The notes under the pieces: generated by a model | Databases searched by the model: none | What the model saw: the letters and a program-made list of their open reading frames with translations, nothing else | What the model was told of the DNA's origin: nothing | Translations under genes and position numbers: made by a program | NCBI GenBank assembly: GCA_017471785.1 | Contig: JAFURP010000021.1 | Coordinates: 1 to 64,000 of the forward strand | DNA from: Clostridia bacterium | Lineage (GTDB): Bacteria > Bacillota > Clostridia > Christensenellales > Borkfalkiaceae | Direction of reading: 5' to 3' | DNA: 64,000 nt | In this document: one piece after another, positions 1-64,000 of the stretch | Layout of the letters: each line of letters opens with the position of its first letter | Position numbering within the stretch: position 1 is the stretch's first letter

Positions 1-310
1 GCAGTTCGGACTTGAAAAGGATGAAGATTTGCTGTTTGCGGCAGATTTGGTAGCGACGGTGGAAGAACATCGCGCTGAACTTATTCAGGGCATAGAAGAA
101 GCCTGTCATCACTATCGTGAAAACCGTATCAATCCTACGGATAAGAGTATTTTGCTGATCGCGATGGCGGAAATCAAATATTTCGACGAGATCCCGCCCG
201 TCGTATCCGTTTCGGAGGCTACGGGACTCGCAAAAAAATATTCCACCGAAAAGAGCGCCGATTTCGTAAACGGCGTGCTTTCGGGCGTAATCAATAAAAA
301 ATCGGTGTAA
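1..310 (+). CDS. nusB: Transcription antitermination factor NusB (3' part)
   Basis: The reading frame is open from the first bases of the window, so the 5' end of the gene is missing. The visible ~100 residues match the C-terminal half of NusB: helical segments followed by the family signature F-DEIPPVVSVSEATGLAKKYS and the ending TEKSADFVNGVLSG. NusB binds boxA RNA together with NusE (S10) and supports antitermination of rRNA transcription. It stands first in the nusB-folD-ispA-dxs run and its stop is 4 nt before folD. A TTG in frame at 29 is only an internal codon. Confidence 0.93.
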   Translation, partial: QFGLEKDEDLLFAADLVATVEEHRAELIQGIEEACHHYRENRINPTDKSILLIAMAEIKYFDEIPPVVSVSEATGLAKKYSTEKSADFVNGVLSGVINKKSV

Positions 311-313
311 AAG

Positions 314-1144
314 ATGAAAATTATTGACGGAAAGGCTTTGGCTGCTACTCTTCGCGCCGAGCTGAAAGACAAAATCGAAAATTCGAATATTCAACCGGGG
401 CTTGCCGTCGTGATCGTCGGGAACGATCCTGCTTCCCGTATATACGTTCGGAATAAGATCAAAGCGTGCGGTGAGATCGGTATCCGCTCCTTTTCTTACG
501 AACTGCCCGAAACGGCGACGCAAAAGGAAGTGGAGGATTTGCTCGACGCTTTAGCGGAAAAGGACGAGATACACGGGATCTTATTGCAGCTGCCTTTGCC
601 CAAAGGCTTGGATAGCGAAGCGGCGATGGCGCATATTCCTTTTGAAAAGGACGTGGACGGTTTTTCCGCTGAGAATTTGGGGCTGTTAACGTTGCATAAA
701 GAGAAGGTGGTGGCTTGTACGCCCCTCGGCATTATGAAGATACTTGAAAACGAAGGGGTGGACCTTTGCGGTAAGCACGCCGTCGTGATCGGGAGAAGCG
801 ATACGGTGGGCAAGCCTATGGCAATGCTGTTGCTCAACGCAAACGCTACCGTAACCGTATGCCACAGCAAAACGGTCGACCTCAAAGCAATTTGCAGGAC
901 GGCGGACGTACTCGTTTCCGCCGTTGGAAAAGCCAAATTCGTTACGGCGGATATGGTCAAAGAGGGCGCGGTCGTGATCGACGTGGGTATGAACCGCGAC
1001 GAGGACGGAAAGCTTTGCGGCGACGTGGATTTTGAAAACGTCAAAGAAAAAACCTCTTGCATCACTCCCGTTCCCGGCGGCGTAGGTCCTATGACGATCA
1101 CTATGCTTATGTATAATACGTGTATAACGGCGTTTAAGGAGTAA
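314..1144 (+). CDS. folD: Bifunctional methylene-THF dehydrogenase/methenyl-THF cyclohydrolase FolD
   Basis: This 276-aa cytosolic enzyme interconverts 5,10-methylene-THF, 5,10-methenyl-THF and 10-formyl-THF with NADP. The length is normal for FolD. Visible family marks are the folate-binding segment with Y-x3-K (IYVRNKIKACGEIGI), GILLQLPLP, the KDVDGF motif, the Rossmann signature VVIGRSDTVGKP and PVPGGVGPMT near the C-terminus. It sits between nusB and ispA. In many Clostridia the exonuclease VII genes xseA and xseB lie between folD and ispA, but here the gap is only 5 nt. Confidence 0.97.
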   Translation: MKIIDGKALAATLRAELKDKIENSNIQPGLAVVIVGNDPASRIYVRNKIKACGEIGIRSFSYELPETATQKEVEDLLDALAEKDEIHGILLQLPLPKGLDSEAAMAHIPFEKDVDGFSAENLGLLTLHKEKVVACTPLGIMKILENEGVDLCGKHAVVIGRSDTVGKPMAMLLLNANATVTVCHSKTVDLKAICRTADVLVSAVGKAKFVTADMVKEGAVVIDVGMNRDEDGKLCGDVDFENVKEKTSCITPVPGGVGPMTITMLMYNTCITAFKE

Positions 1145-1149
1145 AAAGA

Positions 1150-2031
1150 TTGAGCAGTTTTGATCTTCGTTATGAAAATTATTTATCCGCGTTCGAGGCG
1201 TATTTAAGCGCCTACGCGGACAAGCTTGTTACTCGTCCTGCGATTTTGGGCGAAAGTATGAAGTACAGTTTGCAAAACGGCGGCAAAAGGGTGCGCCCCG
1301 TGCTCGCCTTGGCGGTGGCGGAAACGCTCGAGCTTCCGAAAGAGGAGATCTTGCCCTTTGCCTTGGCGTTGGAGATGATACACGCCTATTCGCTCGTGCA
1401 CGACGATCTGCCGGCTATGGATAACGACGATTTCCGTCGTGGGAAACCCTCCAATCATAAGGCTTTTGGGGAAGCGAATGCGATCTTGGCAGGCGACGGG
1501 CTTTTGAACGAAGCCTACGCCCTGTGTTTTAACGAGAGCATGAAAGGGGAAAAATACGCTTTGGCGGCGAAGTTTCTCAACGAGTGCGCCGGTGTGTACG
1601 GTATGATCGCCGGTCAATCCGCGGATATGCAGTTTTCCCAAAGCGGCAAAGAGGTTACTGAAGAAGAGCTTGCGTATATTTACGAGCATAAAACGGGCAA
1701 GCTTTTGCTTGCGCCCGTCGTGATAGCGGGGATATTGAGCGGTAATAAGTATTATTTGTCCTTAGAAAGGTTTGGGAAATTGCTCGGTAAGCTTTTCCAA
1801 ATGACGGACGATATTTTGGACGTTACGGGGAATTTCGACGAGCTGGGCAAATCCGTTGGAAAGGACGAGGAGGAAAACAAGCTCACCTGCGTACGCTTAT
1901 ACGGCTTGGAGGGGGCGAAGATCCGCGCGGATATGTGCGCTGCCGATTGTCACGCCGTACTGGAGGGCGTGGAAGGGGATACGAGCTTTTTACACGATTT
2001 GGTGGATTTCGTCCGCACACGCAGTAAATAA
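1150..2031 (+). CDS. ispA: Polyprenyl (farnesyl) diphosphate synthase
   Basis: A 293-aa trans-prenyltransferase that condenses IPP with DMAPP/GPP to farnesyl diphosphate. The first aspartate-rich motif is in LVHDDLPAMDNDD, the second in LFQMTDDILD, and the GKRVRP substrate-binding motif is near residue 44. The start is TTG at 1150, preceded at a spacing of 8 nt by AAGGAG, which overlaps the end of folD. No better ATG exists upstream of the conserved N-terminus. It lies directly before dxs, so both isoprenoid genes are probably cotranscribed. Confidence 0.95.
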   Translation: MSSFDLRYENYLSAFEAYLSAYADKLVTRPAILGESMKYSLQNGGKRVRPVLALAVAETLELPKEEILPFALALEMIHAYSLVHDDLPAMDNDDFRRGKPSNHKAFGEANAILAGDGLLNEAYALCFNESMKGEKYALAAKFLNECAGVYGMIAGQSADMQFSQSGKEVTEEELAYIYEHKTGKLLLAPVVIAGILSGNKYYLSLERFGKLLGKLFQMTDDILDVTGNFDELGKSVGKDEEENKLTCVRLYGLEGAKIRADMCAADCHAVLEGVEGDTSFLHDLVDFVRTRSK

Positions 2032-2055
2032 CGCCGCTCCTATTGAGGATATCTT

Positions 2056-3792
2056 ATGTTAAAAAAGTTACAAAACGCTTCCATTAAAAATTGTACGAGA
2101 AACGAGCTGAACGTCGTTTGTGACGAATTGCGCCGCGTGATTTACGAAACGGTTATGCAATGCGGCGGACACCTTGCCTCCAATCTCGGCGCGGTGGAAT
2201 CCACCGTAGCGCTTTTTTACGTGTTTGATTTCCCCAACGATAAGATCGTTTTCGACGTAGGGCATCAATGCTATGCGTACAAGCTGTTAAGCGGTAGATT
2301 GGATAGATTCTCCACGCTCCGTAAGGCGGGGGGGATTTCGGGCTTTCCCAAGCGTACGGAAAGCGTTTACGACGCCTACGACACGGGGCACGCCGGTACT
2401 TCCGTTTCCGCTGCGATCGGGTTGGCTAAGGCAAGGGATCTACAGGGCGAAAGCCGCAATATTATCGCATATATCGGCGACGGCTCTTTCAATAACGGTT
2501 TGGTGTACGAAGCGCTCAGCAGCTTGAAAATTTTGAATACGAATATCCTGATTATCCTCAACGATAACGGTATGTCCATTTCTCCGACGGTAGGCGGTAT
2601 GTACGATATTCTTTCGCAGATCAAGGATAGCGAAAAACGGGAAAATATCCGTTTGCTCGAAAGCTTCGGGCTTACCTATCTCGGCGTAAAGGACGGCAAC
2701 GACGTAGACGAAATGGTGGACGCGTTGACGGAAGCGAAAGCGCTCTTGAAAAACGGCTCGGTGCTACTGCATATTGCGACGAAAAAGGGAAAGGGCTACG
2801 AGTTCAGTGAGGAGCATCCCACGAATACGCACGGCGTACCGCCCGTTGGATCGCCTAAAGAAAAGGAATATTCGGAGGTCTTGGGCGAAAGTCTTTGCGA
2901 TTTAGCGCAAAAAGACGGTAAGATCACCGTCGTATCGGCGGCAATGAAGGAGGCGTTGGGGCTTAGCGAATTTTTTGAAAAATACCCCGACCGCGCCTTT
3001 GACGTGGGGATTTGCGAGGAAAACGCTTCCGTGCTTTGCGCTTCTATGGCGACGGGGGGCTTAAAGCCTTATTACGCGATCTATTCCACTTTTTTACAAC
3101 GTGCGTTCGACGAGATCATTCACGACGTTTGCGCGCAGGATACGGCGGTTACTTTTTGTATCGACAGGGCGGGGATCTCCGGCTCGGACGGGGAAACGCA
3201 TCAAGGCGTTTTCGATTTATCCTATCTTTCGCTTATCCCCAATTTGACGATCGCCGTGCCCAAGGACACGGAAGAATTGAAAAGGTTGATGGAGTTCAGC
3301 GCGTCCTATCCCCATCCGCTCGCCATTCGCTATCCCCGTGCGGGGAAGGTCGTTTTCGATGCCAACGACGCGGAGATAAAGGTGGGAAAATGGGAGTATT
3401 TGCACCGCGAGAACCAAGCTGCAAGTGCAAAAGCTACCGTGATCGCCACGGGGGAACGCAGCTTGATAGTGGCGATGAAAGCGTTGCAAAACCTTAAAAA
3501 CAAAGGGCTTGGCTTTGACGTGGTTAACGCACGGTTCGTAAAGCCTTTGGATATCGAGCTTTTGAATAATTTACAAAGCGAATACGTCGTTACGATCGAG
3601 GACAACGTATTTTTAGGCGGTTTGGGCGCTATGATCGACGGAGCGCTCGTGCAAAGCGGAAAGCCTTGTAAGGTCAAGAATTTCGCCTATCGCGACGAAT
3701 TTATACCGCAAGGCAAGGTATGCGACCTACAAAGAGAATACGGCGTAAATTGCAAGGATATCGAAGCGTATCTATCGGAAGTGCTTGCATGA
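2056..3792 (+). CDS. dxs: 1-deoxy-D-xylulose-5-phosphate synthase
   Basis: This TPP-dependent transketolase-like enzyme joins pyruvate and glyceraldehyde 3-phosphate in the first step of the MEP isoprenoid pathway. At 578 aa it is shorter than the usual ~620. The TPP/Mg motif GDGSFNNGLVYEALS is present, as are the N-terminal HLASNLGAVE and the C-terminal DRAGISGSDGETHQGVFDLSYL. The segment that usually reads GIAEQHA is GICEENA: the catalytic Glu is kept but its neighbours are diverged. The stop overlaps the tlyA start as ATGA. Confidence 0.94.
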   Translation: MLKKLQNASIKNCTRNELNVVCDELRRVIYETVMQCGGHLASNLGAVESTVALFYVFDFPNDKIVFDVGHQCYAYKLLSGRLDRFSTLRKAGGISGFPKRTESVYDAYDTGHAGTSVSAAIGLAKARDLQGESRNIIAYIGDGSFNNGLVYEALSSLKILNTNILIILNDNGMSISPTVGGMYDILSQIKDSEKRENIRLLESFGLTYLGVKDGNDVDEMVDALTEAKALLKNGSVLLHIATKKGKGYEFSEEHPTNTHGVPPVGSPKEKEYSEVLGESLCDLAQKDGKITVVSAAMKEALGLSEFFEKYPDRAFDVGICEENASVLCASMATGGLKPYYAIYSTFLQRAFDEIIHDVCAQDTAVTFCIDRAGISGSDGETHQGVFDLSYLSLIPNLTIAVPKDTEELKRLMEFSASYPHPLAIRYPRAGKVVFDANDAEIKVGKWEYLHRENQAASAKATVIATGERSLIVAMKALQNLKNKGLGFDVVNARFVKPLDIELLNNLQSEYVVTIEDNVFLGGLGAMIDGALVQSGKPCKVKNFAYRDEFIPQGKVCDLQREYGVNCKDIEAYLSEVLA

Positions 3793-4580
3793 GAGCGGAT
3801 AAATATTTTGCCGACCGCTTCGGCTCTCGCACGAAAGCGGCGGAAGCGATCGAAAAGGGTTTAGTCCTCGTGAACGGCAAGTCCGTTCGCCCCAAGGACG
3901 AGATCAAGGAAACGGACGAAATTACGTTCGTACGGGCGGAGGAATATTTCGTTTCCAACGGCGGATATAAGCTCGCGCGCGCCGTAAAAAACTTTGCGAT
4001 CGACTGTAAAAATAAGATTTTCGTGGATATCGGGGCGAGTACGGGCGGATTTACCGATTGCTTGCTACAAAACGGCGCGGCGAAAGTGTACGCCGTGGAC
4101 GTGGGAGAAAGCTTGCTGCATGAAAGTCTTTTAACGAACGACAAGATCGTTCGAATGGAGAATACGAACGCGCGTTATTTGACGAAAGAGGATTTTTCGG
4201 ACGCGATCGACGGGATCGTAACGGACGTCAGCTTTATTTCTTTGCGATTGATCTTTCCCGTTATAAAAGCCGTTTTAAGCGATCGGGGCTTTGGAATAGT
4301 GCTTGTCAAGCCGCAATTCGAATGCGAGAAAAAGCATATCGGCAAGAGCGGTATCGTTGCGCCGTCGGCTCATTCTTCGATCGTGAAAAAAATACTTGCC
4401 TATGCAAGCGAAAACGGGTTATATCCTTTCGGGATCGTCAACGCGCCCGTTCGAAAGGGAAAGAATATCGAATACGTCTTATATCTTAAAGGCACGCCTA
4501 AGGATAAGCTTTCCGATCAACAAATCATAGAAGAAGTAAAAGCGCTCGTTACCAAATACGCCGCGGGCGAATTAACGTAA
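3789..4580 (+). CDS. tlyA: TlyA family rRNA (cytidine-2'-O)-methyltransferase
   Basis: 263 aa, the normal length. An N-terminal S4-like RNA-binding domain (MRADKYFADRFGSRTKAAEAI, VNGKSV) precedes a Rossmann methyltransferase with FVDIGASTGGFTDCLL as SAM motif I. Family members modify 16S and/or 23S rRNA; older annotation calls them hemolysin A. A longer frame runs back to 3720, but the ATG at 3789 overlaps the dxs stop (ATGA) and begins exactly at the S4 domain, so I chose it. It is translationally coupled to dxs and followed by nadK after 16 nt. Confidence 0.93.
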   Translation: MRADKYFADRFGSRTKAAEAIEKGLVLVNGKSVRPKDEIKETDEITFVRAEEYFVSNGGYKLARAVKNFAIDCKNKIFVDIGASTGGFTDCLLQNGAAKVYAVDVGESLLHESLLTNDKIVRMENTNARYLTKEDFSDAIDGIVTDVSFISLRLIFPVIKAVLSDRGFGIVLVKPQFECEKKHIGKSGIVAPSAHSSIVKKILAYASENGLYPFGIVNAPVRKGKNIEYVLYLKGTPKDKLSDQQIIEEVKALVTKYAAGELT

Positions 4581-4596
4581 ATACGTTGGTGAAAAG

Positions 4597-5403
4597 ATGA
4601 AAATCGGGGTACTCGGTAAAATTACAAAAGTAAAAAGCGAAGCCGTAATAGAGGAGCTCGTAGCGTTTTTGCGCGATTTAGGGCATGAAACGGTGCGTTT
4701 TTCTACGCCTTCCGATATTAAGAACGTCGACGTGGTCGTCATTCTTGGCGGCGACGGGGCGATCTTGCACTCCGCCGTTTGCGCGGCGAAAAATAACGTT
4801 AAGATCATTGGCGTCAATTACGGTAACGTCGGATTTTTAACGGAGTACGAGAAGGACGAGGGCGCGCATATCAAGGAATTGCTTGCGCAATTGGAAAAAG
4901 GGGTTTGCCGTATTTTGAAACGCACGCTTTTGCAATGCGAGGTGGGAGGTAAAACCTTTTACGCGCTCAACGAGATCGCTTTGCAAAGGGATTACGGCGT
5001 GTCTACGGCGAAGCCTACGCAGATATTGCGTTTGAAAATATCTTCGCAAGAGGGCGAGTATCTCGTCTCGGGGGACGGCTTATTAGCTTGTACGCCGACC
5101 GGTTCGACGGCGTATTCGCTGTCGGCGGGAGGGGCTATCCTAACGCCCGAAGCGCCCGTATTTATGATGACGCCCATTTGCGCCTTTTCACGGCGTACGC
5201 GCCCGACGGTGTTTTCCGATTCGGAGGAGTTTACGGTTAGTGTTATGCGTGGTAGAGCAATTTTGTTGGCTGACGGGCTCGTTGTTGCCACCGTGCCCGA
5301 AAACGCGGAAATTTGCATTAAAAAAGCGCCTTTTACGGCGGATTTTCCGACGAGAGCCAATTCGGATTTTTTTGCAAAGGTAAGGAATAAATTGAACGAT
5401 TAA
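4597..5403 (+). CDS. nadK: NAD kinase
   Basis: 268-aa ATP-dependent NAD+ kinase that makes NADP+. The GGDGAIL motif (residues ~51-57) carries the catalytic Asp; NEIALQRD and SGDGLLACTPTGSTAYSLSAGG are the conserved NAD-binding segments. The gene order tlyA-nadK-argR-recN is typical of Clostridia. The region after the TPTGSTAYSLSAGGAIL motif reads TPEAPVFMMTPICAFSRRTRP, in place of the usual P-x3-PICPHSL-like stretch, a mild divergence only. Confidence 0.95.
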   Translation: MKIGVLGKITKVKSEAVIEELVAFLRDLGHETVRFSTPSDIKNVDVVVILGGDGAILHSAVCAAKNNVKIIGVNYGNVGFLTEYEKDEGAHIKELLAQLEKGVCRILKRTLLQCEVGGKTFYALNEIALQRDYGVSTAKPTQILRLKISSQEGEYLVSGDGLLACTPTGSTAYSLSAGGAILTPEAPVFMMTPICAFSRRTRPTVFSDSEEFTVSVMRGRAILLADGLVVATVPENAEICIKKAPFTADFPTRANSDFFAKVRNKLND

Positions 5404-5433
5404 ATATAACGAAAGATAAAAGGAGTAGGGAAA

Positions 5434-5886
5434 ATGTTACGTTCGGCAAGACACGCCAAAATTTTAGAGATCATTTCTCGCAAGGAGATCGAAACGCAAG
5501 AGGAGCTTTGCTCGGAGCTTAACGCGCTCAATCTCGTGGTAACGCAAGCTACCATTTCGCGCGATATTCGCGATTTACATTTGTTTAAGGTCGCGGGTAT
5601 TGAAAAAAAATACCGTTACGCCTACATAAACGACGGCGAAAGCGAGATCTCGCCCAAAATGAAAGGGCTTTTCCGTGATTGCGTTATCTCGATCAAATCG
5701 GCTAAAAATCTCGTCGTTGTGAAAACGCTCACGGGAAACGGCGCAAACGCGGGCGCGGTGGTAGATAAGCTCAATTATAACGGCGTCGTCGGCTCGGTTG
5801 CGGGCGACGATACGCTTTTAATCGTTTGCGAGGACGACGATAGCGCGGTATTGATCGTAAACAAAATCAACGAATTTATGAAATAA
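5434..5886 (+). CDS. argR: Arginine repressor ArgR
   Basis: 150 aa, full length. The N-terminal winged helix (RHAKILEIISRKEIETQEELCSELN, then VTQATISRDIRDL) is the ArgR DNA-binding domain, and the C-terminal half holds GNGANAGAVVDKLNYNGVVGSVAGDDTLLIV, the arginine-binding oligomerisation domain. It represses arginine biosynthesis and activates catabolism in response to arginine. The RBS AGGAG lies about 10 nt upstream. No Arg-biosynthetic gene is in this window; the location beside recN is the ancestral Bacillota arrangement. Confidence 0.95.
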   Translation: MLRSARHAKILEIISRKEIETQEELCSELNALNLVVTQATISRDIRDLHLFKVAGIEKKYRYAYINDGESEISPKMKGLFRDCVISIKSAKNLVVVKTLTGNGANAGAVVDKLNYNGVVGSVAGDDTLLIVCEDDDSAVLIVNKINEFMK

Positions 5887-5895
5887 GGGAAAGGT

Positions 5896-7596
5896 ATGTT
5901 ATCCAAGCTCACCATTAAAAACGTAGCGTTGATCGAAAACGCGGATATCACGTTTGACTACGGCTTAAACGTACTTTCGGGCGAAACGGGCGCGGGAAAA
6001 TCGGTTATTCTCGATTCCGTTAATTTCGTTTTGGGTGCGAAAGCCGATCGGTCTATGATTCGTTACGGAGAAACGGAGTGTATGGTGAAGGCGGAGTTTT
6101 TCGTTGCGGAGAATGCCAAGGCGGTGGCAGTTCTTCGCGATATGGATATCGATTCGGACGGTGAGATCGTAATTTCCCGAAAATTCTCCGAAAACGGTAA
6201 GAACGCGGTAAAAATCAACGGTAATACGGTTACGGCGACGATGCTTCGCAGAGTCACCGATTGCCTAGTGGACGTACACGGGCAAAGCGAGCATTTCTTT
6301 TTATTAAAGGAAAGCAATCAGTTAAAGACCCTCGACGAGGTGGTCGGGGAAGCGCTCGTGCCTGAAAAACAAGAATTACAGGCGCTGTTGCACGAAAACC
6401 GTGAGATTGACGAGCAAATCGCCCTGCTGGGCGGCGACGAAAAGGAACGCGGTCGGCGTTTGGATGTCCTGAAATTTCAAATAGAGGAGATCCAAGCGGT
6501 GGATTTGAAGGAGGGCGAGGAGGAGGAATTGCTCGCCAAACGCAATAAGATCAAAAATCTCGAAAAGATCATTTCCGCTTTACGCGAAGCGACGGAGCGT
6601 TTATCGGGAGAGGGCGGCGTGCTCGACGGCTTGCGCGTATCCTCGCGCGCTTTATCGTCCGTGATCAAGCTGGACGAGGGCTACGAAAACGCGTATGAGA
6701 AGTTAGATAGTCTTGCTATCGAGGCGGACGACGTGGCGGAAACGTTGTCGGATATGGCGGACGAGCTGTATTTTGACGAAAACGAGGCGGAGGAAACGGA
6801 AACGCGCTTGGACGTTATCCGCGGCTTAAAACGAAAATACGGGGCGAATAAAGAGGAAATAGACGACTATTTGCAAACGATCGTCAAAGAATACGAGCTG
6901 TTATCCGATTGCGAGGGGCAATACGCGCTTTTGACTGCGAAAAAAGAAAAAGTCTTGAAAAAGATATATCGAATTTGCCGTAATATTACCGAGCTTCGTA
7001 AAACGCACGGCGCGGCGTTTTGTAAACGCGTAACCGAGGAATTAAAAACGTTAAACATTGAACACGCGCAATTCGAGATCGAATTCGACGAATATACGCA
7101 AGAGGACGCGAAAAATGCGACCGCAAGCGGCTTGGACGGCATACGATTTTTGTTTTCGGCAAATGCGGGCGAGCCTATGAAACCGCTTGGAAAGATCATC
7201 AGCGGCGGCGAGATGAGCCGATTTATGTTGGCGGTCAAAACGCAGCTTTCGTCCGTGAACGAGATCTCCACGTATATATTTGACGAAATCGACGCGGGTA
7301 TCAGCGGAAAAACGGCGAAGGTGGTAGGCGAGAAGCTTGCGCGCATTGCTAAAAATACCCAAATTATCGCCGTTTCGCATTTGGCGCAAATCGCGGCGAT
7401 GAGCGACAATGAATTTTTGATCGAAAAGCGCGAGGAGAAGAATAAGACCTTGACCTACGTGTATGCGCTTGACGAAAGAAGTAAAATACAAGAGATCGTG
7501 CGGTTGCTCGGCGGTACGGAAACGGACGAATACGCCTTAAAGCACGCGGAGGAATTGTTAAAACAGGCAAAAGAATACAAGCGTACCATTTCTTGA
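5896..7596 (+). CDS. recN: DNA repair protein RecN
   Basis: 566-aa SMC-like ATPase for recombinational repair of double-strand breaks. Walker A is SGETGAGKSV near residue 31. A long charged coiled-coil region occupies about residues 150-370, and the C-terminal lobe has the ABC signature ISGGEMSRFMLAVK with the Walker B stretch YIFDEIDAGISG and the H-loop VSHLAQIAA. Ten bases separate it from argR. In many Bacillota recN is SOS-regulated, but no LexA box is obvious immediately upstream here. Confidence 0.96.
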   Translation: MLSKLTIKNVALIENADITFDYGLNVLSGETGAGKSVILDSVNFVLGAKADRSMIRYGETECMVKAEFFVAENAKAVAVLRDMDIDSDGEIVISRKFSENGKNAVKINGNTVTATMLRRVTDCLVDVHGQSEHFFLLKESNQLKTLDEVVGEALVPEKQELQALLHENREIDEQIALLGGDEKERGRRLDVLKFQIEEIQAVDLKEGEEEELLAKRNKIKNLEKIISALREATERLSGEGGVLDGLRVSSRALSSVIKLDEGYENAYEKLDSLAIEADDVAETLSDMADELYFDENEAEETETRLDVIRGLKRKYGANKEEIDDYLQTIVKEYELLSDCEGQYALLTAKKEKVLKKIYRICRNITELRKTHGAAFCKRVTEELKTLNIEHAQFEIEFDEYTQEDAKNATASGLDGIRFLFSANAGEPMKPLGKIISGGEMSRFMLAVKTQLSSVNEISTYIFDEIDAGISGKTAKVVGEKLARIAKNTQIIAVSHLAQIAAMSDNEFLIEKREEKNKTLTYVYALDERSKIQEIVRLLGGTETDEYALKHAEELLKQAKEYKRTIS

Positions 7597-7678
7597 TGAA
7601 GTCACGGTTTTAACTTTTTTGTAAAAAACGGAATAGAACGACTCGATTTACACAAATTACCTTTAACGGAGGGAAATT

Positions 7679-8686
7679 ATGCGTAAATTGAGTCTTTTTC
7701 TTTTAGGAGCATTATTATCTTTCGCGTTTATAATCGGTGGCTTCGGTTCCGTCACCGCATCCGCAAACGCGGCGACGGTATATATAGGAGGAATGTCGGC
7801 AGGATTTACGCTGAAATCGGGAAGTCCGCAAATCGTCGGGCTTTGTGAGGTGATGACGGAAAGCGGAATGGTCGCGCCTGCCTTGAACGCAGGCTTGCGT
7901 ACGGGCGATCGTATCCTCTCCGTTAACGGCATAAAAATAGAAACGATCGAGCAATTAAACAAGATCATCGACACCAGCCAAGGCAAGGAGCTTACCGCGG
8001 AGATCCAAAGGGGGGACGAGACGTTTAACGTTTCGTTGTCTCCCGTAAAAGATAAAGTGGGCGGCCGTTATAAAATCGGTATTCTCGCACGCGACAGCGT
8101 TTCGGGGATCGGTACTGTTACCTATATAGATAAGAATAAAGGTCGTTTCGGTGCGCTTGGGCATTCCGTCGTGGGGGAAAATAAAAGAGAACTGAAAATA
8201 TCGGATGGAAACGTATATGCGTGCAGTATCGTAGGCGTTAACAAAGGTGTACGCGGTAAAGCGGGAGAGCTTCGCGGTATGTTTTTAAGCGATAAGACGC
8301 TCGGGAGAGCGGAAAAACTGTGTTATTGCGGTATTTTCGGGGAGCTTTCGGAGGATTTCAGCGTAAACGGCTTGCTTTGCGCGGAAGCCGATTCTTCCGA
8401 AGCCACTTTAGGGAATGCGTATATCTATTCTACGGTAGAAGGAGTAACTCCCGTTCGGTACGAAATAGAAATCGTTAAAGTGGATAGGCAAAACAAAGAG
8501 AATAAGAACTACGTAATAAAAATTACGGACGAGGATCTGATATCGCAAACGGGTGGAATCGTACAAGGTATGAGCGGCAGTCCGATCATACAAAACGGTA
8601 AATTGATAGGGGCGATAACGCACGTATTTTTGAACGATCCCACGAGAGGGTATGGGATCGATATCCAAACGATGCTACAAGAATAA
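7679..8686 (+). CDS. spoIVB: SpoIVB peptidase (S55 family, PDZ domain)
   Basis: 335 aa with an N-terminal signal/anchor (residues ~1-28), a PDZ domain (VAPALNAGLRTGDRILSVNG, ~60-120) and a C-terminal serine peptidase with catalytic His in GALGHSVV and catalytic Ser in GMSGSPIIQNGKLIGAITH. In spore formers SpoIVB is secreted from the forespore to trigger pro-sigma-K processing through SpoIVFA. It follows recN as usual. In most spore formers spo0A comes next; here a D,D-carboxypeptidase gene follows instead. RBS GGAGGG is at the expected distance. Confidence 0.93.
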   Translation: MRKLSLFLLGALLSFAFIIGGFGSVTASANAATVYIGGMSAGFTLKSGSPQIVGLCEVMTESGMVAPALNAGLRTGDRILSVNGIKIETIEQLNKIIDTSQGKELTAEIQRGDETFNVSLSPVKDKVGGRYKIGILARDSVSGIGTVTYIDKNKGRFGALGHSVVGENKRELKISDGNVYACSIVGVNKGVRGKAGELRGMFLSDKTLGRAEKLCYCGIFGELSEDFSVNGLLCAEADSSEATLGNAYIYSTVEGVTPVRYEIEIVKVDRQNKENKNYVIKITDEDLISQTGGIVQGMSGSPIIQNGKLIGAITHVFLNDPTRGYGIDIQTMLQE

Positions 8687-8695
8687 CGAAAATTA

Positions 8696-8717
8696 TGCCA
8701 CGCATAATAATTATGTG
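8696..8717. repeat. Imperfect inverted repeat between spoIVB and the carboxypeptidase gene
   Basis: About 10 nt after the spoIVB stop lies ACGCATAAT-A-ATTATGTGT, an inverted repeat with 8 of 9 arm positions pairing. There is no T-run after it, so it is more likely an operator-type dyad or a weak mRNA hairpin than an intrinsic terminator. Confidence 0.4.
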
Positions 8718-8767
8718 TAACATAGTAGTTTAATAATGTCTAACAAAATAGAAGATGGAGGGGGAAT

Positions 8768-10012
8768 ATGAAAAAATCGGTAGGCGCGCTGCTTTGCGCG
8801 ACGATAGCGTTAGGGATTATCGGGGTCAATTCGAGCGTAAAAGGCTTGGAAACGCCCGTTTATACGCAAGCGGAAAGCATATATTGCGAAAATGAAAATT
8901 CGGCAAAAACGGTAGAGGTAGAGGAAAGGAGCGCGGTAAATTTGCAGCTTCGAGCCAAATCCTCCTATTTGATGGATTACGGAACGGGTACGCAAATTTA
9001 CGCGCAAAACGAAACGGCGCATTTGCCGATCGCGAGTATGTGTAAGATCATGACGTTGATCTTATGCTTTGACGCCGTGGACGCAGGCACGCTTGATTTG
9101 GACGAAACGGTTTGTATCAGCGAAAGGGCGGCTTCCATGGGCGGATCACAGGTTTTTTTAGAGGCAAACGCGAGCTATCCCGTAAAAGAATTGATAAAAA
9201 GCATCGTCGTATGCTCGGCAAACGACAGCTGCGTGGCGATGGCGGAAAGGTTGGCGGGAAGCGAGGACGTCTTTATCGATCAAATGAACGAGCGTGCAAG
9301 ATCGCTCGGGGCGACGGATACCTTGTTTGCAAATTGTACGGGATTGCCTAAGGATCCACAATATTCGTGCGCAAAAGACGTGGCGCTGATGTTAAGAGAA
9401 TTACTCCGACACGAGGAATATTACGAATTCGGTAAGGTTTGGATGGATAAATTTCAGCATCCCGAGGGAAGATATACCGAAATTACCAATACCAACAAGC
9501 TGGTGCGTTTTTACGACGGGTGCGACGGCGGTAAAACGGGATTTACCAACCAAGCTGGGTTTTGTCTTGCCGCTACGGCAAAGCGCAAGGATATGCGCGT
9601 AATTTCCGTCGTTATCGGCGAGGAGAGCAGCGCAAACCGTTTCGAGGACGTGCGTACGATGTTTGATTACGCCTTTGCGAACTATTCCGTTTCACCTATC
9701 GTAGAAGCGAATATTCCTATGGAACAAACGGCTTGCGTCAACGGTGGTAAGGCAAAAACGGTCGCCGTTTATCCCGTGCGTTCGTCGTACGCGTTTACGA
9801 AGCGCGGTGAAAAAGCCAATATAACCATCGAACCCGTCCTGACCGAGCTTCGCGCGCCCGTTGAAAAAGGACAAGCGGCAGGCGAGATCGTCGTTTATAA
9901 GGACAACGTGGAGATAGATAGGGTGGCGCTCGTAACGCAGGACGCGGTGGCTAAAGCGACCTTTTGGGACAGGCTTAAAGACGTTGCGAAAAATTGGTGC
10001 GCCCGTAAATAA
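8768..10012 (+). CDS. D-alanyl-D-alanine carboxypeptidase (DacF/PBP5 family)
   Basis: 414 aa. An N-terminal signal segment (to about residue 25) is followed by a peptidase S11 domain with the three active-site motifs: SMCK (S-x-x-K), SAN (in VVCSANDSC) and KTG (in GGKTGFTNQAG). The C-terminal beta-rich PBP5-like domain (about residues 310-400) ends with a short amphipathic stretch, FWDRLKDVAKNW, typical of membrane attachment. It trims the terminal D-Ala from peptidoglycan stem peptides, and next to spoIVB a sporulation role (DacF-like) is plausible. A second family member lies at 14775. Confidence 0.93.
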   Translation: MKKSVGALLCATIALGIIGVNSSVKGLETPVYTQAESIYCENENSAKTVEVEERSAVNLQLRAKSSYLMDYGTGTQIYAQNETAHLPIASMCKIMTLILCFDAVDAGTLDLDETVCISERAASMGGSQVFLEANASYPVKELIKSIVVCSANDSCVAMAERLAGSEDVFIDQMNERARSLGATDTLFANCTGLPKDPQYSCAKDVALMLRELLRHEEYYEFGKVWMDKFQHPEGRYTEITNTNKLVRFYDGCDGGKTGFTNQAGFCLAATAKRKDMRVISVVIGEESSANRFEDVRTMFDYAFANYSVSPIVEANIPMEQTACVNGGKAKTVAVYPVRSSYAFTKRGEKANITIEPVLTELRAPVEKGQAAGEIVVYKDNVEIDRVALVTQDAVAKATFWDRLKDVAKNWCARK

Positions 10013-10031
10013 ACGAATATAAAAGTGAAAG

Positions 10032-10073
10032 TCCGCTTTTTTCGAAAAAAATTTCGAGAAAAACGGATTTTTT
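10032..10073 (+). terminator. Intrinsic terminator after the first carboxypeptidase gene
   Basis: A long interrupted stem pairs TCCG/CGGA, TTTTT/AAAAA and TCGAAA/TTTCGA around a short A-rich loop and is followed by six T. It separates the carboxypeptidase gene from the lysA promoter. Confidence 0.8.
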
Positions 10074-10096
10074 CATAGAAAAAGGGCTTTGCACTC

Positions 10097-10125
10097 TTGC
10101 ATTTTACCCGTAAATTTGATACAAT
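10097..10125 (+). promoter_or_regulatory. Promoter of lysA
   Basis: -35 TTGCAT (10097-10102), 17-bp spacer, -10 TACAAT (10120-10125) with an extended TG-A immediately before it. The start codon of lysA follows 33 bp downstream. Confidence 0.75.
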
Positions 10126-10157
10126 AATTACGTATTCATTTTGACGAGGATCATACG

Positions 10158-11492
10158 ATGAACGAGAGAGAAACCTTGAAAATCAACGAAAAGGGACATT
10201 TGGAGATCGGCGGCGCGGATTGCGTGGATTTGGCGAGCAAATTCGGTACGCCGTTGTACGTTTTCGACGAGGCGTATATTCGAAAAATGATGCGCGTATA
10301 TCGCGAAACGCTTGCGAAAAAATACGACGGAAACGGGCTTGTATTATACGCGTCCAAAGCGTTTTCCTGTCAAGCGGTCTATCGCATCGCGGACGAAGAA
10401 AATATCGGTATCGACGTGGTTTCGGGGGGTGAGCTGTATACCGCTTTGAAAGCCGGTTTTCCTGCGGAAAAGATCTATATGCACGGCAACAACAAGCTCG
10501 ATTACGAGATCGGGGAGGCGTTGGACGCGGGGATCGGCTGTATCGTTGCGGACGCCTATTCGGAGATCGATAAAATAGACGCGGAAGCCGCAAAGCGCGG
10601 AAAAACGCAAAAAATCTTGCTCCGCATTAACCCCGGGGTGGAGGCGCATACGCACGCGTTCGTGCAAACGGCGACGACGGACAGTAAGTTCGGTTTTTCT
10701 CTTGCGGACGGTACGGCGGAATCGGCAACGGCGTACGCGTTAAATAAAAAGCACGTAAGGCTCGAGGGATATCATTGTCATATCGGCTCGCAAATATTCG
10801 AAAAGCAATCGTTTGTGATCGCGGTGGAAAAATGTATAGATTTTGCCGCGGAAATGAAGCAAAAATACGGTTTTCTTTTGCAAACGCTCAATCTTGGAGG
10901 CGGTTACGGGATTTGGTATACCGACGAGGATAAAAAGATAGCGCCCGAGGGATATGCGGAATATGTGGAAGCTTTGATCGAAGCCGTGAAAGCCAAAGCG
11001 GCGGAGAAAGGTTTGTCGTTACCCTTTTTGCTGATCGAGCCGGGTCGCTCCATCGTCGGAGAAGCGGGGATAACGCTATATACGGTGGGGGCGATCAAGG
11101 ATATTCCAGCCGTAAAAAAATATATAGCGGTGGACGGCGGTATGTTTGATAATCCGCGGTACGCTTTATATCAATCCAAGTATACGCCCGTATTGGCAAA
11201 CCGCGCCGACGAAGAATGTACCGAAATCGTTACGATCGCGGGTAAATGTTGCGAAAGCGGCGATTTGATAGCGGTCAACGTTTCGTTGCCCAAAGCGGAA
11301 ACGGGAGATATTCTCGCCGTTCTTTCGACGGGGGCTTACAACTATTCGATGGCTATGAATTACAATCGGAATATGATCCCTCCTTGCATACTCGTCAACG
11401 CAGGGAAGGCGGAGTATATCGTAAAGCCGCAATCGTACGAGGACGTCAACCGCAACGACGTGATCCCCGAAAGATTAAAAAAGACGAAATAA
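10158..11492 (+). CDS. lysA: Diaminopimelate decarboxylase
   Basis: 444-aa PLP enzyme of the alanine racemase fold III type that converts meso-diaminopimelate to L-lysine. PLP Lys is in LYASKAFSC; other marks are HCHIGSQIF, the glycine-rich phosphate clamp LGGGYGIWY, EPGRSIVGEAG and AGKCCESGDLIA, whose Cys and Glu come from the partner subunit in the dimer. Slightly longer than the average of 420. It has its own promoter and is a single-gene unit. Confidence 0.96.
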   Translation: MNERETLKINEKGHLEIGGADCVDLASKFGTPLYVFDEAYIRKMMRVYRETLAKKYDGNGLVLYASKAFSCQAVYRIADEENIGIDVVSGGELYTALKAGFPAEKIYMHGNNKLDYEIGEALDAGIGCIVADAYSEIDKIDAEAAKRGKTQKILLRINPGVEAHTHAFVQTATTDSKFGFSLADGTAESATAYALNKKHVRLEGYHCHIGSQIFEKQSFVIAVEKCIDFAAEMKQKYGFLLQTLNLGGGYGIWYTDEDKKIAPEGYAEYVEALIEAVKAKAAEKGLSLPFLLIEPGRSIVGEAGITLYTVGAIKDIPAVKKYIAVDGGMFDNPRYALYQSKYTPVLANRADEECTEIVTIAGKCCESGDLIAVNVSLPKAETGDILAVLSTGAYNYSMAMNYNRNMIPPCILVNAGKAEYIVKPQSYEDVNRNDVIPERLKKTK

Positions 11493-11555
11493 CGCATTTT
11501 TCGTTCTCCACGGCTTTTTGAAAACGGAATTTCTTCAAATATACACCTGCCATAC

Positions 11556-11584
11556 TTGCGTTTTTCGCGAGAATGTGCTATAAT
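11556..11584 (+). promoter_or_regulatory. Promoter of the site-2 protease gene, predicting a near-leaderless mRNA
   Basis: -35 TTGCGT (11556-11561), 17-bp spacer, perfect -10 TATAAT (11579-11584) with extended TGC. The ATG at 11594 begins only 9 bp after the -10, so the transcript would start within about 3 nt of the start codon. Confidence 0.75.
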
Positions 11585-11593
11585 AGCGTAGCT

Positions 11594-12313
11594 ATGGAAC
11601 AGTTTTTATCCTATTTGATCGTGCTTTTGGCACAATTTATAGCGGTTATGGCGGTCGTTACCGTGCACGAGTACGCTCACGCGTTTGCGGCGTATAAATG
11701 CGGCGATCCGACTGCAAAATTTTCGGGGCGAATGTCCTTAAATCCCATGCGGCATTTCGATCCGCTCGGTATTTTGATGTTTGCCGTGGTCGGCTTCGGC
11801 TGGGCAAAACCGGTGCCTATCAATCCGAATAATTTTAACGATTATAAAAAGGGGAGCTTGTGGACTTCGGCGGCAGGCGTGATCGCCAACTATTTAACGG
11901 CGTTTTTATTCTATCCGCTGTTCGTGCTCGTGTTTTATTATTTGCTTCCGCCTTTGCAGGGGAAATACGCGGCGAATTTTCTTTATTACCTTTTTAACGG
12001 GCTCGTCGTATTTTCGCTTTCCTTTTGCGTATTCAATTTATTGCCCGTCTATCCGCTCGACGGTTTTCGTATCTTGGACGCGGCGAATACCAAGCGCGGT
12101 AAGGTATATTGGTTCTTGAAACAGTACGGCTATCACGTTTTGCTCGGCTTGATCTTATTGCATTTTTTGGCGGGTAGATTGCCGTTTTTAGGATATATCG
12201 ATTTACTCGGTTACGCGCTTGATTTTGCTATCGGCGTGTTTGGTAAACCGATCACGGCGTTTTGGAATTGGATTTTCGGGCTGTTCGGATTAAACGTGCC
12301 GTTTATATTTTAG
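11594..12313 (+). CDS. Site-2 protease family (M50) membrane metalloprotease
   Basis: 239 aa, strongly hydrophobic with about five to six membrane segments. The zinc motif HEYAHAFAA sits in the first helices and the third ligand is in LPVYPLDGFRIL (the NPDG-type motif). It belongs to the short group without PDZ domain found next to scpAB in many Bacillota; the substrate is unknown. The frame extends back to 11573, but that start overlaps the -10 box, so ATG 11594 is used. ScpA follows after 9 nt with the same orientation. Confidence 0.9.
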   Translation: MEQFLSYLIVLLAQFIAVMAVVTVHEYAHAFAAYKCGDPTAKFSGRMSLNPMRHFDPLGILMFAVVGFGWAKPVPINPNNFNDYKKGSLWTSAAGVIANYLTAFLFYPLFVLVFYYLLPPLQGKYAANFLYYLFNGLVVFSLSFCVFNLLPVYPLDGFRILDAANTKRGKVYWFLKQYGYHVLLGLILLHFLAGRLPFLGYIDLLGYALDFAIGVFGKPITAFWNWIFGLFGLNVPFIF

Positions 12314-12322
12314 GAGTTAACA

Positions 12323-13144
12323 ATGGAAAAGGAAAAGCTGACCGTTGCTTCGGTCAAAAATTTCGAAACGGAAGTGGATTATACGACCGTCCTCGATAAC
12401 TTCGAGGGGCCGCTCGATCTACTGCTGTATCTTATCAAACAGGAAGAGATCGAGATCAAGGATATTTTCGTGTCGCAGGTAACCGAGCAGTTCCTTTCCT
12501 ATATGAAAGGCTTGGAATATCTCGATATGGAAAAGGCGAGCGAATATTTGAATATCGCCGCGACGATCATCGATATCAAGGCGCGTAGCCTCGTGCCGCT
12601 TTACGACGAGGAATGGACGGACGACGGTATGGACGACGATTTCGACGATCGATACAATCCCGAGCGGGAGCTTATTCAGGCGTTGGAGGAATACCAAACG
12701 GCGAAAAAGCTGAAAGAACGCGAAACGATCGGATACATATTCAAAGAGCCGGATAAGGAATTTACCGCGACGAAGGTGCAGTATTCGGATATGACGCTCG
12801 ACGGTTTGATGAAAGCGTTTACGAAAATGATGCTTCGTTTGGAGAGCAAAAAACGCGATACGCCGCCGCCCCGTGAGATTCCCAAGGACGTTTACACCGT
12901 GCGCGATAAGATCAAGCACATTCGCGAACGGGTGCTGCAAGCGGAAGCTACGCAGTTTGAAGAACTGTTTAACGAGGATTCGACCAAACCGGAGATCGTT
13001 ACCACCTTTCAAGCGCTTTTGGAGCTTTTGAAGCACCAATTTATATTGGTAGAGCAGGGGGATCTTTTCTCCTCCATCATTATTAAGAAAAATCCCAATA
13101 GAAGAGAGGACGAAGAAATTGGAGAAATTGACGAATATAATTGA
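12323..13144 (+). CDS. scpA: Segregation and condensation protein A
   Basis: 273-aa kleisin of the bacterial SMC-ScpAB condensin. The N-terminal domain has the signature YTTVLDNFEGPLDLLLYLIKQEEIEIKDI and the C-terminal winged helix ends the protein (ATQFEELF onward, then FQALLELLKHQFILVEQ). It closes the Smc ring between head and neck and recruits ScpB. The RBS is GGAG and the end overlaps the scpB start by 26 nt, suggesting coupling. Confidence 0.95.
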   Translation: MEKEKLTVASVKNFETEVDYTTVLDNFEGPLDLLLYLIKQEEIEIKDIFVSQVTEQFLSYMKGLEYLDMEKASEYLNIAATIIDIKARSLVPLYDEEWTDDGMDDDFDDRYNPERELIQALEEYQTAKKLKERETIGYIFKEPDKEFTATKVQYSDMTLDGLMKAFTKMMLRLESKKRDTPPPREIPKDVYTVRDKIKHIRERVLQAEATQFEELFNEDSTKPEIVTTFQALLELLKHQFILVEQGDLFSSIIIKKNPNRREDEEIGEIDEYN

Positions 13145-13826
13145 GGCAATACTGTTTGCGTCGGGCGACGCCGTTCCCATCGAGCTACTCCGCGAAAAGC
13201 TGGAGATCACCAAGCGCGAAGCGGACGAAGCGATTCGCCAGCTGGAGAAAAAATATACGGGAGATTGCGGTATTCGGCTTTTGCATTTCAACCACAAATT
13301 GCAATTTGCAACCAATCCCGATTATAAAGATACCGTGTCGTTGGTGCTTGCGCCCATTCGCGAAAAGGAATTTACGCGCACTATTTTGGAATGTGCGGCG
13401 ATCATTGCGTATAAACAACCGATCACCCGTAGCGAATTGGAGGGGGTACGCGGCGTGAACAGCGACTACGCGATCACCACGCTGTTGAGCTTGGATATGA
13501 TCACTCCCTGCGGCGTGCGGAATACGGCAGGTAAACCCGTAGAATACGCAACGACGGATAATTTCTTAAAGCGGTTTAAGCTTAAATCGCTTTCCGAGCT
13601 TCCCGACTATCAGGAATTGATGCACAAGATCGCGGAGATGAGCGCTTCGTTTGAAACCGAAAGCAATTATCTTTACGAAAAGGACGTTTACGACCCCGAT
13701 AACGATCCCGAGCTGCAGCAGGATTTGGGCGAAGCGGTGCCGTCGGTAGAGCCTGAACAAAAGGACGGTTTTGAAGTACCCGAATTTTTGAGGGATATTC
13801 AAGACGACATCATTAAAATTCAATAA
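13119..13826 (+). CDS. scpB: Segregation and condensation protein B
   Basis: 235 aa with two winged-helix domains; IEAILFASGDAVPIELLREKL is the typical N-terminus and AIIAYKQPITRSELEGVRGVNSDYAITTLL the conserved second domain. ScpB dimers bind ScpA in the condensin complex. The start is TTG at 13119 (MEKLTNIIEAILF), inside the end of scpA; a second in-frame TTG at 13128 is possible. The acidic C-terminal ~60 residues are longer than in compact homologues. Confidence 0.94.
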   Translation: MEKLTNIIEAILFASGDAVPIELLREKLEITKREADEAIRQLEKKYTGDCGIRLLHFNHKLQFATNPDYKDTVSLVLAPIREKEFTRTILECAAIIAYKQPITRSELEGVRGVNSDYAITTLLSLDMITPCGVRNTAGKPVEYATTDNFLKRFKLKSLSELPDYQELMHKIAEMSASFETESNYLYEKDVYDPDNDPELQQDLGEAVPSVEPEQKDGFEVPEFLRDIQDDIIKIQ

Positions 13827-13856
13827 AAACGCAAACGAAAGGTACATATTTTTAAG

Positions 13857-13894
13857 CGACCTGCCCATATTGTTGATATGAGCAGGTCGTTTTT
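13857..13894 (+). terminator. Terminator-like hairpin overlapping the start of the DUF2953-like gene
   Basis: CGACCTGC (13857-13864) pairs with GCAGGTCG (13882-13889), and after one mismatch CATAT pairs with ATATG around a TGTTG loop. Five T follow. The 3' arm contains the first ATG of the downstream frame, so the hairpin could act as an attenuator between scpAB and ytfJ. Confidence 0.65.
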
Positions 13895-14432
13895 GTATGC
13901 GGTGCTTATCCTATTATCCACGGCGTTTCTACTCTTTTTTCCGATCGTGATCGAATCGGACACGCATTTGGACCTAAATCGCAAAAAATGCGGGTTTGCC
14001 GTCTTTGCGTTCAAACGGATCAAGCTGATCGGCGGTTATATTGCAACTTACGACGGTGGACTCGCCTTGCACGTATCCAAAAAGAACGCTATTTTGATTC
14101 CGTATTCACAAATGGATAGCGAGCGTAAACGCTTTTCTTTTATACGGACCTTTCGACTGATATCCTTTCGTTTGACGACGGAAACGGGCGCGGAATATTT
14201 GTTGCCCGTGGGATTGATCCATACGGCGCTGCGAGCTTGTTTTTTTGCGATCGGAGGCGATAAGGATAAAATCGAAAACAATTTGTGGTTGACGGACGGG
14301 GATACCCTGCGCGTTTCCCTTAATTTCGTAATATTCTTCAATTTATATATTTTGCTCAAAAACTTTTTGAAATTCTTAAAGGAGAAAATAAAAATATTAT
14401 GGCGGAAAAAAATGAAAAAATCAACGGCTTGA
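13893..14432 (+). CDS. DUF2953-like membrane-associated protein
   Basis: About 179 aa. An N-terminal hydrophobic helix (LYAVLILLSTAFLLFFPIVI), a beta-rich middle and a C-terminal hydrophobic/basic stretch (VIFFNLYILLKNFLKFLKEKIKILWRKK). The architecture and the place between scpB and ytfJ match the DUF2953 genes of spore-forming Clostridia; the function is unknown. The ATG at 13878 lies inside the terminator stem and has no visible RBS. TTG at 13893, preceded by AGCAGG, is the more likely start, with GTG at 13902 as an alternative. Its end overlaps ytfJ by 34 nt. Confidence 0.6.
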   Translation: MYAVLILLSTAFLLFFPIVIESDTHLDLNRKKCGFAVFAFKRIKLIGGYIATYDGGLALHVSKKNAILIPYSQMDSERKRFSFIRTFRLISFRLTTETGAEYLLPVGLIHTALRACFFAIGGDKDKIENNLWLTDGDTLRVSLNFVIFFNLYILLKNFLKFLKEKIKILWRKKMKKSTA

Positions 14433-14773
14433 TCAACGCTTCCATCGATAATCTCGGCGGACTTGCCGACGTGAATACCATTATCGGTCAACCCATCGTT
14501 ACGGCGAGCGGTTATCAGATCATACCCTTTTCCAAGGTAACGATGGGCAACCTTTCGGGCGGTGGCGAATACGGCGACGTGAAGGTGGTCAAGGAGATCG
14601 ACGCGCTTCCGTTCGCCGGCGGCAGCGGCGCGGTGATCAGTATGAAGCCTATGGGATTTTTGGTAGACGACGGAACGTCTTGTCGCATTATGCGCGTGAC
14701 TGACGAACCGATCGATAATTTGATCGAAAGGGCGGGGGAAATCCTTCGCGAAGTGATGGCGAAAAAAGATTGA
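14399..14773 (+). CDS. ytfJ: GerW/YtfJ family sporulation protein
   Basis: 124 aa. The family signature is clear: TIIGQPIVTASGYQIIPFSKVTMG, a Gly-rich GNLSGGGEYGDV, then PFAGGSGAVISMKPMGFLVDD. YtfJ-type proteins are made in the forespore and are needed for normal spore resistance and germination in Bacillus. The C-terminus is short and amphipathic. It starts inside the end of the DUF2953-like gene and stops 1 nt before the next start, so this is one operon with the following carboxypeptidase. Confidence 0.92.
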   Translation: MAEKNEKINGLINASIDNLGGLADVNTIIGQPIVTASGYQIIPFSKVTMGNLSGGGEYGDVKVVKEIDALPFAGGSGAVISMKPMGFLVDDGTSCRIMRVTDEPIDNLIERAGEILREVMAKKD

Positions 14774-14774
14774 T

Positions 14775-15824
14775 ATGGGAAAAAGGTCTTTTTCATTTCG
14801 ACTGCTTTTTGCCTGCTTTCTCGCGACAAACGCTTGCACGTTGACGACGCCTATGAAAAAATATATGCAAACGAGCGCAAGTGTGCAAGCGTGGACGGAA
14901 GCGAAAGCGGAATGCGTTATGGAACTGAACAGCCGCCGCATCTTATACGCCGCGCACGCCGATACACGTTTGCCGATGGCAAGTACGACCAAGATACTCA
15001 CCGCCGCTACCATTTTGGAATATTGCGATAATTTGCGAGAGGAAATAACGATCCCTGCGGAAGCGGCGGGCGTGGAGGGCTCTTCGGTGTATTTGAAAAG
15101 CGGCGATATCTATACCGTGGAGGATTTGCTTTACGGCTTGATGTTGCGTTCGGGGAACGATTGCGCGACGGCGCTAGCCTTGCGGTTTGGCGGCAGTATC
15201 GGCGGTTTTTCCGCAAAAATGAATACGCTGGCGCAAGCGGCAGGGGCGTTAGAGAGCAATTTTGAAAATCCGCACGGCTTACCTTGCGCCGAGCATTATA
15301 CCACGGCAAAGGATTTGAGCTATATAACCTGCTACGCTATGCAGGATCCCGTCTTTCAAAAGATCGTAGCAACGAAATATTACGAGCCGCGTCATTGGCA
15401 AAATAAAAATAAAATGCTTCGCTTGTACGAGGGTGGTATCGGGGTGAAAACGGGTTACACAAAGGCGGCAGGGCGGTGCTTGGTTTCCGCTGCAAAACGG
15501 GGGGATATGACGCTCGTATGCACGCTATTGAATTGTCCGACGACCTACGAGCGGACGATAAAATTATTCGACGACGCGTTCGCCGCCTATCAAAACGTGC
15601 TTCTCGTGAAAGCGGACGAGCCGTTTACGCTTACCGACGGCAAAAAGACGGTGCAATGCGTTACGGAAAAAGACTTTTATTATCCTCTTTTACAGGACGA
15701 ACGGTCGCTTGTGGAGATCAAGGCGAAAAGCGTAAACGTTAAAAAATCGGAAAAAATCGTAGGACAATTGGAAATATATCTTGCAAAACGGTTGCTTTTT
15801 TCGGCAAATTTATATAAACTATAA
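14775..15824 (+). CDS. D-alanyl-D-alanine carboxypeptidase (second S11 family member)
   Basis: 349 aa with a signal peptide of about 20 residues (FRLLFACFLATNACT). S-x-x-K is MASTTK, the second motif is SGN (RSGNDCATALA) and KTG is in IGVKTGYTKAAGRCL. The C-terminal PBP5-like domain is shorter than in the copy at 8768. Cotranscription with ytfJ suggests a sporulation or spore-cortex function, as in clostridial ytfJ-dacB clusters. Only one base lies between the ytfJ stop and this ATG. Confidence 0.93.
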   Translation: MGKRSFSFRLLFACFLATNACTLTTPMKKYMQTSASVQAWTEAKAECVMELNSRRILYAAHADTRLPMASTTKILTAATILEYCDNLREEITIPAEAAGVEGSSVYLKSGDIYTVEDLLYGLMLRSGNDCATALALRFGGSIGGFSAKMNTLAQAAGALESNFENPHGLPCAEHYTTAKDLSYITCYAMQDPVFQKIVATKYYEPRHWQNKNKMLRLYEGGIGVKTGYTKAAGRCLVSAAKRGDMTLVCTLLNCPTTYERTIKLFDDAFAAYQNVLLVKADEPFTLTDGKKTVQCVTEKDFYYPLLQDERSLVEIKAKSVNVKKSEKIVGQLEIYLAKRLLFSANLYKL

Positions 15825-15853
15825 GTGTAAAATTCAAACGGAAAGGCAAACGA

Positions 15854-16558
15854 ATGAGAATCAATAAGTTTTTAGCGGAAAAAGGCGTCGCGAGCCGCCG
15901 TCATGCGGACGAAATGATCGCGGCGGGAAGAGTGCAGATCAACGGCGTCGTAGCCACGCTCGGCGCAAGCGTAGAGGAAACGGACGAGGTATTTCTCGAC
16001 GGACAACCGATCGCGCAGGGTGAAAAGAAAGAAGAATTTTATATTATGAATAAACCCAAAGGTGTGATTTGCAGCGTTTCGGACGATCGGGGTAGAAAGA
16101 CGGTAATGCAGCTGTTGCCTGAAACGGTCGGGAGAGTATTTCCCGTCGGTCGGCTTGATTACGAGACGGAGGGGTTGTTGATATTGACCAACGACGGAGA
16201 TACGGCGTACCGCTTAACGCACCCGTCGAACGAGATCCCGAAAACGTATATGGCTCGTATTGAGGGTACGATGACGGAGAAAGACCTGAATCGGATACGT
16301 TCGGGAGTGGAATTGGACGGCGTTATGACGAAAAAATGTAAGGCGCATATCGTAGAAACGAATAAAGCGTATACCAAGGTGCATATCACTATCACGGAGG
16401 GTAGGAACCGTCAAGTTCGCCGTATGTTCGAAGCGATCGGACGCAACGTCGAGTTTTTGAAGCGGATCAGTATCGGTAAATTGAAGCTCACGGGGCTTGA
16501 CAGAGGGCAGGTACGCGCGCTTACCGAAGAAGAAATTCTCTATTTGAAAGGACTTTAA
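15854..16558 (+). CDS. rluB: Pseudouridine synthase, RsuA/RluB family
   Basis: 234 aa. An N-terminal S4 domain (MRINKFLAEKGVASRRHADEMI, INGVV) precedes the catalytic domain with VGRLDYETEGLLILTNDG, where Asp is the nucleophile, and the end motif EGRNRQVRRMFEAIG. It modifies a uridine in 23S rRNA; the choice of rluB is by family resemblance and clostridial context near scpB. A bidirectional hairpin follows the stop. Confidence 0.9.
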   Translation: MRINKFLAEKGVASRRHADEMIAAGRVQINGVVATLGASVEETDEVFLDGQPIAQGEKKEEFYIMNKPKGVICSVSDDRGRKTVMQLLPETVGRVFPVGRLDYETEGLLILTNDGDTAYRLTHPSNEIPKTYMARIEGTMTEKDLNRIRSGVELDGVMTKKCKAHIVETNKAYTKVHITITEGRNRQVRRMFEAIGRNVEFLKRISIGKLKLTGLDRGQVRALTEEEILYLKGL

Positions 16559-16560
16559 TG

Positions 16561-16600
16561 AAAAAATCCCCGATTTCGGTTAGAAAATCGGGGATAATAT
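16561..16600. terminator. Terminator between rluB and lexA (strongest for lexA)
   Basis: ATCCCCGATTT (16566-16576) pairs with AAATCGGGGAT (16585-16595) across an 8-nt loop. On the minus strand the stem is followed by six U, the clearest orientation; on the plus strand the following sequence is only T-rich (AATATTTTA). It lies between converging genes. Confidence 0.85.
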
Positions 16601-16613
16601 TTTATACGCCTTT

Positions 16614-17225
16614 TTAAGAGCGGTAATTACGCATTAAACCGACGACCTTGCCGAGAATGGTAACCTCTCCGTCCTCAAAAACCATATCGGATAACGCCTC
16701 GTTTTCGGGGTGCAATACGATCTTGCCGTTTCTACGGAATAAACGTTTGACCGTCGCGGCTTCTTCTTCGCTGACGAGCGCAACGACGATATCGCCGTCA
16801 AGCGCCGTTTGTTGACGGCGTACGATGATCTTATCGCCGTCCTCGATGCCCGCATCGATCATAGAGGTACCTTGCACGCGAAGCATAAATATCTCTTCGC
16901 CCTTAAATTCGCCCACGGGAAAAGTGTAATAATCCTCGTAATTTTCATAAGCAAAGATGGGTTGACCGGCGGTAACGGTACCCACGAGCGGAACGGTCAC
17001 GCCCGTACCTTTTCCAATGGTAACGGCGCGTTTTTTATTTTCCGTCTTATTCAAATAGCCTTTCGTTTGTAATTTTTCGATATAGCTATGCACGGTCGCG
17101 GTGGATTTGATCCCACATTCCTTACCGATCTCGCGAACGGAGGGCGTGTAGCCGTTCTCCTCGGAAAACTTACGTATATAGTCCATAACCTTTATCAATT
17201 TTTGTTCGTTTACCATAAACTTCAC
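16614..17225 (-). CDS. lexA: LexA repressor
   Basis: 203-aa SOS regulator. N-terminal winged helix (YTPSVREIGKECGIKSTATVHSYIEKLQTKGYL); the self-cleavage Ala-Gly is in GTVTAGQP; catalytic Ser in VQGTSMIDAGI and catalytic Lys in EEAATVKRLF. RecA-ssDNA filaments stimulate autocleavage. The gene has its own promoter with a LexA-type dyad over the -35 region, so autoregulation is likely. Confidence 0.96.
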   Translation of the reverse strand: MKFMVNEQKLIKVMDYIRKFSEENGYTPSVREIGKECGIKSTATVHSYIEKLQTKGYLNKTENKKRAVTIGKGTGVTVPLVGTVTAGQPIFAYENYEDYYTFPVGEFKGEEIFMLRVQGTSMIDAGIEDGDKIIVRRQQTALDGDIVVALVSEEEAATVKRLFRRNGKIVLHPENEALSDMVFEDGEVTILGKVVGLMRNYRS

Positions 17226-17248
17226 CTCGTCGGGCTATTCTTGTTATT

Positions 17249-17277
17249 ATTATAACATACTTTTTTTGAAAATGCAA
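17249..17277 (-). promoter_or_regulatory. Promoter of lexA
   Basis: On the minus strand: -35 TTGCAT (17272-17277), 17-bp spacer, -10 TATAAT (17249-17254). The lexA start codon is about 25 bp downstream. Confidence 0.8.
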
Positions 17278-17287
17278 ACAAATGTTT
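17276..17287. promoter_or_regulatory. Probable LexA operator (SOS box)
   Basis: The dyad AAAC-AAAT-GTTT fits the Gram-positive GAAC-N4-GTTC type with one base changed in each half. It overlaps the -35 of lexA and lies just upstream of the -35 of the divergent Cys-rich gene, so it could control both. Confidence 0.6.
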
Positions 17288-17298
17288 ATATAAAATGC

Positions 17299-17326
17299 TT
17301 GATTTTTCAAAATTTTATGCTATAAT
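17299..17326 (+). promoter_or_regulatory. Promoter of the small Cys-rich gene
   Basis: -35 TTGATT (17299-17304), 16-bp spacer, -10 TATAAT (17321-17326) with extended TGC. It is divergent from the lexA promoter, with the presumed LexA box between them. Confidence 0.7.
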
Positions 17327-17356
17327 AGTAAAGAGGATAGAAACGAGAGGTTGATT

Positions 17357-17548
17357 ATGAAAGGAACGGGTCGAACGGAATGTGTTTTATACGATAGGGA
17401 GTGTATCGGGTGCTTGGAGTGCGAAACCTGCGATTTGGATCCCAACAAGGCGTGCGATAATTGCGGTAAATGTATCGACGTGCAGGAATTTGCTTCTATC
17501 AAGATCGATAAAATCTACACCAACCCCGAAGAATATAAAGGAAAATAA
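17357..17548 (+). CDS. Small Cys-rich protein of unknown function
   Basis: 63 aa with eight Cys, spaced C-x5-C-x2-C-x2-C-x2-C, then C-x2-C-x2-C. The pattern suggests a ferredoxin-like Fe-S cluster or a zinc knuckle, but I cannot assign a family. ATG 17357 has GAGAGG 6 nt upstream; a TTG two codons earlier is less likely. The gene is divergent from lexA, has its own promoter and terminator, and stands alone. Confidence 0.75.
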   Translation: MKGTGRTECVLYDRECIGCLECETCDLDPNKACDNCGKCIDVQEFASIKIDKIYTNPEEYKGK

Positions 17549-17551
17549 ACG

Positions 17552-17577
17552 AAAAGCTCGCAATAGCGAGCTTTTTT
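17552..17577. terminator. Terminator between the Cys-rich gene and hflX
   Basis: AAGCTCGC and GCGAGCTT form the stem around AATA, followed on the plus strand by a run of T. It lies between convergent genes and overlaps the hflX stop codon, so it may serve both. Confidence 0.85.
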
Positions 17578-18829
17578 ATATTCGTTCCCGTTCTTGAATG
17601 TATTCGACGAAAAGATCGGCGTAGCGCAGGGGGATCGTCGCGTATACCGTTTGTCCGTTGTCGGTAAATTCCAGCCGCCTTTCGACGAGATATTGCTTTT
17701 GCTTGGCGTATTCCGCCGATTTTCCATAGGGGATAAACAGCGTGCAAAACAGGTATTCGCCGCTGAATTGCTGCAAGATCGCCCGTTTCAAGCCCTCGAT
17801 ACCCTTGTTTTCTTTTGCGGAAACGGCTATGCTCTCTTGCGGAAAAACGGAAAGGTCGCGAACGCTTTCGCTCTTATTCATAACGACGAGATAGGGGGAA
17901 GCGAATTGCATTTCCTTCAACGTTTGGAGGGTGGTTTGCAGTTGCATATCGTATTCACCCGTTGCGTCGCAAACGATCAGCGCCAAATCACAATGCAAAG
18001 CGCTTTCTAGCGTGGATTGGAACGCTTCGATCAAATTATGCGGTAGATCTTGTAAAAAACCGACCGTATCGACGAGTAAAAAATCTATGCCGTATATGGA
18101 AAGCTTGCGCGCGGTAGGATCTAGCGTCGCGAACAGTTCGTTTTTGACGTAGGTATCCGCGCCCGTCAATAAATTCAAAAGGGTAGATTTACCCGTATTC
18201 GTATAGCCGACGAGGGCGATCGTTTTCACCTCGTCTTTTTTACGTCGCGCCGATTGTAAAGCGCGGCGTTTTTCCGTTTCTTTTAAGCGATTTTCCAAGT
18301 ATTTCAACCGACCGCGAATATACCGTCTATCCGTTTCCAGCTGCGTTTCCCCGGGACCGCGCGTGCCCACGCCGCCGCCAAGCCTTGAAAGCGCCGCGCC
18401 CTTGCCCTTCAGGCGCGGATAAAGGTATTTAAGCTGTGCAAGCTCGACCTGTAATTTTCCCTCGCTCGATTTTGCGTTTTTCGCGAAGATATCGAGAATG
18501 AGCGTAGTGCGATCGATCACCTTTCGATCGTCGAGCGCAGCGGAAATATTCAGCGTTTGAGAGGGGGATAACTCGCCGTTAAACAGTACGGTAACGCCGT
18601 CCAAGCCCCAAAGTCGTTCCTTTAGTTCGACAAGCTTGCCCTCGCCTATAAAGGTGGCGGCGTTGATCTCCCGTATATTTTGGTAGATCGTACCTGCGTA
18701 AACGGCGCCGGCGCTTTCGATCAACGATACGGCTTCCGCTTGCAAAACGCGGTAATTATGACCGTTTTCACGCGTTATCGGCTGAATAATATAGATTTTT
18801 TCTATTTCCTTTTCCAAATTATTTAGCAT
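17576..18829 (-). CDS. hflX: Ribosome-associated GTPase HflX
   Basis: 417 aa. The N-terminal nucleotide-binding-like domain contains LVELKERLWGLDGVTVLFNGELSPSQ, followed by the Gly-rich linker (LGGGVGTRGPGETQLETDRR) and a coiled coil. The G domain has G1 GYTNTGKST, G3 DTVGF and G4 NKSE. HflX splits stalled 70S/100S ribosomes after stress. The stop overlaps the terminator arm. It starts 9 nt after the stop of the upstream recombinase gene, so they may be cotranscribed. Confidence 0.94.
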   Translation of the reverse strand: MLNNLEKEIEKIYIIQPITRENGHNYRVLQAEAVSLIESAGAVYAGTIYQNIREINAATFIGEGKLVELKERLWGLDGVTVLFNGELSPSQTLNISAALDDRKVIDRTTLILDIFAKNAKSSEGKLQVELAQLKYLYPRLKGKGAALSRLGGGVGTRGPGETQLETDRRYIRGRLKYLENRLKETEKRRALQSARRKKDEVKTIALVGYTNTGKSTLLNLLTGADTYVKNELFATLDPTARKLSIYGIDFLLVDTVGFLQDLPHNLIEAFQSTLESALHCDLALIVCDATGEYDMQLQTTLQTLKEMQFASPYLVVMNKSESVRDLSVFPQESIAVSAKENKGIEGLKRAILQQFSGEYLFCTLFIPYGKSAEYAKQKQYLVERRLEFTDNGQTVYATIPLRYADLFVEYIQERERI

Positions 18830-18838
18830 ATGTACGCT

Positions 18839-19924
18839 TTACTCCTGCGATTCGTCCGTATCTTCGAAAACGGGAGGGGGAGTATCCGCGCGGAGCTTGA
18901 CTGCCTCGGCGACCCTGCGGCGGTTTTCTTGGGTGATTGCCGCATAATGCTTTTTCGTCGTGTTGACGTCGCGGTGCCCGAGAACGTCCGCAACGATATA
19001 AATATCGCCCGTTTCATTATACAGCCGCGTACCGTAGGTGCTACGGAGCTTATGGGGCGTGATTTTCTTGAGGGGGGATACCATTTTGCTGTATTTTTTT
19101 ACGAGAATTTCCACCGAACGCACGTTGATACGCTTGTATTGCATTGACAGGAAGAAAGCGTTTTCCGTTTCAGGGACTTTGGGATCGTTGGATTTTTCCG
19201 CGATATATTCCTGTAAAGCGTATTTTACTTCGTTGGAAAAGTAGAGGATCGCTTGATTGCCGCCTTTTCTCGTAACCAAAAATGAATTTTCCGAGAAATC
19301 AAAACTGTCGTTATCCAACCCAACCAGCTCGCTAATACGGATCCCCGTACCCAAAAATAGGGTCAAGATCGCCGTATCGCGAATTTTCGTCTTATTATGG
19401 TAGCCAACGGCGTGGCGTGAAAGCCCGTTTCCCGATTCGGCAACGGAAATGAGCTCGGAAACCTCGTCGGCGTCCAAGCGGATAATTTCCTTATCGTGCA
19501 GCTTGGGCGTCGGCACTTTTGCCGAATTATCTACTTCGATCATTCCTTTATTAAAAAAATACTTAAACATAGCGCGTACGGCGGAGAGCTTTCGCGCCTT
19601 TGCCCGTTCGTCGCAAGATAAATGCTTATCGTTGAAGCGATAGTGGGATAAATAGCTTAAAAAAAGTTCAATATCGTGATGAGATACGCCCTCCAAGTGC
19701 CGTAAATTCAAATCGGTTATCGTACAGTTTTTATAGCGCTTTTTACAAAGAAAATCGAAGAATATTCGTAAATCGTACGCATATTTTAAGCGTGTTTGAC
19801 AGCTCGTACGCGATTCGATGCCTAAAAAATAATCTTCGCAAAAAGAGGGGAGCTGTTCCAACAGCTCGCCGATCTTATCAATGTCCTCAATATTACGCTT
19901 CGTATAGTAATTTTCTCTTTTCAT
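18839..19924 (-). CDS. Tyrosine recombinase, XerS-like (single-Xer type)
   Basis: 361 aa. The N-terminal SAM-like core-binding domain contains LPSFCEDYFLGIE and TRLKYAYDLRIFFDFL; the catalytic domain shows Arg in GTGIRISELVGL, Lys in TRKGGNQAI, HKLRSTYGT (H-x-x-R), and LGHRDVNTTKKHYA with the last His and the nucleophilic Tyr. Length and the LNLRHLEGVSHHDIELFLSYLS segment resemble streptococcal XerS rather than XerC/D (~300 aa). I chose ATG 19924; the frame runs back to 19960. A dif-like site lay next to it before the mobile element inserted, which argues for a chromosome-dimer resolvase, not a phage integrase. Confidence 0.85.
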   Translation of the reverse strand: MKRENYYTKRNIEDIDKIGELLEQLPSFCEDYFLGIESRTSCQTRLKYAYDLRIFFDFLCKKRYKNCTITDLNLRHLEGVSHHDIELFLSYLSHYRFNDKHLSCDERAKARKLSAVRAMFKYFFNKGMIEVDNSAKVPTPKLHDKEIIRLDADEVSELISVAESGNGLSRHAVGYHNKTKIRDTAILTLFLGTGIRISELVGLDNDSFDFSENSFLVTRKGGNQAILYFSNEVKYALQEYIAEKSNDPKVPETENAFFLSMQYKRINVRSVEILVKKYSKMVSPLKKITPHKLRSTYGTRLYNETGDIYIVADVLGHRDVNTTKKHYAAITQENRRRVAEAVKLRADTPPPVFEDTDESQE

Positions 19925-20012
19925 ATATTTATTGTACCGCAATAAAGGGGATATTGTCAATCAAATTAAAGGTTTTTCCGAAAAGTTAAGAAAAATTGCC
20001 CGTTAAAAATAT

Positions 20013-20054
20013 AAAAAACGCCCTTCAAATCCTTTTCGTTAAGGAATTGAAGGG
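20013..20054 (-). terminator. Minus-strand terminator between the recombinase gene and the left element junction
   Basis: CCCTTCAA (20021-20028) pairs with TTGAAGGG (20047-20054); after one mismatch TCCTT pairs with AAGGA around a TTCGTT loop. On the minus strand it is followed by CGTTTTTT. It shields the recombinase gene from minus-strand transcription. The rest of 19925-20231 holds no gene I can support. Confidence 0.75.
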
Positions 20055-20101
20055 AATAGGGAAGAGATCAAAATGATCACCCAGCACAAAAATTACTGCG
20101 G

Positions 20102-20139
20102 TGGGGAACAGGGATAACATTTCGTAAAACCATACTTTT
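20102..20139. repeat. Left end of the mobile element: attL with a hybrid dif-like site
   Basis: This 38-bp sequence recurs at 30345-30382 with one mismatch (32 bp are exact, 20108-20139). The left Xer arm ATTTCGTAAAA (20119-20129) and central hexamer CCATAC (20130-20135) match the right copy. The second arm here is TTTTGAAATTG, not the symmetrical TTTTACGAAAA. Weaker similarity continues upstream to about 20086. That is the pattern expected when a tyrosine recombinase exchanges strands at the central region: the degenerate arm came from the element. Confidence 0.85.
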
Positions 20140-20231
20140 GAAATTGAAATAATATCCCAAACCCCAAAAAAACGGTGAAAACGGCGCGAAAAACGCGTTT
20201 TAAGTAGAGGAATGAAAGGACGTACAAAGAA

Positions 20232-21149
20232 ATGAATTTGACGAAAATAACAAGGAAAGAGCCGTTGCCAAGTGGTGTATACGTAGTGCGTGGTCAACAA
20301 GGCGTGGGGAAAACCTCGTTTTGTACCGCGCTTTTATGTGCCGATTATAGGAAATGGCGTAAATATCGCGTAGAAGAAGGGAAAAGCCTTGCGCAAGCGT
20401 ATTACCGTGATAATAAGATCAAGCTTGAAATATCGGATAGATTGTATTTTTCAAATATAAAAATCCTTTTAGACAAGCGGAAAAAGCTTTATACGCATTA
20501 CGTAGACGTGCAACGGCTCGGACTTCCAAACCCTGATTTTAAGGTACAGTATTTGCCCCGTGGTAGTGTTGTGTATATCCAAGAAGCGGATATATTGTTA
20601 TTTTGTCGTAATTACAACGAGTTGAACGAATATTTGATTAACCTTTTTAAGTATGTACGGCATAACCTTTTAACTATCATTTTAGATTGTCAGGTTGATA
20701 GTGCTCTTGATAAGGCGGTACGGCGTTTGACGGTAGGGGTATACCATATCGAACGTAGTTTTGACGGTCGGTTTTTCCTTTTTTGGAAAGTGCGTCGGTG
20801 GAAATTTATTTATATTCATAATCAGTTAAACGACGTAGTAAAAGAGCTTGCGACGGTAGGTGTAAAAATAAATATATCCGTGGTCGAGCGTGGGCGTTTC
20901 CGGTGTTTTGGAAATATCTTTGAACGATATAACAGTTTTTCAGGCGTGCCGTATTTCTTACACGGTATAGAAAATGTAGGTTATGAGTACTTAGAAAACC
21001 CGAGTGAAAGTTATTCAATCAAGGATATAAACGCATTTGTGCAGGCACACCCGCTCGAACGCCCCGAAGATATGAAGAAGAAAAAAGGGAAAGAAAAAAA
21101 CAAGGGCGAAAGCCCTTGTCTTAAACCTTTTCTCCGTTCGGTAAAATGA
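20232..21149 (+). CDS. Zot/pI-like P-loop ATPase (filamentous phage morphogenesis)
   Basis: 305 aa. Walker A GQQGVGKT is at residues 21-28 and the Walker B-like VVYIQEAD at about 115. Next comes YVRHNLLTIILDCQ, which matches the RH...Q segment of Zot/pI proteins, where Gln is the sensor. In inoviruses this ATPase drives assembly and extrusion through the membrane. The usual transmembrane helix after the ATPase domain is not visible here, and the C-terminus is Lys-rich (KKKKGKEKNKG). RBS AAAGGA lies upstream. The alternative is another HerA/FtsK-like packaging ATPase. Confidence 0.72.
   Translation: MNLTKITRKEPLPSGVYVVRGQQGVGKTSFCTALLCADYRKWRKYRVEEGKSLAQAYYRDNKIKLEISDRLYFSNIKILLDKRKKLYTHYVDVQRLGLPNPDFKVQYLPRGSVVYIQEADILLFCRNYNELNEYLINLFKYVRHNLLTIILDCQVDSALDKAVRRLTVGVYHIERSFDGRFFLFWKVRRWKFIYIHNQLNDVVKELATVGVKINISVVERGRFRCFGNIFERYNSFSGVPYFLHGIENVGYEYLENPSESYSIKDINAFVQAHPLERPEDMKKKKGKEKNKGESPCLKPFLRSVK
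21100..21119 (-). terminator. Minus-strand terminator inside the end of the ATPase gene
   Basis: ACAAGGGC and GCCCTTGT pair around a tetraloop; on the minus strand seven U follow. It is placed 1 nt after the stop of the minus-strand HTH-like fragment at 21121, so it probably ends that transcript. Confidence 0.65.
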
Positions 21150-21267
21150 TATTGATTTCAAGTACACAGCCGAGAGCTTCGACAAGCTTTTGATATTCGG
21201 ATAATTTGAAATCGTTTCGTATGAATTTGTTTGCCGTCCAACGGTTGCGCGAGTATTTACTCGGCAA
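21121..21267 (-). pseudogene. Fragment of a small HTH regulator
   Basis: The minus-strand frame ending at 21121 encodes about 48 residues, with NKFIRNDFKLSEYQKLVEALGC and VLEINIILPNGEKV. This resembles the C-terminal end of short XRE-type repressors common in Bacillota (ending ...ALGC-x-LEINFIL-G-KI). No HTH N-terminus, ATG or RBS precedes it; a TTG at 21267 is the only start. An intrinsic terminator sits right after the stop. It is probably a remnant; the plus strand of the same DNA has a competing 32-codon frame (21221-21319), also without an RBS. Confidence 0.35.
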
Positions 21268-21283
21268 AGGGTGGACGGCAAAC
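21229..21283. repeat. Large interrupted hairpin in the element
   Basis: A perfect 12-bp inverted repeat, GTTTGCCGTCCA (21229-21240) and TGGACGGCAAAC (21272-21283), encloses TTGC/GCAA and CGAGTA/TACTCG pairs, giving up to 22 base pairs. In an ssDNA element such a structure could be a packaging signal or single-strand origin; it also reads as WTAN on both strands. Confidence 0.7.
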
Positions 21284-21329
21284 GAAATTCTTGATTTACT
21301 CGATTACATAACGAAGTAAATAAGATTGT

Positions 21330-21427
21330 AAAAAAGAACAAAGCCGAACGGGTAAACGGCTACCAACCACCCGAACGGCTACCCGATAGGGAGCAAACAA
21401 CCTGCCTACGCTCCTTATCAAACAATT
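21330..21427 (-). ncRNA. Candidate antisense RNA (~98 nt) of the element
   Basis: A strong minus-strand promoter (21434-21462) would start RNA near 21427. The transcript contains a GGAGC/GCTCC stem and ends with a hairpin, AGCCG-UU-CGGGU pairing with ACCCG-UU-CGGCU, followed by UUGUUCUUUUUU at about 21330. It carries no ORF. It lies antisense to the leader of the operon that leads to rep, the place where rolling-circle replicons keep a copy-number RNA. The role is inferred. Confidence 0.45.
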
Positions 21428-21433
21428 TATATA

Positions 21434-21462
21434 AGTATAGCACACAAAATACAAAAAATCAA
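21434..21462 (-). promoter_or_regulatory. Promoter of the candidate antisense RNA
   Basis: On the minus strand: -35 TTGATT (21457-21462), 17-bp spacer, -10 TATACT (21434-21439) with extended TGC. Confidence 0.65.
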
Positions 21463-21489
21463 TCAATTTTAAGGAGTTAAGGAAAAATT

Positions 21490-21696
21490 ATGACGCAAAA
21501 AGAAATTTTAGAAAGTTATGTTGATGATATTTGTGATAATTTAGATACAGGAAATGTTCCTGTAGATATTAAGGATTATTACGAAGTACAAGGTATGTTG
21601 CGAATTTGTTATGTTATGGATATTATTTCGGAAGACGAGCGTAGCGAGTTTCGTGGAAGGCTTTTTGAGTCTTGGTATAAAAGGTATGGTATTTGA
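21490..21696 (+). CDS. Small acidic element protein, unknown
   Basis: 68 aa, predicted helical and acidic, with no recognised motif (ending FESWYKRYGI). An RBS-like TAAGGA is 8-10 nt upstream. Codon use is AT-richer than in the host genes (many GAT, TTT, TAT), like the following rep region. It is the first gene after the antisense RNA and may belong to the replication module. Confidence 0.6.
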   Translation: MTQKEILESYVDDICDNLDTGNVPVDIKDYYEVQGMLRICYVMDIISEDERSEFRGRLFESWYKRYGI

Positions 21697-22094
21697 TAAG
21701 GAAGAAACCACAATAAAAACGCTTTATAAAGAAAGTATAGAAAAAAGGGGGGCATAACCGCTCCCCAAGGGCTTACCCTTTGATAGCCCAGTCCGTTAAA
21801 AAATCGAGGGAACGAAGTGACCTGAGCCCTTCCACGGGTCGATTTTAGGACCGTACAAATATTACCAAATATTTGCGATAGCGTACGCAGGGCGGTAAAG
21901 GATATAACCTGCAACCCCATTCGGGGCAAAACAAAACAAGCGCAGGCGTTGTTTTGCCCCGTCGGTAACTTTGTTAGCTCTCGCGCGTATGTGTGCGCGT
22001 GTGTGCGCGTATACGCGTGCGCGCCCGTTACCACGAATAACGGGCGCGAAACTGATAGCTTTGTACGTACAAAATTGTGGATAAGTTTTAGATT
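21697..22094. other. Structured non-coding region upstream of rep, candidate origin
   Basis: 398 bp without a supportable gene. It holds several inverted repeats: AAAATCGA/TCGATTTT (21800-21807 with 21839-21846); GGGGCAAAACAA/TTGTTTTGCCCC (21923-21934 with 21949-21960); and CGCGCCCGTTA/TAACGGGCGCG (22020-22030 with 22038-22048). It also has a 43-nt strictly alternating pyrimidine-purine tract (21982-22024). Such a cluster before an HUH Rep gene is the expected place of a double-strand origin or ssDNA packaging signal. No known nick sequence is recognisable. Confidence 0.55.
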
Positions 22095-22334
22095 ATGGAT
22101 AAGAAAAAATTAGAAAGAATTGAAATTCGGATAGATAGCGAAAGGAAAGCGTTGTTAATGATACAGGCGAAAAGGGCAAATATGACTTTATCGCGGTATA
22201 TGTTACTTTTAATTGATAATGCAACCTTACCGTTAAAAAATCAAATTAAGAAAGGGGAAATTACCTATGACAACCTCGAAACCATTCTCGACAATCAGTT
22301 ACAACTCCGAAGATTTTTTAATAAGCAAACTTGA
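22095..22334 (+). CDS. Ribbon-helix-helix-like DNA-binding protein
   Basis: 79 aa. The N-terminal KLERIEIRIDSERKALLMIQAKRANMTLSRYM resembles the beta strand plus helix-turn-helix of RHH proteins of the MobC/CopG type, followed by a short helical tail. Such proteins repress rep or bind the origin in small replicons. It overlaps the rep gene by 68 nt in another frame, so the two are translated from one message. Confidence 0.65.
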   Translation: MDKKKLERIEIRIDSERKALLMIQAKRANMTLSRYMLLLIDNATLPLKNQIKKGEITYDNLETILDNQLQLRRFFNKQT

Positions 22335-22953
22335 CGAGCTTGTAGCAGGTGGCGTATTAGACGAATACTCGTTTATACACCACGCAAAAGAAGAAGACGA
22401 ATTAAAAGACCATATACATTTATATATGATACCATCACATAAAATGGATACTGCAAAGATAAAAGATTATTTGCAAGAGTACGACGAGCAAAACCCTGAA
22501 AAGCCCTTAGGTTGTATATCGTGCGTATCTTCAAAGTGGGACGATTTTTATTTATACGGTATACACGACCCTGCATATTTAGCAAGTAAAGGAATGTCAC
22601 GAAAATACCGTTATATAAAAGACGATTTTCATTTTTCAAGCAAAGAATTTTTTTACGAGCTTATCCGACGGATAGACCGCAGTAAATTTATAGGGCTTGA
22701 AAGAATAACGGACGCGGTAGAAAACGGCGTTTCCTTTGCGGAAATGGCGCGTTTGGGGCAAATTCCCGTTCAATTAGTTAATCAATATCGTCTTATGTAT
22801 GAGTTAATGAGTTGCGACGTCGTAAATAGGGCAGGACGAGAAACGCATACACCGAAGAAAGAAAAAGTTTCAAAGGAAAGGACATATTTAATTGACGAAG
22901 AAACGGGCGAAATAATACATAATCCGTTTCTTACAAAGGAGAACAAAAAATGA
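22267..22953 (+). CDS. HUH-type rolling-circle replication initiator (Rep)
   Basis: 228 aa. The metal-binding HUH motif is HIH at residues 49-51 (KDHIHLYMIP). About 45 residues later comes FYLYGIHDPAYLASKGMSRKYRYIKDDF, the arrangement of the Tyr motif in pE194/pMV158-type Rep_2 proteins; the exact catalytic Tyr cannot be fixed by eye. The C-terminus is helical and basic. RBS AAAGGGG lies within the RHH gene. Rep would nick the element's origin after excision. Its stop overlaps the next start as ATGA. Confidence 0.75.
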   Translation: MTTSKPFSTISYNSEDFLISKLDELVAGGVLDEYSFIHHAKEEDELKDHIHLYMIPSHKMDTAKIKDYLQEYDEQNPEKPLGCISCVSSKWDDFYLYGIHDPAYLASKGMSRKYRYIKDDFHFSSKEFFYELIRRIDRSKFIGLERITDAVENGVSFAEMARLGQIPVQLVNQYRLMYELMSCDVVNRAGRETHTPKKEKVSKERTYLIDEETGEIIHNPFLTKENKK

Positions 22954-23540
22954 GAGTATTAGTAGCGTGTGAAGAGAGTCAACGTGTAACCATAGAATTT
23001 AGAAAGCTTGGTCATCAGGCGTTTAGCTGTGATATAAAAGATTGTTCGGGCGGTTTTCCCGAATGGCATATAAAAGGCGATTGTATACCAGTCATCGAGC
23101 ATAATAGTTGGGATTTAATTATCGCACATCCACCGTGTACATATTTATCGGTTGCAGGCGCTTGTAATTTGGTTAATAGTAAAGGTGAAATAATAAATCA
23201 GCGCCGTTATGAAAAAATGTTAGAATCTCGTGAATTTTTTATGTATTTTTATAAGCTTACCGGGAGTAGGGTTTGTATTGAAAATCCACGAGCAATGGCT
23301 CGCGCTGAGTTACCGCCATGGTCCCAAGTAATACAACCGTTTCAATTTGGCGAAAATTATAGTAAGCAAACTTGTTTATGGCTTAAAGGTTTACCGTATT
23401 TAATACCTGATTGTTATGCAGTAAATAAACGTAGTTTTGGTGATAGTTGGTGCGCTGTTCATCGTTCACCGGGCGTTAGAAGTAAAACGTTTGTAGGTAT
23501 AGCACGAGCAATGGCGCAACAATGGGGAAATTTGGAATAA
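22950..23540 (+). CDS. C5 DNA methylase-like protein
   Basis: 196 aa. N-terminal SAM-fold start MRVLVACEESQRVTIEFRKLGHQAFSCDI, the PPC motif in IIAHPPCTYLSVAG and ENP in VCIENPRAMA correspond to catalytic motifs IV and VI of cytosine-5 methylases. A target-recognition domain is not evident and the protein is about half the length of Dcm-type enzymes. Homologous orphan proteins are frequent in phages, where they may protect DNA from restriction. It is coupled to rep by ATGA overlap. Confidence 0.75.
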   Translation: MRVLVACEESQRVTIEFRKLGHQAFSCDIKDCSGGFPEWHIKGDCIPVIEHNSWDLIIAHPPCTYLSVAGACNLVNSKGEIINQRRYEKMLESREFFMYFYKLTGSRVCIENPRAMARAELPPWSQVIQPFQFGENYSKQTCLWLKGLPYLIPDCYAVNKRSFGDSWCAVHRSPGVRSKTFVGIARAMAQQWGNLE

Positions 23541-23542
23541 TA

Positions 23543-23570
23543 AAAAGGACGGGTGACCGTCCTTTTCGCT
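23543..23570. terminator. Terminator between the methylase-like gene and the toxin gene
   Basis: AAAAGGACGG and CCGTCCTTTT pair around GTGA. It lies between convergent genes. Its stem is the same as that of the hairpin at 24259. Confidence 0.8.
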
Positions 23571-23887
23571 TAGTATAATTCGTTTATGTAATTTGATGCA
23601 CCATATAAAATGCGCATAATGGTTACCGTTTTCGCCGTTTCGTTTACGGTGTAGAATATCATATAATTTCTTACTTTAAGCCAACGATACGAAAAGGCAA
23701 GTTGACTATCCGTTAGCGGTGTCCCTGAAAGGGGGAAATCTTCTAAATTTTCGATAGTCGTTTGTATTTCCTTTAACAGGTTATCACTCGCTTTGGGGGA
23801 ATATAGATTGTTTTTAATATAATTTTTTATTTTGATTAAGTCCGCATTTGCCAAATAGGTGTATTCGATAGTAAATTTATTTTGCAT
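23570..23887 (-). CDS. RelE/ParE family toxin
   Basis: 105 aa. The order of elements fits the ParE/RelE superfamily: N-terminal helices (LANADLIKIKNYIKNNL), ENLEDFPLSGTPL, then the core strand YRWLKVRNYMIFYTVNETAKTVTIMRILYGA. Such proteins either cleave mRNA at the ribosome or poison gyrase; which cannot be told here. Its start overlaps the antitoxin end by 11 nt, the usual antitoxin-first order. Confidence 0.88.
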   Translation of the reverse strand: MQNKFTIEYTYLANADLIKIKNYIKNNLYSPKASDNLLKEIQTTIENLEDFPLSGTPLTDSQLAFSYRWLKVRNYMIFYTVNETAKTVTIMRILYGASNYINELY

Positions 23888-24164
23888 TTATACCCCCCAA
23901 ATTAGCCCAAACTTCATTATGTGAAAGGGTTCTTTCGCCGTTTTGCAGGGATTGTTCCGCTTCTAAAAGCTTTGCAATGAGCTCCTGTTTAGAAGATACG
24001 GCGCAAGGGTGGTTGCGTTTTACTTCAAAGGGAATACCGCCGTAATTGATCGCTTGGCGTAAGAATAAGTTTAAGGCGGTGGACATATCTAGTCCAAGTT
24101 CTTCAAATAATTCGGTTGCTTGCTTTTTTACGTTTTCGTCTACTCTAACATTGATAGTGGTCAT
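23877..24164 (-). CDS. RelB/DinJ family antitoxin
   Basis: 95 aa. TTINVRVDENVKKQATELFEELGLDMSTALNLFLRQAI is the classical RelB/DinJ RHH domain; the C-terminal half would wrap the toxin. The frame extends to 24227, but ATG 24164 has CAAGGAGC upstream and begins exactly at the family N-terminus. As in other pairs, it likely binds its own promoter, probably around 24165-24240. Confidence 0.9.
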   Translation of the reverse strand: MTTINVRVDENVKKQATELFEELGLDMSTALNLFLRQAINYGGIPFEVKRNHPCAVSSKQELIAKLLEAEQSLQNGERTLSHNEVWANLGGINAK

Positions 24165-24258
24165 AATAAATAGCTCCTTGTCTATACTTAGTATATACAT
24201 TATACACACAAAAGTTGCGTTTGTCAATAGAATTTTGAAAAAAAGTTTGAAAACAGGA

Positions 24259-24284
24259 AAAAAGGACGGGGGACCGTCCTTTTT
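24259..24284. terminator. Terminator downstream of the repressor operon
   Basis: AAAAAGGACGG and CCGTCCTTTTT pair around GGGA. On the minus strand it ends the XRE/SSB-paralogue operon. It copies the stem at 23543, so the toxin-antitoxin pair is bracketed by matching hairpins. Confidence 0.8.
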
Positions 24285-24287
24285 ACG

Positions 24288-24656
24288 TTAAAAATTATTG
24301 TTTCCATTATGAGTGCTATTGTTATATATCACGGTATTTTTTTGATTTATAAGTTCGTCGTGGTTTAACATTTTGAAAATATTTTCCCCTGTTGGCTCTA
24401 TTTCGTAGATTTGTGGGTTTTTACGGTTAGAATGTTTATCGAAAATAACTTCGACAATATCGCCACATTCTAAATTAAGGTTAATCATCGAATTTGGGAT
24501 ACAGTCAAAACATTTTCCTAAAATCTTGTTTACCTGGTCGGTATATTGTGCTTTTAATAGTTGGATATAATGATAGTTATTTCCGTATTTAGATATACCT
24601 TTAATTTCTCGGATATAGATCATTATATTTTTTTTACTATATGTTATACTTACCAT
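24288..24656 (-). CDS. SSB-like paralogue with the shared C-terminal tail
   Basis: 122 aa. Aligned by eye with the 91-aa protein at 25077, it shares KG-x-[AS]-K near the N-terminus, then LGK-x2-D and N-x-N-x-E-x-GD-[VI]-V-[EQ]-V in the middle, enough to call them paralogues. It has a C-terminal extension ending VIYNNSTHNGNNNF, almost the same tail as the neighbouring XRE repressor. It starts 12 nt after the repressor stop, with AAGGAT as RBS, so both are one operon. ssDNA binding is inferred from the paralogue and the element type. Confidence 0.6.
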   Translation of the reverse strand: MVSITYSKKNIMIYIREIKGISKYGNNYHYIQLLKAQYTDQVNKILGKCFDCIPNSMINLNLECGDIVEVIFDKHSNRKNPQIYEIEPTGENIFKMLNHDELINQKNTVIYNNSTHNGNNNF

Positions 24657-24668
24657 AGGCGTATATCC

Positions 24669-24929
24669 TTAAAAATTATTATTTCCGTTGTGGGTGCTGT
24701 TATTGTATACGACGGCGCTTTTTTTATTTGGAATTGTGTCGCGTCCTATAAGTTCGTCAACGGTTATACCGTAAAAATCAGCAAGTAACACGCATTGTTG
24801 TATATTAGGTATACCTTTATTTAATTCTATCCAGCTAAGCGTATTTTGTGGTATTCCAGTTGCTTTTGATACTTCATTTTGGGTGTAGTTAAGCATTTTT
24901 CTTGTTGTTTTTATTTCTTCGCCGTACAT
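24669..24929 (-). CDS. XRE-family repressor with the shared C-terminal tail
   Basis: 86 aa. HTH domain: IKTTRKMLNYTQNEVSKATGIPQNTLSWIELNKGIPNIQQCVLLADFYGITVDELIG (residues ~6-63). The C-terminal 20 residues end AVVYNNSTHNGNNNF. RBS GGAG is upstream. It is divergent from the SSB-like gene at 25077, with palindromic sites in between, so it is the likely switch repressor of the element. Confidence 0.88.
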   Translation of the reverse strand: MYGEEIKTTRKMLNYTQNEVSKATGIPQNTLSWIELNKGIPNIQQCVLLADFYGITVDELIGRDTIPNKKSAVVYNNSTHNGNNNF

Positions 24930-24975
24930 ATTATTATCTCCATAAAAAATTTTATCAAAATCTTGCTTATTTTGC

Positions 24976-25004
24976 TTGACTTAGCAAAATCTTGCTGTTA
25001 TAAT
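24976..25004 (+). promoter_or_regulatory. Rightward promoter of the element's main operon
   Basis: -35 TTGACT (24976-24981), 17-bp spacer, -10 TATAAT (24999-25004). One repressor palindrome fills the spacer and another lies just downstream, the arrangement of a tightly repressed phage promoter. Confidence 0.85.
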
Positions 25005-25031
25005 AGTATCACAAATAGCAATATATTGCTA
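24982..25031. promoter_or_regulatory. Two operators for the XRE repressor
   Basis: O1 at 24982-24997 has arms AGCAA/TTGCT (TAGCAAAATCTTGCTG), lying in the promoter spacer. O2 at 25016-25031 is a perfect 16-bp palindrome, TAGCAATATATTGCTA, beginning 12 bp after the -10. Centres are 34 bp apart. Further AGCAA half-sites occur at 24960-24980 and around 25366-25388. Confidence 0.7.
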
Positions 25032-25076
25032 AATAAAAATTAAGTCCGCGGCAAACGCGGCAAAGGAGTAAGTTTT

Positions 25077-25352
25077 ATGGTAGTGTTTATCAAAGGGTAC
25101 AAAGGCAAGGCAAAGAGTACGGGCAAAGATTTTCAAGTCGTTACGCTTGCGGAATTGCACGAAACGAAAGAGGGCGTTTTATTCGGAAAGGTGAAAGATT
25201 TTTTCGTACGCCCCGAGGTTAACTGCAACTGCGAATTCGGCGACGTCGTGCAAGTCGAATGGAGCGAGGGCGGCTTCAACGGTGCGGTAGAGCCGAAAGC
25301 ACTTTTCGTGGTCGAGGAAAGTCCGTTCAAAAAATTGTATGTCAAAAACTAA
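25077..25352 (+). CDS. Small putative single-stranded DNA-binding protein
   Basis: 91 aa, predicted all-beta: FIKGYKGKAKSTGKDFQVVTLAEL, a central strand, then CNCEFGDVVQVEWSEG. Size, fold type and place as the first gene of the late operon match the gene V-like SSB of inoviruses, but no signature proves it. Codon use is close to the host's, unlike the AT-rich rep region. A terminator follows at 25419. Confidence 0.55.
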   Translation: MVVFIKGYKGKAKSTGKDFQVVTLAELHETKEGVLFGKVKDFFVRPEVNCNCEFGDVVQVEWSEGGFNGAVEPKALFVVEESPFKKLYVKN

Positions 25353-25418
25353 AAATCTTCCCCAAGCAACAAAGCAAATAGCAAGCGCGGAAAAGTGTTT
25401 GTTAGTCATAGGTAAAAG

Positions 25419-25457
25419 ATAGCTTTTGCGGTGGGGAAGCCGTGAAAGCTATTTTTT
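25419..25457 (+). terminator. Terminator after the SSB-like gene
   Basis: ATAGCTTT (25419-25426) pairs with AAAGCTAT (25445-25452), with CGG/CCG pairing inside the loop, followed by six T. Partial readthrough here would set a high ratio of SSB-like protein to the virion block. Confidence 0.65.
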
Positions 25458-25532
25458 ACGAAACAGTCTAAAACGGGCGACCGATTAGAAATAAAAAATT
25501 AGACGGTGGGAAAGACCATAGGAGAAAAGGCA

Positions 25533-25814
25533 ATGGCAGTAAGAAAATGGACGGTAGTCAAAAAAGACAAAAAGCGCGTTCGTGTTAAAGACAAGACGGG
25601 TAAAGAAAAAACGCTTTTAACGCCTACGGGAAAGGTAGCGAAGTATAAAGCGGAAATGAAAAACGGCGTATGTATCATGAACGACGGTAAGCGCAAGAAA
25701 GACGAAAAGGGCAGGAAAAAGAAACTGACGAAAGCTCAGCGCGCTTATAGGGCAGGATATGTAAACGCCTTAGGTGAACAATCGGCAATTTTTAAGAAAA
25801 AACAAAAAGGCTAA
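25533..25814 (+). CDS. Very basic 93-aa element protein
   Basis: About a third of the residues are Lys or Arg (VVKKDKKRVRVKDKTGKEK, GKRKKDEKGRKKKL). There is no membrane segment. The C-terminal KAQRAYRAGYVNALGEQ suggests a short helix. I do not recognise the family; nucleic-acid binding or condensation is the obvious guess. The frame extends to a GTG at 25506, but ATG 25533 has AGGAG upstream and is preferred. Confidence 0.65.
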   Translation: MAVRKWTVVKKDKKRVRVKDKTGKEKTLLTPTGKVAKYKAEMKNGVCIMNDGKRKKDEKGRKKKLTKAQRAYRAGYVNALGEQSAIFKKKQKG

Positions 25815-25830
25815 GTAAAGGTAAATAAGT

Positions 25831-26403
25831 ATGAAGAAATACGACCAAAACGAAGATTTATGCGGAATGCGTGCATTTGTGATAATCATAATCACGGTGT
25901 TGCTTGCAATATGTATCGTTTTAGGTTGTATTTTTCATAATCCGATAAAACGAGGTTTAAGGGTGTTTAAGTCTTGGCTTACGGGCGAGAGTAGGTACGA
26001 AGAAGTAACGAAACCGCCCGAAAGCTTAGACGGGGAAGAAACACCGCCGACGAGCGAAGAAAACGGGGAAAATACGGACGAAGAAACGCCCCCCGTGATT
26101 GTAGTCGAGAAATACGGTATCACGTACTACGGGGTAATAGACGGCGAAAAAACGGAAATTCCCGATTATATGTATTTATCGGGTACGGTATACCCGACGG
26201 AATATGAAAAAGGGCAGGGCACGAGCGTTCCTGCACTTCGTGAATATTATCCCGTAACGGATTTGAAAGATATAGCTTTTGACGGTTGGTATTTAGACGA
26301 AGAATGCACGCAAGCATTTGACGGCGTTATATCCGCGGAAAGCACGGGGGATATAACGTTATACGCAAAGTTAGTTTATTGGCAATGGACGCCGAATTAT
26401 TAA
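25831..26403 (+). CDS. Membrane-anchored protein with an InlB-type repeat
   Basis: 190 aa. One transmembrane helix (AFVIIIITVLLAICIVLGCIF, residues ~15-35), a Pro/Glu/Thr-rich spacer (~57-88) and a C-terminal unit FDGWYLDEECTQAFDG...TGDITLYAKL, the hallmark of the Listeria-Bacteroides (InlB B) repeat. It would sit on the outer face of the membrane or in the virion tip. The Pro-rich spacer recalls linkers of phage receptor-binding proteins. Confidence 0.65.
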   Translation: MKKYDQNEDLCGMRAFVIIIITVLLAICIVLGCIFHNPIKRGLRVFKSWLTGESRYEEVTKPPESLDGEETPPTSEENGENTDEETPPVIVVEKYGITYYGVIDGEKTEIPDYMYLSGTVYPTEYEKGQGTSVPALREYYPVTDLKDIAFDGWYLDEECTQAFDGVISAESTGDITLYAKLVYWQWTPNY

Positions 26404-26433
26404 GAAAAATTAAAAGGAAGAGGTAAAAAAGAA

Positions 26434-27627
26434 ATGAAAAAGAGCATTAAAAAAGTAGGTGTAGGTATATTAACGGGTATTATGGCGCTGAGCGCGTTTG
26501 CGTTTGGCGGTTGTGATACGACGAGCGTAAGCGATGGATATGAAAAGGTAAAAGATACGGTGACGGACTTTTTCGCAGGCGAGGAAAGCGGCGCAATGGA
26601 GTATGACGGTACGGTATTAACGGCAGGGGAAACGTACGATTTCGGCGCGTCGCCGAAAATGGCGTTTATGTCAACCGCAACGCTTTTAAGCGACGAGGTA
26701 AGCGAGACGGAGGAAGATAGCTTTTTTGCTTCGTCGGTAAAAGTCAAGGCAACGGTAACGCCGTCCGATGCCAATCAACACGTTATATGGAGCGTGGCTT
26801 TTGTCAATCCCTCGTCCGCGTGGGCTACGGGAAAGACGGTAACGGATTACGTAACGGTAACGACGGAAACGGAAGGAAGCACGACGGCAACCGTAAAATG
26901 TATTAAGCCGTTTGGAGAGCAAATTAAATTGATTTGTACGAGTGAGGAGAACGCAAATATAAGTGATTATATCACGTTAGATTTTATTCAATCGGTAAAG
27001 AGCGTATCTCTTTCATTTGGAGATTTGCCTATTAATTTGGGCGGACAAACGGACGTAACGTGGGAGGTTAACCCGAACGGCGTAGGTATAGGCGGCGCGG
27101 CTAATTTGACGTATGAAACGTACAAGGATTATACGATACCGAGCAGTTATACGAGCGCGATCGATTTGATTTCGCCGTCGTATCATAACGGCGGCTATGC
27201 AGATCCTTGGAGTGTGTTAGAATGGACGGATACCACTTCGGTAATCAGTGGTTTGAAAATATCTTCAACATATGTTGCGAATGATGCTACCTTGGGCGAT
27301 ACTGATTATTTTTATAAAGTATTCTACGATATTAAATCGTTGGTCTTTGATAGTAGCTTTTTGACTACGACCCAATTATATACGGAAAGTTGGACGAATG
27401 CGAAGGTATACCTTTATACTTTTGAGCCGAGTGAAATTATAGAATACTTTAGCAACATCACGGACGGCGCCTTATATAGTGTGCGTGTGCAGTTGACGAG
27501 CGGCGTAGCGGGTAAAGCTGGAGGCGACGCCGTAAGGAGAAGCTCGCTTATTAATGTTACGGGCTTTACTAATAATCCATTGGTAAAATCGGTAACGCTC
27601 GGGGACGGAAGCGGCGTGTTATTTTAA
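26434..27627 (+). CDS. Putative lipoprotein with Ig-like domains
   Basis: 397 aa. A signal peptide with lipobox FGGC places the lipidated Cys at about residue 27. A Ser/Glu-rich stretch precedes two Ig-like, beta-rich segments (KVKATVTPSDANQHVIWSV, and VKSVSLSFGDLPINLGGQTDVTWEV). The rest has no recognised domain. A lipoprotein in the virion block of the element is unusual; it could be a receptor-binding or superinfection-exclusion protein. Confidence 0.65.
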   Translation: MKKSIKKVGVGILTGIMALSAFAFGGCDTTSVSDGYEKVKDTVTDFFAGEESGAMEYDGTVLTAGETYDFGASPKMAFMSTATLLSDEVSETEEDSFFASSVKVKATVTPSDANQHVIWSVAFVNPSSAWATGKTVTDYVTVTTETEGSTTATVKCIKPFGEQIKLICTSEENANISDYITLDFIQSVKSVSLSFGDLPINLGGQTDVTWEVNPNGVGIGGAANLTYETYKDYTIPSSYTSAIDLISPSYHNGGYADPWSVLEWTDTTSVISGLKISSTYVANDATLGDTDYFYKVFYDIKSLVFDSSFLTTTQLYTESWTNAKVYLYTFEPSEIIEYFSNITDGALYSVRVQLTSGVAGKAGGDAVRRSSLINVTGFTNNPLVKSVTLGDGSGVLF

Positions 27628-27638
27628 CGAGGTGAATT

Positions 27639-28202
27639 ATGTCGAAGAAAATAGCAAGTTTAATAACGATTGTACTTTCTTTGACGTTGGTCGGTATATT
27701 AGTATTTATCGTTTACGGGCTTTTTAAGACGGATTTCAATGGTTTTGGGCTTGAACATAAGGGTAAAGAGATCTTGACGAACACGGCAAACGTGGTACTT
27801 ACGGAAGGGGATGTAATTACACTAAAGTATTACTACGGTGATATGGGTGATATCAAGGTGTATATGAAGCCCGTGGAGGTAGCGGAGGATTTCGAGTTTA
27901 CGATTGATGGCGAGGTAAAAAGTTGGAATACGGATATAGTCAAATCGAATACGGTCGATCATTCGAAGCTGTTGGAATTTTACATAGATAATGTGGCAAA
28001 TACGGTAACGGTGAAAGGGTCGGTAAAGCAAGGCTTGAAAGCTGTATTTGAAGCGGAAAAAGTGTCGTGGGCAGGATTTCTCCCCGTGGAAGATATGTTT
28101 TACATAATGATAGAGTCGGGAGATACGACGATCACGTTGAGCAGTCGAATATACGCCCAAACGGAAAAGATCTCGATCGGAAACGAGGATATAACGTTTT
28201 AA
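27639..28202 (+). CDS. Single-pass membrane protein, unknown
   Basis: 187 aa with an N-terminal hydrophobic helix (ASLITIVLSLTLVGILVFIVYGLF) and a beta-rich extracellular part. No family recognised. The gene is spaced 11 nt from its neighbours on both sides, so it belongs to the same transcript. Confidence 0.6.
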   Translation: MSKKIASLITIVLSLTLVGILVFIVYGLFKTDFNGFGLEHKGKEILTNTANVVLTEGDVITLKYYYGDMGDIKVYMKPVEVAEDFEFTIDGEVKSWNTDIVKSNTVDHSKLLEFYIDNVANTVTVKGSVKQGLKAVFEAEKVSWAGFLPVEDMFYIMIESGDTTITLSSRIYAQTEKISIGNEDITF

Positions 28203-28212
28203 GAGGTGGAAG

Positions 28213-29712
28213 ATGAAAAAAGTAAGAGGATACATAAAGAAAATTATGGGTATAGCGGCGGCGTTCGTCGTGGCAATGGTGGGGTTACTGTATCAAACGG
28301 TAGCCCCCGTAGGCATTACGATCGCTGAAGATACCGCAACGAAGGTGCATTCGGCGGTAATGGACGATTTGAAAAAGGATAGCAATTTCAATGAAGCGAA
28401 TTATCCGAGCGTAGCGGACGATCATTCGTTACAGGTCATTCAGATAGCGGAAAGCTCGGATGGGGAGTTGTTCGTGTACGTTTATCAACCCTGTAACGAT
28501 ACGCTTGATCTCGTGGCAAGTTCGATCAATATATCGCAAAATATGGAGGGGGATGATCCCGAAAGTTACCATAATTATAATTTAACTTTGTTGAGTACGC
28601 AAGGCGTATTCGATAAATATCGCGTAGAGGGCATTACGTTGAAAGAGGACGTATTGCGCTATTACAGTATAACGGCGATATATCGGGCGTTTAACGGTGA
28701 TATTGACGAGGGGTCAACGGACGATAATACAATTGAGCAGGTCGCGTATGCCGTCGGTCAGTTGTGGACAGCAACGACGTACCAAGGCTCGCCGATCTAT
28801 TCCGTGCGGTATTTGGAATTGATTACTGTTGAAACGAAGCACGTCGGTTATATTCGATACTCGGACGGTGGGCTGTTCTTTCAAAAATCTACCAATTCGC
28901 ATTACGTAGCGTTTTCGACGGATAGACAAATAGACGATTTGCTTGAAGTGGAAATGAGTTACACGGTGCAAGATAAATCAAGCGTGACGATTACTCAATT
29001 AGGTACCCCCAAAACGACGGTAAGCGATAAAGGAGATCCTGTAAAATACGATATTGTTTTGACAAAAGAGGACGTGTTTAAGAGTTTGGGTGGTGGTATA
29101 TTTTCGGAATATTATGAATATAACCGTATTCAAGCGATCGATGATTTTAGGGCGAATGAGGACTTAACGGACGATACGTTGTCGGCATTACAAGGGCAAG
29201 AGTGGGTTTTGCGGTTTTGCGAAACGGAAAATAGTACATCTGTATCATCTTCGGGCGAAGGTATTGGTTATACTCAAACGGAGATAACTACGTATAGCGT
29301 AGTAACAAGTGTGGTGTTGTTTCGTTTAGAGTATGAATACGACGGGCAAATTTACAATCTTGGCGTAGTGGATAATATATCTCGCGGTGATTTAATTCCC
29401 GATAATAATCCGCCCGATTTGGGAGAGATTATAGATGATATTTTCCCCGAAACGGAGTTTTTTGAAAATATATTTGGCGAGAACTCGGGTATACCTACCT
29501 GGTTAAAAGTAGTTATACTTGTTATCGTTGTGATTATAGCCGCTGTGGTGGTTTTATTCCTGTTACCATATATCGTACAGGGTGTAATTTTGCTTATACC
29601 TAAGATATTGAACGGTTTGTGGGCGTTGCTTAAGGGTGTGGGGTATGTTATCGCTTCGCCTGTGCTTCTTGTAATATGGATTGTAAAAAAAGTGAGGGGA
29701 GATTATGATTGA
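28213..29712 (+). CDS. Large surface protein with C-terminal membrane anchor, candidate adsorption protein
   Basis: 499 aa, the largest gene of the element. An N-terminal hydrophobic segment (residues ~10-30) resembles a signal peptide. A long extracellular domain follows, then the C-terminus holds two to three membrane helices (WLKVVILVIVVIIAAVVVLFLLPYIV, VILLIPKILNGLWALLKGVGYVIASPVLLVIWIV). Large exported proteins with a C-terminal anchor encoded before the small late genes correspond in layout to pIII of filamentous phages. The match is by architecture only. Confidence 0.55.
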   Translation: MKKVRGYIKKIMGIAAAFVVAMVGLLYQTVAPVGITIAEDTATKVHSAVMDDLKKDSNFNEANYPSVADDHSLQVIQIAESSDGELFVYVYQPCNDTLDLVASSINISQNMEGDDPESYHNYNLTLLSTQGVFDKYRVEGITLKEDVLRYYSITAIYRAFNGDIDEGSTDDNTIEQVAYAVGQLWTATTYQGSPIYSVRYLELITVETKHVGYIRYSDGGLFFQKSTNSHYVAFSTDRQIDDLLEVEMSYTVQDKSSVTITQLGTPKTTVSDKGDPVKYDIVLTKEDVFKSLGGGIFSEYYEYNRIQAIDDFRANEDLTDDTLSALQGQEWVLRFCETENSTSVSSSGEGIGYTQTEITTYSVVTSVVLFRLEYEYDGQIYNLGVVDNISRGDLIPDNNPPDLGEIIDDIFPETEFFENIFGENSGIPTWLKVVILVIVVIIAAVVVLFLLPYIVQGVILLIPKILNGLWALLKGVGYVIASPVLLVIWIVKKVRGDYD

Positions 29713-30049
29713 ACTTGAATTATTTTATAATTTAACTGTCGTATCGATACGAGAAGCGCAAGCGGAATATCTGAAGGGACAAAAGCGGCAACCGTTCGCG
29801 CAAGAGCTTCCCGAGGTTGATGAAGCAAGCGCGGAGGCATACGCTAAAATGTCTTTTTTTCAAAAGTTTGTATATAAGCTTCAGCTGCGGAAGCAAAAAC
29901 GACGGTATAAAAAGGCGTTAAGGGCGCAAAAACAGCCCGTAGACGAACGATTAACGAAAGGATATAACGCAGGGATAGAAATGGCGTTGCACGTTTTAGA
30001 CCGTGAATTTAAGGTTTTTTATAAACGAATGGAAAAGGAAGAACAATGA
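29705..30049 (+). CDS. Basic helical element protein, unknown
   Basis: 114 aa with a helical, strongly basic middle (FVYKLQLRKQKRRYKKALRAQKQ). No hydrophobic helix or known motif. It overlaps the preceding gene by 8 nt and the next by 4 nt, so it is coupled to both. Confidence 0.6.
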   Translation: MIELELFYNLTVVSIREAQAEYLKGQKRQPFAQELPEVDEASAEAYAKMSFFQKFVYKLQLRKQKRRYKKALRAQKQPVDERLTKGYNAGIEMALHVLDREFKVFYKRMEKEEQ

Positions 30050-30360
30050 TAAACGGAAAGATAGGCGCGCCGAAAGGCGGTAGGGTACATTGGTTATTGT
30101 GGCATTTACCTGCCGAATTTAAGGGAGCTTACGAGCTGTACTATGATTATAAAAAGCATAGTTACGTATTCGTACGACACCACGGGCGCGCCCTTTTTGA
30201 CGTATTTATCGTGATGCACAGTAGTAAGCATTGGTGGCGTATGATGTATTCTTGTCCGAGCAAGAAAAAATACGAGTACTTCGGCTATCGAAATACTCGC
30301 ATTTTGGCGGAGTTTATGTTTGAGATATACAAAAATTTCCCCAATGGGGGACAGGGATAA
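30046..30360 (+). CDS. Small Trp/Tyr/His-rich element protein at the right end
   Basis: 104 aa, aromatic-rich (VHWLLWHLP, HSSKHWWRMMY). Unknown family. Its last codons lie within the right att repeat. At the left end, the same frame still reads QHKNYCGGEQG-stop against YKNFPNGGQG-stop here, so a similar coding end existed at the host side or came from an earlier element. Confidence 0.55.
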   Translation: MINGKIGAPKGGRVHWLLWHLPAEFKGAYELYYDYKKHSYVFVRHHGRALFDVFIVMHSSKHWWRMMYSCPSKKKYEYFGYRNTRILAEFMFEIYKNFPNGGQG

Positions 30361-30389
30361 CATTTCGTAAAACCATACTTTTACGAAAA
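30345..30389. repeat. Right end of the element: attR with an intact dif-like site
   Basis: Positions 30345-30382 repeat the left end with one mismatch. 30362-30389 form a full Xer-type core: ATTTCGTAAAA (11), CCATAC (6), TTTTACGAAAA (11). The arms are inverted repeats with one mismatch. The AAAAC-ATA-TTTT core resembles, from memory, the streptococcal difSL used by XerS. The site differs from the XerCD consensus of Bacillus. Confidence 0.8.
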
Positions 30390-30476
30390 CTATGGGTATA
30401 AAACGCGAAAGAAAGGGTTGTTTTCGAACTTTTTTAGTACTTTTTAATAATTATAAGAAAATACGTTGATCGTTTC

Positions 30477-32339
30477 TTATTCGTTAATAAAAATTCCGTA
30501 AGAATACGGTTTGATTTCCATTTGGTGTTCATATACCGTATTTGTTAAGAGTTCTCGGCATTTGGAAATTTTTAATATATACCGTTTGGAGGAATTGTTA
30601 CAATACGCGTATATTTTTTCATGATCCTTTGCGCGTTTATATACGAGCAAGCTTTCGTCGAACAGGATTTCTTCAAATTCGCCGTCTTTGAAGATTACAC
30701 GGTAATTTTTACGGATGGCTCCGAGCTTTTGATAAAATTCGATCAAATTTTCGTTCAAACGCTCCCAATCGAAGCATTGACGGCAAAACGGGTCGATATG
30801 CCCCTCCATACCGTTTTCATCGCCGTAATATATGCACGGTACTCCCGGTAACGTATATTGCAAAACAGCAGCCATTTTCAATTTTTCGATAGCTTTTTGC
30901 TTGGCTTCCGTGCTTAAATATGCGTTTTTGCTTGCCATTTCGTCTTTATTATGACAATAAATACCGCCTAAAACGGTCAAAATACGCGCCGTATCGTGCG
31001 TTCCGAGGATATTCATAAGGCAATCGACCGTTTGCTTGGGATAATGATTGATCAGAACGCGTACGGCTTGTAATAAATTCGCCGCGTTGCCGCTTTGAAT
31101 ATATCCAATGATCGCCTCCTTTAACGGATAATTCATTACGCTGTCCAACTCGTAGCCCTGCAAATATTCTCTTCGTTTAGAATAGGCGATCTTATTCGAG
31201 GCGTCCTCCCAAACTTCTCCGATAATAATGGCGTCGTTATTGCTTTCTTTAACCGATTTACGCAATTTTTTCAAGAAAAAGTCGGGTAATTCGTCGGCTA
31301 CGTCCAAGCGGTAACCGCCGATTCCAAAGCCGAGCCATTTTTTCAAAACGCCCCCTTGCCCGAATATAAAGTTTTGATATTCTTCCGATTTTTCATTCAC
31401 TTCGGGTAAAATATCGATTCCCCACCAGCTCGCGTATTTATTTGGAAACTCTTGGAAGGAATACCAAGAATAATACGGCGAATCCTTGGATTGATACGCG
31501 CCTACGCTGTCGTATCTACCGTATTTGTTAAAATATACGCTATCGTCGCCCGTATGATTGAACACGCCGTCTAAAATAATGCGGATTCCCTTTTGTTTAG
31601 CGGCTTCTACGAGTTCGCTAAAATCCTTCTCCGTGCCCAAGATCGGGTCGATATTCTTATAATCGGAGGTGTCGTAGCGGTGATTGGAAGCCGCTTCGAA
31701 TATGGGATTCAGATAGATCGTCGTTACGCCGAGACTTTGCAAATACGGCAATTTAATTTGAATTCCTTTGAAATTACCGCCAAAAAAATCGTTATTCAAA
31801 ACTTTGCCAAATTCGTTCGGTTTATAGCTCGGTATGCCACCCCAATCCTCTCTTGCAATCCTTCCTTTTATGTCTGGCATAGTTCCTTGCTTGCAAAAAC
31901 GATCGGGGAAAATTTGATACATTACGCCGCCCTTAAACCATTCGGGCGTTTTATAATCGTTGGAATATACCGTTAAAAGAAAGCCTTTTGGGGTATTGGA
32001 GAGATAACCCGTTTCCAAATAGCCGCAAGATACGAAGCCCTCTCCCTCGATGGAAAAGGTATAATAATATAACCCGATTTCGGATACGGAAAGTGAAATG
32101 GACCACCCGAACGCGGTTTTTGTCATTACGAACGATTCCGCGTTTTCTCCGTCGCGGTTCAACAGTAAAAATGCATTTTGTTGAGGGGACACGCAATCTT
32201 CGCTTTTGGGCGAAGCAACGCGATGATCCTCTCTTTTTTCTTTGAGTAGAAACAAATTGAACCGTACTTCTTCCGCTTGCATGATCGCGCCCGTAACGCT
32301 TTTACACGCCTTGTCGAGCGGATTATAATAAATATACAT
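30477..32339 (-). CDS. GH13 alpha-glucan hydrolase (neopullulanase/cyclomaltodextrinase-like)
   Basis: 620 aa. An N-terminal beta-sandwich (~1-140) precedes a (beta/alpha)8 domain starting at WFKGGVMYQIFPDRF. GH13 motifs: DGVFNHTG (region I), GYRLDVADE (Asp nucleophile, II), IIGEVWEDAS (acid/base Glu, III) and GTHDTARIL (IV). Such intracellular enzymes debranch or shorten maltodextrins and glycogen. As the last gene of the glg operon it would work with GlgP in glycogen breakdown. Confidence 0.88.
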   Translation of the reverse strand: MYIYYNPLDKACKSVTGAIMQAEEVRFNLFLLKEKREDHRVASPKSEDCVSPQQNAFLLLNRDGENAESFVMTKTAFGWSISLSVSEIGLYYYTFSIEGEGFVSCGYLETGYLSNTPKGFLLTVYSNDYKTPEWFKGGVMYQIFPDRFCKQGTMPDIKGRIAREDWGGIPSYKPNEFGKVLNNDFFGGNFKGIQIKLPYLQSLGVTTIYLNPIFEAASNHRYDTSDYKNIDPILGTEKDFSELVEAAKQKGIRIILDGVFNHTGDDSVYFNKYGRYDSVGAYQSKDSPYYSWYSFQEFPNKYASWWGIDILPEVNEKSEEYQNFIFGQGGVLKKWLGFGIGGYRLDVADELPDFFLKKLRKSVKESNNDAIIIGEVWEDASNKIAYSKRREYLQGYELDSVMNYPLKEAIIGYIQSGNAANLLQAVRVLINHYPKQTVDCLMNILGTHDTARILTVLGGIYCHNKDEMASKNAYLSTEAKQKAIEKLKMAAVLQYTLPGVPCIYYGDENGMEGHIDPFCRQCFDWERLNENLIEFYQKLGAIRKNYRVIFKDGEFEEILFDESLLVYKRAKDHEKIYAYCNNSSKRYILKISKCRELLTNTVYEHQMEIKPYSYGIFINE

Positions 32340-32353
32340 AAATAGTGCCTTTA

Positions 32354-32393
32354 CTTAACGAAAAGCCGTAATATATTACAGCTTTTCGTTAAG
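32354..32393. repeat. 40-bp near-perfect palindrome between glgP and the GH13 gene
   Basis: CTTAACGAAAAGC (32354-32366) and GCTTTTCGTTAAG (32381-32393) pair perfectly around GTAATATATTAC, itself a palindrome; only one base pair is mismatched. No T-run follows on the minus strand, so it probably protects the 3' end of the upstream mRNA or is processed, rather than terminating. Confidence 0.75.
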
Positions 32394-32423
32394 ATTTATT
32401 TGATGTAAAGGCGCAAATACCCT

Positions 32424-34856
32424 TTATTTGCGCAAAGATTGGAGGTTCCAAATATTTTCGGCGTATTCTTTGATGCTTCTATCCGCCGCAAAATACCCTG
32501 CCGCCGCTATGTTACGAAGCGCTTTTTGGTTCCAAGCCGTTTTATCCGTTGCGTAAAGCTTGGAAAGCTCCTGTTGCGTTGCAAGATACGATTGGAAATC
32601 CGCCATACACATATACGGATCGGCAACGGGAGCGCCCGTGAGTAGATAGTTTGCGATATCTGCGAACGATTCGCCGTTAAAGCCGACGATCAACGCTTCC
32701 ACTACCTTTCTAAGCATCGGGTCGTTATTATAGTATACGCTTGCGGAATAGCCGTTTCTCCAAATTTCCGACACTTCGTCCGCTTTCAAGCCGAAGATAA
32801 AGATATTATCCTTACCAACGTGTTGGGACATTTCCACGTTCGCACCGTCCAACGTACCAATCGTCAACGCGCCGTTGATCATAAATTTCATATTTCCCGT
32901 ACCGCTCGCTTCTTTTCCGGCGAGAGAGATCTGTTCGGAAATCTCGGAAGCGGGCATAAGCGCTTCAGACATAGTCACGTTGTAATCTTCCATATACACG
33001 ACGTTCAATTTTTCCGCGATCTTCGGGTGCTTTTTAATGTCTTCGGACAGGAAGCAGATCAATTTGATGATCTTTTTCGCCATATAATACCCTGCCGCCG
33101 CTTTTGCCGCAAAGATATACGTCTTGGGTTGTACGGGCGCGTCGGGATTTTCTTTCAAAATAAGATAATCGTGAATGATATGCAATACGTTCAAAAGTTG
33201 GCGTTTATACTCGTGTAAACGCTTAGCCTGTACGTCGAATAAGGTATTGGGGTCGATCACTACCCCTTGCTTTTTATAGGCAAATTGCGCGAATTGCTGT
33301 TTCTTCAGCGCTTTGATCTCCTGCAAACGCTTCAAAACGCTTTCGTCGTTTTCGAATTTCTTGAACGCCGCAAGCTTGGAAGCGTCTTTTGCGTACCCTT
33401 CGCCTATACAGTCGTTGAGAAGCGCACAAAGCTCGGGATTGGATTGGTTTAACCAACGTCTATGCGCGATACCGTTCGTAACGTTGGTGAACTTTTCGGG
33501 GGTATAATCGTAAAAGTCCTTAAAGATACTTTGCTTGATGATATCGCTGTGCAAGCCGGATACGCCGTTTACGTGATGAGAACCGTGTACGGACAAATTC
33601 GCCATTTTAACGACGTTATAAGACATGATCGCCATACGCGAAATTTTATCCCAATCCCCGGGGAAGCGCGCCCAAAGATCCTCGCAAAAACGACGGTTGA
33701 TCTCTTTCAAAATGGTATAAATTCGGGGCAATCTTCTCGCGATCAAGTCCTCGGGCCAAGTTTCCAACGCTTCCGCTAAAACGGTATGGTTGGTATAGGC
33801 GCAAACGGAAGTCGTTATATTCCAAGCCTCTTCCCAATTCATTCCGTTTTCGTCGATCAACAAACGCATAAGCTCGGGAATAGCGAGCGCGGGATGCGTA
33901 TCGTTGAGGTGGATCGCCGCCATTTTAGGCAGCAATTTTAAGGAGCCGTATCTTCTCTTATGATCGGCTAAAATGTTTTGTAAGGACGCGGAAACGAGGA
34001 AATATTGCTGTTTTAAGCGTAACGATTTACCCTCTACGTGATTGTCGGCGGGATACAAAACCTTGGAGATAAGATCCGCTTCGTTGTCGTCCTTCATGAC
34101 CGAAGCGTAGTCCCCTTGCGAGAACAGCTTCATATCGAAATTTTGTACGCTGCGCGCTTTCCAAAGTCGAAGCACGGAAACGGCTTGGCTGTCATAGCCC
34201 GAAACCATCATATCGTACGCAACCGCTTGGATCTCCTTAGCGTCGCGGTAAATGGTTTCCAACCCGTTTTCCGTCCACTTTTCTTCGATATACCCGTCGA
34301 ATTTAACGGTAAATACCTTATCGCTTCGTTGCGTGAGCCAAACCTCGCCCCCGGGAAGCCAAACGTCGGGAAGCTCCGTTTGCCAACCGTCTACGATCTT
34401 TTGCTTGAAAAGACCGTAATCGTAGCGAATGGAATATCCCATAGCGGGATAATCGCCCGTAGCCAACGCGTCGAGGAAGCAAGCCGCCAAACGCCCCAAG
34501 CCGCCGTTGCCAAGTCCTGCGTCGGGCTCTAATTCATATAATTCTTCCAAGGTCACGTCGTAGTCTTTCAACGCTTCGGCAAAAATATCCTGCACGCCGA
34601 GATTATACACGCTGTTTTTGAGCGATCGACCCATCAAAAATTCCATACAAAGATAATATACGCGCTTTGCCTTTTTACCCTTGGTTACCGTGTGGAATTT
34701 ATGGCGCTTTTCAAGCATGATATCGCGAACGCTCATAACGACTGCTTTATACAGTTGTTCTTTGCGCGCTTCGTTCGGCGCTACGCCGAAATACCGCGAA
34801 AGCTTGCCTTGGATAAGCTCCTTTGCTTCCTGCTGTGTGATTTGTTCTTTTTTCAT
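32424..34856 (-). CDS. glgP: Glycogen/starch phosphorylase
   Basis: 810 aa, normal size. PLP-dependent phosphorolysis of alpha-1,4-glucan to glucose 1-phosphate. Marks: EPDAGLGNGGLGRLAACFLDALAT, HLNDTHPALAIPELMRLL, HEYKRQLLN and the PLP lysine in EASGTGNMKFMINGALTIGTLDGANVE. It follows glgA after 69 bp. Confidence 0.97.
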   Translation of the reverse strand: MKKEQITQQEAKELIQGKLSRYFGVAPNEARKEQLYKAVVMSVRDIMLEKRHKFHTVTKGKKAKRVYYLCMEFLMGRSLKNSVYNLGVQDIFAEALKDYDVTLEELYELEPDAGLGNGGLGRLAACFLDALATGDYPAMGYSIRYDYGLFKQKIVDGWQTELPDVWLPGGEVWLTQRSDKVFTVKFDGYIEEKWTENGLETIYRDAKEIQAVAYDMMVSGYDSQAVSVLRLWKARSVQNFDMKLFSQGDYASVMKDDNEADLISKVLYPADNHVEGKSLRLKQQYFLVSASLQNILADHKRRYGSLKLLPKMAAIHLNDTHPALAIPELMRLLIDENGMNWEEAWNITTSVCAYTNHTVLAEALETWPEDLIARRLPRIYTILKEINRRFCEDLWARFPGDWDKISRMAIMSYNVVKMANLSVHGSHHVNGVSGLHSDIIKQSIFKDFYDYTPEKFTNVTNGIAHRRWLNQSNPELCALLNDCIGEGYAKDASKLAAFKKFENDESVLKRLQEIKALKKQQFAQFAYKKQGVVIDPNTLFDVQAKRLHEYKRQLLNVLHIIHDYLILKENPDAPVQPKTYIFAAKAAAGYYMAKKIIKLICFLSEDIKKHPKIAEKLNVVYMEDYNVTMSEALMPASEISEQISLAGKEASGTGNMKFMINGALTIGTLDGANVEMSQHVGKDNIFIFGLKADEVSEIWRNGYSASVYYNNDPMLRKVVEALIVGFNGESFADIANYLLTGAPVADPYMCMADFQSYLATQQELSKLYATDKTAWNQKALRNIAAAGYFAADRSIKEYAENIWNLQSLRK

Positions 34857-34925
34857 ATTCTACTCTCCTGAAAAATTTTATCCTTTCGTATATTCGGAAA
34901 GCTCTCACCCTCTCCGAATTATTTT

Positions 34926-36446
34926 TTACATAGTTAAGATGTCCGAATACAGCGCTTTATATTCGTCTGCCGAGTGCGACCAAGAAAAATCGGTCGTCGC
35001 CGCCTTTTTCATTAATCCTTGCCAAGCCGTCGTATTTTTATACGTATCGATCGCTTCGTGGATCACGTAAAGCATATCGTATGCGTTACAGGAGGCGAAC
35101 GTAAAGCCGTTACCGCCTGCGCCGTAGGGCTTGATGCTGTCGAAAAGTCCGCCCGTTTTCCGAACGACGGGTACGGTCGCGTAACGGGAAGCGATCATTT
35201 GCGATAATCCGCAAGGCTCGCTCAACGACGGCATTAAGAAGATATCCGCGCCCGAATAGATCTTCCGCGACAAGTCGCCGTTGAAGGCGATATTGACCGA
35301 GGCTTTCCCCTCGTACCGCTTTCCGAGATCCTTGAAGTATTCCTCGTACGCAAAATCGCCCGTACCGAGCAAAACGAACTGGATATCCTCGTGCAAAATA
35401 TCCTCCGCTACCGTTTTTACAAGCTCCAATCCCTTATGGGAAACGAGGCGCGAGATCATAGCGATCACGGGAACCTCCTTTACGGGTAAGCCCAGCATTT
35501 TTTGAAGCTCCGCCTTACAAATCTTTTTATTTTCCAAATTTTCCGCGTCGAAATTCGCGAATAACGCGGGATCGGTGGCGGGATCGTAGGAGGCTACGTC
35601 TATGCCGTTGAGGATACCCGTTAGCTTGCCGGCATTTTTACAAATGATCTCCTGTAAGCCGTGCGCGTATTCCGCCGACTGGATCTCTTTTGCGTACGTG
35701 GGACTGACCGTAGAGAAACGTTCGCTACATTCGATCGCCCCTTTCATCAAATTGATACAGCCGTCGTATTCAACGAGTCCGAGGCAATCGGTGGGAAGCC
35801 CGAACAATTCTCCCAATAGATCTAAGGAATATTTTCCTTGATATTCGATATTGTGAATGGTGAAAAGCGCACGGATACGTTGATATTCGGGATTTTGCGC
35901 GTATACCGTTTTCAAATAGATCGACGCAAGCGCCGTTTGCCAATCGTGGCAATGCAAAAGGTCGGGATAATAACCGATAAACGGCAAAATCTCCATCACG
36001 CTACGCGAGAAAAAGGCGAACCGTTCTCCGTCGTCGTAATATCCGTAACAACCCGTACGCTTGAAATAATACTCGTTGTCGATAAAATAGTAGGTCACGC
36101 CCCTTTCTACGCAGGTGAAGATGCCGCAATATTGATTGCGCCAACCGAGCGGCACGTAAATATTGCCAAGGAAATTCATCTTACGGCGAAGCTCCGATTT
36201 TATGTCCGAATACAACGGCAAGACGACGCGGATATCGTAGTTCGCGTCCTTTGCAAGCGCTTGCGGTAAAGAGCCGATCACGTCCGCCAAACCGCCCGTT
36301 GCGATAAAAGGCCTCGCCTCCGAAGCGGCAAACAATACCTTTTTCTTCTCCTGTAAGGTCGGCTCGGCGTTGCTCTCCTTTACGGGAAAAGCTATCGTTT
36401 TAGCGTTCTTTACTTTCACGTTTTTCGTCGTTTTCGTTTCAGCCAT
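34926..36446 (-). CDS. glgA: Glycogen synthase (ADP-glucose)
   Basis: 506-aa GT5 enzyme adding glucose from ADP-glucose to glycogen. The C-terminal lobe has the PSLSEPCGLSQMIASRYATVPVVRKTGGL motif. The N-terminal substrate loop reads ATGGLADVIGSLPQAL, with Ala in place of the Lys of KTGGL; several clostridial enzymes differ here. A ~38-residue Lys-rich N-terminal extension precedes the catalytic domain. ATG 36446 with AAGGAG 8 nt upstream is preferred to TTG 36452. Confidence 0.95.
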   Translation of the reverse strand: MAETKTTKNVKVKNAKTIAFPVKESNAEPTLQEKKKVLFAASEARPFIATGGLADVIGSLPQALAKDANYDIRVVLPLYSDIKSELRRKMNFLGNIYVPLGWRNQYCGIFTCVERGVTYYFIDNEYYFKRTGCYGYYDDGERFAFFSRSVMEILPFIGYYPDLLHCHDWQTALASIYLKTVYAQNPEYQRIRALFTIHNIEYQGKYSLDLLGELFGLPTDCLGLVEYDGCINLMKGAIECSERFSTVSPTYAKEIQSAEYAHGLQEIICKNAGKLTGILNGIDVASYDPATDPALFANFDAENLENKKICKAELQKMLGLPVKEVPVIAMISRLVSHKGLELVKTVAEDILHEDIQFVLLGTGDFAYEEYFKDLGKRYEGKASVNIAFNGDLSRKIYSGADIFLMPSLSEPCGLSQMIASRYATVPVVRKTGGLFDSIKPYGAGGNGFTFASCNAYDMLYVIHEAIDTYKNTTAWQGLMKKAATTDFSWSHSADEYKALYSDILTM

Positions 36447-36470
36447 ATCCAAATCTCCTTATAATCAGCC

Positions 36471-37583
36471 TTAAAGTCTAGTTCCTTTGGGAATATAGTA
36501 CGGCAGCGTACTGCAACCGCCGAGCGTCTTTCTATCGCTTACGACGACGTTTTTATCGGTAATCACGCAATCAAGCGAGGTTTTTTGTCCGATAATATTA
36601 TCCTGCATAACGATAGAGTTGCGAACGACCGCCCCTTTCGCCACCTTTACGCCGCGGAACAAAATGGAGTTTTCCACTACGCCCTCGATCTCGCAGCCGT
36701 CGGAGATGAGCGAGTTTTTCACGACCGCCGCTTCGCCGTATTTGGAGGGCGCGCTGTCGCGTACTTTGGTGTAAATGTCGCGTGCGCCGAACAGCTCGTC
36801 GCGGACCTCCTTGTTCAAAAGCTCCATATTATGTTTATAATACGCCGCCATAGAATCGATACCGGCATAATAGCCTTGATAATCGTAGCGGTAGATCTTT
36901 AAGCTGTCCAATTGCTTAATAAGTATATCCCCTTCGAAGCTGCTGAAACCGTGCGTAACCGAATCTTCTACCAAATTCAAAAGGAATTGACGGTTGATGA
37001 CCATCATATTGATAAAGATATCCGCCTTTTTGCCCGATTCCACGTGCGGCGAAAGCTTGATCTCGTTTACGCGCCCGTCCTTGTCGGCGCCGATAAGCAT
37101 AAAGTCCGCGCGGTTTCCCACTTTCCCGTAATGCGTTACTAAGGTTATATCCGCGTTTTTGTTTTCGTGTTGCTCGATAATATTTGCGATATCCACCCTC
37201 ATAACGCCGTCACAGTCGGTAAGCACGACGTATTTTTCTTTGCGGCGATTGAGGAAGCCCGTAACGCTGTTGAGCGCTTCCAATCTCGTCGTATACAGTT
37301 TATCGTGCTTTTCGGAGAAAGGAGGAAGCAGGATCAAGCCGCCGTCCTTTCGTGCAAGATCCCAATCCTTTCCGCTTCCGATATGGTCGATAAGCGAGCG
37401 ATAGTTGTTGCTCGTCATAAGCCCGACCGTGGTGATACCCGAATTGACCATATTGGATAAAACGAAATCGATGATACGATATCTACCGCCGTAAGGTATA
37501 GAAGCCATCGTTCTTCTACGAACGAGCTCGGGTACGTTTTCTTCATGTAAATTTGCAAAGATAATGCCGATTGCCGATGCCAT
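36471..37583 (-). CDS. glgD: Glucose-1-phosphate adenylyltransferase regulatory subunit GlgD
   Basis: 370 aa. Nucleotidyltransferase fold with left-handed beta-helix C-terminus. The loop that reads GGxGxRL in catalytic GlgC is IIFANLHEENVPELVRRR, so this is the GlgD-type subunit, thought to modulate GlgC in a heterotetramer. ATG 37583 lies behind GGGGGA; TTG 37589 is the longer alternative. Confidence 0.93.
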   Translation of the reverse strand: MASAIGIIFANLHEENVPELVRRRTMASIPYGGRYRIIDFVLSNMVNSGITTVGLMTSNNYRSLIDHIGSGKDWDLARKDGGLILLPPFSEKHDKLYTTRLEALNSVTGFLNRRKEKYVVLTDCDGVMRVDIANIIEQHENKNADITLVTHYGKVGNRADFMLIGADKDGRVNEIKLSPHVESGKKADIFINMMVINRQFLLNLVEDSVTHGFSSFEGDILIKQLDSLKIYRYDYQGYYAGIDSMAAYYKHNMELLNKEVRDELFGARDIYTKVRDSAPSKYGEAAVVKNSLISDGCEIEGVVENSILFRGVKVAKGAVVRNSIVMQDNIIGQKTSLDCVITDKNVVVSDRKTLGGCSTLPYYIPKGTRL

Positions 37584-37598
37584 ATTCAATTTTCCCCC

Positions 37599-38792
37599 TT
37601 ATGCTAAAATGTCCTTCTCGTGCATTTGCCCTTTGCTGACGGTTACGCCGTCGGCAACGTTGATCCCTCTACCCAATACAACGATCTCCGCCGTCGGGTC
37701 TTTCGGAACGCCGATGTTTGCTTTTTTGCCGACCGTAACGTTTTCGTCGATGATGGAATAGGAAACGCTTGCGCCGGCTTTGATCACGCCGCCTGCCAGC
37801 ACGACGGCGTCCTTGACGACCGCGCCGTCCTCTACGATAACGTTACTGCCCAAGATAGAATTTTCCACTACGCCGTTGATCTCGCAACCGAGCGCGACCA
37901 TGGAATTTTTAACGACGCCGTTTTCCCCGATATGCTCGGGCGGCGCTAAGGGGTTTCTCGAATGTATCTTCCAAGATTTATCCGCGATGTCGAACTCGGG
38001 GCTATCGCCCAACAGGTCCATATTCGCCTCCCAAAGAGAAGCGATCGTTCCTACGTCCTTCCAATAGCCGTCGAAGCGGTAGGAATACATTTTTTCGCCT
38101 GCGTTGAGCATAGCGGGTAAAACGTCTTTTCCGAAGTCCTTGGAGGAGTTAGGGTTTGCGTCGTCCGCCTCCAAATAGTTGAAAAGCTTTTGCGCGCTGA
38201 AAATATAGATACCCATAGAAGCGAGCGTGCTCTTGGGTGCCTTGGGTTTTTCTTCGAATTGATAGATGGAGCCGTCGGGATTGGTGTTGAGTATACCGAA
38301 ACGCGAAGCCTCGCTAAGCGGTACGTTGATCGCTGCGATCGTACAATCCGCGCCCGTAGCCTTATGCGCCTTGAGCATTGCGGCGTAGTCCATTTTATAA
38401 ATATGGTCGCCCGAAAGCACGAGTACGTATTCGGGATTATACATCTTCATAAAGTGCAGGTTTTGATAAATGGCGTTCGCCGTGCCCTCATACCACGAAG
38501 AATTGGTCTTTGCCTGATAAGGCGACAAAATATGTACCCCGCCGTACGTTCTGTCAAGATCCCACGGCTGACCGTTTCCGATGTACTCGTTGAGCACGAG
38601 CGGTTGGTATTGCGTAAGCACGCCCACCGTATCGATTCCCGAATTGATACAGTTGGACAGCGGAAAATCGATGATACGATATTTCGCGCCGAAAGCAACC
38701 GCAGGTTTTGCTATGTTCGTCGTGAGCGCATACAATCTACTGCCCTGTCCGCCTGCCAAAAGCATAGCAACGCATTCTTTCTTTCTTTGCAT
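37599..38792 (-). CDS. glgC: Glucose-1-phosphate adenylyltransferase (catalytic subunit)
   Basis: 397 aa. It makes ADP-glucose, the committed step of glycogen synthesis. Motifs: [47 protein letters not shown] and [10 protein letters not shown], then a beta-helix. The frame extends back to 38861 inside glgB, but ATG 38792 with GGGGGAGC upstream is the family start. Confidence 0.96.
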
Positions 38793-38809
38793 AAAAGCTC
38801 CCCCTAATG

Positions 38810-40702
38810 TTAATTTATTTTTTTCAAATACACGCAAGTCATTTTCGGGAGGTCGAAGCAAATCGAGTACTCCTTCCCGTGGCTAAACGCTTTTTCCGTG
38901 TTGAAGATATATTTTTTGATCGCGCCCGAGCCGCCGTAGCGCACGCGGTCGCTATTATAGATCATTTTGTATTTGCCCTTTGGAACGCCGAGGCGGTAAT
39001 CACGGTAATCGGAGCCGGAAAAGTTGATCATAACGACGATCGCGTTACCCTCTCCGTCCTTGCGTTGATAGGCGATAAAATTGCTGTCCGCGTCGTCGGC
39101 GGCAAGCCATTCGAAGCCCTCCCAAGAATCCTCTATTTCGTAAAGAGCCGGCGTAGTCTTATAAAGCTCGTTAAGCTCCCTGACGGCAACGGAAAGTTTT
39201 TTGTGCAAAGGATATTGCTTGAGGAAAAATTCCACGCCTTCTTTATAGTTCCATTCCTTAAATTGACCGATCTCCGAGCCCATAAAGTGCAGCTTTTTCC
39301 CTGGGTGCGACATCATATACCCCAAAAAGGCGCGGACGCCCGCGAACTTTTCTTCGTATTCCCCGGGCATTTTTCCGATCAAAGAAGCCTTGCCGTGTAC
39401 CACCTCGTCGTGCGATATGGGAAGCACGTAATTTTCCGAGAACGCGTACATCATCGAAAAGGTCAGCTTGTTATGATTGTATTTACGGAATACGGGATCG
39501 GTAGAAATATAGGATAAAACGTCGTTCATCCAACCCATATTCCATTTGAAATTAAAGCCCAAACCGCCGATATTCGTCGGGCGCGTGACCATGGGCCAAG
39601 CCGTCGATTCCTCGGCGATCATCATAGCGTGCGGAAAAAAACCGAAAACGGCTTCGTTGAGCTTTCTTAAAAATGCGACCGCTTCGAGATTTTTATTTTC
39701 GCCGTAAATATTCGGCACCCATTCCCAAGGCTCTTTGTCGTAGTCGAGATAGAGCATAGAAGCCACAGCGTCCACCCTCAGCCCGTCTACGTGGTATTTT
39801 TCAAAGAAGAAAATAGCGCTTGAAACGAGGAACGAAGCAACTTCGTTACGCCCGTAATCGAATCTACGCGTGCCCCAGCCCTTATTTTCCTTTCTATCCC
39901 ATTGCGACGGCTCGTATAACGGCTCGCCGTCAAATTCGTACAAGCCGAACGCGTCCTTGGGGAAATGCGCCGGCACCCAATCTAGAATAACGCCGATCCC
40001 CGCTTTATGAAAGCAGTCGACGAGATACATAAAATCTTTCGGCTCGCCCAAACGGGAGGTAACGGCAAAATAGCCCGTCACCTGATATCCCCAAGAACCG
40101 TCGAAAGGATGCTCCGTTACGGGCATAAATTCTACGTGCGTATACCCCATCGATACGACGTAATCCACAAGCTCTTCGGCAAGCTCGCGATAGGTGAGGT
40201 AGCTTCCGTCCTCGTGTAATCTCCAAGACAAAAGGTTGACCTCGTAAACGTTTACGGGAGAGCCGTAAATATTTATATTCTTACGCTTGTCCAAATATTC
40301 CTTATCCGACCATTTATAGCCTTGCAAATCGTAAGCTTTGGAAGCGTTGGAAACGCCTAAGTCGGGCGTTTCCGTATGAAAAGCGTACGGGTCCGCCTTA
40401 AACAGCGTTCTTCCGTCCCTCGTACGGATACAATATTTGTAAGCGTCGAATTGCTTTACTTCCGGAATGAACAGCTCGAAGGTTTCCCCGTCTATCATTC
40501 GTTCCATACGGTGCGACGAAGAATCCCAACCGTTGAAATCCCCTACGACGGACACGCTTTCGGCGTGCGGCGCCCAAACGCGAAAAACAAAACCGCGCTT
40601 TCTATTACAAGCCGTAGGATGTGCCCCCAACAACTCGTACGCCTTAAAATTCTGTCCGTGGTGAAATAAGTATAAAGGTGTATCCGTTTCAAAAAAAACC
40701 AT
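38810..40702 (-). CDS. glgB: 1,4-alpha-glucan branching enzyme
   Basis: 630 aa. N-terminal CBM48 ([21 protein letters not shown]), GH13 domain with [36 protein letters not shown] (nucleophile), IAEESTAWP (acid/base) and [10 protein letters not shown]. It creates alpha-1,6 branches in glycogen and is the first gene of the operon glgB-C-D-A-P-GH13. ATG 40702 after GGAGG is taken; the frame reaches to 40783. Confidence 0.96.
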
Positions 40703-41071
40703 AAGTCCTCCGTTTACGTTTGCAATATATGCGCGCACAGGTATTAAATTACCCGTATATCTATATTTTACTACAAATTTCAAATATTTTCAAGGCTTTG
40801 AGGGAAATTTTCTCGTGTTTTTATAGATTTTTTTTGACTTTTATGGAAAATTTACGAATAATCGCGCCTCTACCCCTCGTTTAACGCAAAATTTCTTGTA
40901 AAATATTGCTGTAAATTACTATGACTGTCATAGGTATTATGTTTGCCGTAGTAATTTGATTATGTTAGACAAAGTATTCGTTTTTAGTAAAATGAAAGGA
41001 ATTCCCCTCTTTTTTGTATCGGAGAATCCCCTTGGTTTTTATGTTTTTAATATTGTTTCACGTAGATTGTT
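40703..41071. promoter_or_regulatory. Leader and promoter region of the glg operon
   Basis: 369 bp without a gene. Minus-strand promoter: -35 TTGAAA (40788-40793), 17-bp spacer, -10 TAAAAT (40765-40770), giving a leader of about 55 nt. Further upstream a perfect dyad CTATGAC-T-GTCATAG at 40919-40933 could be an operator. The part next to coaE (40940-41071) shows nothing else I can support. Confidence 0.65.
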
Positions 41072-41656
41072 TCATATATCTTCCAAAATTTTCAAAACTT
41101 TCTTTTTCAAAGCCGAAAGATCGTTGTCGTTGACGAGAATACGCACGTTTGATTTTTTAAGAACGCCCCTTTCGTCCTTATCGTAATCATACTGTGCCGA
41201 CATTCTCGCCGTCGCCTCCCTTATATCGAGCGTATCCCTCTCGCAAACGGTCTGCAATCGTGCCGATCTTTCTCTAATTACGACGATGATCTCGTCAAAC
41301 CGTTTTTCAAATCCCCCTTCGTATAAGAGCGGGACCTCCGCAAAAACCGAATTTGCTTGACAATCGCTCATTTGCTCGTCCAATCGTTGCATTACCAACG
41401 GATGCGCGATCGCATGCAACCGATCGCGCGCTTCTTTATCGGAAAAGACGATTGAAGCTAAGCGTTTTTTATCTATCTTTCCATCCACGACCGCCGTAGG
41501 GAATACTTTGGAAAGCGTTTCTATATAAGCAGGCTCGTTCACCGTTTCGGCATAGATCGCATCGCAGGAGAAAACGGGATATCCCGCCTCGGATATCCAT
41601 TTTGAAACGGTCGATTTTCCGCTTCCTATTCCTCCCGTTATCGCAATTTTTTTCAT
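41072..41656 (-). CDS. coaE: Dephospho-CoA kinase
   Basis: 194 aa, typical length. P-loop GGIGSGKSTVSKWI at residues 7-20, the VFSCDAIYAE substrate segment, HPLV, and the LID region RSARLQTVCERD. It phosphorylates dephospho-CoA in the last step of CoA synthesis. It follows polA after 47 bp on the minus strand, a common clostridial pair (polA-coaE). Confidence 0.95.
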   Translation of the reverse strand: MKKIAITGGIGSGKSTVSKWISEAGYPVFSCDAIYAETVNEPAYIETLSKVFPTAVVDGKIDKKRLASIVFSDKEARDRLHAIAHPLVMQRLDEQMSDCQANSVFAEVPLLYEGGFEKRFDEIIVVIRERSARLQTVCERDTLDIREATARMSAQYDYDKDERGVLKKSNVRILVNDNDLSALKKKVLKILEDI

Positions 41657-41703
41657 TTTATTTACCCTGTTTCACAAAATTTGTTTCACGATAAATTCTT
41701 GTT

Positions 41704-44310
41704 TTACGCTTTGCTGTCAAACCAATCCTTTCCGACGCCTACTTCGACGGTGAGCGGTACGGAAAGCGAAACGGCGTTCTCCATTTCCCGTTTTAGTATT
41801 TTCGAAACGGCATCCGCCTCCTCTTTCGGGCAATCGATAACCAATTCGTCGTGGACCTGTAAAACGAGCTTGGCTTTGTAGCCCCCTACTTGCAGGGATT
41901 TGCTTACGTTGATCATAGCGAGCTTGATAATATCCGCACTAGAGCCTTGCATAGGCATATTCATTGCCGCGCGTTCGCCAAAGCTGCGCAGGTTATAATT
42001 GGAGGAGCGAATCTCGTTGATCACTCTTCTACGCCCCAGCAGCGTGGTTACGTATCCGTCGTTTTGCGCGTCGTTCACGTTCTTTTGCATATACGATTGT
42101 ACGTCCGAATAGGATTGAAAGTATTTATTTATATATTCCTGCGCGCGCTTCGCGCTGATATTCAGATCGCTTCCAAGACCAAAGGCGCTGATACCGTAAA
42201 TGATACCGAAATTAACGGCTTTTGCCTGTCGTCTTTGCGCGGCGCTCACATTTTCACTAGGTACGCCGAACACCTGCGACGCCGTTAAAGCGTGAATATC
42301 CTCGTCTTGACAATACGCCTTTATCAACTCTTTACAGCCCGAGAAATGCGCTAAAAGACGCAATTCGATCTGCGAATAATCCGCGTCGACGAGTACGTTG
42401 CCCTCACTCGCCATAAATAATTTGCGAAGCTCCTTTCCCTCTTCCGTACGGATGGGAATATTTTGGAGGTTGGGATTAGAGCTGGAAAGCCGTCCCGTAG
42501 AGGTCAAATTTTGATTGTAGGTGGTATGCACCTTACCCTGCTTGATCAAAGGTTTTATACCCTCGATATAGGTCGAATGTATCTTTTGCACGCGACGATA
42601 GCGCAGCAAAAGCCGCACGATCTCCGATTCACCGGCGTATTTTTCCAATTCCTCCGCCGTCGTTTTATAATTTTTGCGCTCCTTGGTCTTTTTCGTACCC
42701 TTACCCACTTGCAGCTTTTCAAAGAGTATTTTTCCAAGCTGTTGCGTGGAATTAACGTTAAACTCTTCGCCTGCAAGCGCGTAGATCTTTTGCTTCAGCT
42801 CCTCTTTTTCCGCTTGATAGCGCAAAGAAAGCGCTTTTAACATCTCCTCGTTTACGCATACTCCTTGGAGTTCCATATCGAATAATACGCGTACGAGCGG
42901 CAATTCCACGCCTTGATACAATTCGCGTTCCTTATCGTTCAACGATTGCGCGTAATAAGCGTGCATCCATACCAAAGCGTGCGCTTTGTATTTTTCGGGC
43001 AAGGAGAAATAATTCATACAAAAGAAGATATCGTCGGTGTTTGCCAAGCCCTCGGATATGCATTTAAGTATGGCAACGTCTTCAAACGGCGCTAAAACGT
43101 CGATCTTATACGGCTTGGCTCTATGCATAATATCTTTAATATTGTAAGAAATCAGGCGTTTTTTACCGCCAAAAACGGCTTTGAAAAGCGGCTGCAGCTG
43201 ATCCTCGAAAAATCCGCTGTCCAAAAGCTCCCTTTTAATATCGATAATGCACTCGGTCAACGGATCTCCACGCCGCCAACCATCGTCAACGAGGGTAAAG
43301 GAAAATTCCGCGTCCGACCAATAGCAAGCGACGTTCGCAGCGGTAGAGTTTTGAAAATAAGCTACCGCGTCGTTCACCGTTGCAAAATATTTTTCTTCGA
43401 TCTCCCCGTAAGGCTTATCGTTTTGGCTTATCGAGCTTACTCCTACCTCCTCTTTCGTTTCGGCAAAGATATTCATAGAGATCAAGCTCTTAAATTCCAG
43501 CTCGGCAAATTTTTCCCGAACGAGATGAGAAAAGGGCATTTTCAGCGCGCAATCGTTGAGTTCGATATCCAAAGGCACGTTCGTATCGATGGTCGCAAGC
43601 TGCTTGGAAAAGAAAGCGGTTTCCTTGTTTTCTTCCAGCTTTTTATGCAATGCGCCGCCGATTTCGTCGATATGCTCGTATATACTCTCCAAATTTCCGT
43701 ATTCGTGGATCAGCAACGTAGCCGATTTCTCGCCCACGCCCACAACCCCGGGGATATTATCCGATTTATCCCCCATAAGCGCTTTCAAATCGATAATCTG
43801 CGAGGGAGTAAGCCCTGTTTCCGTTTGAAAATTTTCGTTCGATAATTCAAGAATATCGCTCACGCCCTTACGCGTATAGCAAACGTTCGTTGTTTCGTCT
43901 ACGAGCTGATAGGAATCCCTGTCTCCCGTATAGATATACGTTTGTACGTTGAACTTTTTTGCCAGCGTACCTAAAACGTCGTCCGCTTCATAGCCCTGTA
44001 ATTCGCAAATTTTGACGTTCATCAAACGCAACACCTCTTTGAGTATGGGCAGCTGCAGCGCCAAATCCTCGGGCATAGGCTTTCTACCCGCTTTATAATC
44101 GGCGTACATTTTATGACGGAAGGTCGGCGCGTGCAGATCGAAAGCAACGGCGAAATGGCTGGGCTTTTTGTCGGTGACGATCTTCAACATCAATTTTACG
44201 AACCCGAACACGCCGTTCGTAGGCGTACCGCTTTTCGTCGTAAACAAGGGCGTAGCGTAAAACGCACGGTTGATCAAGCTGTTGCCGTCGATGAGAACCA
44301 ATTTTTCCAT
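41704..44310 (-). CDS. polA: DNA polymerase I
   Basis: 868 aa. The 5'-3' exonuclease domain starts MEKLVLIDGNSLINRAFYATP (GDKSDNIPGV helix-hairpin-helix at ~170). The middle 3'-5' exonuclease-like domain (around CYWSDAEFSFTLVDD) lacks the DxE motif and is probably inactive, as in many Bacillota. Polymerase motifs: DADYSQIELRLLAHFSG (A), RRQAKAVNFGIIYGISAFGL (B) and VLQVHDELVID (C). Confidence 0.97.
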   Translation of the reverse strand: MEKLVLIDGNSLINRAFYATPLFTTKSGTPTNGVFGFVKLMLKIVTDKKPSHFAVAFDLHAPTFRHKMYADYKAGRKPMPEDLALQLPILKEVLRLMNVKICELQGYEADDVLGTLAKKFNVQTYIYTGDRDSYQLVDETTNVCYTRKGVSDILELSNENFQTETGLTPSQIIDLKALMGDKSDNIPGVVGVGEKSATLLIHEYGNLESIYEHIDEIGGALHKKLEENKETAFFSKQLATIDTNVPLDIELNDCALKMPFSHLVREKFAELEFKSLISMNIFAETKEEVGVSSISQNDKPYGEIEEKYFATVNDAVAYFQNSTAANVACYWSDAEFSFTLVDDGWRRGDPLTECIIDIKRELLDSGFFEDQLQPLFKAVFGGKKRLISYNIKDIMHRAKPYKIDVLAPFEDVAILKCISEGLANTDDIFFCMNYFSLPEKYKAHALVWMHAYYAQSLNDKERELYQGVELPLVRVLFDMELQGVCVNEEMLKALSLRYQAEKEELKQKIYALAGEEFNVNSTQQLGKILFEKLQVGKGTKKTKERKNYKTTAEELEKYAGESEIVRLLLRYRRVQKIHSTYIEGIKPLIKQGKVHTTYNQNLTSTGRLSSSNPNLQNIPIRTEEGKELRKLFMASEGNVLVDADYSQIELRLLAHFSGCKELIKAYCQDEDIHALTASQVFGVPSENVSAAQRRQAKAVNFGIIYGISAFGLGSDLNISAKRAQEYINKYFQSYSDVQSYMQKNVNDAQNDGYVTTLLGRRRVINEIRSSNYNLRSFGERAAMNMPMQGSSADIIKLAMINVSKSLQVGGYKAKLVLQVHDELVIDCPKEEADAVSKILKREMENAVSLSVPLTVEVGVGKDWFDSKA

Positions 44311-44350
44311 AAGAGCAGTATATCCTTACGATTTTAATTTCATTACTACT

Positions 44351-44379
44351 ATTTTAGCACGAATTTCAAAAAATCGCAA
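44351..44379 (-). promoter_or_regulatory. Promoter of polA-coaE
   Basis: Minus strand: -35 TTGCGA (44374-44379), 17-bp spacer, -10 TAAAAT (44351-44356) with extended TGC. The start codon of polA is about 40 bp downstream. Confidence 0.7.
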
Positions 44380-44438
44380 GAGAATTAAAAATGTTTGAAA
44401 AAAGATTTAATTTTTTATTAAAATCCCCCTTGAAACGC

Positions 44439-44467
44439 TTGCTTTTTTTCTCGTTATTTAATATAAT
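44439..44467 (+). promoter_or_regulatory. Promoter of tRNA-Leu
   Basis: -35 TTGCTT (44439-44444), 17-bp spacer, -10 TATAAT (44462-44467). The mature tRNA begins 22 bp after the -10. Confidence 0.75.
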
Positions 44468-44488
44468 AATAAAGCTTTCGATTGAATT

Positions 44489-44575
44489 GCTGGTGTGGTG
44501 GAATTGGCAGACGCGCTGGACTCAAAATCCAGTGGTAGCGATACCGTGTGGGTTCAACTCCCACCACCAGCACCA
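44489..44575 (+). tRNA. tRNA-Leu (anticodon CAA)
   Basis: Acceptor stem GCTGGTG/CACCAGC with A discriminator and an encoded CCA end. The anticodon stem CTGGA/TCCAG encloses loop CTCAAAA, so the anticodon is CAA, reading UUG. A long variable arm typical of class II tRNAs follows, and the T arm is GTGGG-TTCAACT-CCCAC. Confidence 0.95.
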
Positions 44576-44579
44576 AAAT

Positions 44580-44603
44580 AAAAACGCCGAGCTTGGCGTT
44601 TTT
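44580..44603 (+). terminator. Terminator after tRNA-Leu
   Basis: AAAAACGCC and GGCGTTTTT pair around GAGCTT, followed by a T-rich run. Confidence 0.85.
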
Positions 44604-44634
44604 ATTTTTTCATAACGACGGTAAGGTGGCGAAG

Positions 44635-44904
44635 ATGGACTTTTTGATAGAATTTATTTTAGAAGTGTATATGGAATTGATGACGTTGATCGTTCCCGAA
44701 AAAAACGTAACGAAAAAACACAAGATCATCGCGAAGATCCTTGCCGTTATCGTTATTTTTGCGATCTTTGCACTCGTCGTTTGGGGGCTCGCGTTGATTA
44801 TCGATCACAATAATTATTTAGGGCTTATCCCCCTATCCTTTGCGCTCGTCATTTCTCTATTGCAAATCATCTTCGGTATTATCTTATATAAAAGAAATCA
44901 TTAA
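44635..44904 (+). CDS. Small membrane protein, unknown
   Basis: 89 aa with two membrane helices (IIAKILAVIVIFAIFALVVWGLALII and LIPLSFALVISLLQIIFGIILY) and a charged N-terminal region. No recognised family. The frame reaches into the tRNA, but ATG 44635 is the first after the tRNA terminator and has GTAAGGTGG upstream. It stands alone. Confidence 0.7.
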   Translation: MDFLIEFILEVYMELMTLIVPEKNVTKKHKIIAKILAVIVIFAIFALVVWGLALIIDHNNYLGLIPLSFALVISLLQIIFGIILYKRNH

Positions 44905-44911
44905 AAAATCG

Positions 44912-44943
44912 AACTCCCGTCGTTTACCACGACGGGAGTTTTT
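44912..44943. terminator. Bidirectional terminator between the membrane protein and the glycerol-1-phosphate dehydrogenase
   Basis: AACTCCCGTCGT and ACGACGGGAGTT form a 12-bp stem around TTACC, with T-rich or A-rich flanks on both sides, between convergent genes. Confidence 0.85.
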
Positions 44944-44954
44944 GGTTTTCGTCA

Positions 44955-46055
44955 TTAATAATATTTTTCCATCAATATCGGTTTTATTTGCTCGGTCAAG
45001 CCCAAATCGTGAATAAGCGTTAAAACGGTATATCTATCCCGTACGGTATACGCCTTATCGATCATTTCCTCCATCGTTTCCTTTCTTACGCCGATTTCGG
45101 AGAAGCGCACGGGACAGCCCATTTTCACGAGCATATCGCGAACGGTATCCACGCGCGGCAACGCCTCCGCCAAGCGGTAGACTTTCTCCGCGCCGTTAAA
45201 AGTAATTCGATTATCCTTGATATAATTATACAGCTCGATGGAAACGAGCGTACCGATGGCAACCTTTAAGCCGTGCATAGGTATCTTTTCGCCGCGACGA
45301 ACGAAATCCATTTCCAAGAAATGCGATTGATGATGCTCGCTACCGCTTGCAGGTCGGGAATTGCCGCATTTCGCCATAGAAAGCCCTGCCGTGATCAACG
45401 CGTCCATAAGCTTGGCTACCGCTTCCCCCGTATGGTTCGTCAAATCCTCGAAAGCGTTTACGCAAGCGGTACGCGCCTGTTCCATCAAAGCGTACGCCTC
45501 CTCGTCGATCGGCTCCCCTTTCAAGGCGTGCGCCATTCTCCAATCGGTAAGACAGGTATACTTACCGATAATGTCGCCAAAGCCTGCCGCCGTCATCAAC
45601 CTCGGCGCGTTGCATACGATATCTAGATCGATCAAAATATCGCTCGGCGTACGCACTTCGTCCGTTACCTTAACGCCGGCGCGCATCAACGCCGCGCCTT
45701 TGGAGCAATATCCGTCCATACTCGCCGCCGTTACAAGCACGCCGCTTTCTATATTGCGCCGCGTAGCGACCGATTTTGCCATATCGTTCAGCGTACCGCT
45801 ACCTACGGCTAAAACGTAGTCTGCCGTAGCCGCGATCTCGTACGCATATTCGCATTTATCCTCGGAGGGTATAAGCTCCTCGTCGGAATACGCTACGTCA
45901 AGGAGCTTCGCACCGCGTTTTTCCATTTCCGCTTTGATTTGTAAAGCGTACGGCAACGTGTTGATATCGTACATCACCGCAACCGTTTTGGTTGCTATTT
46001 TATGAAAGAATTTTTCAAAACCGCTTTCGTGACGGTATTCGATATTGATCCGCAT
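44955..46055 (-). CDS. sn-Glycerol-1-phosphate dehydrogenase (AraM/EgsA family)
   Basis: 366 aa. NAD(P)- and metal-dependent reduction of dihydroxyacetone phosphate to sn-glycerol 1-phosphate. Marks: VGSGTLNDMAKSVA (nucleotide binding), VTAASMDGYCSKGAAL, AAGFGDIIGKYTCLTDWRMAH and SGSEHHQSHFLEM, with metal-binding Asp and His. In Bacillus AraM feeds heptaprenylglyceryl phosphate synthesis with PcrB. ATG 46055 behind GAGGG is preferred over TTG 46067. It follows mgtC after 17 bp, at the end of the glp cluster. Confidence 0.9.
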   Translation of the reverse strand: MRINIEYRHESGFEKFFHKIATKTVAVMYDINTLPYALQIKAEMEKRGAKLLDVAYSDEELIPSEDKCEYAYEIAATADYVLAVGSGTLNDMAKSVATRRNIESGVLVTAASMDGYCSKGAALMRAGVKVTDEVRTPSDILIDLDIVCNAPRLMTAAGFGDIIGKYTCLTDWRMAHALKGEPIDEEAYALMEQARTACVNAFEDLTNHTGEAVAKLMDALITAGLSMAKCGNSRPASGSEHHQSHFLEMDFVRRGEKIPMHGLKVAIGTLVSIELYNYIKDNRITFNGAEKVYRLAEALPRVDTVRDMLVKMGCPVRFSEIGVRKETMEEMIDKAYTVRDRYTVLTLIHDLGLTEQIKPILMEKYY

Positions 46056-46072
46056 TAGTTCCCTCAAGGAAT

Positions 46073-46726
46073 TTAATCGTTGTCGCAGCGTTCAATGGAG
46101 AAAATAAAGGGATTTTCCGAAATGATCTTATTAAGCTCGGACGAGGAAAATTCGTTGTCCGTCGTCAAGGTCGCGCTGTATAAAACCTGATCCCCCTCGC
46201 GCTTTAATACCAAATGATTAAAACGGTCGGTGCCGAAAATTTCCTTGATCCTCAAATTCTCGTCGCCCGTGCGCGAAAACTCGATCTTTACCGAATACGT
46301 TCTTTTCGTACGGAAAACACGGAAGTTGGTATGCAAAAGAAACTGTACCGCGATCATAAGCACAGTCGCGACGATCGCCACCAAAAACAGCTCCGCGCCG
46401 CAAACCATACCGATCCCCGCCGTCGCCCAAACGCCTGCGGCGGTAGTTAAGCCCTTGACCTCGTGTTGGTTATAAACGATCATACCCGCGCCGAGGAAGC
46501 CTACGCCGGTCACGATCTGCGCCGCGATACGCCCGGGGTCGCCGTTACCGATATTTTTAGAAAGAATGGTCATCAACGCCGCGCCGAAGCATACGATCGT
46601 ATGCGTGCGGATACCGGCTTCCTTGGAGCGCATCTTACGTTCCAAGCCGATCACAAACCCGAGTACGACGGACAAGAGCAATTCGGGAAGCATCCAAAGT
46701 TGTGCAATCACCTGTTCTAAAGTCAT
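46073..46726 (-). CDS. MgtC/SapB family membrane protein
   Basis: 217 aa. Four to five membrane helices with the family motifs LGFVIGLERKMRSKEAGIRTHTIVCFGAALM and RIAAQIVTGVGFLGAGMIVYNQHEVKGLTTAAGVWATAGIGM. A cytosolic C-terminal ACT-like domain follows. MgtC proteins are linked to Mg homeostasis and survival at low Mg; the mechanism in Bacillota is uncertain. It lies between the HAD gene and araM on the same strand. Confidence 0.92.
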   Translation of the reverse strand: MTLEQVIAQLWMLPELLLSVVLGFVIGLERKMRSKEAGIRTHTIVCFGAALMTILSKNIGNGDPGRIAAQIVTGVGFLGAGMIVYNQHEVKGLTTAAGVWATAGIGMVCGAELFLVAIVATVLMIAVQFLLHTNFRVFRTKRTYSVKIEFSRTGDENLRIKEIFGTDRFNHLVLKREGDQVLYSATLTTDNEFSSSELNKIISENPFIFSIERCDND

Positions 46727-46783
46727 ATTTTTCCTCCCAATAGAATTACGTTATAATATTCCGAGCGCACAAGCAATATGCGT

Positions 46784-47602
46784 TCAATCCAAAAAATTTT
46801 TAACGCCGTTCAAGACGAACGTCGGGGTATCTTTTTCGCCTGCCCTTTCGATATCGGCGAGCGTTGCCTCGCCTGAAAGCACGCAAACGGTATCCACGCC
46901 CGCGTTCACGCCCGAAGCGATATCCGTATACAATCTATCGCCCACCACGACCGTTTCCTCTTTCGAATACTTGAATTTTTTCATCAATTCGAAGATCATC
47001 GTCGGTTCGGGTTTACCGATAAACACGGGCTTTTTGCCCGTTGCGTATTCGATACCCACGCACATAGAGCCGCAGTCGGGAATAGACCCGAAATCGACGG
47101 GACAGACCCAATCGGGATTGGTGGCGTAATACGGTACGTCCAATTTCGTCAAGACTTCGCAAGTAGTACGCAGTTTTTTGCCCGTAATTTCGGGGTCGAA
47201 CGCCACGAGCACCGCTGCGATCTCCGTCGTAAATTTTTGCGTTACGGAAAGTCCGCTTGCTTTGAGCTCTTTTATAAACGATTTCGTGCCCTGTGCGTAA
47301 ATGAGTCGATCACGGAATTTTTCTTTCATAATCATAACGGCGGCTTGCGCGGAGGTGAAGAAATTATCCCCGTTGATACCGTTGATCCCCAAGCGGTTGA
47401 GTTTTTTTATGTAATCTTTCACCGATTTGGAGGGATTATTCGTGATAAAAGCGAAGCGACCGCCCTCGGCTTTGATCTTCTCCAACAATTCCGTAACGCC
47501 GTCGAATAAGTCGTTTTCACGGTAGATCGTACCGTCCATATCAAACAGGTATAACTTTTTCGTTTTTAACCCGTCGGCGTTTCTACCGAAATAATCCTTC
47601 AT
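46784..47602 (-). CDS. HAD-IIA family phosphatase (NagD/glycerol-phosphate phosphatase-like)
   Basis: 272 aa. Motif I FDMDGTIYREN, motif II FITNNPSKS, motif III within GKPEPTMIFELMKK and motif IV VVGDRLYTDIASG. NagD/PGP-type HADs hydrolyse sugar phosphates, glycerol phosphates or nucleotides. The position beside a glycerol-phosphate cluster makes glycerol phosphate a plausible substrate. Confidence 0.9.
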   Translation of the reverse strand: MKDYFGRNADGLKTKKLYLFDMDGTIYRENDLFDGVTELLEKIKAEGGRFAFITNNPSKSVKDYIKKLNRLGINGINGDNFFTSAQAAVMIMKEKFRDRLIYAQGTKSFIKELKASGLSVTQKFTTEIAAVLVAFDPEITGKKLRTTCEVLTKLDVPYYATNPDWVCPVDFGSIPDCGSMCVGIEYATGKKPVFIGKPEPTMIFELMKKFKYSKEETVVVGDRLYTDIASGVNAGVDTVCVLSGEATLADIERAGEKDTPTFVLNGVKNFLD

Positions 47603-47629
47603 AGACTTCTCCTTTCGTTATAATTATTT

Positions 47630-47658
47630 ATTATAGCATATTTATTTCGTTTATGCAA
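47630..47658 (-). promoter_or_regulatory. Promoter of the HAD-mgtC-araM unit
   Basis: Minus strand: -35 TTGCAT (47653-47658), 17-bp spacer, -10 TATAAT (47630-47635) with extended TGC. It lies 28 bp before the HAD start codon, so these three genes can be transcribed apart from the glpA operon. Confidence 0.8.
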
Positions 47659-47675
47659 GCGATTTTGACTTGTCG

Positions 47676-48023
47676 TTACGCGTTTCCCGCAACGACGAGG
47701 TTTGCCTCGTCGGAAATATTTTCAACGAGTACGTCGCCGATTTTTACAGGTAATTCGCAGGTAGTTTGATTGATCTTCTTCATTATCTCGAAAATCTCGC
47801 TCTTTTTAACGGGTCTATCTGTTTTTACGGGTACCATCACGCCGTTTTTAGCGCGAACGGTAGAAGTAACCACGCGTTTGGGGCAAACGACCTCGTTTTC
47901 CGCATACAATTTACCGCGCGGACAGCCGTTACCCTTTACGGATACGGGGTTGCCGTTCTCCATTTCCACCTCTAAGGCGCAACCGATGGGACATTCGATA
48001 CAAGTCAACGATATAACGCTCAT
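47676..48023 (-). CDS. DUF1667 Cys-rich protein
   Basis: 115 aa. Four N-terminal Cys (SLTCIECPIGC and GNGCPRGKLYAENEVVCPKR) suggest an Fe-S cluster or Zn site. Proteins of this family are encoded with GlpA- and GlpB-like flavoproteins in Bacillota and probably pass electrons on. The start overlaps the flavoprotein stop as ATGA; a longer frame to 48173 is a shadow. Confidence 0.88.
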   Translation of the reverse strand: MSVISLTCIECPIGCALEVEMENGNPVSVKGNGCPRGKLYAENEVVCPKRVVTSTVRAKNGVMVPVKTDRPVKKSEIFEIMKKINQTTCELPVKIGDVLVENISDEANLVVAGNA

Positions 48024-49276
48024 ACGTTTTCCTCCAACACTACTTCGATCTTTCCGTTTGTTTGTGCAATTTTCGCTTCCGTCAACAACAGCGTTTCCAT
48101 TTCCCCCGGTACGACGATCTTTTTCTTGCGCTGTAAAAGCACCGTATCGCCGCATTTTACCGTGATCGTACAATCGCGGAAGGTATTGGTAACGCGGAAG
48201 AACAGCTTCACGTTGCCGCCGATATTCTTATCCAAGCGCTGAGGTACGACGTAGCCGATATTACTGCCGTTGACCACTTCCACTCCGTCGTGCTCGATCG
48301 CGCCCTCTAATACGTATTTCGCTGCATAAACGCCCGCCAGCTCCGATTCCTCGGAAACGAAATCCACGAGGTCGTGGACCTGCAAAACGTTGCCGCAGGC
48401 AAAAACGCCGCTTACGAGCGTTTCGCGGTTTTGATATACCACCGCGCCGCGCGTTCTCGGAGAAAGCTCGATCTCCGCGCCTTTCGTGAGTTCGTTTTCG
48501 GGAATCAAACCGACCGAGAAAAGCACCGTATCGCAATCGAAATGCATTTCCGTACCCGAAATAGGCTTTTTATCCTTATCTACCTCGGATATGACGACGC
48601 CCGTTACCCGTTTGTCCCCCTCGATCCTCGTGATCGTATGATTGAGGTAAAGTGGAATATTGAAATCGTCCAAGCATTGCGCTATATTACGCTTCAAACC
48701 GCTCGAATAGGGCATAATCTCGCAAACGGCGTGCACCTTGGCTCCCTCGAGCGTCATACGCCGTGCCATGATCAAGCCGATATCCCCCGAGCCGAGAATA
48801 ACGACGCTTTTCCCGGGCATATATCCTTTTATATTCACGTATTTTTGCGCCGTACCCGCAGAATAAACGCCTGCCGGTCTACTCCCCGCCACATTGAGCG
48901 CGCCGCGGCTTCTTTCCCTACAGCCCATAGCGAGAATAACCGCTTTTGCCTCTACCGTAAATACGCCGTATTCCGTATTGATCGCCGTGATCTTTTTATC
49001 TTTCGTCAACGAAAGCACCGTCGTTTGCGTGAAAACCTCTATATTGCGCGCAAGCACTCCGTCAACGAAGCGCGCCGCGTATTCGGGGCCAGACAGGCTT
49101 TCCTTAAACCGCGTCAAACCGAAGCCGTTATGGATGCATTGATTGAGAATACCGCCCAAACGTTCCTCACGCTCCAAGATCAATATATCTTTCGCGCCGT
49201 TATCGTACGCGGCTATCGCAGCCGCAAGTCCTGCAGGTCCACCGCCGATCACGACGATATCGTAATAATTTTTCAT
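48020..49276 (-). CDS. FAD-dependent pyridine nucleotide-disulfide oxidoreductase (GlpB-like subunit)
   Basis: 418 aa. N-terminal FAD motif VIGGGPAGLAAAIAAYDNGAKDILILEREERLGG, the second NAD-binding motif VVILGSGDIGLIMARRMTLEGA and a GVFACGNVLQVHDLVDFVSEES segment at the FAD site. It resembles the alpha chain of sarcosine/proline oxidases. Encoded between GlpA-like and DUF1667 proteins, it is probably the middle subunit of an anaerobic glycerol-3-phosphate dehydrogenase. Confidence 0.88.
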   Translation of the reverse strand: MKNYYDIVVIGGGPAGLAAAIAAYDNGAKDILILEREERLGGILNQCIHNGFGLTRFKESLSGPEYAARFVDGVLARNIEVFTQTTVLSLTKDKKITAINTEYGVFTVEAKAVILAMGCRERSRGALNVAGSRPAGVYSAGTAQKYVNIKGYMPGKSVVILGSGDIGLIMARRMTLEGAKVHAVCEIMPYSSGLKRNIAQCLDDFNIPLYLNHTITRIEGDKRVTGVVISEVDKDKKPISGTEMHFDCDTVLFSVGLIPENELTKGAEIELSPRTRGAVVYQNRETLVSGVFACGNVLQVHDLVDFVSEESELAGVYAAKYVLEGAIEHDGVEVVNGSNIGYVVPQRLDKNIGGNVKLFFRVTNTFRDCTITVKCGDTVLLQRKKKIVVPGEMETLLLTEAKIAQTNGKIEVVLEENV

Positions 49277-50703
49277 TTGCTCACCCCCGTAACGAGCGCC
49301 GACCCCTCGCCGTTTTTCGTAACCTGTTCAAATGGAATACCAAGCTCTCGCGCAATGATCTCCGCGACGTGCGGTTGACAAAAGCCGCCTTGGCATCTAC
49401 CCATACCTGCGCGCGTTCTACGCTTTACCGCGTCCACGTTTTTAGCCGGCGGATTTTCGCGAACGGCGCGAACGATTTCACCTTCGGTGATTTGTTCACA
49501 TCTACAAACGATCCTTCCGTACGAGGGGTCGTTTTTAATGATCTCGTTCTTCTCCTCGTTAGATAGATCCTTAAAGTAATGATCGGCTTTTCTTCTTCCG
49601 TTAAAGCTTTCGTTTCGTTCAAGCTTTACGATATTACCGACGAGCTCCTCCACCACGTATTTTGCGATCGCAGGCGCGGAGGTCAACCCGGGGGATTCGA
49701 TACCGGCGCAATGGATAACGCCCGCCGTTCTCTTGCTTTCTTCGATGATAAAATCGTGCCTGCTCGAATAAGCGCGAACGCCGGCAAAAGAGGTGATCGT
49801 GTTGAAAAGAGGCGCATTTTTCGTCATTTTTCTCACCTTTTCGATCACGAACGCAAGCCCCGAAGCGGTCGTATCCGTAGAGGCTACTTCCATTTCCTCG
49901 GAAGTGGGTCCGAGTAAAATATTTCGATCCGCCGTTTGCGTGACCAAAATCCCCTTTCCTTTTTCCGTCGGCGTAAAGAAAAGCGTATGCGAAACGAAAT
50001 CTCCGCTTTCTCTGTCCAATAAGATATATTCGCCCTTTCTTGCTTTAACCTCAATATCGTTATCGCCCACCATAGCCGCAATTTTACCGCTTGCAAGCCC
50101 CGCGCAGTTGATCACGAGTTTTCCCTCGACCGTTTCGCCTTTCGTCGATCTTACCGTAAATACGGCGCCGTTTTTGTCGATGGCCCCCACTTCGAAATCG
50201 GTATATAACTTGGCTCCGTTATCCATAGCGTTGCCGATCGCGGCGATCGTTAAGCCGTACGGGCAAACGATACCGCCCGTTTTGGCGTGTAATGCACCCA
50301 TCGCTTCCTCCGAAATATTCGGCTCTAACGCGCGAAGCTGCTCTTGATCGATAATTTCCATATCGCTTACGCCGTTTTTCTCACCGCGTTCTTTCAACTG
50401 CGCGAGCGTTTGCATTTCCCCCTCGGAAAACGCAACGACGAGCGAGCCGTTGTTGACGAATTTTACCCCCAGCTCCGCGGTGTAAGCGGGCATCATCATA
50501 TTGCCGAGCACGTTAAATTTCGCTTTCAAGGTATCGGGCGCGGCGTCGAAGCCCGCGTGTACGATACCGCTGTTCGCCTTGCTTTGTCCCATACAAACGT
50601 CGTTCTCTTTTTCCAAAAGGCAAACGGAAAGCTTATATTTTGTCAGTTCACGAAGGATCGTGCCGCCCACGACGCCTCCGCCGATTACGATAACGTCAAA
50701 CAT
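49273..50703 (-). CDS. Anaerobic glycerol-3-phosphate dehydrogenase, GlpA-like, with 2Fe-2S domain
   Basis: 476 aa. DAO-type FAD domain with DVIVIGGGVVGGTILRELTKYKLSVCLLEKE. At the C-terminus a BFD-like cluster-binding domain has CRCEQIT...RRTRAGMGRCQGGFC. It oxidises glycerol 3-phosphate to DHAP. Its 3' end overlaps the next gene by 4 nt. It begins the operon, divergent from the DeoR regulator. Confidence 0.9.
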   Translation of the reverse strand: MFDVIVIGGGVVGGTILRELTKYKLSVCLLEKENDVCMGQSKANSGIVHAGFDAAPDTLKAKFNVLGNMMMPAYTAELGVKFVNNGSLVVAFSEGEMQTLAQLKERGEKNGVSDMEIIDQEQLRALEPNISEEAMGALHAKTGGIVCPYGLTIAAIGNAMDNGAKLYTDFEVGAIDKNGAVFTVRSTKGETVEGKLVINCAGLASGKIAAMVGDNDIEVKARKGEYILLDRESGDFVSHTLFFTPTEKGKGILVTQTADRNILLGPTSEEMEVASTDTTASGLAFVIEKVRKMTKNAPLFNTITSFAGVRAYSSRHDFIIEESKRTAGVIHCAGIESPGLTSAPAIAKYVVEELVGNIVKLERNESFNGRRKADHYFKDLSNEEKNEIIKNDPSYGRIVCRCEQITEGEIVRAVRENPPAKNVDAVKRRTRAGMGRCQGGFCQPHVAEIIARELGIPFEQVTKNGEGSALVTGVSK

Positions 50704-50728
50704 TTTTTACTCCTTTTTATAAAACAAC

Positions 50729-50757
50729 TTGACATATTAGCTTATTTATATTATAAT
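50729..50757 (+). promoter_or_regulatory. Consensus promoter of the DeoR regulator gene
   Basis: -35 TTGACA (50729-50734), 17-bp spacer, -10 TATAAT (50752-50757), a perfect consensus. The distance to the start codon at 50866 is long (about 110 bp). Confidence 0.8.
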
Positions 50758-50777
50758 ACAAATAAGCAAATAAGCAA
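50738..50777. promoter_or_regulatory. glpA promoter overlapping the deoR promoter, with operator repeats
   Basis: Minus-strand promoter: -35 TTGCTT (50772-50777), 16-bp spacer, -10 TATAAT (50750-50755). Its -10 overlaps the -10 of the opposite promoter. AATAAGCA occurs twice in tandem (50761-50776), with an inverted match TAGCTTATT at 50739-50747. These are the likely DeoR sites. Confidence 0.7.
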
Positions 50778-50865
50778 AGTGATTTGCAAAAATTGCAAAT
50801 ATGACAAGAAAAAAGGAAAAATTCGCAAAAAACTTCTTTTGTTTTTTGCGAAACGAGCAAAAACT

Positions 50866-51615
50866 ATGAAAGAAAACCAAGAAAAGGATATCCTTGAGAT
50901 TTTGCAAAACAATCAATACGCAACGATCGACGAGCTCGCCGCGAAATTATTCGTCAGCGCCTCTACTATTCGAAGAAAATTGGACGTACTCCAAAAGAAA
51001 GGGCTTGTAACCCGTACGCACGGCGGCGCGCAGCTTAACGACGATAATAATTTCTTCCCGAGCTTCACCTTTCGCGTACACGAAAACAGCTTTGAGAAGA
51101 AAAAGATCGCTCTTTCGGCGATCAAGCTGATCAAAAACGGCGACCTGATCTTCCTTGACGGTACGACCTCCGCTTTCTTTATCGCGGAATATTTGTCCGA
51201 ATTTAAGAATATACGCGTGATCACGAACGGCATTGACACCCTTTCCCTGCTTGCGAAAAACAATATCGCCGCATACTCGACGGGCGGTTGCGTACAGGAG
51301 CTGAACAGATCGGTGCTCGTAGGGCACTACGCCGAGGAAATGATCAAGAATTTCCACGCCGATATCGCGTTCTTCTCCGCTCGGTCGGTGGATAGCAACG
51401 GGGAAATTTACGATTGCTTTGAAGAAGAAAACGTGATCCGAAAGGCAATGATCAAACACGCGACCAAAAAGGTATTCCTTTGCGACAGTACGAAGTTCGG
51501 CAAGACCTCCCTTTTTCATCTTTGCTCGCTCAACGACGTCGATTATATCGTCAGCAACCACACCGTTCCCGACTTCGTAAAGGTCGATAAATTACCGCAG
51601 TTGATCACCGATTAA
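50866..51615 (+). CDS. DeoR/GlpR family transcriptional regulator
   Basis: 249 aa. N-terminal HTH (ATIDELAAKLFVSASTIRRKLDVLQKKGLVTRTHGGA) and a C-terminal sugar-phosphate sensing domain (DLIFLDGTTSAFFIAEYL, VITNGIDTLSLL, ADIAFFSARSVDSNGEIYD). It is probably induced by glycerol 3-phosphate or a related metabolite and represses the divergent glpA operon. The frame extends far back into glpA, but ATG 50866 is the family start. Confidence 0.9.
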   Translation: MKENQEKDILEILQNNQYATIDELAAKLFVSASTIRRKLDVLQKKGLVTRTHGGAQLNDDNNFFPSFTFRVHENSFEKKKIALSAIKLIKNGDLIFLDGTTSAFFIAEYLSEFKNIRVITNGIDTLSLLAKNNIAAYSTGGCVQELNRSVLVGHYAEEMIKNFHADIAFFSARSVDSNGEIYDCFEEENVIRKAMIKHATKKVFLCDSTKFGKTSLFHLCSLNDVDYIVSNHTVPDFVKVDKLPQLITD

Positions 51616-51651
51616 AAATAACCTCTCCGATTTGTAGGACGGTAAAACACT

Positions 51652-51682
51652 AAAAGAACACCGCAAAACGGTGTTCTTTTTT
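51652..51682. terminator. Bidirectional terminator between deoR and GH88
   Basis: AAAAGAACACCG and CGGTGTTCTTTT make a 12-bp stem around CAAAA, with T-runs on both strands, between convergent genes. Confidence 0.9.
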
Positions 51683-51752
51683 GTCGTTATACGCAAATCC
51701 TGATGATCGTTTGAAAAAATTTTCGTTAGGAGTATAAATATATATTTTATCG

Positions 51753-52904
51753 TTACCAAGCTAAGAAATCCGTTCCCTTTAATTTCAATATAGCCTCCGC
51801 AAAGAAATAGTCGCCGTAAATGATCGGCATATGTTGTTCTTTGTCGTACATCAGGCTACCCATTTGTAGGATCGAATCCTCCTCGTCCGTCCAATCGCAC
51901 CACTCTCTTTCCATCGCTTTCAAAATATATAACGCGGCGGAAAGGTATTTTTCCTTTTCGTTTTCGTCCACGAGCTTTGCAAGCTCTATCAAACCGCAAG
52001 CTGCGATCGCGCCTGCCGTCGAATCGTAATAAAGCGGCGTTTCCGGTTGACGAAAATCCAATCTCGGAAGCCATTCCGTTTTTTTCGTTTCTTTTATGAA
52101 ATATTCCGCCACCTTTTTCGCCGTAACCAAATATCTTTGCTCGTCGGTATGGATATACGAAAGCGTAAAACCGTACAACGCCCAGCCTGCGCCTCTAGAC
52201 CAACAGGAATCCTCCGCGTAGCCTTGTCCCTTTCTTACGCCGAGCACGGTATCCGCCTTTTGGGTATCGTGTATGACGATATGATTGACCGAGCCGTCCT
52301 CGCGAACGTGATCGCGTATAGACATATCCGCGTGGCGCATAGCGATCTTGGCAAACCGCGGATCGCCGATCTCCTTGCTCGCCCAATATAAAATGGGAAT
52401 ATTCATCATACAATCGATGATCGACCAGCCCGACCTGTCCTCTCCGTCCTTTCTGCCGTTCCAACAACGGATAAAATTCCCGTCCACGTTATAACGACTC
52501 ATAAGCGACATTGCCGCGATCAAATTGCGGTTTTTCGAAGCGACGTTCCCCGTAAGACGGTAATTTACGCCGCTGGTCAAATGCCACATAAATCCGACGT
52601 CGTGATTCAAACCGTCCATATAGTTGAAAGCCGCGTCCAACTTTCTTTCCGATGCCTCCGCAGTCGATTTATAACACTCTTTCCTCGTCCCGACGTACAT
52701 TTGCCACATCAAACCGCCCCAAAAACCGTTCGTCCACGTCAAAACGTCTTTACCCTTGGCACGATCGTCGTGTTCGCCGTTTTTCGTGGTATACGGAATT
52801 TTATTGCGGCTTTTTACCGCCGTCTTGGAAAGCTTTTCGTCCAACTTTTTCCAAGTAGCTTCTATCCATTCCCTATTTTCCGCGATCATAGTTTCATAAC
52901 TCAT
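51753..52904 (-). CDS. GH88 unsaturated glucuronyl hydrolase
   Basis: 383 aa, (alpha/alpha)6 barrel type. Marks: DVLTWTNGFWGGLMWQMYVGT, DVGFMWHLTSGVNYRLTG (catalytic Asp region), GYAEDSCWSRGAGWALYGF and YYDSTAGAIAACGLIEL. It cleaves the unsaturated uronic acid from oligosaccharides made by polysaccharide lyases (glycosaminoglycan, ulvan or similar). Together with KduI and KduD genes in the same operon it yields 5-keto-4-deoxyuronate for catabolism. No signal peptide, so cytosolic. Confidence 0.92.
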   Translation of the reverse strand: MSYETMIAENREWIEATWKKLDEKLSKTAVKSRNKIPYTTKNGEHDDRAKGKDVLTWTNGFWGGLMWQMYVGTRKECYKSTAEASERKLDAAFNYMDGLNHDVGFMWHLTSGVNYRLTGNVASKNRNLIAAMSLMSRYNVDGNFIRCWNGRKDGEDRSGWSIIDCMMNIPILYWASKEIGDPRFAKIAMRHADMSIRDHVREDGSVNHIVIHDTQKADTVLGVRKGQGYAEDSCWSRGAGWALYGFTLSYIHTDEQRYLVTAKKVAEYFIKETKKTEWLPRLDFRQPETPLYYDSTAGAIAACGLIELAKLVDENEKEKYLSAALYILKAMEREWCDWTDEEDSILQMGSLMYDKEQHMPIIYGDYFFAEAILKLKGTDFLAW

Positions 52905-52926
52905 TCTCTTTTTCCCTTTTCCTTTT

Positions 52927-53724
52927 TTATTTAGGCTGTTTCCCTATGTAAGCCAAAATACCCCCGTCTACGTAAAGAATATGTCCGTTGACAAAGTTCG
53001 ATGCTTCGCTCGCAAGGAACACCGCGGGTCCCGCCAGATCTTCGGGATTTCCCCAACGCGCCGCCGGCGTTTTTGCGATAATAAAGCTGTCGAACGGATG
53101 TCGGGAGCCGTCCGCCTGTCTTTCACGGAGCGGCGCCGTTTGCGGCGTGGCGATATACCCGGGACCTATACCGTTGCATTGAACGTTATATTCGCCGTAT
53201 TCGCTCGCAATATTTTTCGTGAGCATCTTCAAGCCGCCCTTCGCCGCCGCATACGCCGAAACGGTTTCTCTACCGAGCTCGCTCATCATCGAACAAATAT
53301 TGATGATCTTACCGCCTCCTTTTTTGATCATGGACGGGATAACGGCTTTTGCACAAATGAACGGCGCGTTCAAATCTACGTCGATGACCTGACGGAATTC
53401 CTTGGCGCTCATCTCGCACATAGGGATACGCTTAATGATCCCCGCGTTGTTGACGAGAATATCGATCACGCCGACCTCCTTTTCCACCGTCGCAACGAGC
53501 GCGTTTACGGCGTCCTCGTCCGTTACGTCGCAAACGTAGCCGTGCGCTTGGATACCTTCCGCCTCGTACGCCGCCAAGCCCTTATCCACGAGCTCTTGCT
53601 TGATATCGTTAAAAACGATAGTAGCCCCCGCCCGTGCAAACGCCTTTGCGATCGCAAAGCCGATACCGTAGCTCGCACCCGTAACGAGCGCGATTTTTCC
53701 TTTCAAAGAAAACATATTTTCCAT
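52927..53724 (-). CDS. kduD: SDR oxidoreductase, KduD/gluconate 5-dehydrogenase-like
   Basis: 265 aa. Rossmann motif TGASYGIGFAIAKAF, NNAG, catalytic Ser in NICSMMSELG, Y-x3-K in YAAAKGG. By context it reduces 2,5-diketo-3-deoxygluconate (the KduI product) to 2-keto-3-deoxygluconate. It is also close to gluconate 5-dehydrogenases. kdgK and kdgA, which would follow, are not in the window. Confidence 0.85.
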   Translation of the reverse strand: MENMFSLKGKIALVTGASYGIGFAIAKAFARAGATIVFNDIKQELVDKGLAAYEAEGIQAHGYVCDVTDEDAVNALVATVEKEVGVIDILVNNAGIIKRIPMCEMSAKEFRQVIDVDLNAPFICAKAVIPSMIKKGGGKIINICSMMSELGRETVSAYAAAKGGLKMLTKNIASEYGEYNVQCNGIGPGYIATPQTAPLRERQADGSRHPFDSFIIAKTPAARWGNPEDLAGPAVFLASEASNFVNGHILYVDGGILAYIGKQPK

Positions 53725-53729
53725 TTTTC

Positions 53730-55403
53730 TTACTCCTTTGCTCTTTTTATTCTTATCCGAACTTCTACCGCTTTCTTACCGCTTGCGATATACCCTTTGT
53801 AAACGCCGTTCCGATTGAGTAATTCCATACGCAAATCCGTAAGATTTTCCGTTTGATATTCGCAAACCCAACCCTCGTATTCCACGGACAGCTTTTCGTT
53901 ATTTTCGGATATTTTCGTACTCGTTTCCCCGTCGAACGAAAACACGGGCAAGCAAATTCCGAGCTCCTCTTGGTTTTCGCTCGTCGCCTGCAACAAAACG
54001 CCGTCTTTATCAACCGAACAAATAAAGTTCACCGTTTTGTTATCGCCGAAATCGCATACGAACCGCATGCGGCTCGTAGCTTTTTCGTCTACGAACGTAT
54101 AGCTCGCTTCGTTTCCAGCGCCGAAAATCCAACGCTCCTTATCCGTCTTTATCGCAGGACAAATGGAAAAATCCGTTTCGTTTTTACGTTCGCCCAGCTT
54201 ATACCACGGCTCTTTTGCAAACGGCATAGACAGGCAGATCGCGCTCGGCGCGTTCGCTTTATGGATCCTACCCAAGCCCGAGCCTTCGTAATGCAAGTCC
54301 GCGCAAGTATCCGCTTCGAGAAAGTACCCGTTTTTATTCAAAAATACTTTATGAAAAGCGTCGCCCGTTTTCGAAATGAAGCCGCCGCATTCGGCTGGAC
54401 AAGCGACCTCCGCGATCGAAGACGTATCCAAAAACAACGCGGGATAGATCACCGAAGCAAGCGTGATCATATATTTATCGAAATAGGCGTACCCCTCGCA
54501 ACCGAAAAAGCTATCCTGCGAATATCGGTTTTTAACGTGCTTACTGGGTACGAATTCAAGCCATTTTTCGATCGCTTCCAATGCTAAATTTGCCGCGCGG
54601 ACGAATTGTCCCGCCTTTTCAAGCTCTCCCCGCTTTTTATAGCGCAAAGCCTCGAATTTATACAAAACGACCAAGTTCGCTTCGTTATGTAAAAATTGGT
54701 TGCTCCTGCCCCCGTAAGGGATTTCACCCGTAACCGATTGCATTCGTAGCGTTAACAATCCCGACTTTTCCAACAAGACGTCCATTTCTTTACGGTACTT
54801 TCCGTTATAGCCGAAATGTAGCATCAACGCAAGCCGATAACGCGCAACGAGATCGTACAAAATAGGCGCGTGCGGATCTATATACATACCGTTTTCATCG
54901 AAAAGGCGTAATTGCGTAGCAATTTGTTTATCTACAAAATCACGCTCCTCGCTCATTCCCGTATAGACCCTAAGCCATTCGCTTGACGCACCGAACAACG
55001 CCCAATTATGAAGCTTCTCGGGAGGAAGAGTATACACCTGCTTATATAGATCGAAAGCACAAGCGGAAGAAAGCTGCGTTTTCCAGCCTTGCAGCCTTTC
55101 TTTTTCCACAAAATCCGATCTCTCCAATTCCAAAAGCAACAAACAAAGCTCCACCACGGAAAATTCGTTCGCGGCTTTTACTTTGGGTATCTGCTCGCAA
55201 CAAATATCCATCATTTCAAAAAAGACGGGCGTTAATTCTCTTTTTCTATTGTAAGCGATCAAAATACCTATATTAGCCGCAAGACGGGACAAGCTTTGAT
55301 CGGTAAGCCCGGCGTCTTTTACTTTTCGGGTATAATTTTTCAAGCGTTCCACGGAATAACATTCCAAAGCGCGCTCCATTACGTTGAGATAACGTTCTTT
55401 CAT
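53730..55403 (-). CDS. Unassigned 557-aa protein of the uronate operon
   Basis: The N-terminal ~330 residues are helical with repeated hairpins, as in (alpha/alpha)n toroids, and contain EIPYGGRSNQFLHNEA; the last ~200 residues are beta-rich (HKVFLNKNGYFLEADT onward). That arrangement, toroid plus beta-sandwich, is common in heparinase-type polysaccharide lyases and related hydrolases, and the operon suggests uronic acid substrates. No signal peptide. I do not recognise the family; a lyase or hydrolase for oligouronides is the working idea. Confidence 0.7.
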   Translation of the reverse strand: MKERYLNVMERALECYSVERLKNYTRKVKDAGLTDQSLSRLAANIGILIAYNRKRELTPVFFEMMDICCEQIPKVKAANEFSVVELCLLLLELERSDFVEKERLQGWKTQLSSACAFDLYKQVYTLPPEKLHNWALFGASSEWLRVYTGMSEERDFVDKQIATQLRLFDENGMYIDPHAPILYDLVARYRLALMLHFGYNGKYRKEMDVLLEKSGLLTLRMQSVTGEIPYGGRSNQFLHNEANLVVLYKFEALRYKKRGELEKAGQFVRAANLALEAIEKWLEFVPSKHVKNRYSQDSFFGCEGYAYFDKYMITLASVIYPALFLDTSSIAEVACPAECGGFISKTGDAFHKVFLNKNGYFLEADTCADLHYEGSGLGRIHKANAPSAICLSMPFAKEPWYKLGERKNETDFSICPAIKTDKERWIFGAGNEASYTFVDEKATSRMRFVCDFGDNKTVNFICSVDKDGVLLQATSENQEELGICLPVFSFDGETSTKISENNEKLSVEYEGWVCEYQTENLTDLRMELLNRNGVYKGYIASGKKAVEVRIRIKRAKE

Positions 55404-55428
55404 TTCCGCTCCTTACGGTTAAGTATCA

Positions 55429-57108
55429 TTATAACAAATCTTTATTTTCGATATGGTCCATATCGGTAAATTCTTGGTTCTCACCGCACATTGCCCAAAT
55501 AAACGAATAGTTCTTCGTGCCAACGCCTGAGTGGATAGACCAAGACGGCGAGATAACCGCTTCTTCGTTGTGCATAATGATATGTCTGGTTTCCGTCGGC
55601 TCGCCCATCATGTGGAATACGACGTCGTTTTCGCCCATATCCAAATACATATACACTTCCATTCTTCTATCGTGCGTATGACAGGGCATCGTGTTCCAGT
55701 TCGAGCCCACTTCCAGCTGGGTTAAACCCATAGCAAGCTGACAGCTCTTCATAACCTCGGGGTGTATGTATTGATTGATCATGCGTTTATTGCATTCTTC
55801 TACGCTACCGCAAGGCACTTTCTTCGCTTTCGTAATATCAATTTTTACCGTAGGATAGGCGGTGTGTGCAGGGCAGGAGCTTACGTAGAATTTTGCAGGT
55901 GCGTTTTCGTCTACACTCTTAAACGTGATTTCTTTATTTCCCATACCGATATACATACCGTCGCGGGGATTCATTTCATATTCTTTGCCGTCTACCGTAA
56001 TAATACCTTTACCGCCGATATTGATACAGCCCATTTCTCTTCTTTGCAAGAAATAATCCGCCGCAAGCTCTTTACCTGCCTCTAATTTCAAGACTTGTCT
56101 TACAGGCATAAGTCCTGCCGTAATGATACGGTCGATATGGCTATATACCATTCTTACGTTGTCCTTCGTGAAAAGATTTGCGATATGAAATTCTTCTCTC
56201 AATCTTTCCGTCGTGTAGTGCTTTACGTCCTTTGCATTGCTTGCTTGTCTTACTTCCATTTTACTAAAATCCTCCATAATGTATTGTCCGTAAACCTCGA
56301 TTTGCGTTAGTGCCGCAAAGCTCAAAATTTCCGTGACTTGTGTAAAATTAAAAAGTTTTATTGTTTTCGTTTTCTTCGTCTGCTTTAATACGATTTCTAT
56401 GCCTTTTTCGTTTTCGGGGTTTAAGTCCGTATTATCAAGCGTAAACTCACCCTTTACGATTTCCCCGTCCGAAAACCGGATATCTATATTCTTCCAATAG
56501 CTGTCGTGCGGTATGCCCGTTTTTGCGTCGTGCTTGAAGTCCGCGCGAAGATAAAATACTAATTTACTTACTTCCACTTCTCGACCAAAGTCAAGCGTAT
56601 ATTCCAAATCGTTTCTCGCTCCACCTGCCCACGAATGATAAGGATACGAGCCGTGTCCTTGGTTATTCTTTTCGCCGTCGATTGCGTTTCTCTCGTAAAA
56701 GCAAGGCTCTTCCCTCGTTACGAAGTTTGCGCTCGCGTGCGGATAACCGCCCGTTTTTCGCCGTAAATCGTGGGAATTTAACGCAATATTTCTCGCCGCG
56801 TGAAATTCGTCGTCCTCCACTTCTCGCACGCATATCGTATGCTCTTTACCTTGAAACGCATTGGGAGCATATCCCATTTTTAATTCCCTTGCACTCGGAA
56901 TGGTAAAGCAAAAGCTTTTATTTGGACAATAGACGTAGCTTTCCTGCATACTTGGGTCAAGCTTTACGGCAAGCCGATTCGTTCCGTCTAATCGGATATA
57001 AATTTCGTCGCCTTCGCCAAATTCGCCCTGATAGGTTTCTTTAATTACCGCTCCTTGCGCCGTAAATTTCACTTGCTTGTTTTTATCTTTGATGGTTAAA
57101 TATAGCAT
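55429..57108 (-). CDS. kduI: 5-keto-4-deoxyuronate isomerase KduI with an N-terminal extra domain
   Basis: 559 aa, about twice the normal KduI. Residues ~285-559 are a full KduI: MEVRQASNAKDVKHYTTERLREEFHI at the start, KFYVSSCPAHTAYPT, and the metal motif MPCHTHDRRMEVYMYLD. Residues 1-280 are beta-rich with a discoidin/galactose-binding flavour (NAIDGEKNNQGHGSYPYHSW, DLEYTLDFGREVEVSKLVFYLR). An SD, GGAGG, 11 nt before the Met at residue 285 (56256) could start a separate 275-aa KduI. Enzyme role: 5-keto-4-deoxyuronate to 2,5-diketo-3-deoxygluconate. Confidence 0.88.
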   Translation of the reverse strand: MLYLTIKDKNKQVKFTAQGAVIKETYQGEFGEGDEIYIRLDGTNRLAVKLDPSMQESYVYCPNKSFCFTIPSARELKMGYAPNAFQGKEHTICVREVEDDEFHAARNIALNSHDLRRKTGGYPHASANFVTREEPCFYERNAIDGEKNNQGHGSYPYHSWAGGARNDLEYTLDFGREVEVSKLVFYLRADFKHDAKTGIPHDSYWKNIDIRFSDGEIVKGEFTLDNTDLNPENEKGIEIVLKQTKKTKTIKLFNFTQVTEILSFAALTQIEVYGQYIMEDFSKMEVRQASNAKDVKHYTTERLREEFHIANLFTKDNVRMVYSHIDRIITAGLMPVRQVLKLEAGKELAADYFLQRREMGCINIGGKGIITVDGKEYEMNPRDGMYIGMGNKEITFKSVDENAPAKFYVSSCPAHTAYPTVKIDITKAKKVPCGSVEECNKRMINQYIHPEVMKSCQLAMGLTQLEVGSNWNTMPCHTHDRRMEVYMYLDMGENDVVFHMMGEPTETRHIIMHNEEAVISPSWSIHSGVGTKNYSFIWAMCGENQEFTDMDHIENKDLL

Positions 57109-57127
57109 AACTTTCCTAAGCTTTCAT

Positions 57128-58336
57128 TTATTTTTCAGACATGATATAATGTACGTTGTTTTTTAAGTCGTGTAAAGACGCCCCCCAAACCGCGTTAAAA
57201 TAAAGCCGTCCGTCGCGCTCGTTGTCTTCCTTCGTTCTGGTTTCACCCGTTAAGCCGTGCCCGTATAAGAATACGTCCGCTTGGATACTTAGGTCAATTT
57301 TCCAAACCTCGTGGCAAACGCATACACGCTTTCCACATAACGACAAAACGGTATTCCGCGGTACGATTTCCGTATTCGGCGCAAGCTCTTTCAAATCTTC
57401 CACCAAATCGTTATTGCCTGCAACGATAACGACGCGCGCGCCTGAGCGCTCCATCATTTTCAAAATTTTACTCGCCGAGCGTTTCCAGTACGGGCGCACG
57501 CTCTCAATTCTACCCGCTTTCAGCTCGTCGGAAAGGTCGCCCGTATGAATAATTACGTCCGGCTTAACGCTCTCAATCAAGCTTTGATAATAAGGATAAT
57601 CCGCTGAATGTGTATCGCCGATATGCAATACCCTTTTTTGAGCTTTGGGTATTTGCATAGCTACGTTTGTCATATCCAACGTAAGCCGAGCCGTTCGTTC
57701 CTTATACAACAAATCGTTTTCCGTCCGCAGATGAGTCGGTAAGTGCGTGCAATCGTTAGCGTACGTTTTCTCACCGTCGGCATATAAAAGCGATAAATGG
57801 CAGTTCCAGTGAAAGTCTACATTTTCCGTAACGTTAAACAAATGCCGTAGCGCAACCGAAACCGTTCCATGTCCCACAAGCAATACGTCCGTAGCTTTCG
57901 GGAGCTGAGATAATACAGTTTTTAGCTCCGTTTTTAAGCGTTCAATTACGTCCGCCAAATCTTCCTTACTATCCCCCCACCAAATATTCGGAAATTTTTC
58001 ATCAAAGCAAACGTGAGAATACTTTTGGGCAAGCTCTTGCGCCGTCGTGCCTTGGTAAAATTCGTCCACTCTCGTTATAATTTCACGCAAAGACGCCAAG
58101 GGGGTTACGTTTGTTCCTAATTCTTCCGCAAGGATGCTCGCCGTTTCCAACGCTTTATCGTACGGCGACGAAAAAATAACGCCTTTGAATTGCAAATCCT
58201 TTAATCGCTGAGCCAAAAGCCTTGCCTGCTCTCTTCCAAGTGGACTTAAAGGAGCGTTCCCAACGGGCAAAGACCAGTCGTTTTTATAATATTCTTGAGA
58301 TGCTACCTGACCATGCGTCGTTTCAAATATTCTCAT
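57128..58336 (-). CDS. Fusion of a histidine phosphatase-like and a metallophosphoesterase domain
   Basis: 402 aa. Residues ~1-200 are phosphoglycerate mutase-like: THGQ takes the place of RHG, SSPYDKALETASILAEELG and VGHGTVSVALRHLF follow. Residues ~235-400 are a calcineurin-like phosphoesterase: HIGDTHSADYPYY, HTGDLSDE, VAGNNDLVE and FLYGHGLTGE. The first domain lacks the Arg of RHG, so its activity is open. It overlaps the PHP gene by 4 nt, so it is coupled. Substrate unknown. Confidence 0.85.
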   Translation of the reverse strand: MRIFETTHGQVASQEYYKNDWSLPVGNAPLSPLGREQARLLAQRLKDLQFKGVIFSSPYDKALETASILAEELGTNVTPLASLREIITRVDEFYQGTTAQELAQKYSHVCFDEKFPNIWWGDSKEDLADVIERLKTELKTVLSQLPKATDVLLVGHGTVSVALRHLFNVTENVDFHWNCHLSLLYADGEKTYANDCTHLPTHLRTENDLLYKERTARLTLDMTNVAMQIPKAQKRVLHIGDTHSADYPYYQSLIESVKPDVIIHTGDLSDELKAGRIESVRPYWKRSASKILKMMERSGARVVIVAGNNDLVEDLKELAPNTEIVPRNTVLSLCGKRVCVCHEVWKIDLSIQADVFLYGHGLTGETRTKEDNERDGRLYFNAVWGASLHDLKNNVHYIMSEK

Positions 58337-59910
58337 TGATCGCGCTCCTGTATCTTCGTATTTTCATGCACCAAATAAATGGGATTAGAAAAAGCAATCA
58401 ATACGTTCTCGTCGCTATAAATTTCCACCCTTGCAAAATTATACTCGTTTTCACAGGATAACGTCCACGAGCCTGCAACCCGTCCGTTTTCAATCGGAAT
58501 ACGCTCTATTTCTTTTCCGTTCGTAATACAAACGGCGTAGCCACCGCATTGAATATCCGACGCGCTAAACGCAACACATGCGCGCTCCCCTTTGATTACG
58601 CTCCCTTGTTCTTTACCGTCAGCCGAAAAAACAAGGTTCTTTATCACGACGGGATTACCAGCCCAAAGCGAACCACGCTTCAACGCTTTCACGAAATGTT
58701 CTTCCGTCGGTTCTTCGTCGTCGTATAAGCCTGCAAAGGAACAAAAATTATTCCCTTCCGTCCAGCAATCTTCTCTTGCATGATGATTATCGCTATCGCC
58801 ATTCCCCGTAATAAAAATTCCTTTTTCGGACAATCTGTCCCAAAGCCTTAAATAATCCTTTGCCTCAAAGGTATCACGCCCTATAGGAAATCCGACTTCA
58901 ATGACGCTTGCGCCATATACGCGCGTTTCTAATAATTCCGATACGACCATTTCAAACGCTTCGGCTTTATTTTCCAAATGCCTATGCCTAGTAAAAGGAT
59001 GATTCCACGAAAAAATACCGCCGTGTTTTTTTACGTGCTCGATTGCATATTCGTTACTTACCTTATAGCCCAAGCTTTCGTAATTGATTACGGGTACTTT
59101 TGTGGAAAATACGTTCTTATGATTGCCTGCATGGGTAATTTCAAAGCCAACGAATGCTTGCACTCCCCACTTTTGACTAAGACGCTTAGCAAGCTTGATT
59201 TGTTCTTGACGAACTTCTTCAAAATTCAATTCCCGTCGAAAAGCAAACGAATGAAACAGAATTTCACCGCCGTTTTCGGCTATTAAGCGTATATTGCAAA
59301 GCGCGTTATCTAATCCGCCGATTTCTTCGCTTGCGTCCAAGCTCAAAGCAAATACGTAAACCCCGTTTTCCTTTTTAGGGAACGGCATATATTGCACAAG
59401 CTCGTCTGCGCTCTTTTGGGGCATATCGCCAAGCACGTAGCAAAGTCGCGCTTGGGTATACGTAGGCGGTTGCGCCGATAAAATAAATTCAACGCGTACC
59501 TGCCCGCTTTCTTTAACGTCTATATCCGCGCCCAGCTCTACCGTCAGCTTGGAAAACAACGGGTCGGCGTGCGCTTTATCCTTTGAATAAAAAAGTAAGC
59601 TTTCTTTTTCGTTTTCCTGCGCTTTTATGGAAAGTGCAAGAGCGTTTCCCGTTTCTTCGAAGGCATAACTACCGCCGTTTTCTTCTTCCTTAAAGCCTGC
59701 TTTTGCACCACTTGGAAGCGTAATAAACAACTCCTTTTCGGAAAAACGAAATTCGGGAACGTCCCGTTTCTTTTTACCCATACGAACGTCGTGCTCCGTC
59801 GTCCACATATGCATAATACCCAAATTTTTGCAAAGCGACATCGTCGACCCGAGCGAAGCCGTCGGTTCGTGTGAGCAATGCAAATGCATATGTATCGGAT
59901 AATATTTCAT
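58333..59910 (-). CDS. PHP-domain metallohydrolase (CehA/McbA-like)
   Basis: 525 aa. N-terminal metal motif HMHLHCSHEPTASLGS and TEHDVRM, later FVGFEITHAGNHKN, FSWNHPFTRHRH and TGNGDSDNHHARED give the His/Asp metal ligands of PHP enzymes. A beta-rich insert (~50-225) and a C-terminal Ig-like part (~430-525) flank the core. PHP proteins act on phosphoesters. Uncharacterised in uronate operons. Confidence 0.75.
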   Translation of the reverse strand: MKYYPIHMHLHCSHEPTASLGSTMSLCKNLGIMHMWTTEHDVRMGKKKRDVPEFRFSEKELFITLPSGAKAGFKEEENGGSYAFEETGNALALSIKAQENEKESLLFYSKDKAHADPLFSKLTVELGADIDVKESGQVRVEFILSAQPPTYTQARLCYVLGDMPQKSADELVQYMPFPKKENGVYVFALSLDASEEIGGLDNALCNIRLIAENGGEILFHSFAFRRELNFEEVRQEQIKLAKRLSQKWGVQAFVGFEITHAGNHKNVFSTKVPVINYESLGYKVSNEYAIEHVKKHGGIFSWNHPFTRHRHLENKAEAFEMVVSELLETRVYGASVIEVGFPIGRDTFEAKDYLRLWDRLSEKGIFITGNGDSDNHHAREDCWTEGNNFCSFAGLYDDEEPTEEHFVKALKRGSLWAGNPVVIKNLVFSADGKEQGSVIKGERACVAFSASDIQCGGYAVCITNGKEIERIPIENGRVAGSWTLSCENEYNFARVEIYSDENVLIAFSNPIYLVHENTKIQERDQ

Positions 59911-59941
59911 CAGCTTTCTTCCTTGTTTTTTCTTTACTTTC

Positions 59942-60838
59942 TTATTTCCACAAAGTAATTCTTAAATCGTCCATATCGACGACAATCGTTTGCGACTCGT
60001 GGAAATTTTTATCTTTTACCGTATCCCACAAAAACCTGTTATACGGATATTGCTCCGATTGACACCAAGGGTCATTGTAAAAACGGTCCGCTTTTTGTGG
60101 CCAAAAACAAATTTTTGGCGCAATTTTACGATATAACTCTACGATTAAAGGATAATCGCTTGCTCTTGCCACCGCTAAGCCGTGGTGCGGTACTTGCATA
60201 ACGTCGCTTTTTAACATTTCGTCCGTACAATAAATAGGCGAATCGGGTTCAAGCAATTTTACAAGTCTGTCCCCTTGCGCATCGCCTAGCACTAAAAAGC
60301 TCGTACCGCAAGAAAACGTAAATTTCAAAATCGCGCTCGTATGATTTCGGCTTGTAGGCGGGTCGGGATATTTTTCAAACGCCGTCGTGAAAACGTTCAC
60401 TTTCACGTTATCAAAGGTAAACTCGTCGCCCGTTTTTAATACGCTTACTTTCGTGTTTGATAATTTTTCAACCGCATTAAACCACATTTCTTCGGCAAGC
60501 GCGTCACCGCGACCGCTCGTTTTATCAAAACCGCTATAATCTACGTCTTTGGGAATATTGTAAGCTATCGTTTGAATTTCCACGTCGTTTTTATATTCTT
60601 CCATAAACCTTGCGGAAAGCTTAATATGGTCCCTATGTCCGTGTGTGAAAAACCAACCGGCAATTATCGGTTTTTCCCCTTGCGCTTTTTCGCAGAGATA
60701 GCGAAACACGCGCTCCCCGTCCACGTCAAAATGCTCGCCACCGTCAATCAAAACGAAACGACCGTCGGTAAGCTGAATAACGTAAGCCATACCGCCTTTC
60801 ATTTCCATTTGTGCCACAGACGTTTTTATATTTTCCAT
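59942..60838 (-). CDS. MBL-fold metallohydrolase
   Basis: 298 aa. Marks: VLIDGGEHFD, metal motif FFTHGHRDHIKLSARF, LVLGDAQGDRL and PHHGLAVARASDYPLI. It resembles the ComEC/Rec2-type MBL group, of unknown substrate. First gene of the operon, next to the divergent AraC regulator. RBS AAGGAG. Confidence 0.85.
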   Translation of the reverse strand: MENIKTSVAQMEMKGGMAYVIQLTDGRFVLIDGGEHFDVDGERVFRYLCEKAQGEKPIIAGWFFTHGHRDHIKLSARFMEEYKNDVEIQTIAYNIPKDVDYSGFDKTSGRGDALAEEMWFNAVEKLSNTKVSVLKTGDEFTFDNVKVNVFTTAFEKYPDPPTSRNHTSAILKFTFSCGTSFLVLGDAQGDRLVKLLEPDSPIYCTDEMLKSDVMQVPHHGLAVARASDYPLIVELYRKIAPKICFWPQKADRFYNDPWCQSEQYPYNRFLWDTVKDKNFHESQTIVVDMDDLRITLWK

Positions 60839-60921
60839 TCTCCAACTCCTTCCATTTCTTACATCTTTTATTTGTGAGTATAGAATTTATAATTTATATA
60901 TTATTTAGTGAACTAATTTTA
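60839..60921. promoter_or_regulatory. Operator/promoter region of the uronate operon
   Basis: AT-rich. On the minus strand a -10-like TATACT has no good -35, which fits activation by the AraC protein. The dyad TTAGT-GA-ACTAA near 60905-60916 is a candidate site. Confidence 0.4.
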
Positions 60922-60950
60922 TTGACATATTTATATCAAAACGTTATAAT
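60922..60950 (+). promoter_or_regulatory. Consensus promoter of the araC-type gene, predicting a leaderless mRNA
   Basis: -35 TTGACA (60922-60927), 17-bp spacer, -10 TATAAT (60945-60950), a perfect match. The ATG at 60957 lies 7 bp after the -10, exactly where transcription would start, so no RBS can be present. Confidence 0.85.
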
Positions 60951-60956
60951 ATAAAT

Positions 60957-61802
60957 ATGACAAACAAAGATTTTCACTATACTTCTCCAAATTTAATTTC
61001 TTATTCGCACAAATTCTTGCCGGCGTCAAAAAAGCAACATCTTTCCTACGTGTCGGAATCTCACCGCTTAGTAGAAATTATGCTCGTCGTGCAAGGCAAG
61101 ATGCACTATACCATCGACGGCGCGCAATACGTTGCCAACGAAGGCGATATCGCCGTAATCAACGCAGGTGAATTTCACTCTTCGCGTGCAAGTCACGTTA
61201 CGCTTTGTGAAAGACTGATTTTACACTTTTCCACAAACTCTATCCCCGTTTTCAAATCCGTCGCACCGATGAACGCATTTCAAAAAGCGAGCTTGTATCA
61301 ACATATCATTCCAAAAGAAGTCGTTCAAAAAACGAAAATGCTTTCCCTTTTCAAAAAAATCGAAGTACTTTGCAAAAGCGACGATTTATATAAGGACTTA
61401 AAACTTTTTTCCTTGTTAATTTCTTGTATTGCGGAACTCAATTTCGCCGTCGACCTTTTAACGACTAAAAACCACTACATTCCAGCGCCGATAGAAACAA
61501 ACGACCTATTCAAATCGACAATCGATTATATCAACGAAAATATTCAAAAACCGCTCCCCATCTCTACGGTAGCGCAATATATAGGCGTAAGCGAGTCTTA
61601 TTTGCATCGCTTATTCAAACAAAATATGGGAATTTCTATGTTAAACTATATCCAAAACCAAAAAATGCAACTTGCGCTTTCCCTGCTTAGAAAAGGACAT
61701 TCCGCACAAAGCGTTTCGGAAATGCTCGGCTACGAATATTACGCCACCTTTTCCAATACCTTCAAAAAAATCTTCAGTGCGCCCCCTAACGAATTCAAAT
61801 AA
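60957..61802 (+). CDS. AraC family transcriptional regulator
   Basis: 281 aa. N-terminal cupin sensor (EIMLVVQGKMHYTIDGAQYVANEGDIAVINAGEFHS) and C-terminal double HTH (LPISTVAQYIGVSESYLHRLFKQNMGISMLNYIQ, then SAQSVSEMLGYEYYATFSNTFKKIFSAPPNEFK). It probably activates the divergent uronate operon upon binding a uronic acid derivative. The frame has no upstream start, in line with a leaderless message. Confidence 0.93.
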   Translation: MTNKDFHYTSPNLISYSHKFLPASKKQHLSYVSESHRLVEIMLVVQGKMHYTIDGAQYVANEGDIAVINAGEFHSSRASHVTLCERLILHFSTNSIPVFKSVAPMNAFQKASLYQHIIPKEVVQKTKMLSLFKKIEVLCKSDDLYKDLKLFSLLISCIAELNFAVDLLTTKNHYIPAPIETNDLFKSTIDYINENIQKPLPISTVAQYIGVSESYLHRLFKQNMGISMLNYIQNQKMQLALSLLRKGHSAQSVSEMLGYEYYATFSNTFKKIFSAPPNEFK

Positions 61803-61818
61803 TTCTTTTATAACTCAC

Positions 61819-61853
61819 CCCGTCGTCGCTTTATATTCGCGACGACGGGTTTT
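61819..61853. terminator. Terminator between the araC-type gene and the surface protein
   Basis: CCCGTCGTCGC and GCGACGACGGG pair around TTTATATTC, followed by TTTT, between convergent genes. Confidence 0.9.
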
Positions 61854-61867
61854 ATTGTTATGTAAGT

Positions 61868-64000
61868 TTAAGCGACGTTAATCGTGAACGTCGTAGGCGC
61901 GTAGCCGTCCTTGTTCACCGTAAACGTAAGCGCACCTGCCTCAGCCGTCGGGTTAAACGTATCTAAATCGGTAACCGCCGCGCCGTTAAAGGTAACGTTC
62001 GAAAGCTCGGAAACGGCTATACCGTAGTTTGCCCACGAGAACGCATCGCCCACCGCCAAATCAGCAAAGCCAAGCTTGATTTCCGTAATGTAGAAGGTTG
62101 CCGTTGCAGAGTATTCTTTGTAATCAGTACCGATATAAATACGAGCCTTAAATACGCCTTTATTCGTAATATCATCCGTTGCATCTGCTAAATTCGTCGA
62201 ATACGTTACAACGTCATTCTTATTTACTAATTTATCCTTGCTACTGGTGCTTTGAATATACCAATCAATCTCGTCCGTTGAATTGCTTTCATCCACCATC
62301 AAATAGGTTATATCTAAGGTAAGGTATTTCGCACTCGTAGTTTTATTAAAATAACTAGGAAGGTTAATTCCTACACCGTTGACACTCGTTTTTGGCTCAT
62401 TACCGCCCGTATGATCGATTGAAAAAGCAACTACGTTTTTATAATTATACGTTTCAACCGTTGCAACTTGATATTGCGCCAAATTGAAATTACTTTCTTT
62501 AATTTCCAGCGTGCCATACGTCGGCTTAACGTCCATTGTATGCGTCGAAGATACGCCGTCTTTCGTTGCCGTAAACGCAAGCGTACCTGCCTGCGCCGTG
62601 GGATTAAACGTATCTAAATCAGCAACCGCTGTGCCGTTAAAGGTAACGTTGGAAAGCTCGTCCGTCGCTATACCGTAATTTGCCCACGAGAACGCATCGC
62701 CCACTCCCAAATCAGCAATATCGAGTTTAATTTCGGTAATGTAGAACGTCGCACTTGCGTTATTAGTCTTATGATTTTCTTGGATATAAACCCGAGCCTT
62801 AAATTCACCATCTCCCGTGACATATTCCGCCTTAGCATCTGCTAAATTCGTCGAATACGCTCCCGTATCGTTCGGATTTTTTATTAGTAAGCCACCTTTA
62901 GCTTCAGTAGGTTCTTGAATTCTCCAGTTCGTTGTTTGGTCGGAACTCTCCGCCACCATAAGATAGTCTATACTTAACGTAAAATATTGCGCGTTATAAG
63001 AGTCTGTTGTGCTGTCCATATTGACAAAATAAGGGAGCTTAATACCCACACCGTTTACGTTTGTGCTTGGCGAATTAATCGAAATCGCAACTACTTCTTG
63101 GGAATTATACGTTTCGACCGTTGCGCCTTGATATTGATTCAAAACCAAATTGCTCTCCGCGATAGGAATAATATTGCTAGGCGCGTTTGTAACCGTTACG
63201 GCAACCGTTTTTTCAAAGCCAAGCGTTTCGTTAGATACGGTAATATTCGCCGTACCAACCGTGTTCACCGTAAGAGTACCGCTACTTTTATTGACGGTTA
63301 CACATTCGTCATCGCTTGTATAGGAAAACGCATATTTTTCCGTTAAGTGCGCCTTTACCGTATCACTAACACCGTCGTTAAACGCAAGCGACGCTCTCAC
63401 GTTGCTCTTCGTTCCTACCGTCAGGTTTCTTGTTTCCGCAACGTCAATGCCTGTAATCAGGTATTTTTCTAATGCGGAATAATAGTCGGTATTATAAGTA
63501 ATATCCTGCGACAACGCAGCATTGGCAACCTGCACTACCGAACGAGCAGTCGTAGCGTACGTAGATACAAGGGGCGAATAGATAGGCTCGGACAGGTTAT
63601 CCGCCGTAACGTAGCTTCTTACGCTAATTTCTCTGCTATAATCTTCTTCGGACATTTGCGTAAGCACCGTATTGAAGATATAATAATCAGGATAACTCGC
63701 TAAGGAGTATTTCATATCTTGTACGTCTTCCGCTAAAATCGTCGCTTCCCCGATTTCTGCCGTTTCCGCCGTCAATTCCGCCGTCAGCATATCCGTCGGC
63801 AATAAAATGGTATGAATTACAGGATTTACTAACGTATCTTCCGTACCTGCGTCCAGCCAGCTCTTAGGGAGCATTGTTTTGAACCGCATACCAAAGCCGA
63901 CCGTTTCCTCACCGTTCGTTTCTTCTAAACGCAAGGACGCACCTTCTATTAGCGAAATGGTAGGCTCCGTGTCCGCCGACGCTACGCTAAAATGCATTGC
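61868..64000 (-). CDS. Large repeat-containing surface protein (C-terminal part)
   Basis: The frame is open at the window edge; over 710 residues are visible. A bacterial Ig-like (Big_2) unit lies at about residues 190-270 (CVTVNKSSGTLTVNTVGTANITVS). Then come two repeats of ~200 aa, each with an ESN-x3-NQYQ/LAQYQ start, ATVETYN, NGVGI, YSTNLADA, ATFYITEIKL, VGDAFSWANYGIA and LSNVTFNG. No LPXTG or membrane anchor ends the protein. A secreted or cell-surface carbohydrate-binding protein is likely; the signal peptide would be outside the window. Confidence 0.7.
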   Translation of the reverse strand, partial: AMHFSVASADTEPTISLIEGASLRLEETNGEETVGFGMRFKTMLPKSWLDAGTEDTLVNPVIHTILLPTDMLTAELTAETAEIGEATILAEDVQDMKYSLASYPDYYIFNTVLTQMSEEDYSREISVRSYVTADNLSEPIYSPLVSTYATTARSVVQVANAALSQDITYNTDYYSALEKYLITGIDVAETRNLTVGTKSNVRASLAFNDGVSDTVKAHLTEKYAFSYTSDDECVTVNKSSGTLTVNTVGTANITVSNETLGFEKTVAVTVTNAPSNIIPIAESNLVLNQYQGATVETYNSQEVVAISINSPSTNVNGVGIKLPYFVNMDSTTDSYNAQYFTLSIDYLMVAESSDQTTNWRIQEPTEAKGGLLIKNPNDTGAYSTNLADAKAEYVTGDGEFKARVYIQENHKTNNASATFYITEIKLDIADLGVGDAFSWANYGIATDELSNVTFNGTAVADLDTFNPTAQAGTLAFTATKDGVSSTHTMDVKPTYGTLEIKESNFNLAQYQVATVETYNYKNVVAFSIDHTGGNEPKTSVNGVGINLPSYFNKTTSAKYLTLDITYLMVDESNSTDEIDWYIQSTSSKDKLVNKNDVVTYSTNLADATDDITNKGVFKARIYIGTDYKEYSATATFYITEIKLGFADLAVGDAFSWANYGIAVSELSNVTFNGAAVTDLDTFNPTAEAGALTFTVNKDGYAPTTFTINVA

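What the first reader, a model, noticed from the sequence alone, without database searches (positions are those of the whole stretch)
53730..55403. Unassigned toroid-like protein, possible new oligouronide lyase or hydrolase
557 aa, cytosolic, toroid plus beta-sandwich arrangement with the motif GGRSNQFLHNE, encoded between KduI and KduD. No lyase family could be recognised by eye, yet the operon needs an enzyme that makes the unsaturated ends GH88 uses.
Basis: inference. Interest (0 to 1): 0.55.

Follow-up and report, generated by a model that had tools for sequence, protein, structure and literature searches.

The report
Likely sugar-acid dehydratase beside GH88
A bacterium carries an unclassified enzyme that most likely removes water from the end sugar acid of sugar chains, so that the enzyme made by a neighbouring gene can cut that sugar off.

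Summary
Window 53730-55403 (minus strand) encodes a 557-aa protein between KduI and a KduD-type reductase, with no meaningful Pfam, NCBIfam or PDB-sequence match. An AlphaFold2 model (pLDDT 95.7) shows the (alpha/alpha)6 toroid plus beta-sandwich of toroid lyases. It belongs to an unnamed family: 80 loci fetched, mainly Clostridia, 11 Lentisphaerota. The closest detectable sequence relative is not a lyase but DUF2264/GH154, whose members BcGDH and BT_3677 were shown in 2025 to be uronate dehydratases. Similarity is remote: 15 of 70 members hit weakly; profile-profile E 2e-4 (probability 46.6) against 0.49 reversed. Seven of ten BcGDH active-site residues are matched, including the proposed base Tyr (Y183), Arg (R233) and Asn (N133). 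The proposed acid Tyr289 is Phe237. Across the family, positions 36 (His) and 237 (Phe) tend to change together, a hint that the acid has moved; the window copy has Gln36. The genome holds KduI, GH88, KduD-type and this gene together twice; partners are 80-93% identical between cassettes, this protein 47%. Best reading: a terminal-uronate dehydratase serving GH88, a sister family of DUF2264. An exo-lyase stays possible; most relatives are not near GH88. No activity was tested.

The parts
53730..55403 (-). target gene, 557 aa (P0001), proposed terminal-uronate dehydratase
   Evidence: ORF and translation; family of 70 aligned; model
54408..55403 (-). (alpha/alpha)6 toroid domain, about residues 1-332
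   Evidence: AlphaFold2 secondary structure; Foldseek and VIA-align matches
53733..54386 (-). beta-sandwich domain, about residues 340-557
   Evidence: AlphaFold2; hhalign against Hepar_II_III_C-like neighbours aligns this part, E 0.012
54681..54713 (-). GGRSNQFLHNE motif, residues 231-241; R233 = BcGDH R285, F237 at the place of BcGDH Y289
   Evidence: G231, G232, R233, S234 in 70 of 70; F237 in 61 of 70, Tyr in 5; joint alignment
55005..55007 (-). codon of N133 (= BcGDH N177); W134 and F137 follow
   Evidence: N in 70 of 70; joint alignment
54855..54857 (-). codon of Y183 (= BcGDH Y229, proposed catalytic base)
   Evidence: Y in 70 of 70; joint alignment, gap placement uncertain by two residues
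55296..55298 (-). codon of Q36 (place of BcGDH E74; His in 61 of 70 aligned members)
54489..54491 (-). codon of Y305 (= BcGDH Y354)
   Evidence: Y in 70 of 70; joint alignment
51753..52904 (-). GH88 unsaturated glucuronyl hydrolase, last gene of the run
   Evidence: PF07470 E 3.1e-10; PDB 1vd5 E 2.8e-52, D102 and D164 aligned with D88 and D149 of that enzyme
52927..53724 (-). SDR, gluconate 5-dehydrogenase/KduD type
   Evidence: NF005488 E 1.4e-156 over cut-off; kduD TIGR01832 E 2.7e-70, below its cut-off
55429..57108 (-). KduI with about 280 extra N-terminal residues
   Evidence: NF002091 E 1.8e-134 at residues 284-558
57128..58336 (-). histidine-phosphatase plus calcineurin-like phosphoesterase fusion, same run of genes
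   Evidence: PF00300 E 1.9e-22, PF00149 E 9.3e-12
58333..59910 (-). CehA/McbA-type metallohydrolase, same run of genes
   Evidence: NF038032 E 1.2e-25, 90.7 bits over cut-off 80
59942..60838 (-). metallo-beta-lactamase-fold protein, first gene of the run
   Evidence: PF00753 E 6e-5
60957..61802 (+). divergent AraC-type regulator
   Evidence: PF12833 E 3e-18
51652..51680 (-). terminator-like hairpin, 13 pairs, after GH88
   Evidence: pattern scan; the total of such sites in the region is near chance (20 found, 15.3 expected)

Best explanation
It is a cytosolic uronate dehydratase of a new family that is sister to DUF2264/GH154. An oligosaccharide with a saturated uronic acid (probably GlcA) at its non-reducing end binds in the toroid. 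The invariant Tyr183, helped by Arg233, takes the C5 proton; Asn133 and Trp134 hold the uronate; water leaves from C4, giving a 4,5-unsaturated terminal uronate. GH88 then removes that residue, and KduI and the KduD-type reductase carry the released keto-deoxyuronate into central metabolism. Supported here by computation: fold, family, conserved residues, gene order, repeated linkage to GH88. Inferred: the reaction, the substrate, the roles of single residues, and which residue is the acid. In most relatives His36 may be the acid in place of BcGDH Tyr289; the window copy has Gln36, so its own acid is open.
For: Closest sequence family: DUF2264 in 15 of 70 members at E <= 0.1, best 2.7e-5; the other eight families hit one member each. 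hhalign E 2e-4, probability 46.6, against 0.49 for reversed DUF2264, 0.54 for GH88 and 0.012 for Hepar_II_III_C-like neighbours. Columns at least 95% conserved in both families with the same residue: 8 of 31, against 2 of 32 reversed, 1 of 59 (6 Hepar_II_III_C-like rows) and 1 of 53 (7 GH88 rows). Seven of the ten BcGDH residues whose alanine mutants were inactive are matched: R78, N177, W178, F181, Y229, R285, Y354. BcGDH makes the unsaturated end for a partner GH88 (PMC12269599). Window-type GH88 lies within 3 kb of 5 of 33 places of this family and 10 of 43 DUF2264 places, no place with both. The own genome has a second cassette KduI-GH88-target-KduD-type. On the tree the GH88-linked members need at least three gains or losses of the link, so it is not one recent copy. 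No gene over the DUF2264 or Hepar_II_III_C cut-off was found in the 83%-complete genome.
Against: The window protein itself has no DUF2264 match at E <= 1; hhalign probability is only 46.6; seven divergent members scanned alone gave no DUF2264 hit. The proposed acid Y289 is Phe, and E74 is Gln or His. Foldseek ranks PL33, PL35, PL12, PL17, PL15 and PL8 structures, and a few unrelated toroid proteins, above the dehydratase structures. Only 6 of 80 other loci hold a window-type GH88; 16 of 80 hold an OYE-type gene and 21 of 80 a 2-hydroxyacid dehydrogenase, and the OYE loci show no GH88. At an 80% threshold the control alignments shared nearly as many columns (16, against 9, 9 and 13). No coordinates were available, so pocket geometry was not inspected.
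Confidence: 0.58

Rival explanations
1. Exo-acting oligouronide lyase: it cleaves the bond to O4 of a uronate in oligosaccharides and leaves a 4,5-unsaturated end, which GH88 then removes.
For: Foldseek's top rows are PL33, PL35, PL12, PL17 and PL15 lyases over the full two-domain length; the beta domain resembles Hepar_II_III_C-like proteins (hhalign E 0.012); Asn plus Tyr is a pair used by toroid lyases (recalled); loci without GH88 exist, where a monomer-releasing lyase would need no GH88.
Against: No PL family model hit in 70 members at E <= 0.1 and no PDB sequence hit other than short phage-coat matches taken as chance; sequence kinship points to DUF2264, and a two-domain DUF2264 model has the same architecture.
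Confidence: 0.25
2. Uronate C5-epimerase that uses the same proton abstraction without elimination, as dermatan sulfate epimerase does on this fold.
For: Human dermatan sulfate epimerase 1 is the tenth row in the structure alignment, Z 18.8, rmsd 5.3, 488 residues.
Against: Gives no unsaturated end for GH88, KduI and KduD; no hit to that enzyme's sequence in the PDB profile search.
Confidence: 0.07
3. Hydrolase: an exo-beta-glucuronidase, as GH154 was first annotated.
For: GH154 members were reported as glucuronidase and galactosidase (quoted in PMC12269599).
Against: The same paper found no hydrolase activity in its purified protein and no hydrolase-type side-chain arrangement in that family; a hydrolase would release saturated GlcA, which does not need KduI.
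Confidence: 0.05

Closest known systems
BcGDH beta-D-glucuronate dehydratase (PDB 9o4u, 9nwf), DUF2264/GH154
   Same: Toroid fold; Arg, Asn-Trp, Phe, Tyr, Arg and Tyr of the active site in matching columns; partner GH88 in the same gene cluster.
   Different: BcGDH is about 400 aa without the beta-sandwich domain; its proposed acid Tyr289 is Phe237 here and Glu74 is Gln36 (His in most relatives); sequence similarity only at profile level.
Two-domain DUF2264 proteins of the same class (about 560-630 aa); BT_3677 is a two-domain member by the paper
   Same: Two domains; a model of one (L117, pLDDT 88.3) also matches toroid lyases over its full length. BT_3677 has dehydratase activity and a predicted second domain (PMC12269599).
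   Different: They score far over the Pfam cut-off; this family does not. BT_3677 itself was not compared.
Toroid polysaccharide lyases PL12, PL15, PL17, PL33, PL35
   Same: (alpha/alpha)6 toroid plus beta-sandwich; conserved Asn and Tyr (their role in the lyases is recalled).
   Different: No sequence-family match found; residue-level comparison not made.
P29_PDnc ulvan oligosaccharide dehydratase
   Same: Same proposed reaction, feeding GH105 in place of GH88 (PMC8511951, abstract and passages).
   Different: Not related in primary structure to BcGDH (PMC12269599); not compared with this protein here.

Membership tests
DUF2264 / GH154 (PF10022) | match over the curated cut-off of 25 bits | tested here: not met
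   no match at E <= 1 for the window protein; best in the own genome 13.9 bits, in the paralog
DUF2264 / GH154 (PF10022) | sequence homology detectable by profile comparison | tested here: inconclusive
   hhalign E 2e-4 but probability 46.6; controls 0.49, 0.54, 0.012
DUF2264 / GH154 (PF10022) | BcGDH Tyr229, Arg285, Asn177, Trp178, Phe181, Arg78, Tyr354 | tested here: met
   Y183, R233, N133, W134, F137, R40, Y305 in the joint alignment with DUF2264 proteins, carried to BcGDH and, for Y229, by eye through
DUF2264 / GH154 (PF10022) | proposed catalytic acid Tyr289, and Glu74 | tested here: not met
   F237 and Q36
DUF2264 / GH154 (PF10022) | dehydration of terminal GlcA | not testable with these tools
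   needs purified enzyme
toroid polysaccharide lyases (PL12, 15, 17, 33, 35) | (alpha/alpha)6 toroid plus antiparallel beta-sandwich | tested here: met
   model and structure matches
toroid polysaccharide lyases (PL12, 15, 17, 33, 35) | sequence match to a PL family model | tested here: not met
   no lyase model among the nine Pfam families hit by 70 members at E <= 0.1; no CAZy/dbCAN library was available, so PL families without a Pfam model are untested
toroid polysaccharide lyases (PL12, 15, 17, 33, 35) | catalytic His or Tyr from the beta-sandwich | tested here: inconclusive
   H351 in 67 of 70 and R379 in 69 of 70 are conserved, but no coordinates to place them; H371 is not conserved, 42 of 70
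GH88 / GH105 | sequence match to the family | tested here: not met
   no such Pfam hit; hhalign E 0.54 against seven window-type GH88 proteins

The most novel reading that the evidence does not exclude
A new family of terminal-uronate dehydratases in which the catalytic acid has moved from the Tyr of DUF2264 (BcGDH Tyr289) to a His at the place of Glu74. Positions 36 and 237 tend to change together: Tyr237 occurs in 1 of 96 rows with His36 and in 6 of 10 rows with another letter there. In a second operon type the unsaturated uronate would be handled by flavin ene-reductases and a 2-hydroxyacid dehydrogenase in place of GH88 and KduI.
Probability: 0.2. Interest if true: 0.68.

Novelty: new variant of a known kind. 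Interest (0 to 1): 0.5.

Why it matters
Enzymes that dehydrate the end sugar of a chain were first reported in 2021 (PMC8511951), and the DUF2264 kind in 2025 (PMC12269599). If this family is another, GH88 operons without a lyase gene make sense: the saturated end is first dehydrated. It would give a predicted function to an unnamed family of Clostridia and Lentisphaerota, and a natural experiment on where the catalytic acid sits. The two cassettes of one genome share near-identical KduD-type, KduI and GH88 proteins but have dissimilar copies of this one, which suggests that it sets substrate specificity.

Tried and rejected
Direct Pfam, NCBIfam and PHROGs scans and a PDB sequence search of the protein gave nothing of use (one NCBIfam row at E 0.19). 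The PDB profile search gave only phage coat proteins over 64 residues, best E 0.012, taken as chance. VIA-align's top rows were sugar epimerases, which like the GH48 and GH88 rows match only the toroid; the DUF2264 structures are not among its 50 rows, which shows nothing. An idea that H371 is the heparinase-type histidine was dropped: His in 42 of 70. Lyase_8 in the own genome: nothing, but the control was silent too, so it shows nothing. A search of 299 genomes of the phylum with the profile found matches in 2, the own genome and one with a 666-aa protein, E 3.3e-4, without Pfam hits; not followed. The Pfam scan of seven divergent members gave no DUF2264 hit, against my guess that they bridge the two families. 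The neighbour clusters put short-chain dehydrogenases together, so 'KduD' means SDR only. In 6 of 80 loci my ORF caller lost the target to an overlapping ORF (74 of 80 kept). Rows with a gap at position 36 (5 of 111) were dropped from the 36/237 count; the 111 rows are related and include duplicates of one gene, so the count is not a probability. For one search I joined the coordinates of the two pieces of the C44 paralog, and left out two second pieces and three short fragments (one in G258, two in G196).

Full report
Observation. The protein of 557 residues has no Pfam match at E <= 1, one meaningless NCBIfam row (E 0.19) and no PDB sequence match. It is a real family. A scan of GTDB genomes gave 111 stretches encoding relatives, of which the best 80 loci were kept, 37-47% identical in the best segment. 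By record titles 11 of the 80 are Lentisphaerota and one is Kiritimatiellota; nearly all the rest are named Clostridia, Clostridiales or Oscillospiraceae, and many titles name ruminant gut sites. In the window's class 27 of 391 genomes have a match, the own genome included. I collected 111 rows (some are one gene fetched twice) and aligned 70 of them, thinned to under 62% identity with seven fragments or duplicates left out by hand. Fourteen positions are invariant, among them N133, Y183, R188, GGRS 231-234, N292, Y305 and Y311.

Fold. AlphaFold2 with this alignment gives pLDDT 95.7 and pTM 0.94: long helices up to residue 324, then strands from 342. Foldseek's best PDB rows are toroid lyases PL33, PL35, PL12, PL17 and PL15 over both domains (E 1e-10 to about 1e-7, TM-score by query 0.35-0.55, rmsd 7-14); the glucuronate dehydratase BcGDH (9o4u, 9nwf) and GH154 8oi4 follow at E 4e-6 to 5e-5 for the toroid alone, with a few unrelated toroid proteins in between. 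VIA-align's first eight rows are sugar epimerases matched over the toroid alone (Z 19.5-20.3); PL35, PL12 and PL17 rows and human dermatan sulfate epimerase come at Z 16.3-18.9 over 449-488 residues.

Sequence kinship. Scanned one by one, 15 of the 70 members hit Pfam DUF2264 (E <= 0.1, best 2.7e-5); each of eight other families hit one member. The window protein is not among the 15: it has no hit at E <= 1, and its own-genome paralog reaches 12.5 to 13.9 bits against a cut-off of 25. I collected DUF2264 proteins from the same class (34 of 291 genomes) and aligned 21. hhalign between the two families gives E 2e-4, probability 46.6. Controls: the same DUF2264 proteins reversed 0.49, seven window-type GH88 proteins 0.54, six Hepar_II_III_C-like neighbours 0.012, there over the beta domain only. 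In a joint alignment, columns at least 95% conserved in both families with the same letter number 8 of 31, against 2 of 32 for reversed DUF2264, 1 of 59 for the Hepar_II_III_C-like set and 1 of 53 for GH88. At 80% the contrast is poor (16 against 9, 9 and 13). The eight are R40, N133, Y174, Y183, G232, R233, S234 and Y305. A model of a two-domain DUF2264 protein of this class (pLDDT 88.3) matches the GH154 structures best and then toroid lyases over its full length, so toroid plus beta-sandwich is not special to lyases.

What DUF2264 does. PMC12269599 (abstract, sections 9 and 10, and passages read) shows that BcGDH, classed as GH154, had no glycosidase activity once purified but dehydrates terminal GlcA of chondrosine so that the partner GH88 can remove it; BT_3677, the founding member, dehydrates methyl-glucuronate. 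Ten active-site residues were mutated to Ala, all inactive, though the authors note that chondrosine is a poor substrate. Numbering could be checked because the R285A mutant is in the PDB set (the letter at 285 is A in 9nwf and R in 9o4u). Carried over through L117, R78, N177, W178, F181, R285 and Y354 fall on R40, N133, W134, F137, R233 and Y305. Y229 falls on Y183, but less surely: L117 has an insert there, so phmmer's own alignment places Y229 elsewhere, and I matched it by eye through DUF2264 rows without the insert; in our family the loop before Y183 is two residues shorter. Not kept: E74 (Q36 here, His in 61 of 70), N176 (variable here, and variable in the 21 DUF2264 rows too), and the proposed acid Y289 (F237; Phe in 61 of 70, Tyr in 5).

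A coupled change. Among 106 of 111 rows with a letter at position 36, His36 is found in 96, of which 1 has Tyr237; of the 10 without His36, 6 have Tyr237. Of the nine Tyr237 rows, seven lie in the divergent 11-row group of the tree, one was not in the tree and one I did not trace; that group also has Phe237 rows. So this is a lead, not a test. It suggests that His36 does the work of Tyr289 in the core family. The window copy has Q36 and F237, so neither; among positions at least 93% conserved it departs at 249 (Lys for Glu) and 373 (Glu for Asp), while its own-genome paralog departs at none but one mostly gapped column. The window copy sits on a long branch (0.98) of the tree.

Neighbourhood. 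Seven genes on the minus strand from 60838 to 51753 lie 5 to 31 bases apart or overlap: MBL-fold, CehA-type, phosphatase fusion, KduI, target, SDR, GH88; a 13-pair terminator-like hairpin follows. GH88 keeps the two Asp that align with D88 and D149 of the Bacillus enzyme (their catalytic role is recalled). A second cassette lies on contig C44: KduI, GH88, target paralog, SDR, then three ORFs of 107, 244 and 183 aa (the last two without Pfam hits), GH4 and a DUF4832 protein. Between the two cassettes SDR is 93%, KduI 84%, GH88 80% and target 47% identical. Locus L005 reads DUF4838, GH35, GH95, KduI, target, SDR, GH88, Gfo/Idh; beta-galactosidase and GH95 with a terminal uronate would fit plant arabinogalactan side chains, which is inference. 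No lyase gene was seen in these three cassettes as far as scanned, and the genome (83% complete) has no match over the DUF2264 or Hepar_II_III_C cut-off; other lyase families were not searched, except Lyase_8 with a silent control.

The GH88 slot. Of 33 places of this family taken, 5 have a window-type GH88 (E <= 1e-30; 130 places in 66 of 391 genomes, at most four scored per genome) within 3 kb; two of these five are in the window's own genome. Of 43 DUF2264 places taken (291 genomes), 10 do. No place has both. By my rough arithmetic under one of 33 would be expected by chance. On the tree the label 'GH88-linked' (8 rows) needs at least three gains or losses, against 7.0 in shuffles; the window copy does not group with the C44 clade. 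The two families seem to fill the same role beside GH88.

Against. GH88 of this type is near only 6 of 80 relatives, many of these loci being cut by contig ends. A different gene set is commoner: OYE-type reductase (16 of 80), FAD reductase-like protein (17), TIM-barrel protein (12), 2-hydroxyacid dehydrogenase (21, of which 19 within 1.5 kb) and SDR (22); no GH88 of the window type is seen in the OYE loci. There the product may be handled differently, or the enzyme may release monomers as a lyase would. This is why the confidence stays near 0.6.

Literature. In the listed results of searches for DUF2264/GH154 (30 of 37 listed), dehydratase with GH88 (11 of 12), uronate dehydratase names (25 of 36) and oligosaccharide dehydratase names (7 of 7), I saw PMC12269599 and PMC8511951 (abstract and passages read) as primary reports of such enzymes. 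PMC13260240 (passages) uses the GH154 dehydratase assignment for haloarchaea. I saw no paper on the present family in those listings; nothing else was searched for it.

Verdict. A real, unnamed family with the toroid-lyase architecture and remote kinship to uronate dehydratases; most likely the enzyme that makes the unsaturated ends for GH88 by removing water. It fails the DUF2264 membership test on score and on the acid residue, so it is filed as a sister family, not as a member.

Noticed in passing
window 55429-57108: KduI carries about 280 extra N-terminal residues with only a weak F5/8 type C hit (E 0.0034); the KduI ORFs on C44 and in L005 are as long, while the L065 ORF as called (277 aa) starts at the KduI part.
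   Followed up: partly
window 57128-60838: Three genes with phosphoesterase-type folds (histidine phosphatase fused to calcineurin-like, CehA/McbA type, MBL fold) head the run; they were not seen in the C44 or L005 cassettes. A phosphate-bearing substrate is possible.
   Followed up: no
L021 and 15 other loci with the OYE gene: Commoner gene set for this family: OYE-type reductase, SDR, FAD reductase-like protein, often a TIM-barrel protein, 2-hydroxyacid dehydrogenase, target; function unknown.
   Followed up: partly
L017:11049-12713, L072:6273-7970 and L009, L015, L037, L074: A second family of about 555-603 aa sits in or near target loci; of two members scanned, one is over and one just under the Hepar_II_III_C cut-off; possible lyases.
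   Followed up: partly
L146:613-2610: A 666-aa protein followed by an ORF that looks like a transporter by eye; no Pfam hit; weak profile match to this family around the GRS region (E 3.3e-4).
   Followed up: partly
window 60922-60950: Perfect sigma-70 consensus (12 of 12, spacer 17) just upstream of the AraC gene.
   Followed up: no
window 61868-63997: 709-aa protein with a weak Big_2 hit (E 0.0028, below cut-off) and two similar halves by eye; its start lies at the window end and may be cut off.
   Followed up: no
window 44955-51615: Cluster of Fe-ADH type dehydrogenase, MgtC, HAD phosphatase, DUF1667 protein, two FAD oxidoreductases and a DeoR regulator; by eye a glycerol or sugar-phosphate catabolic set.
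   Followed up: no
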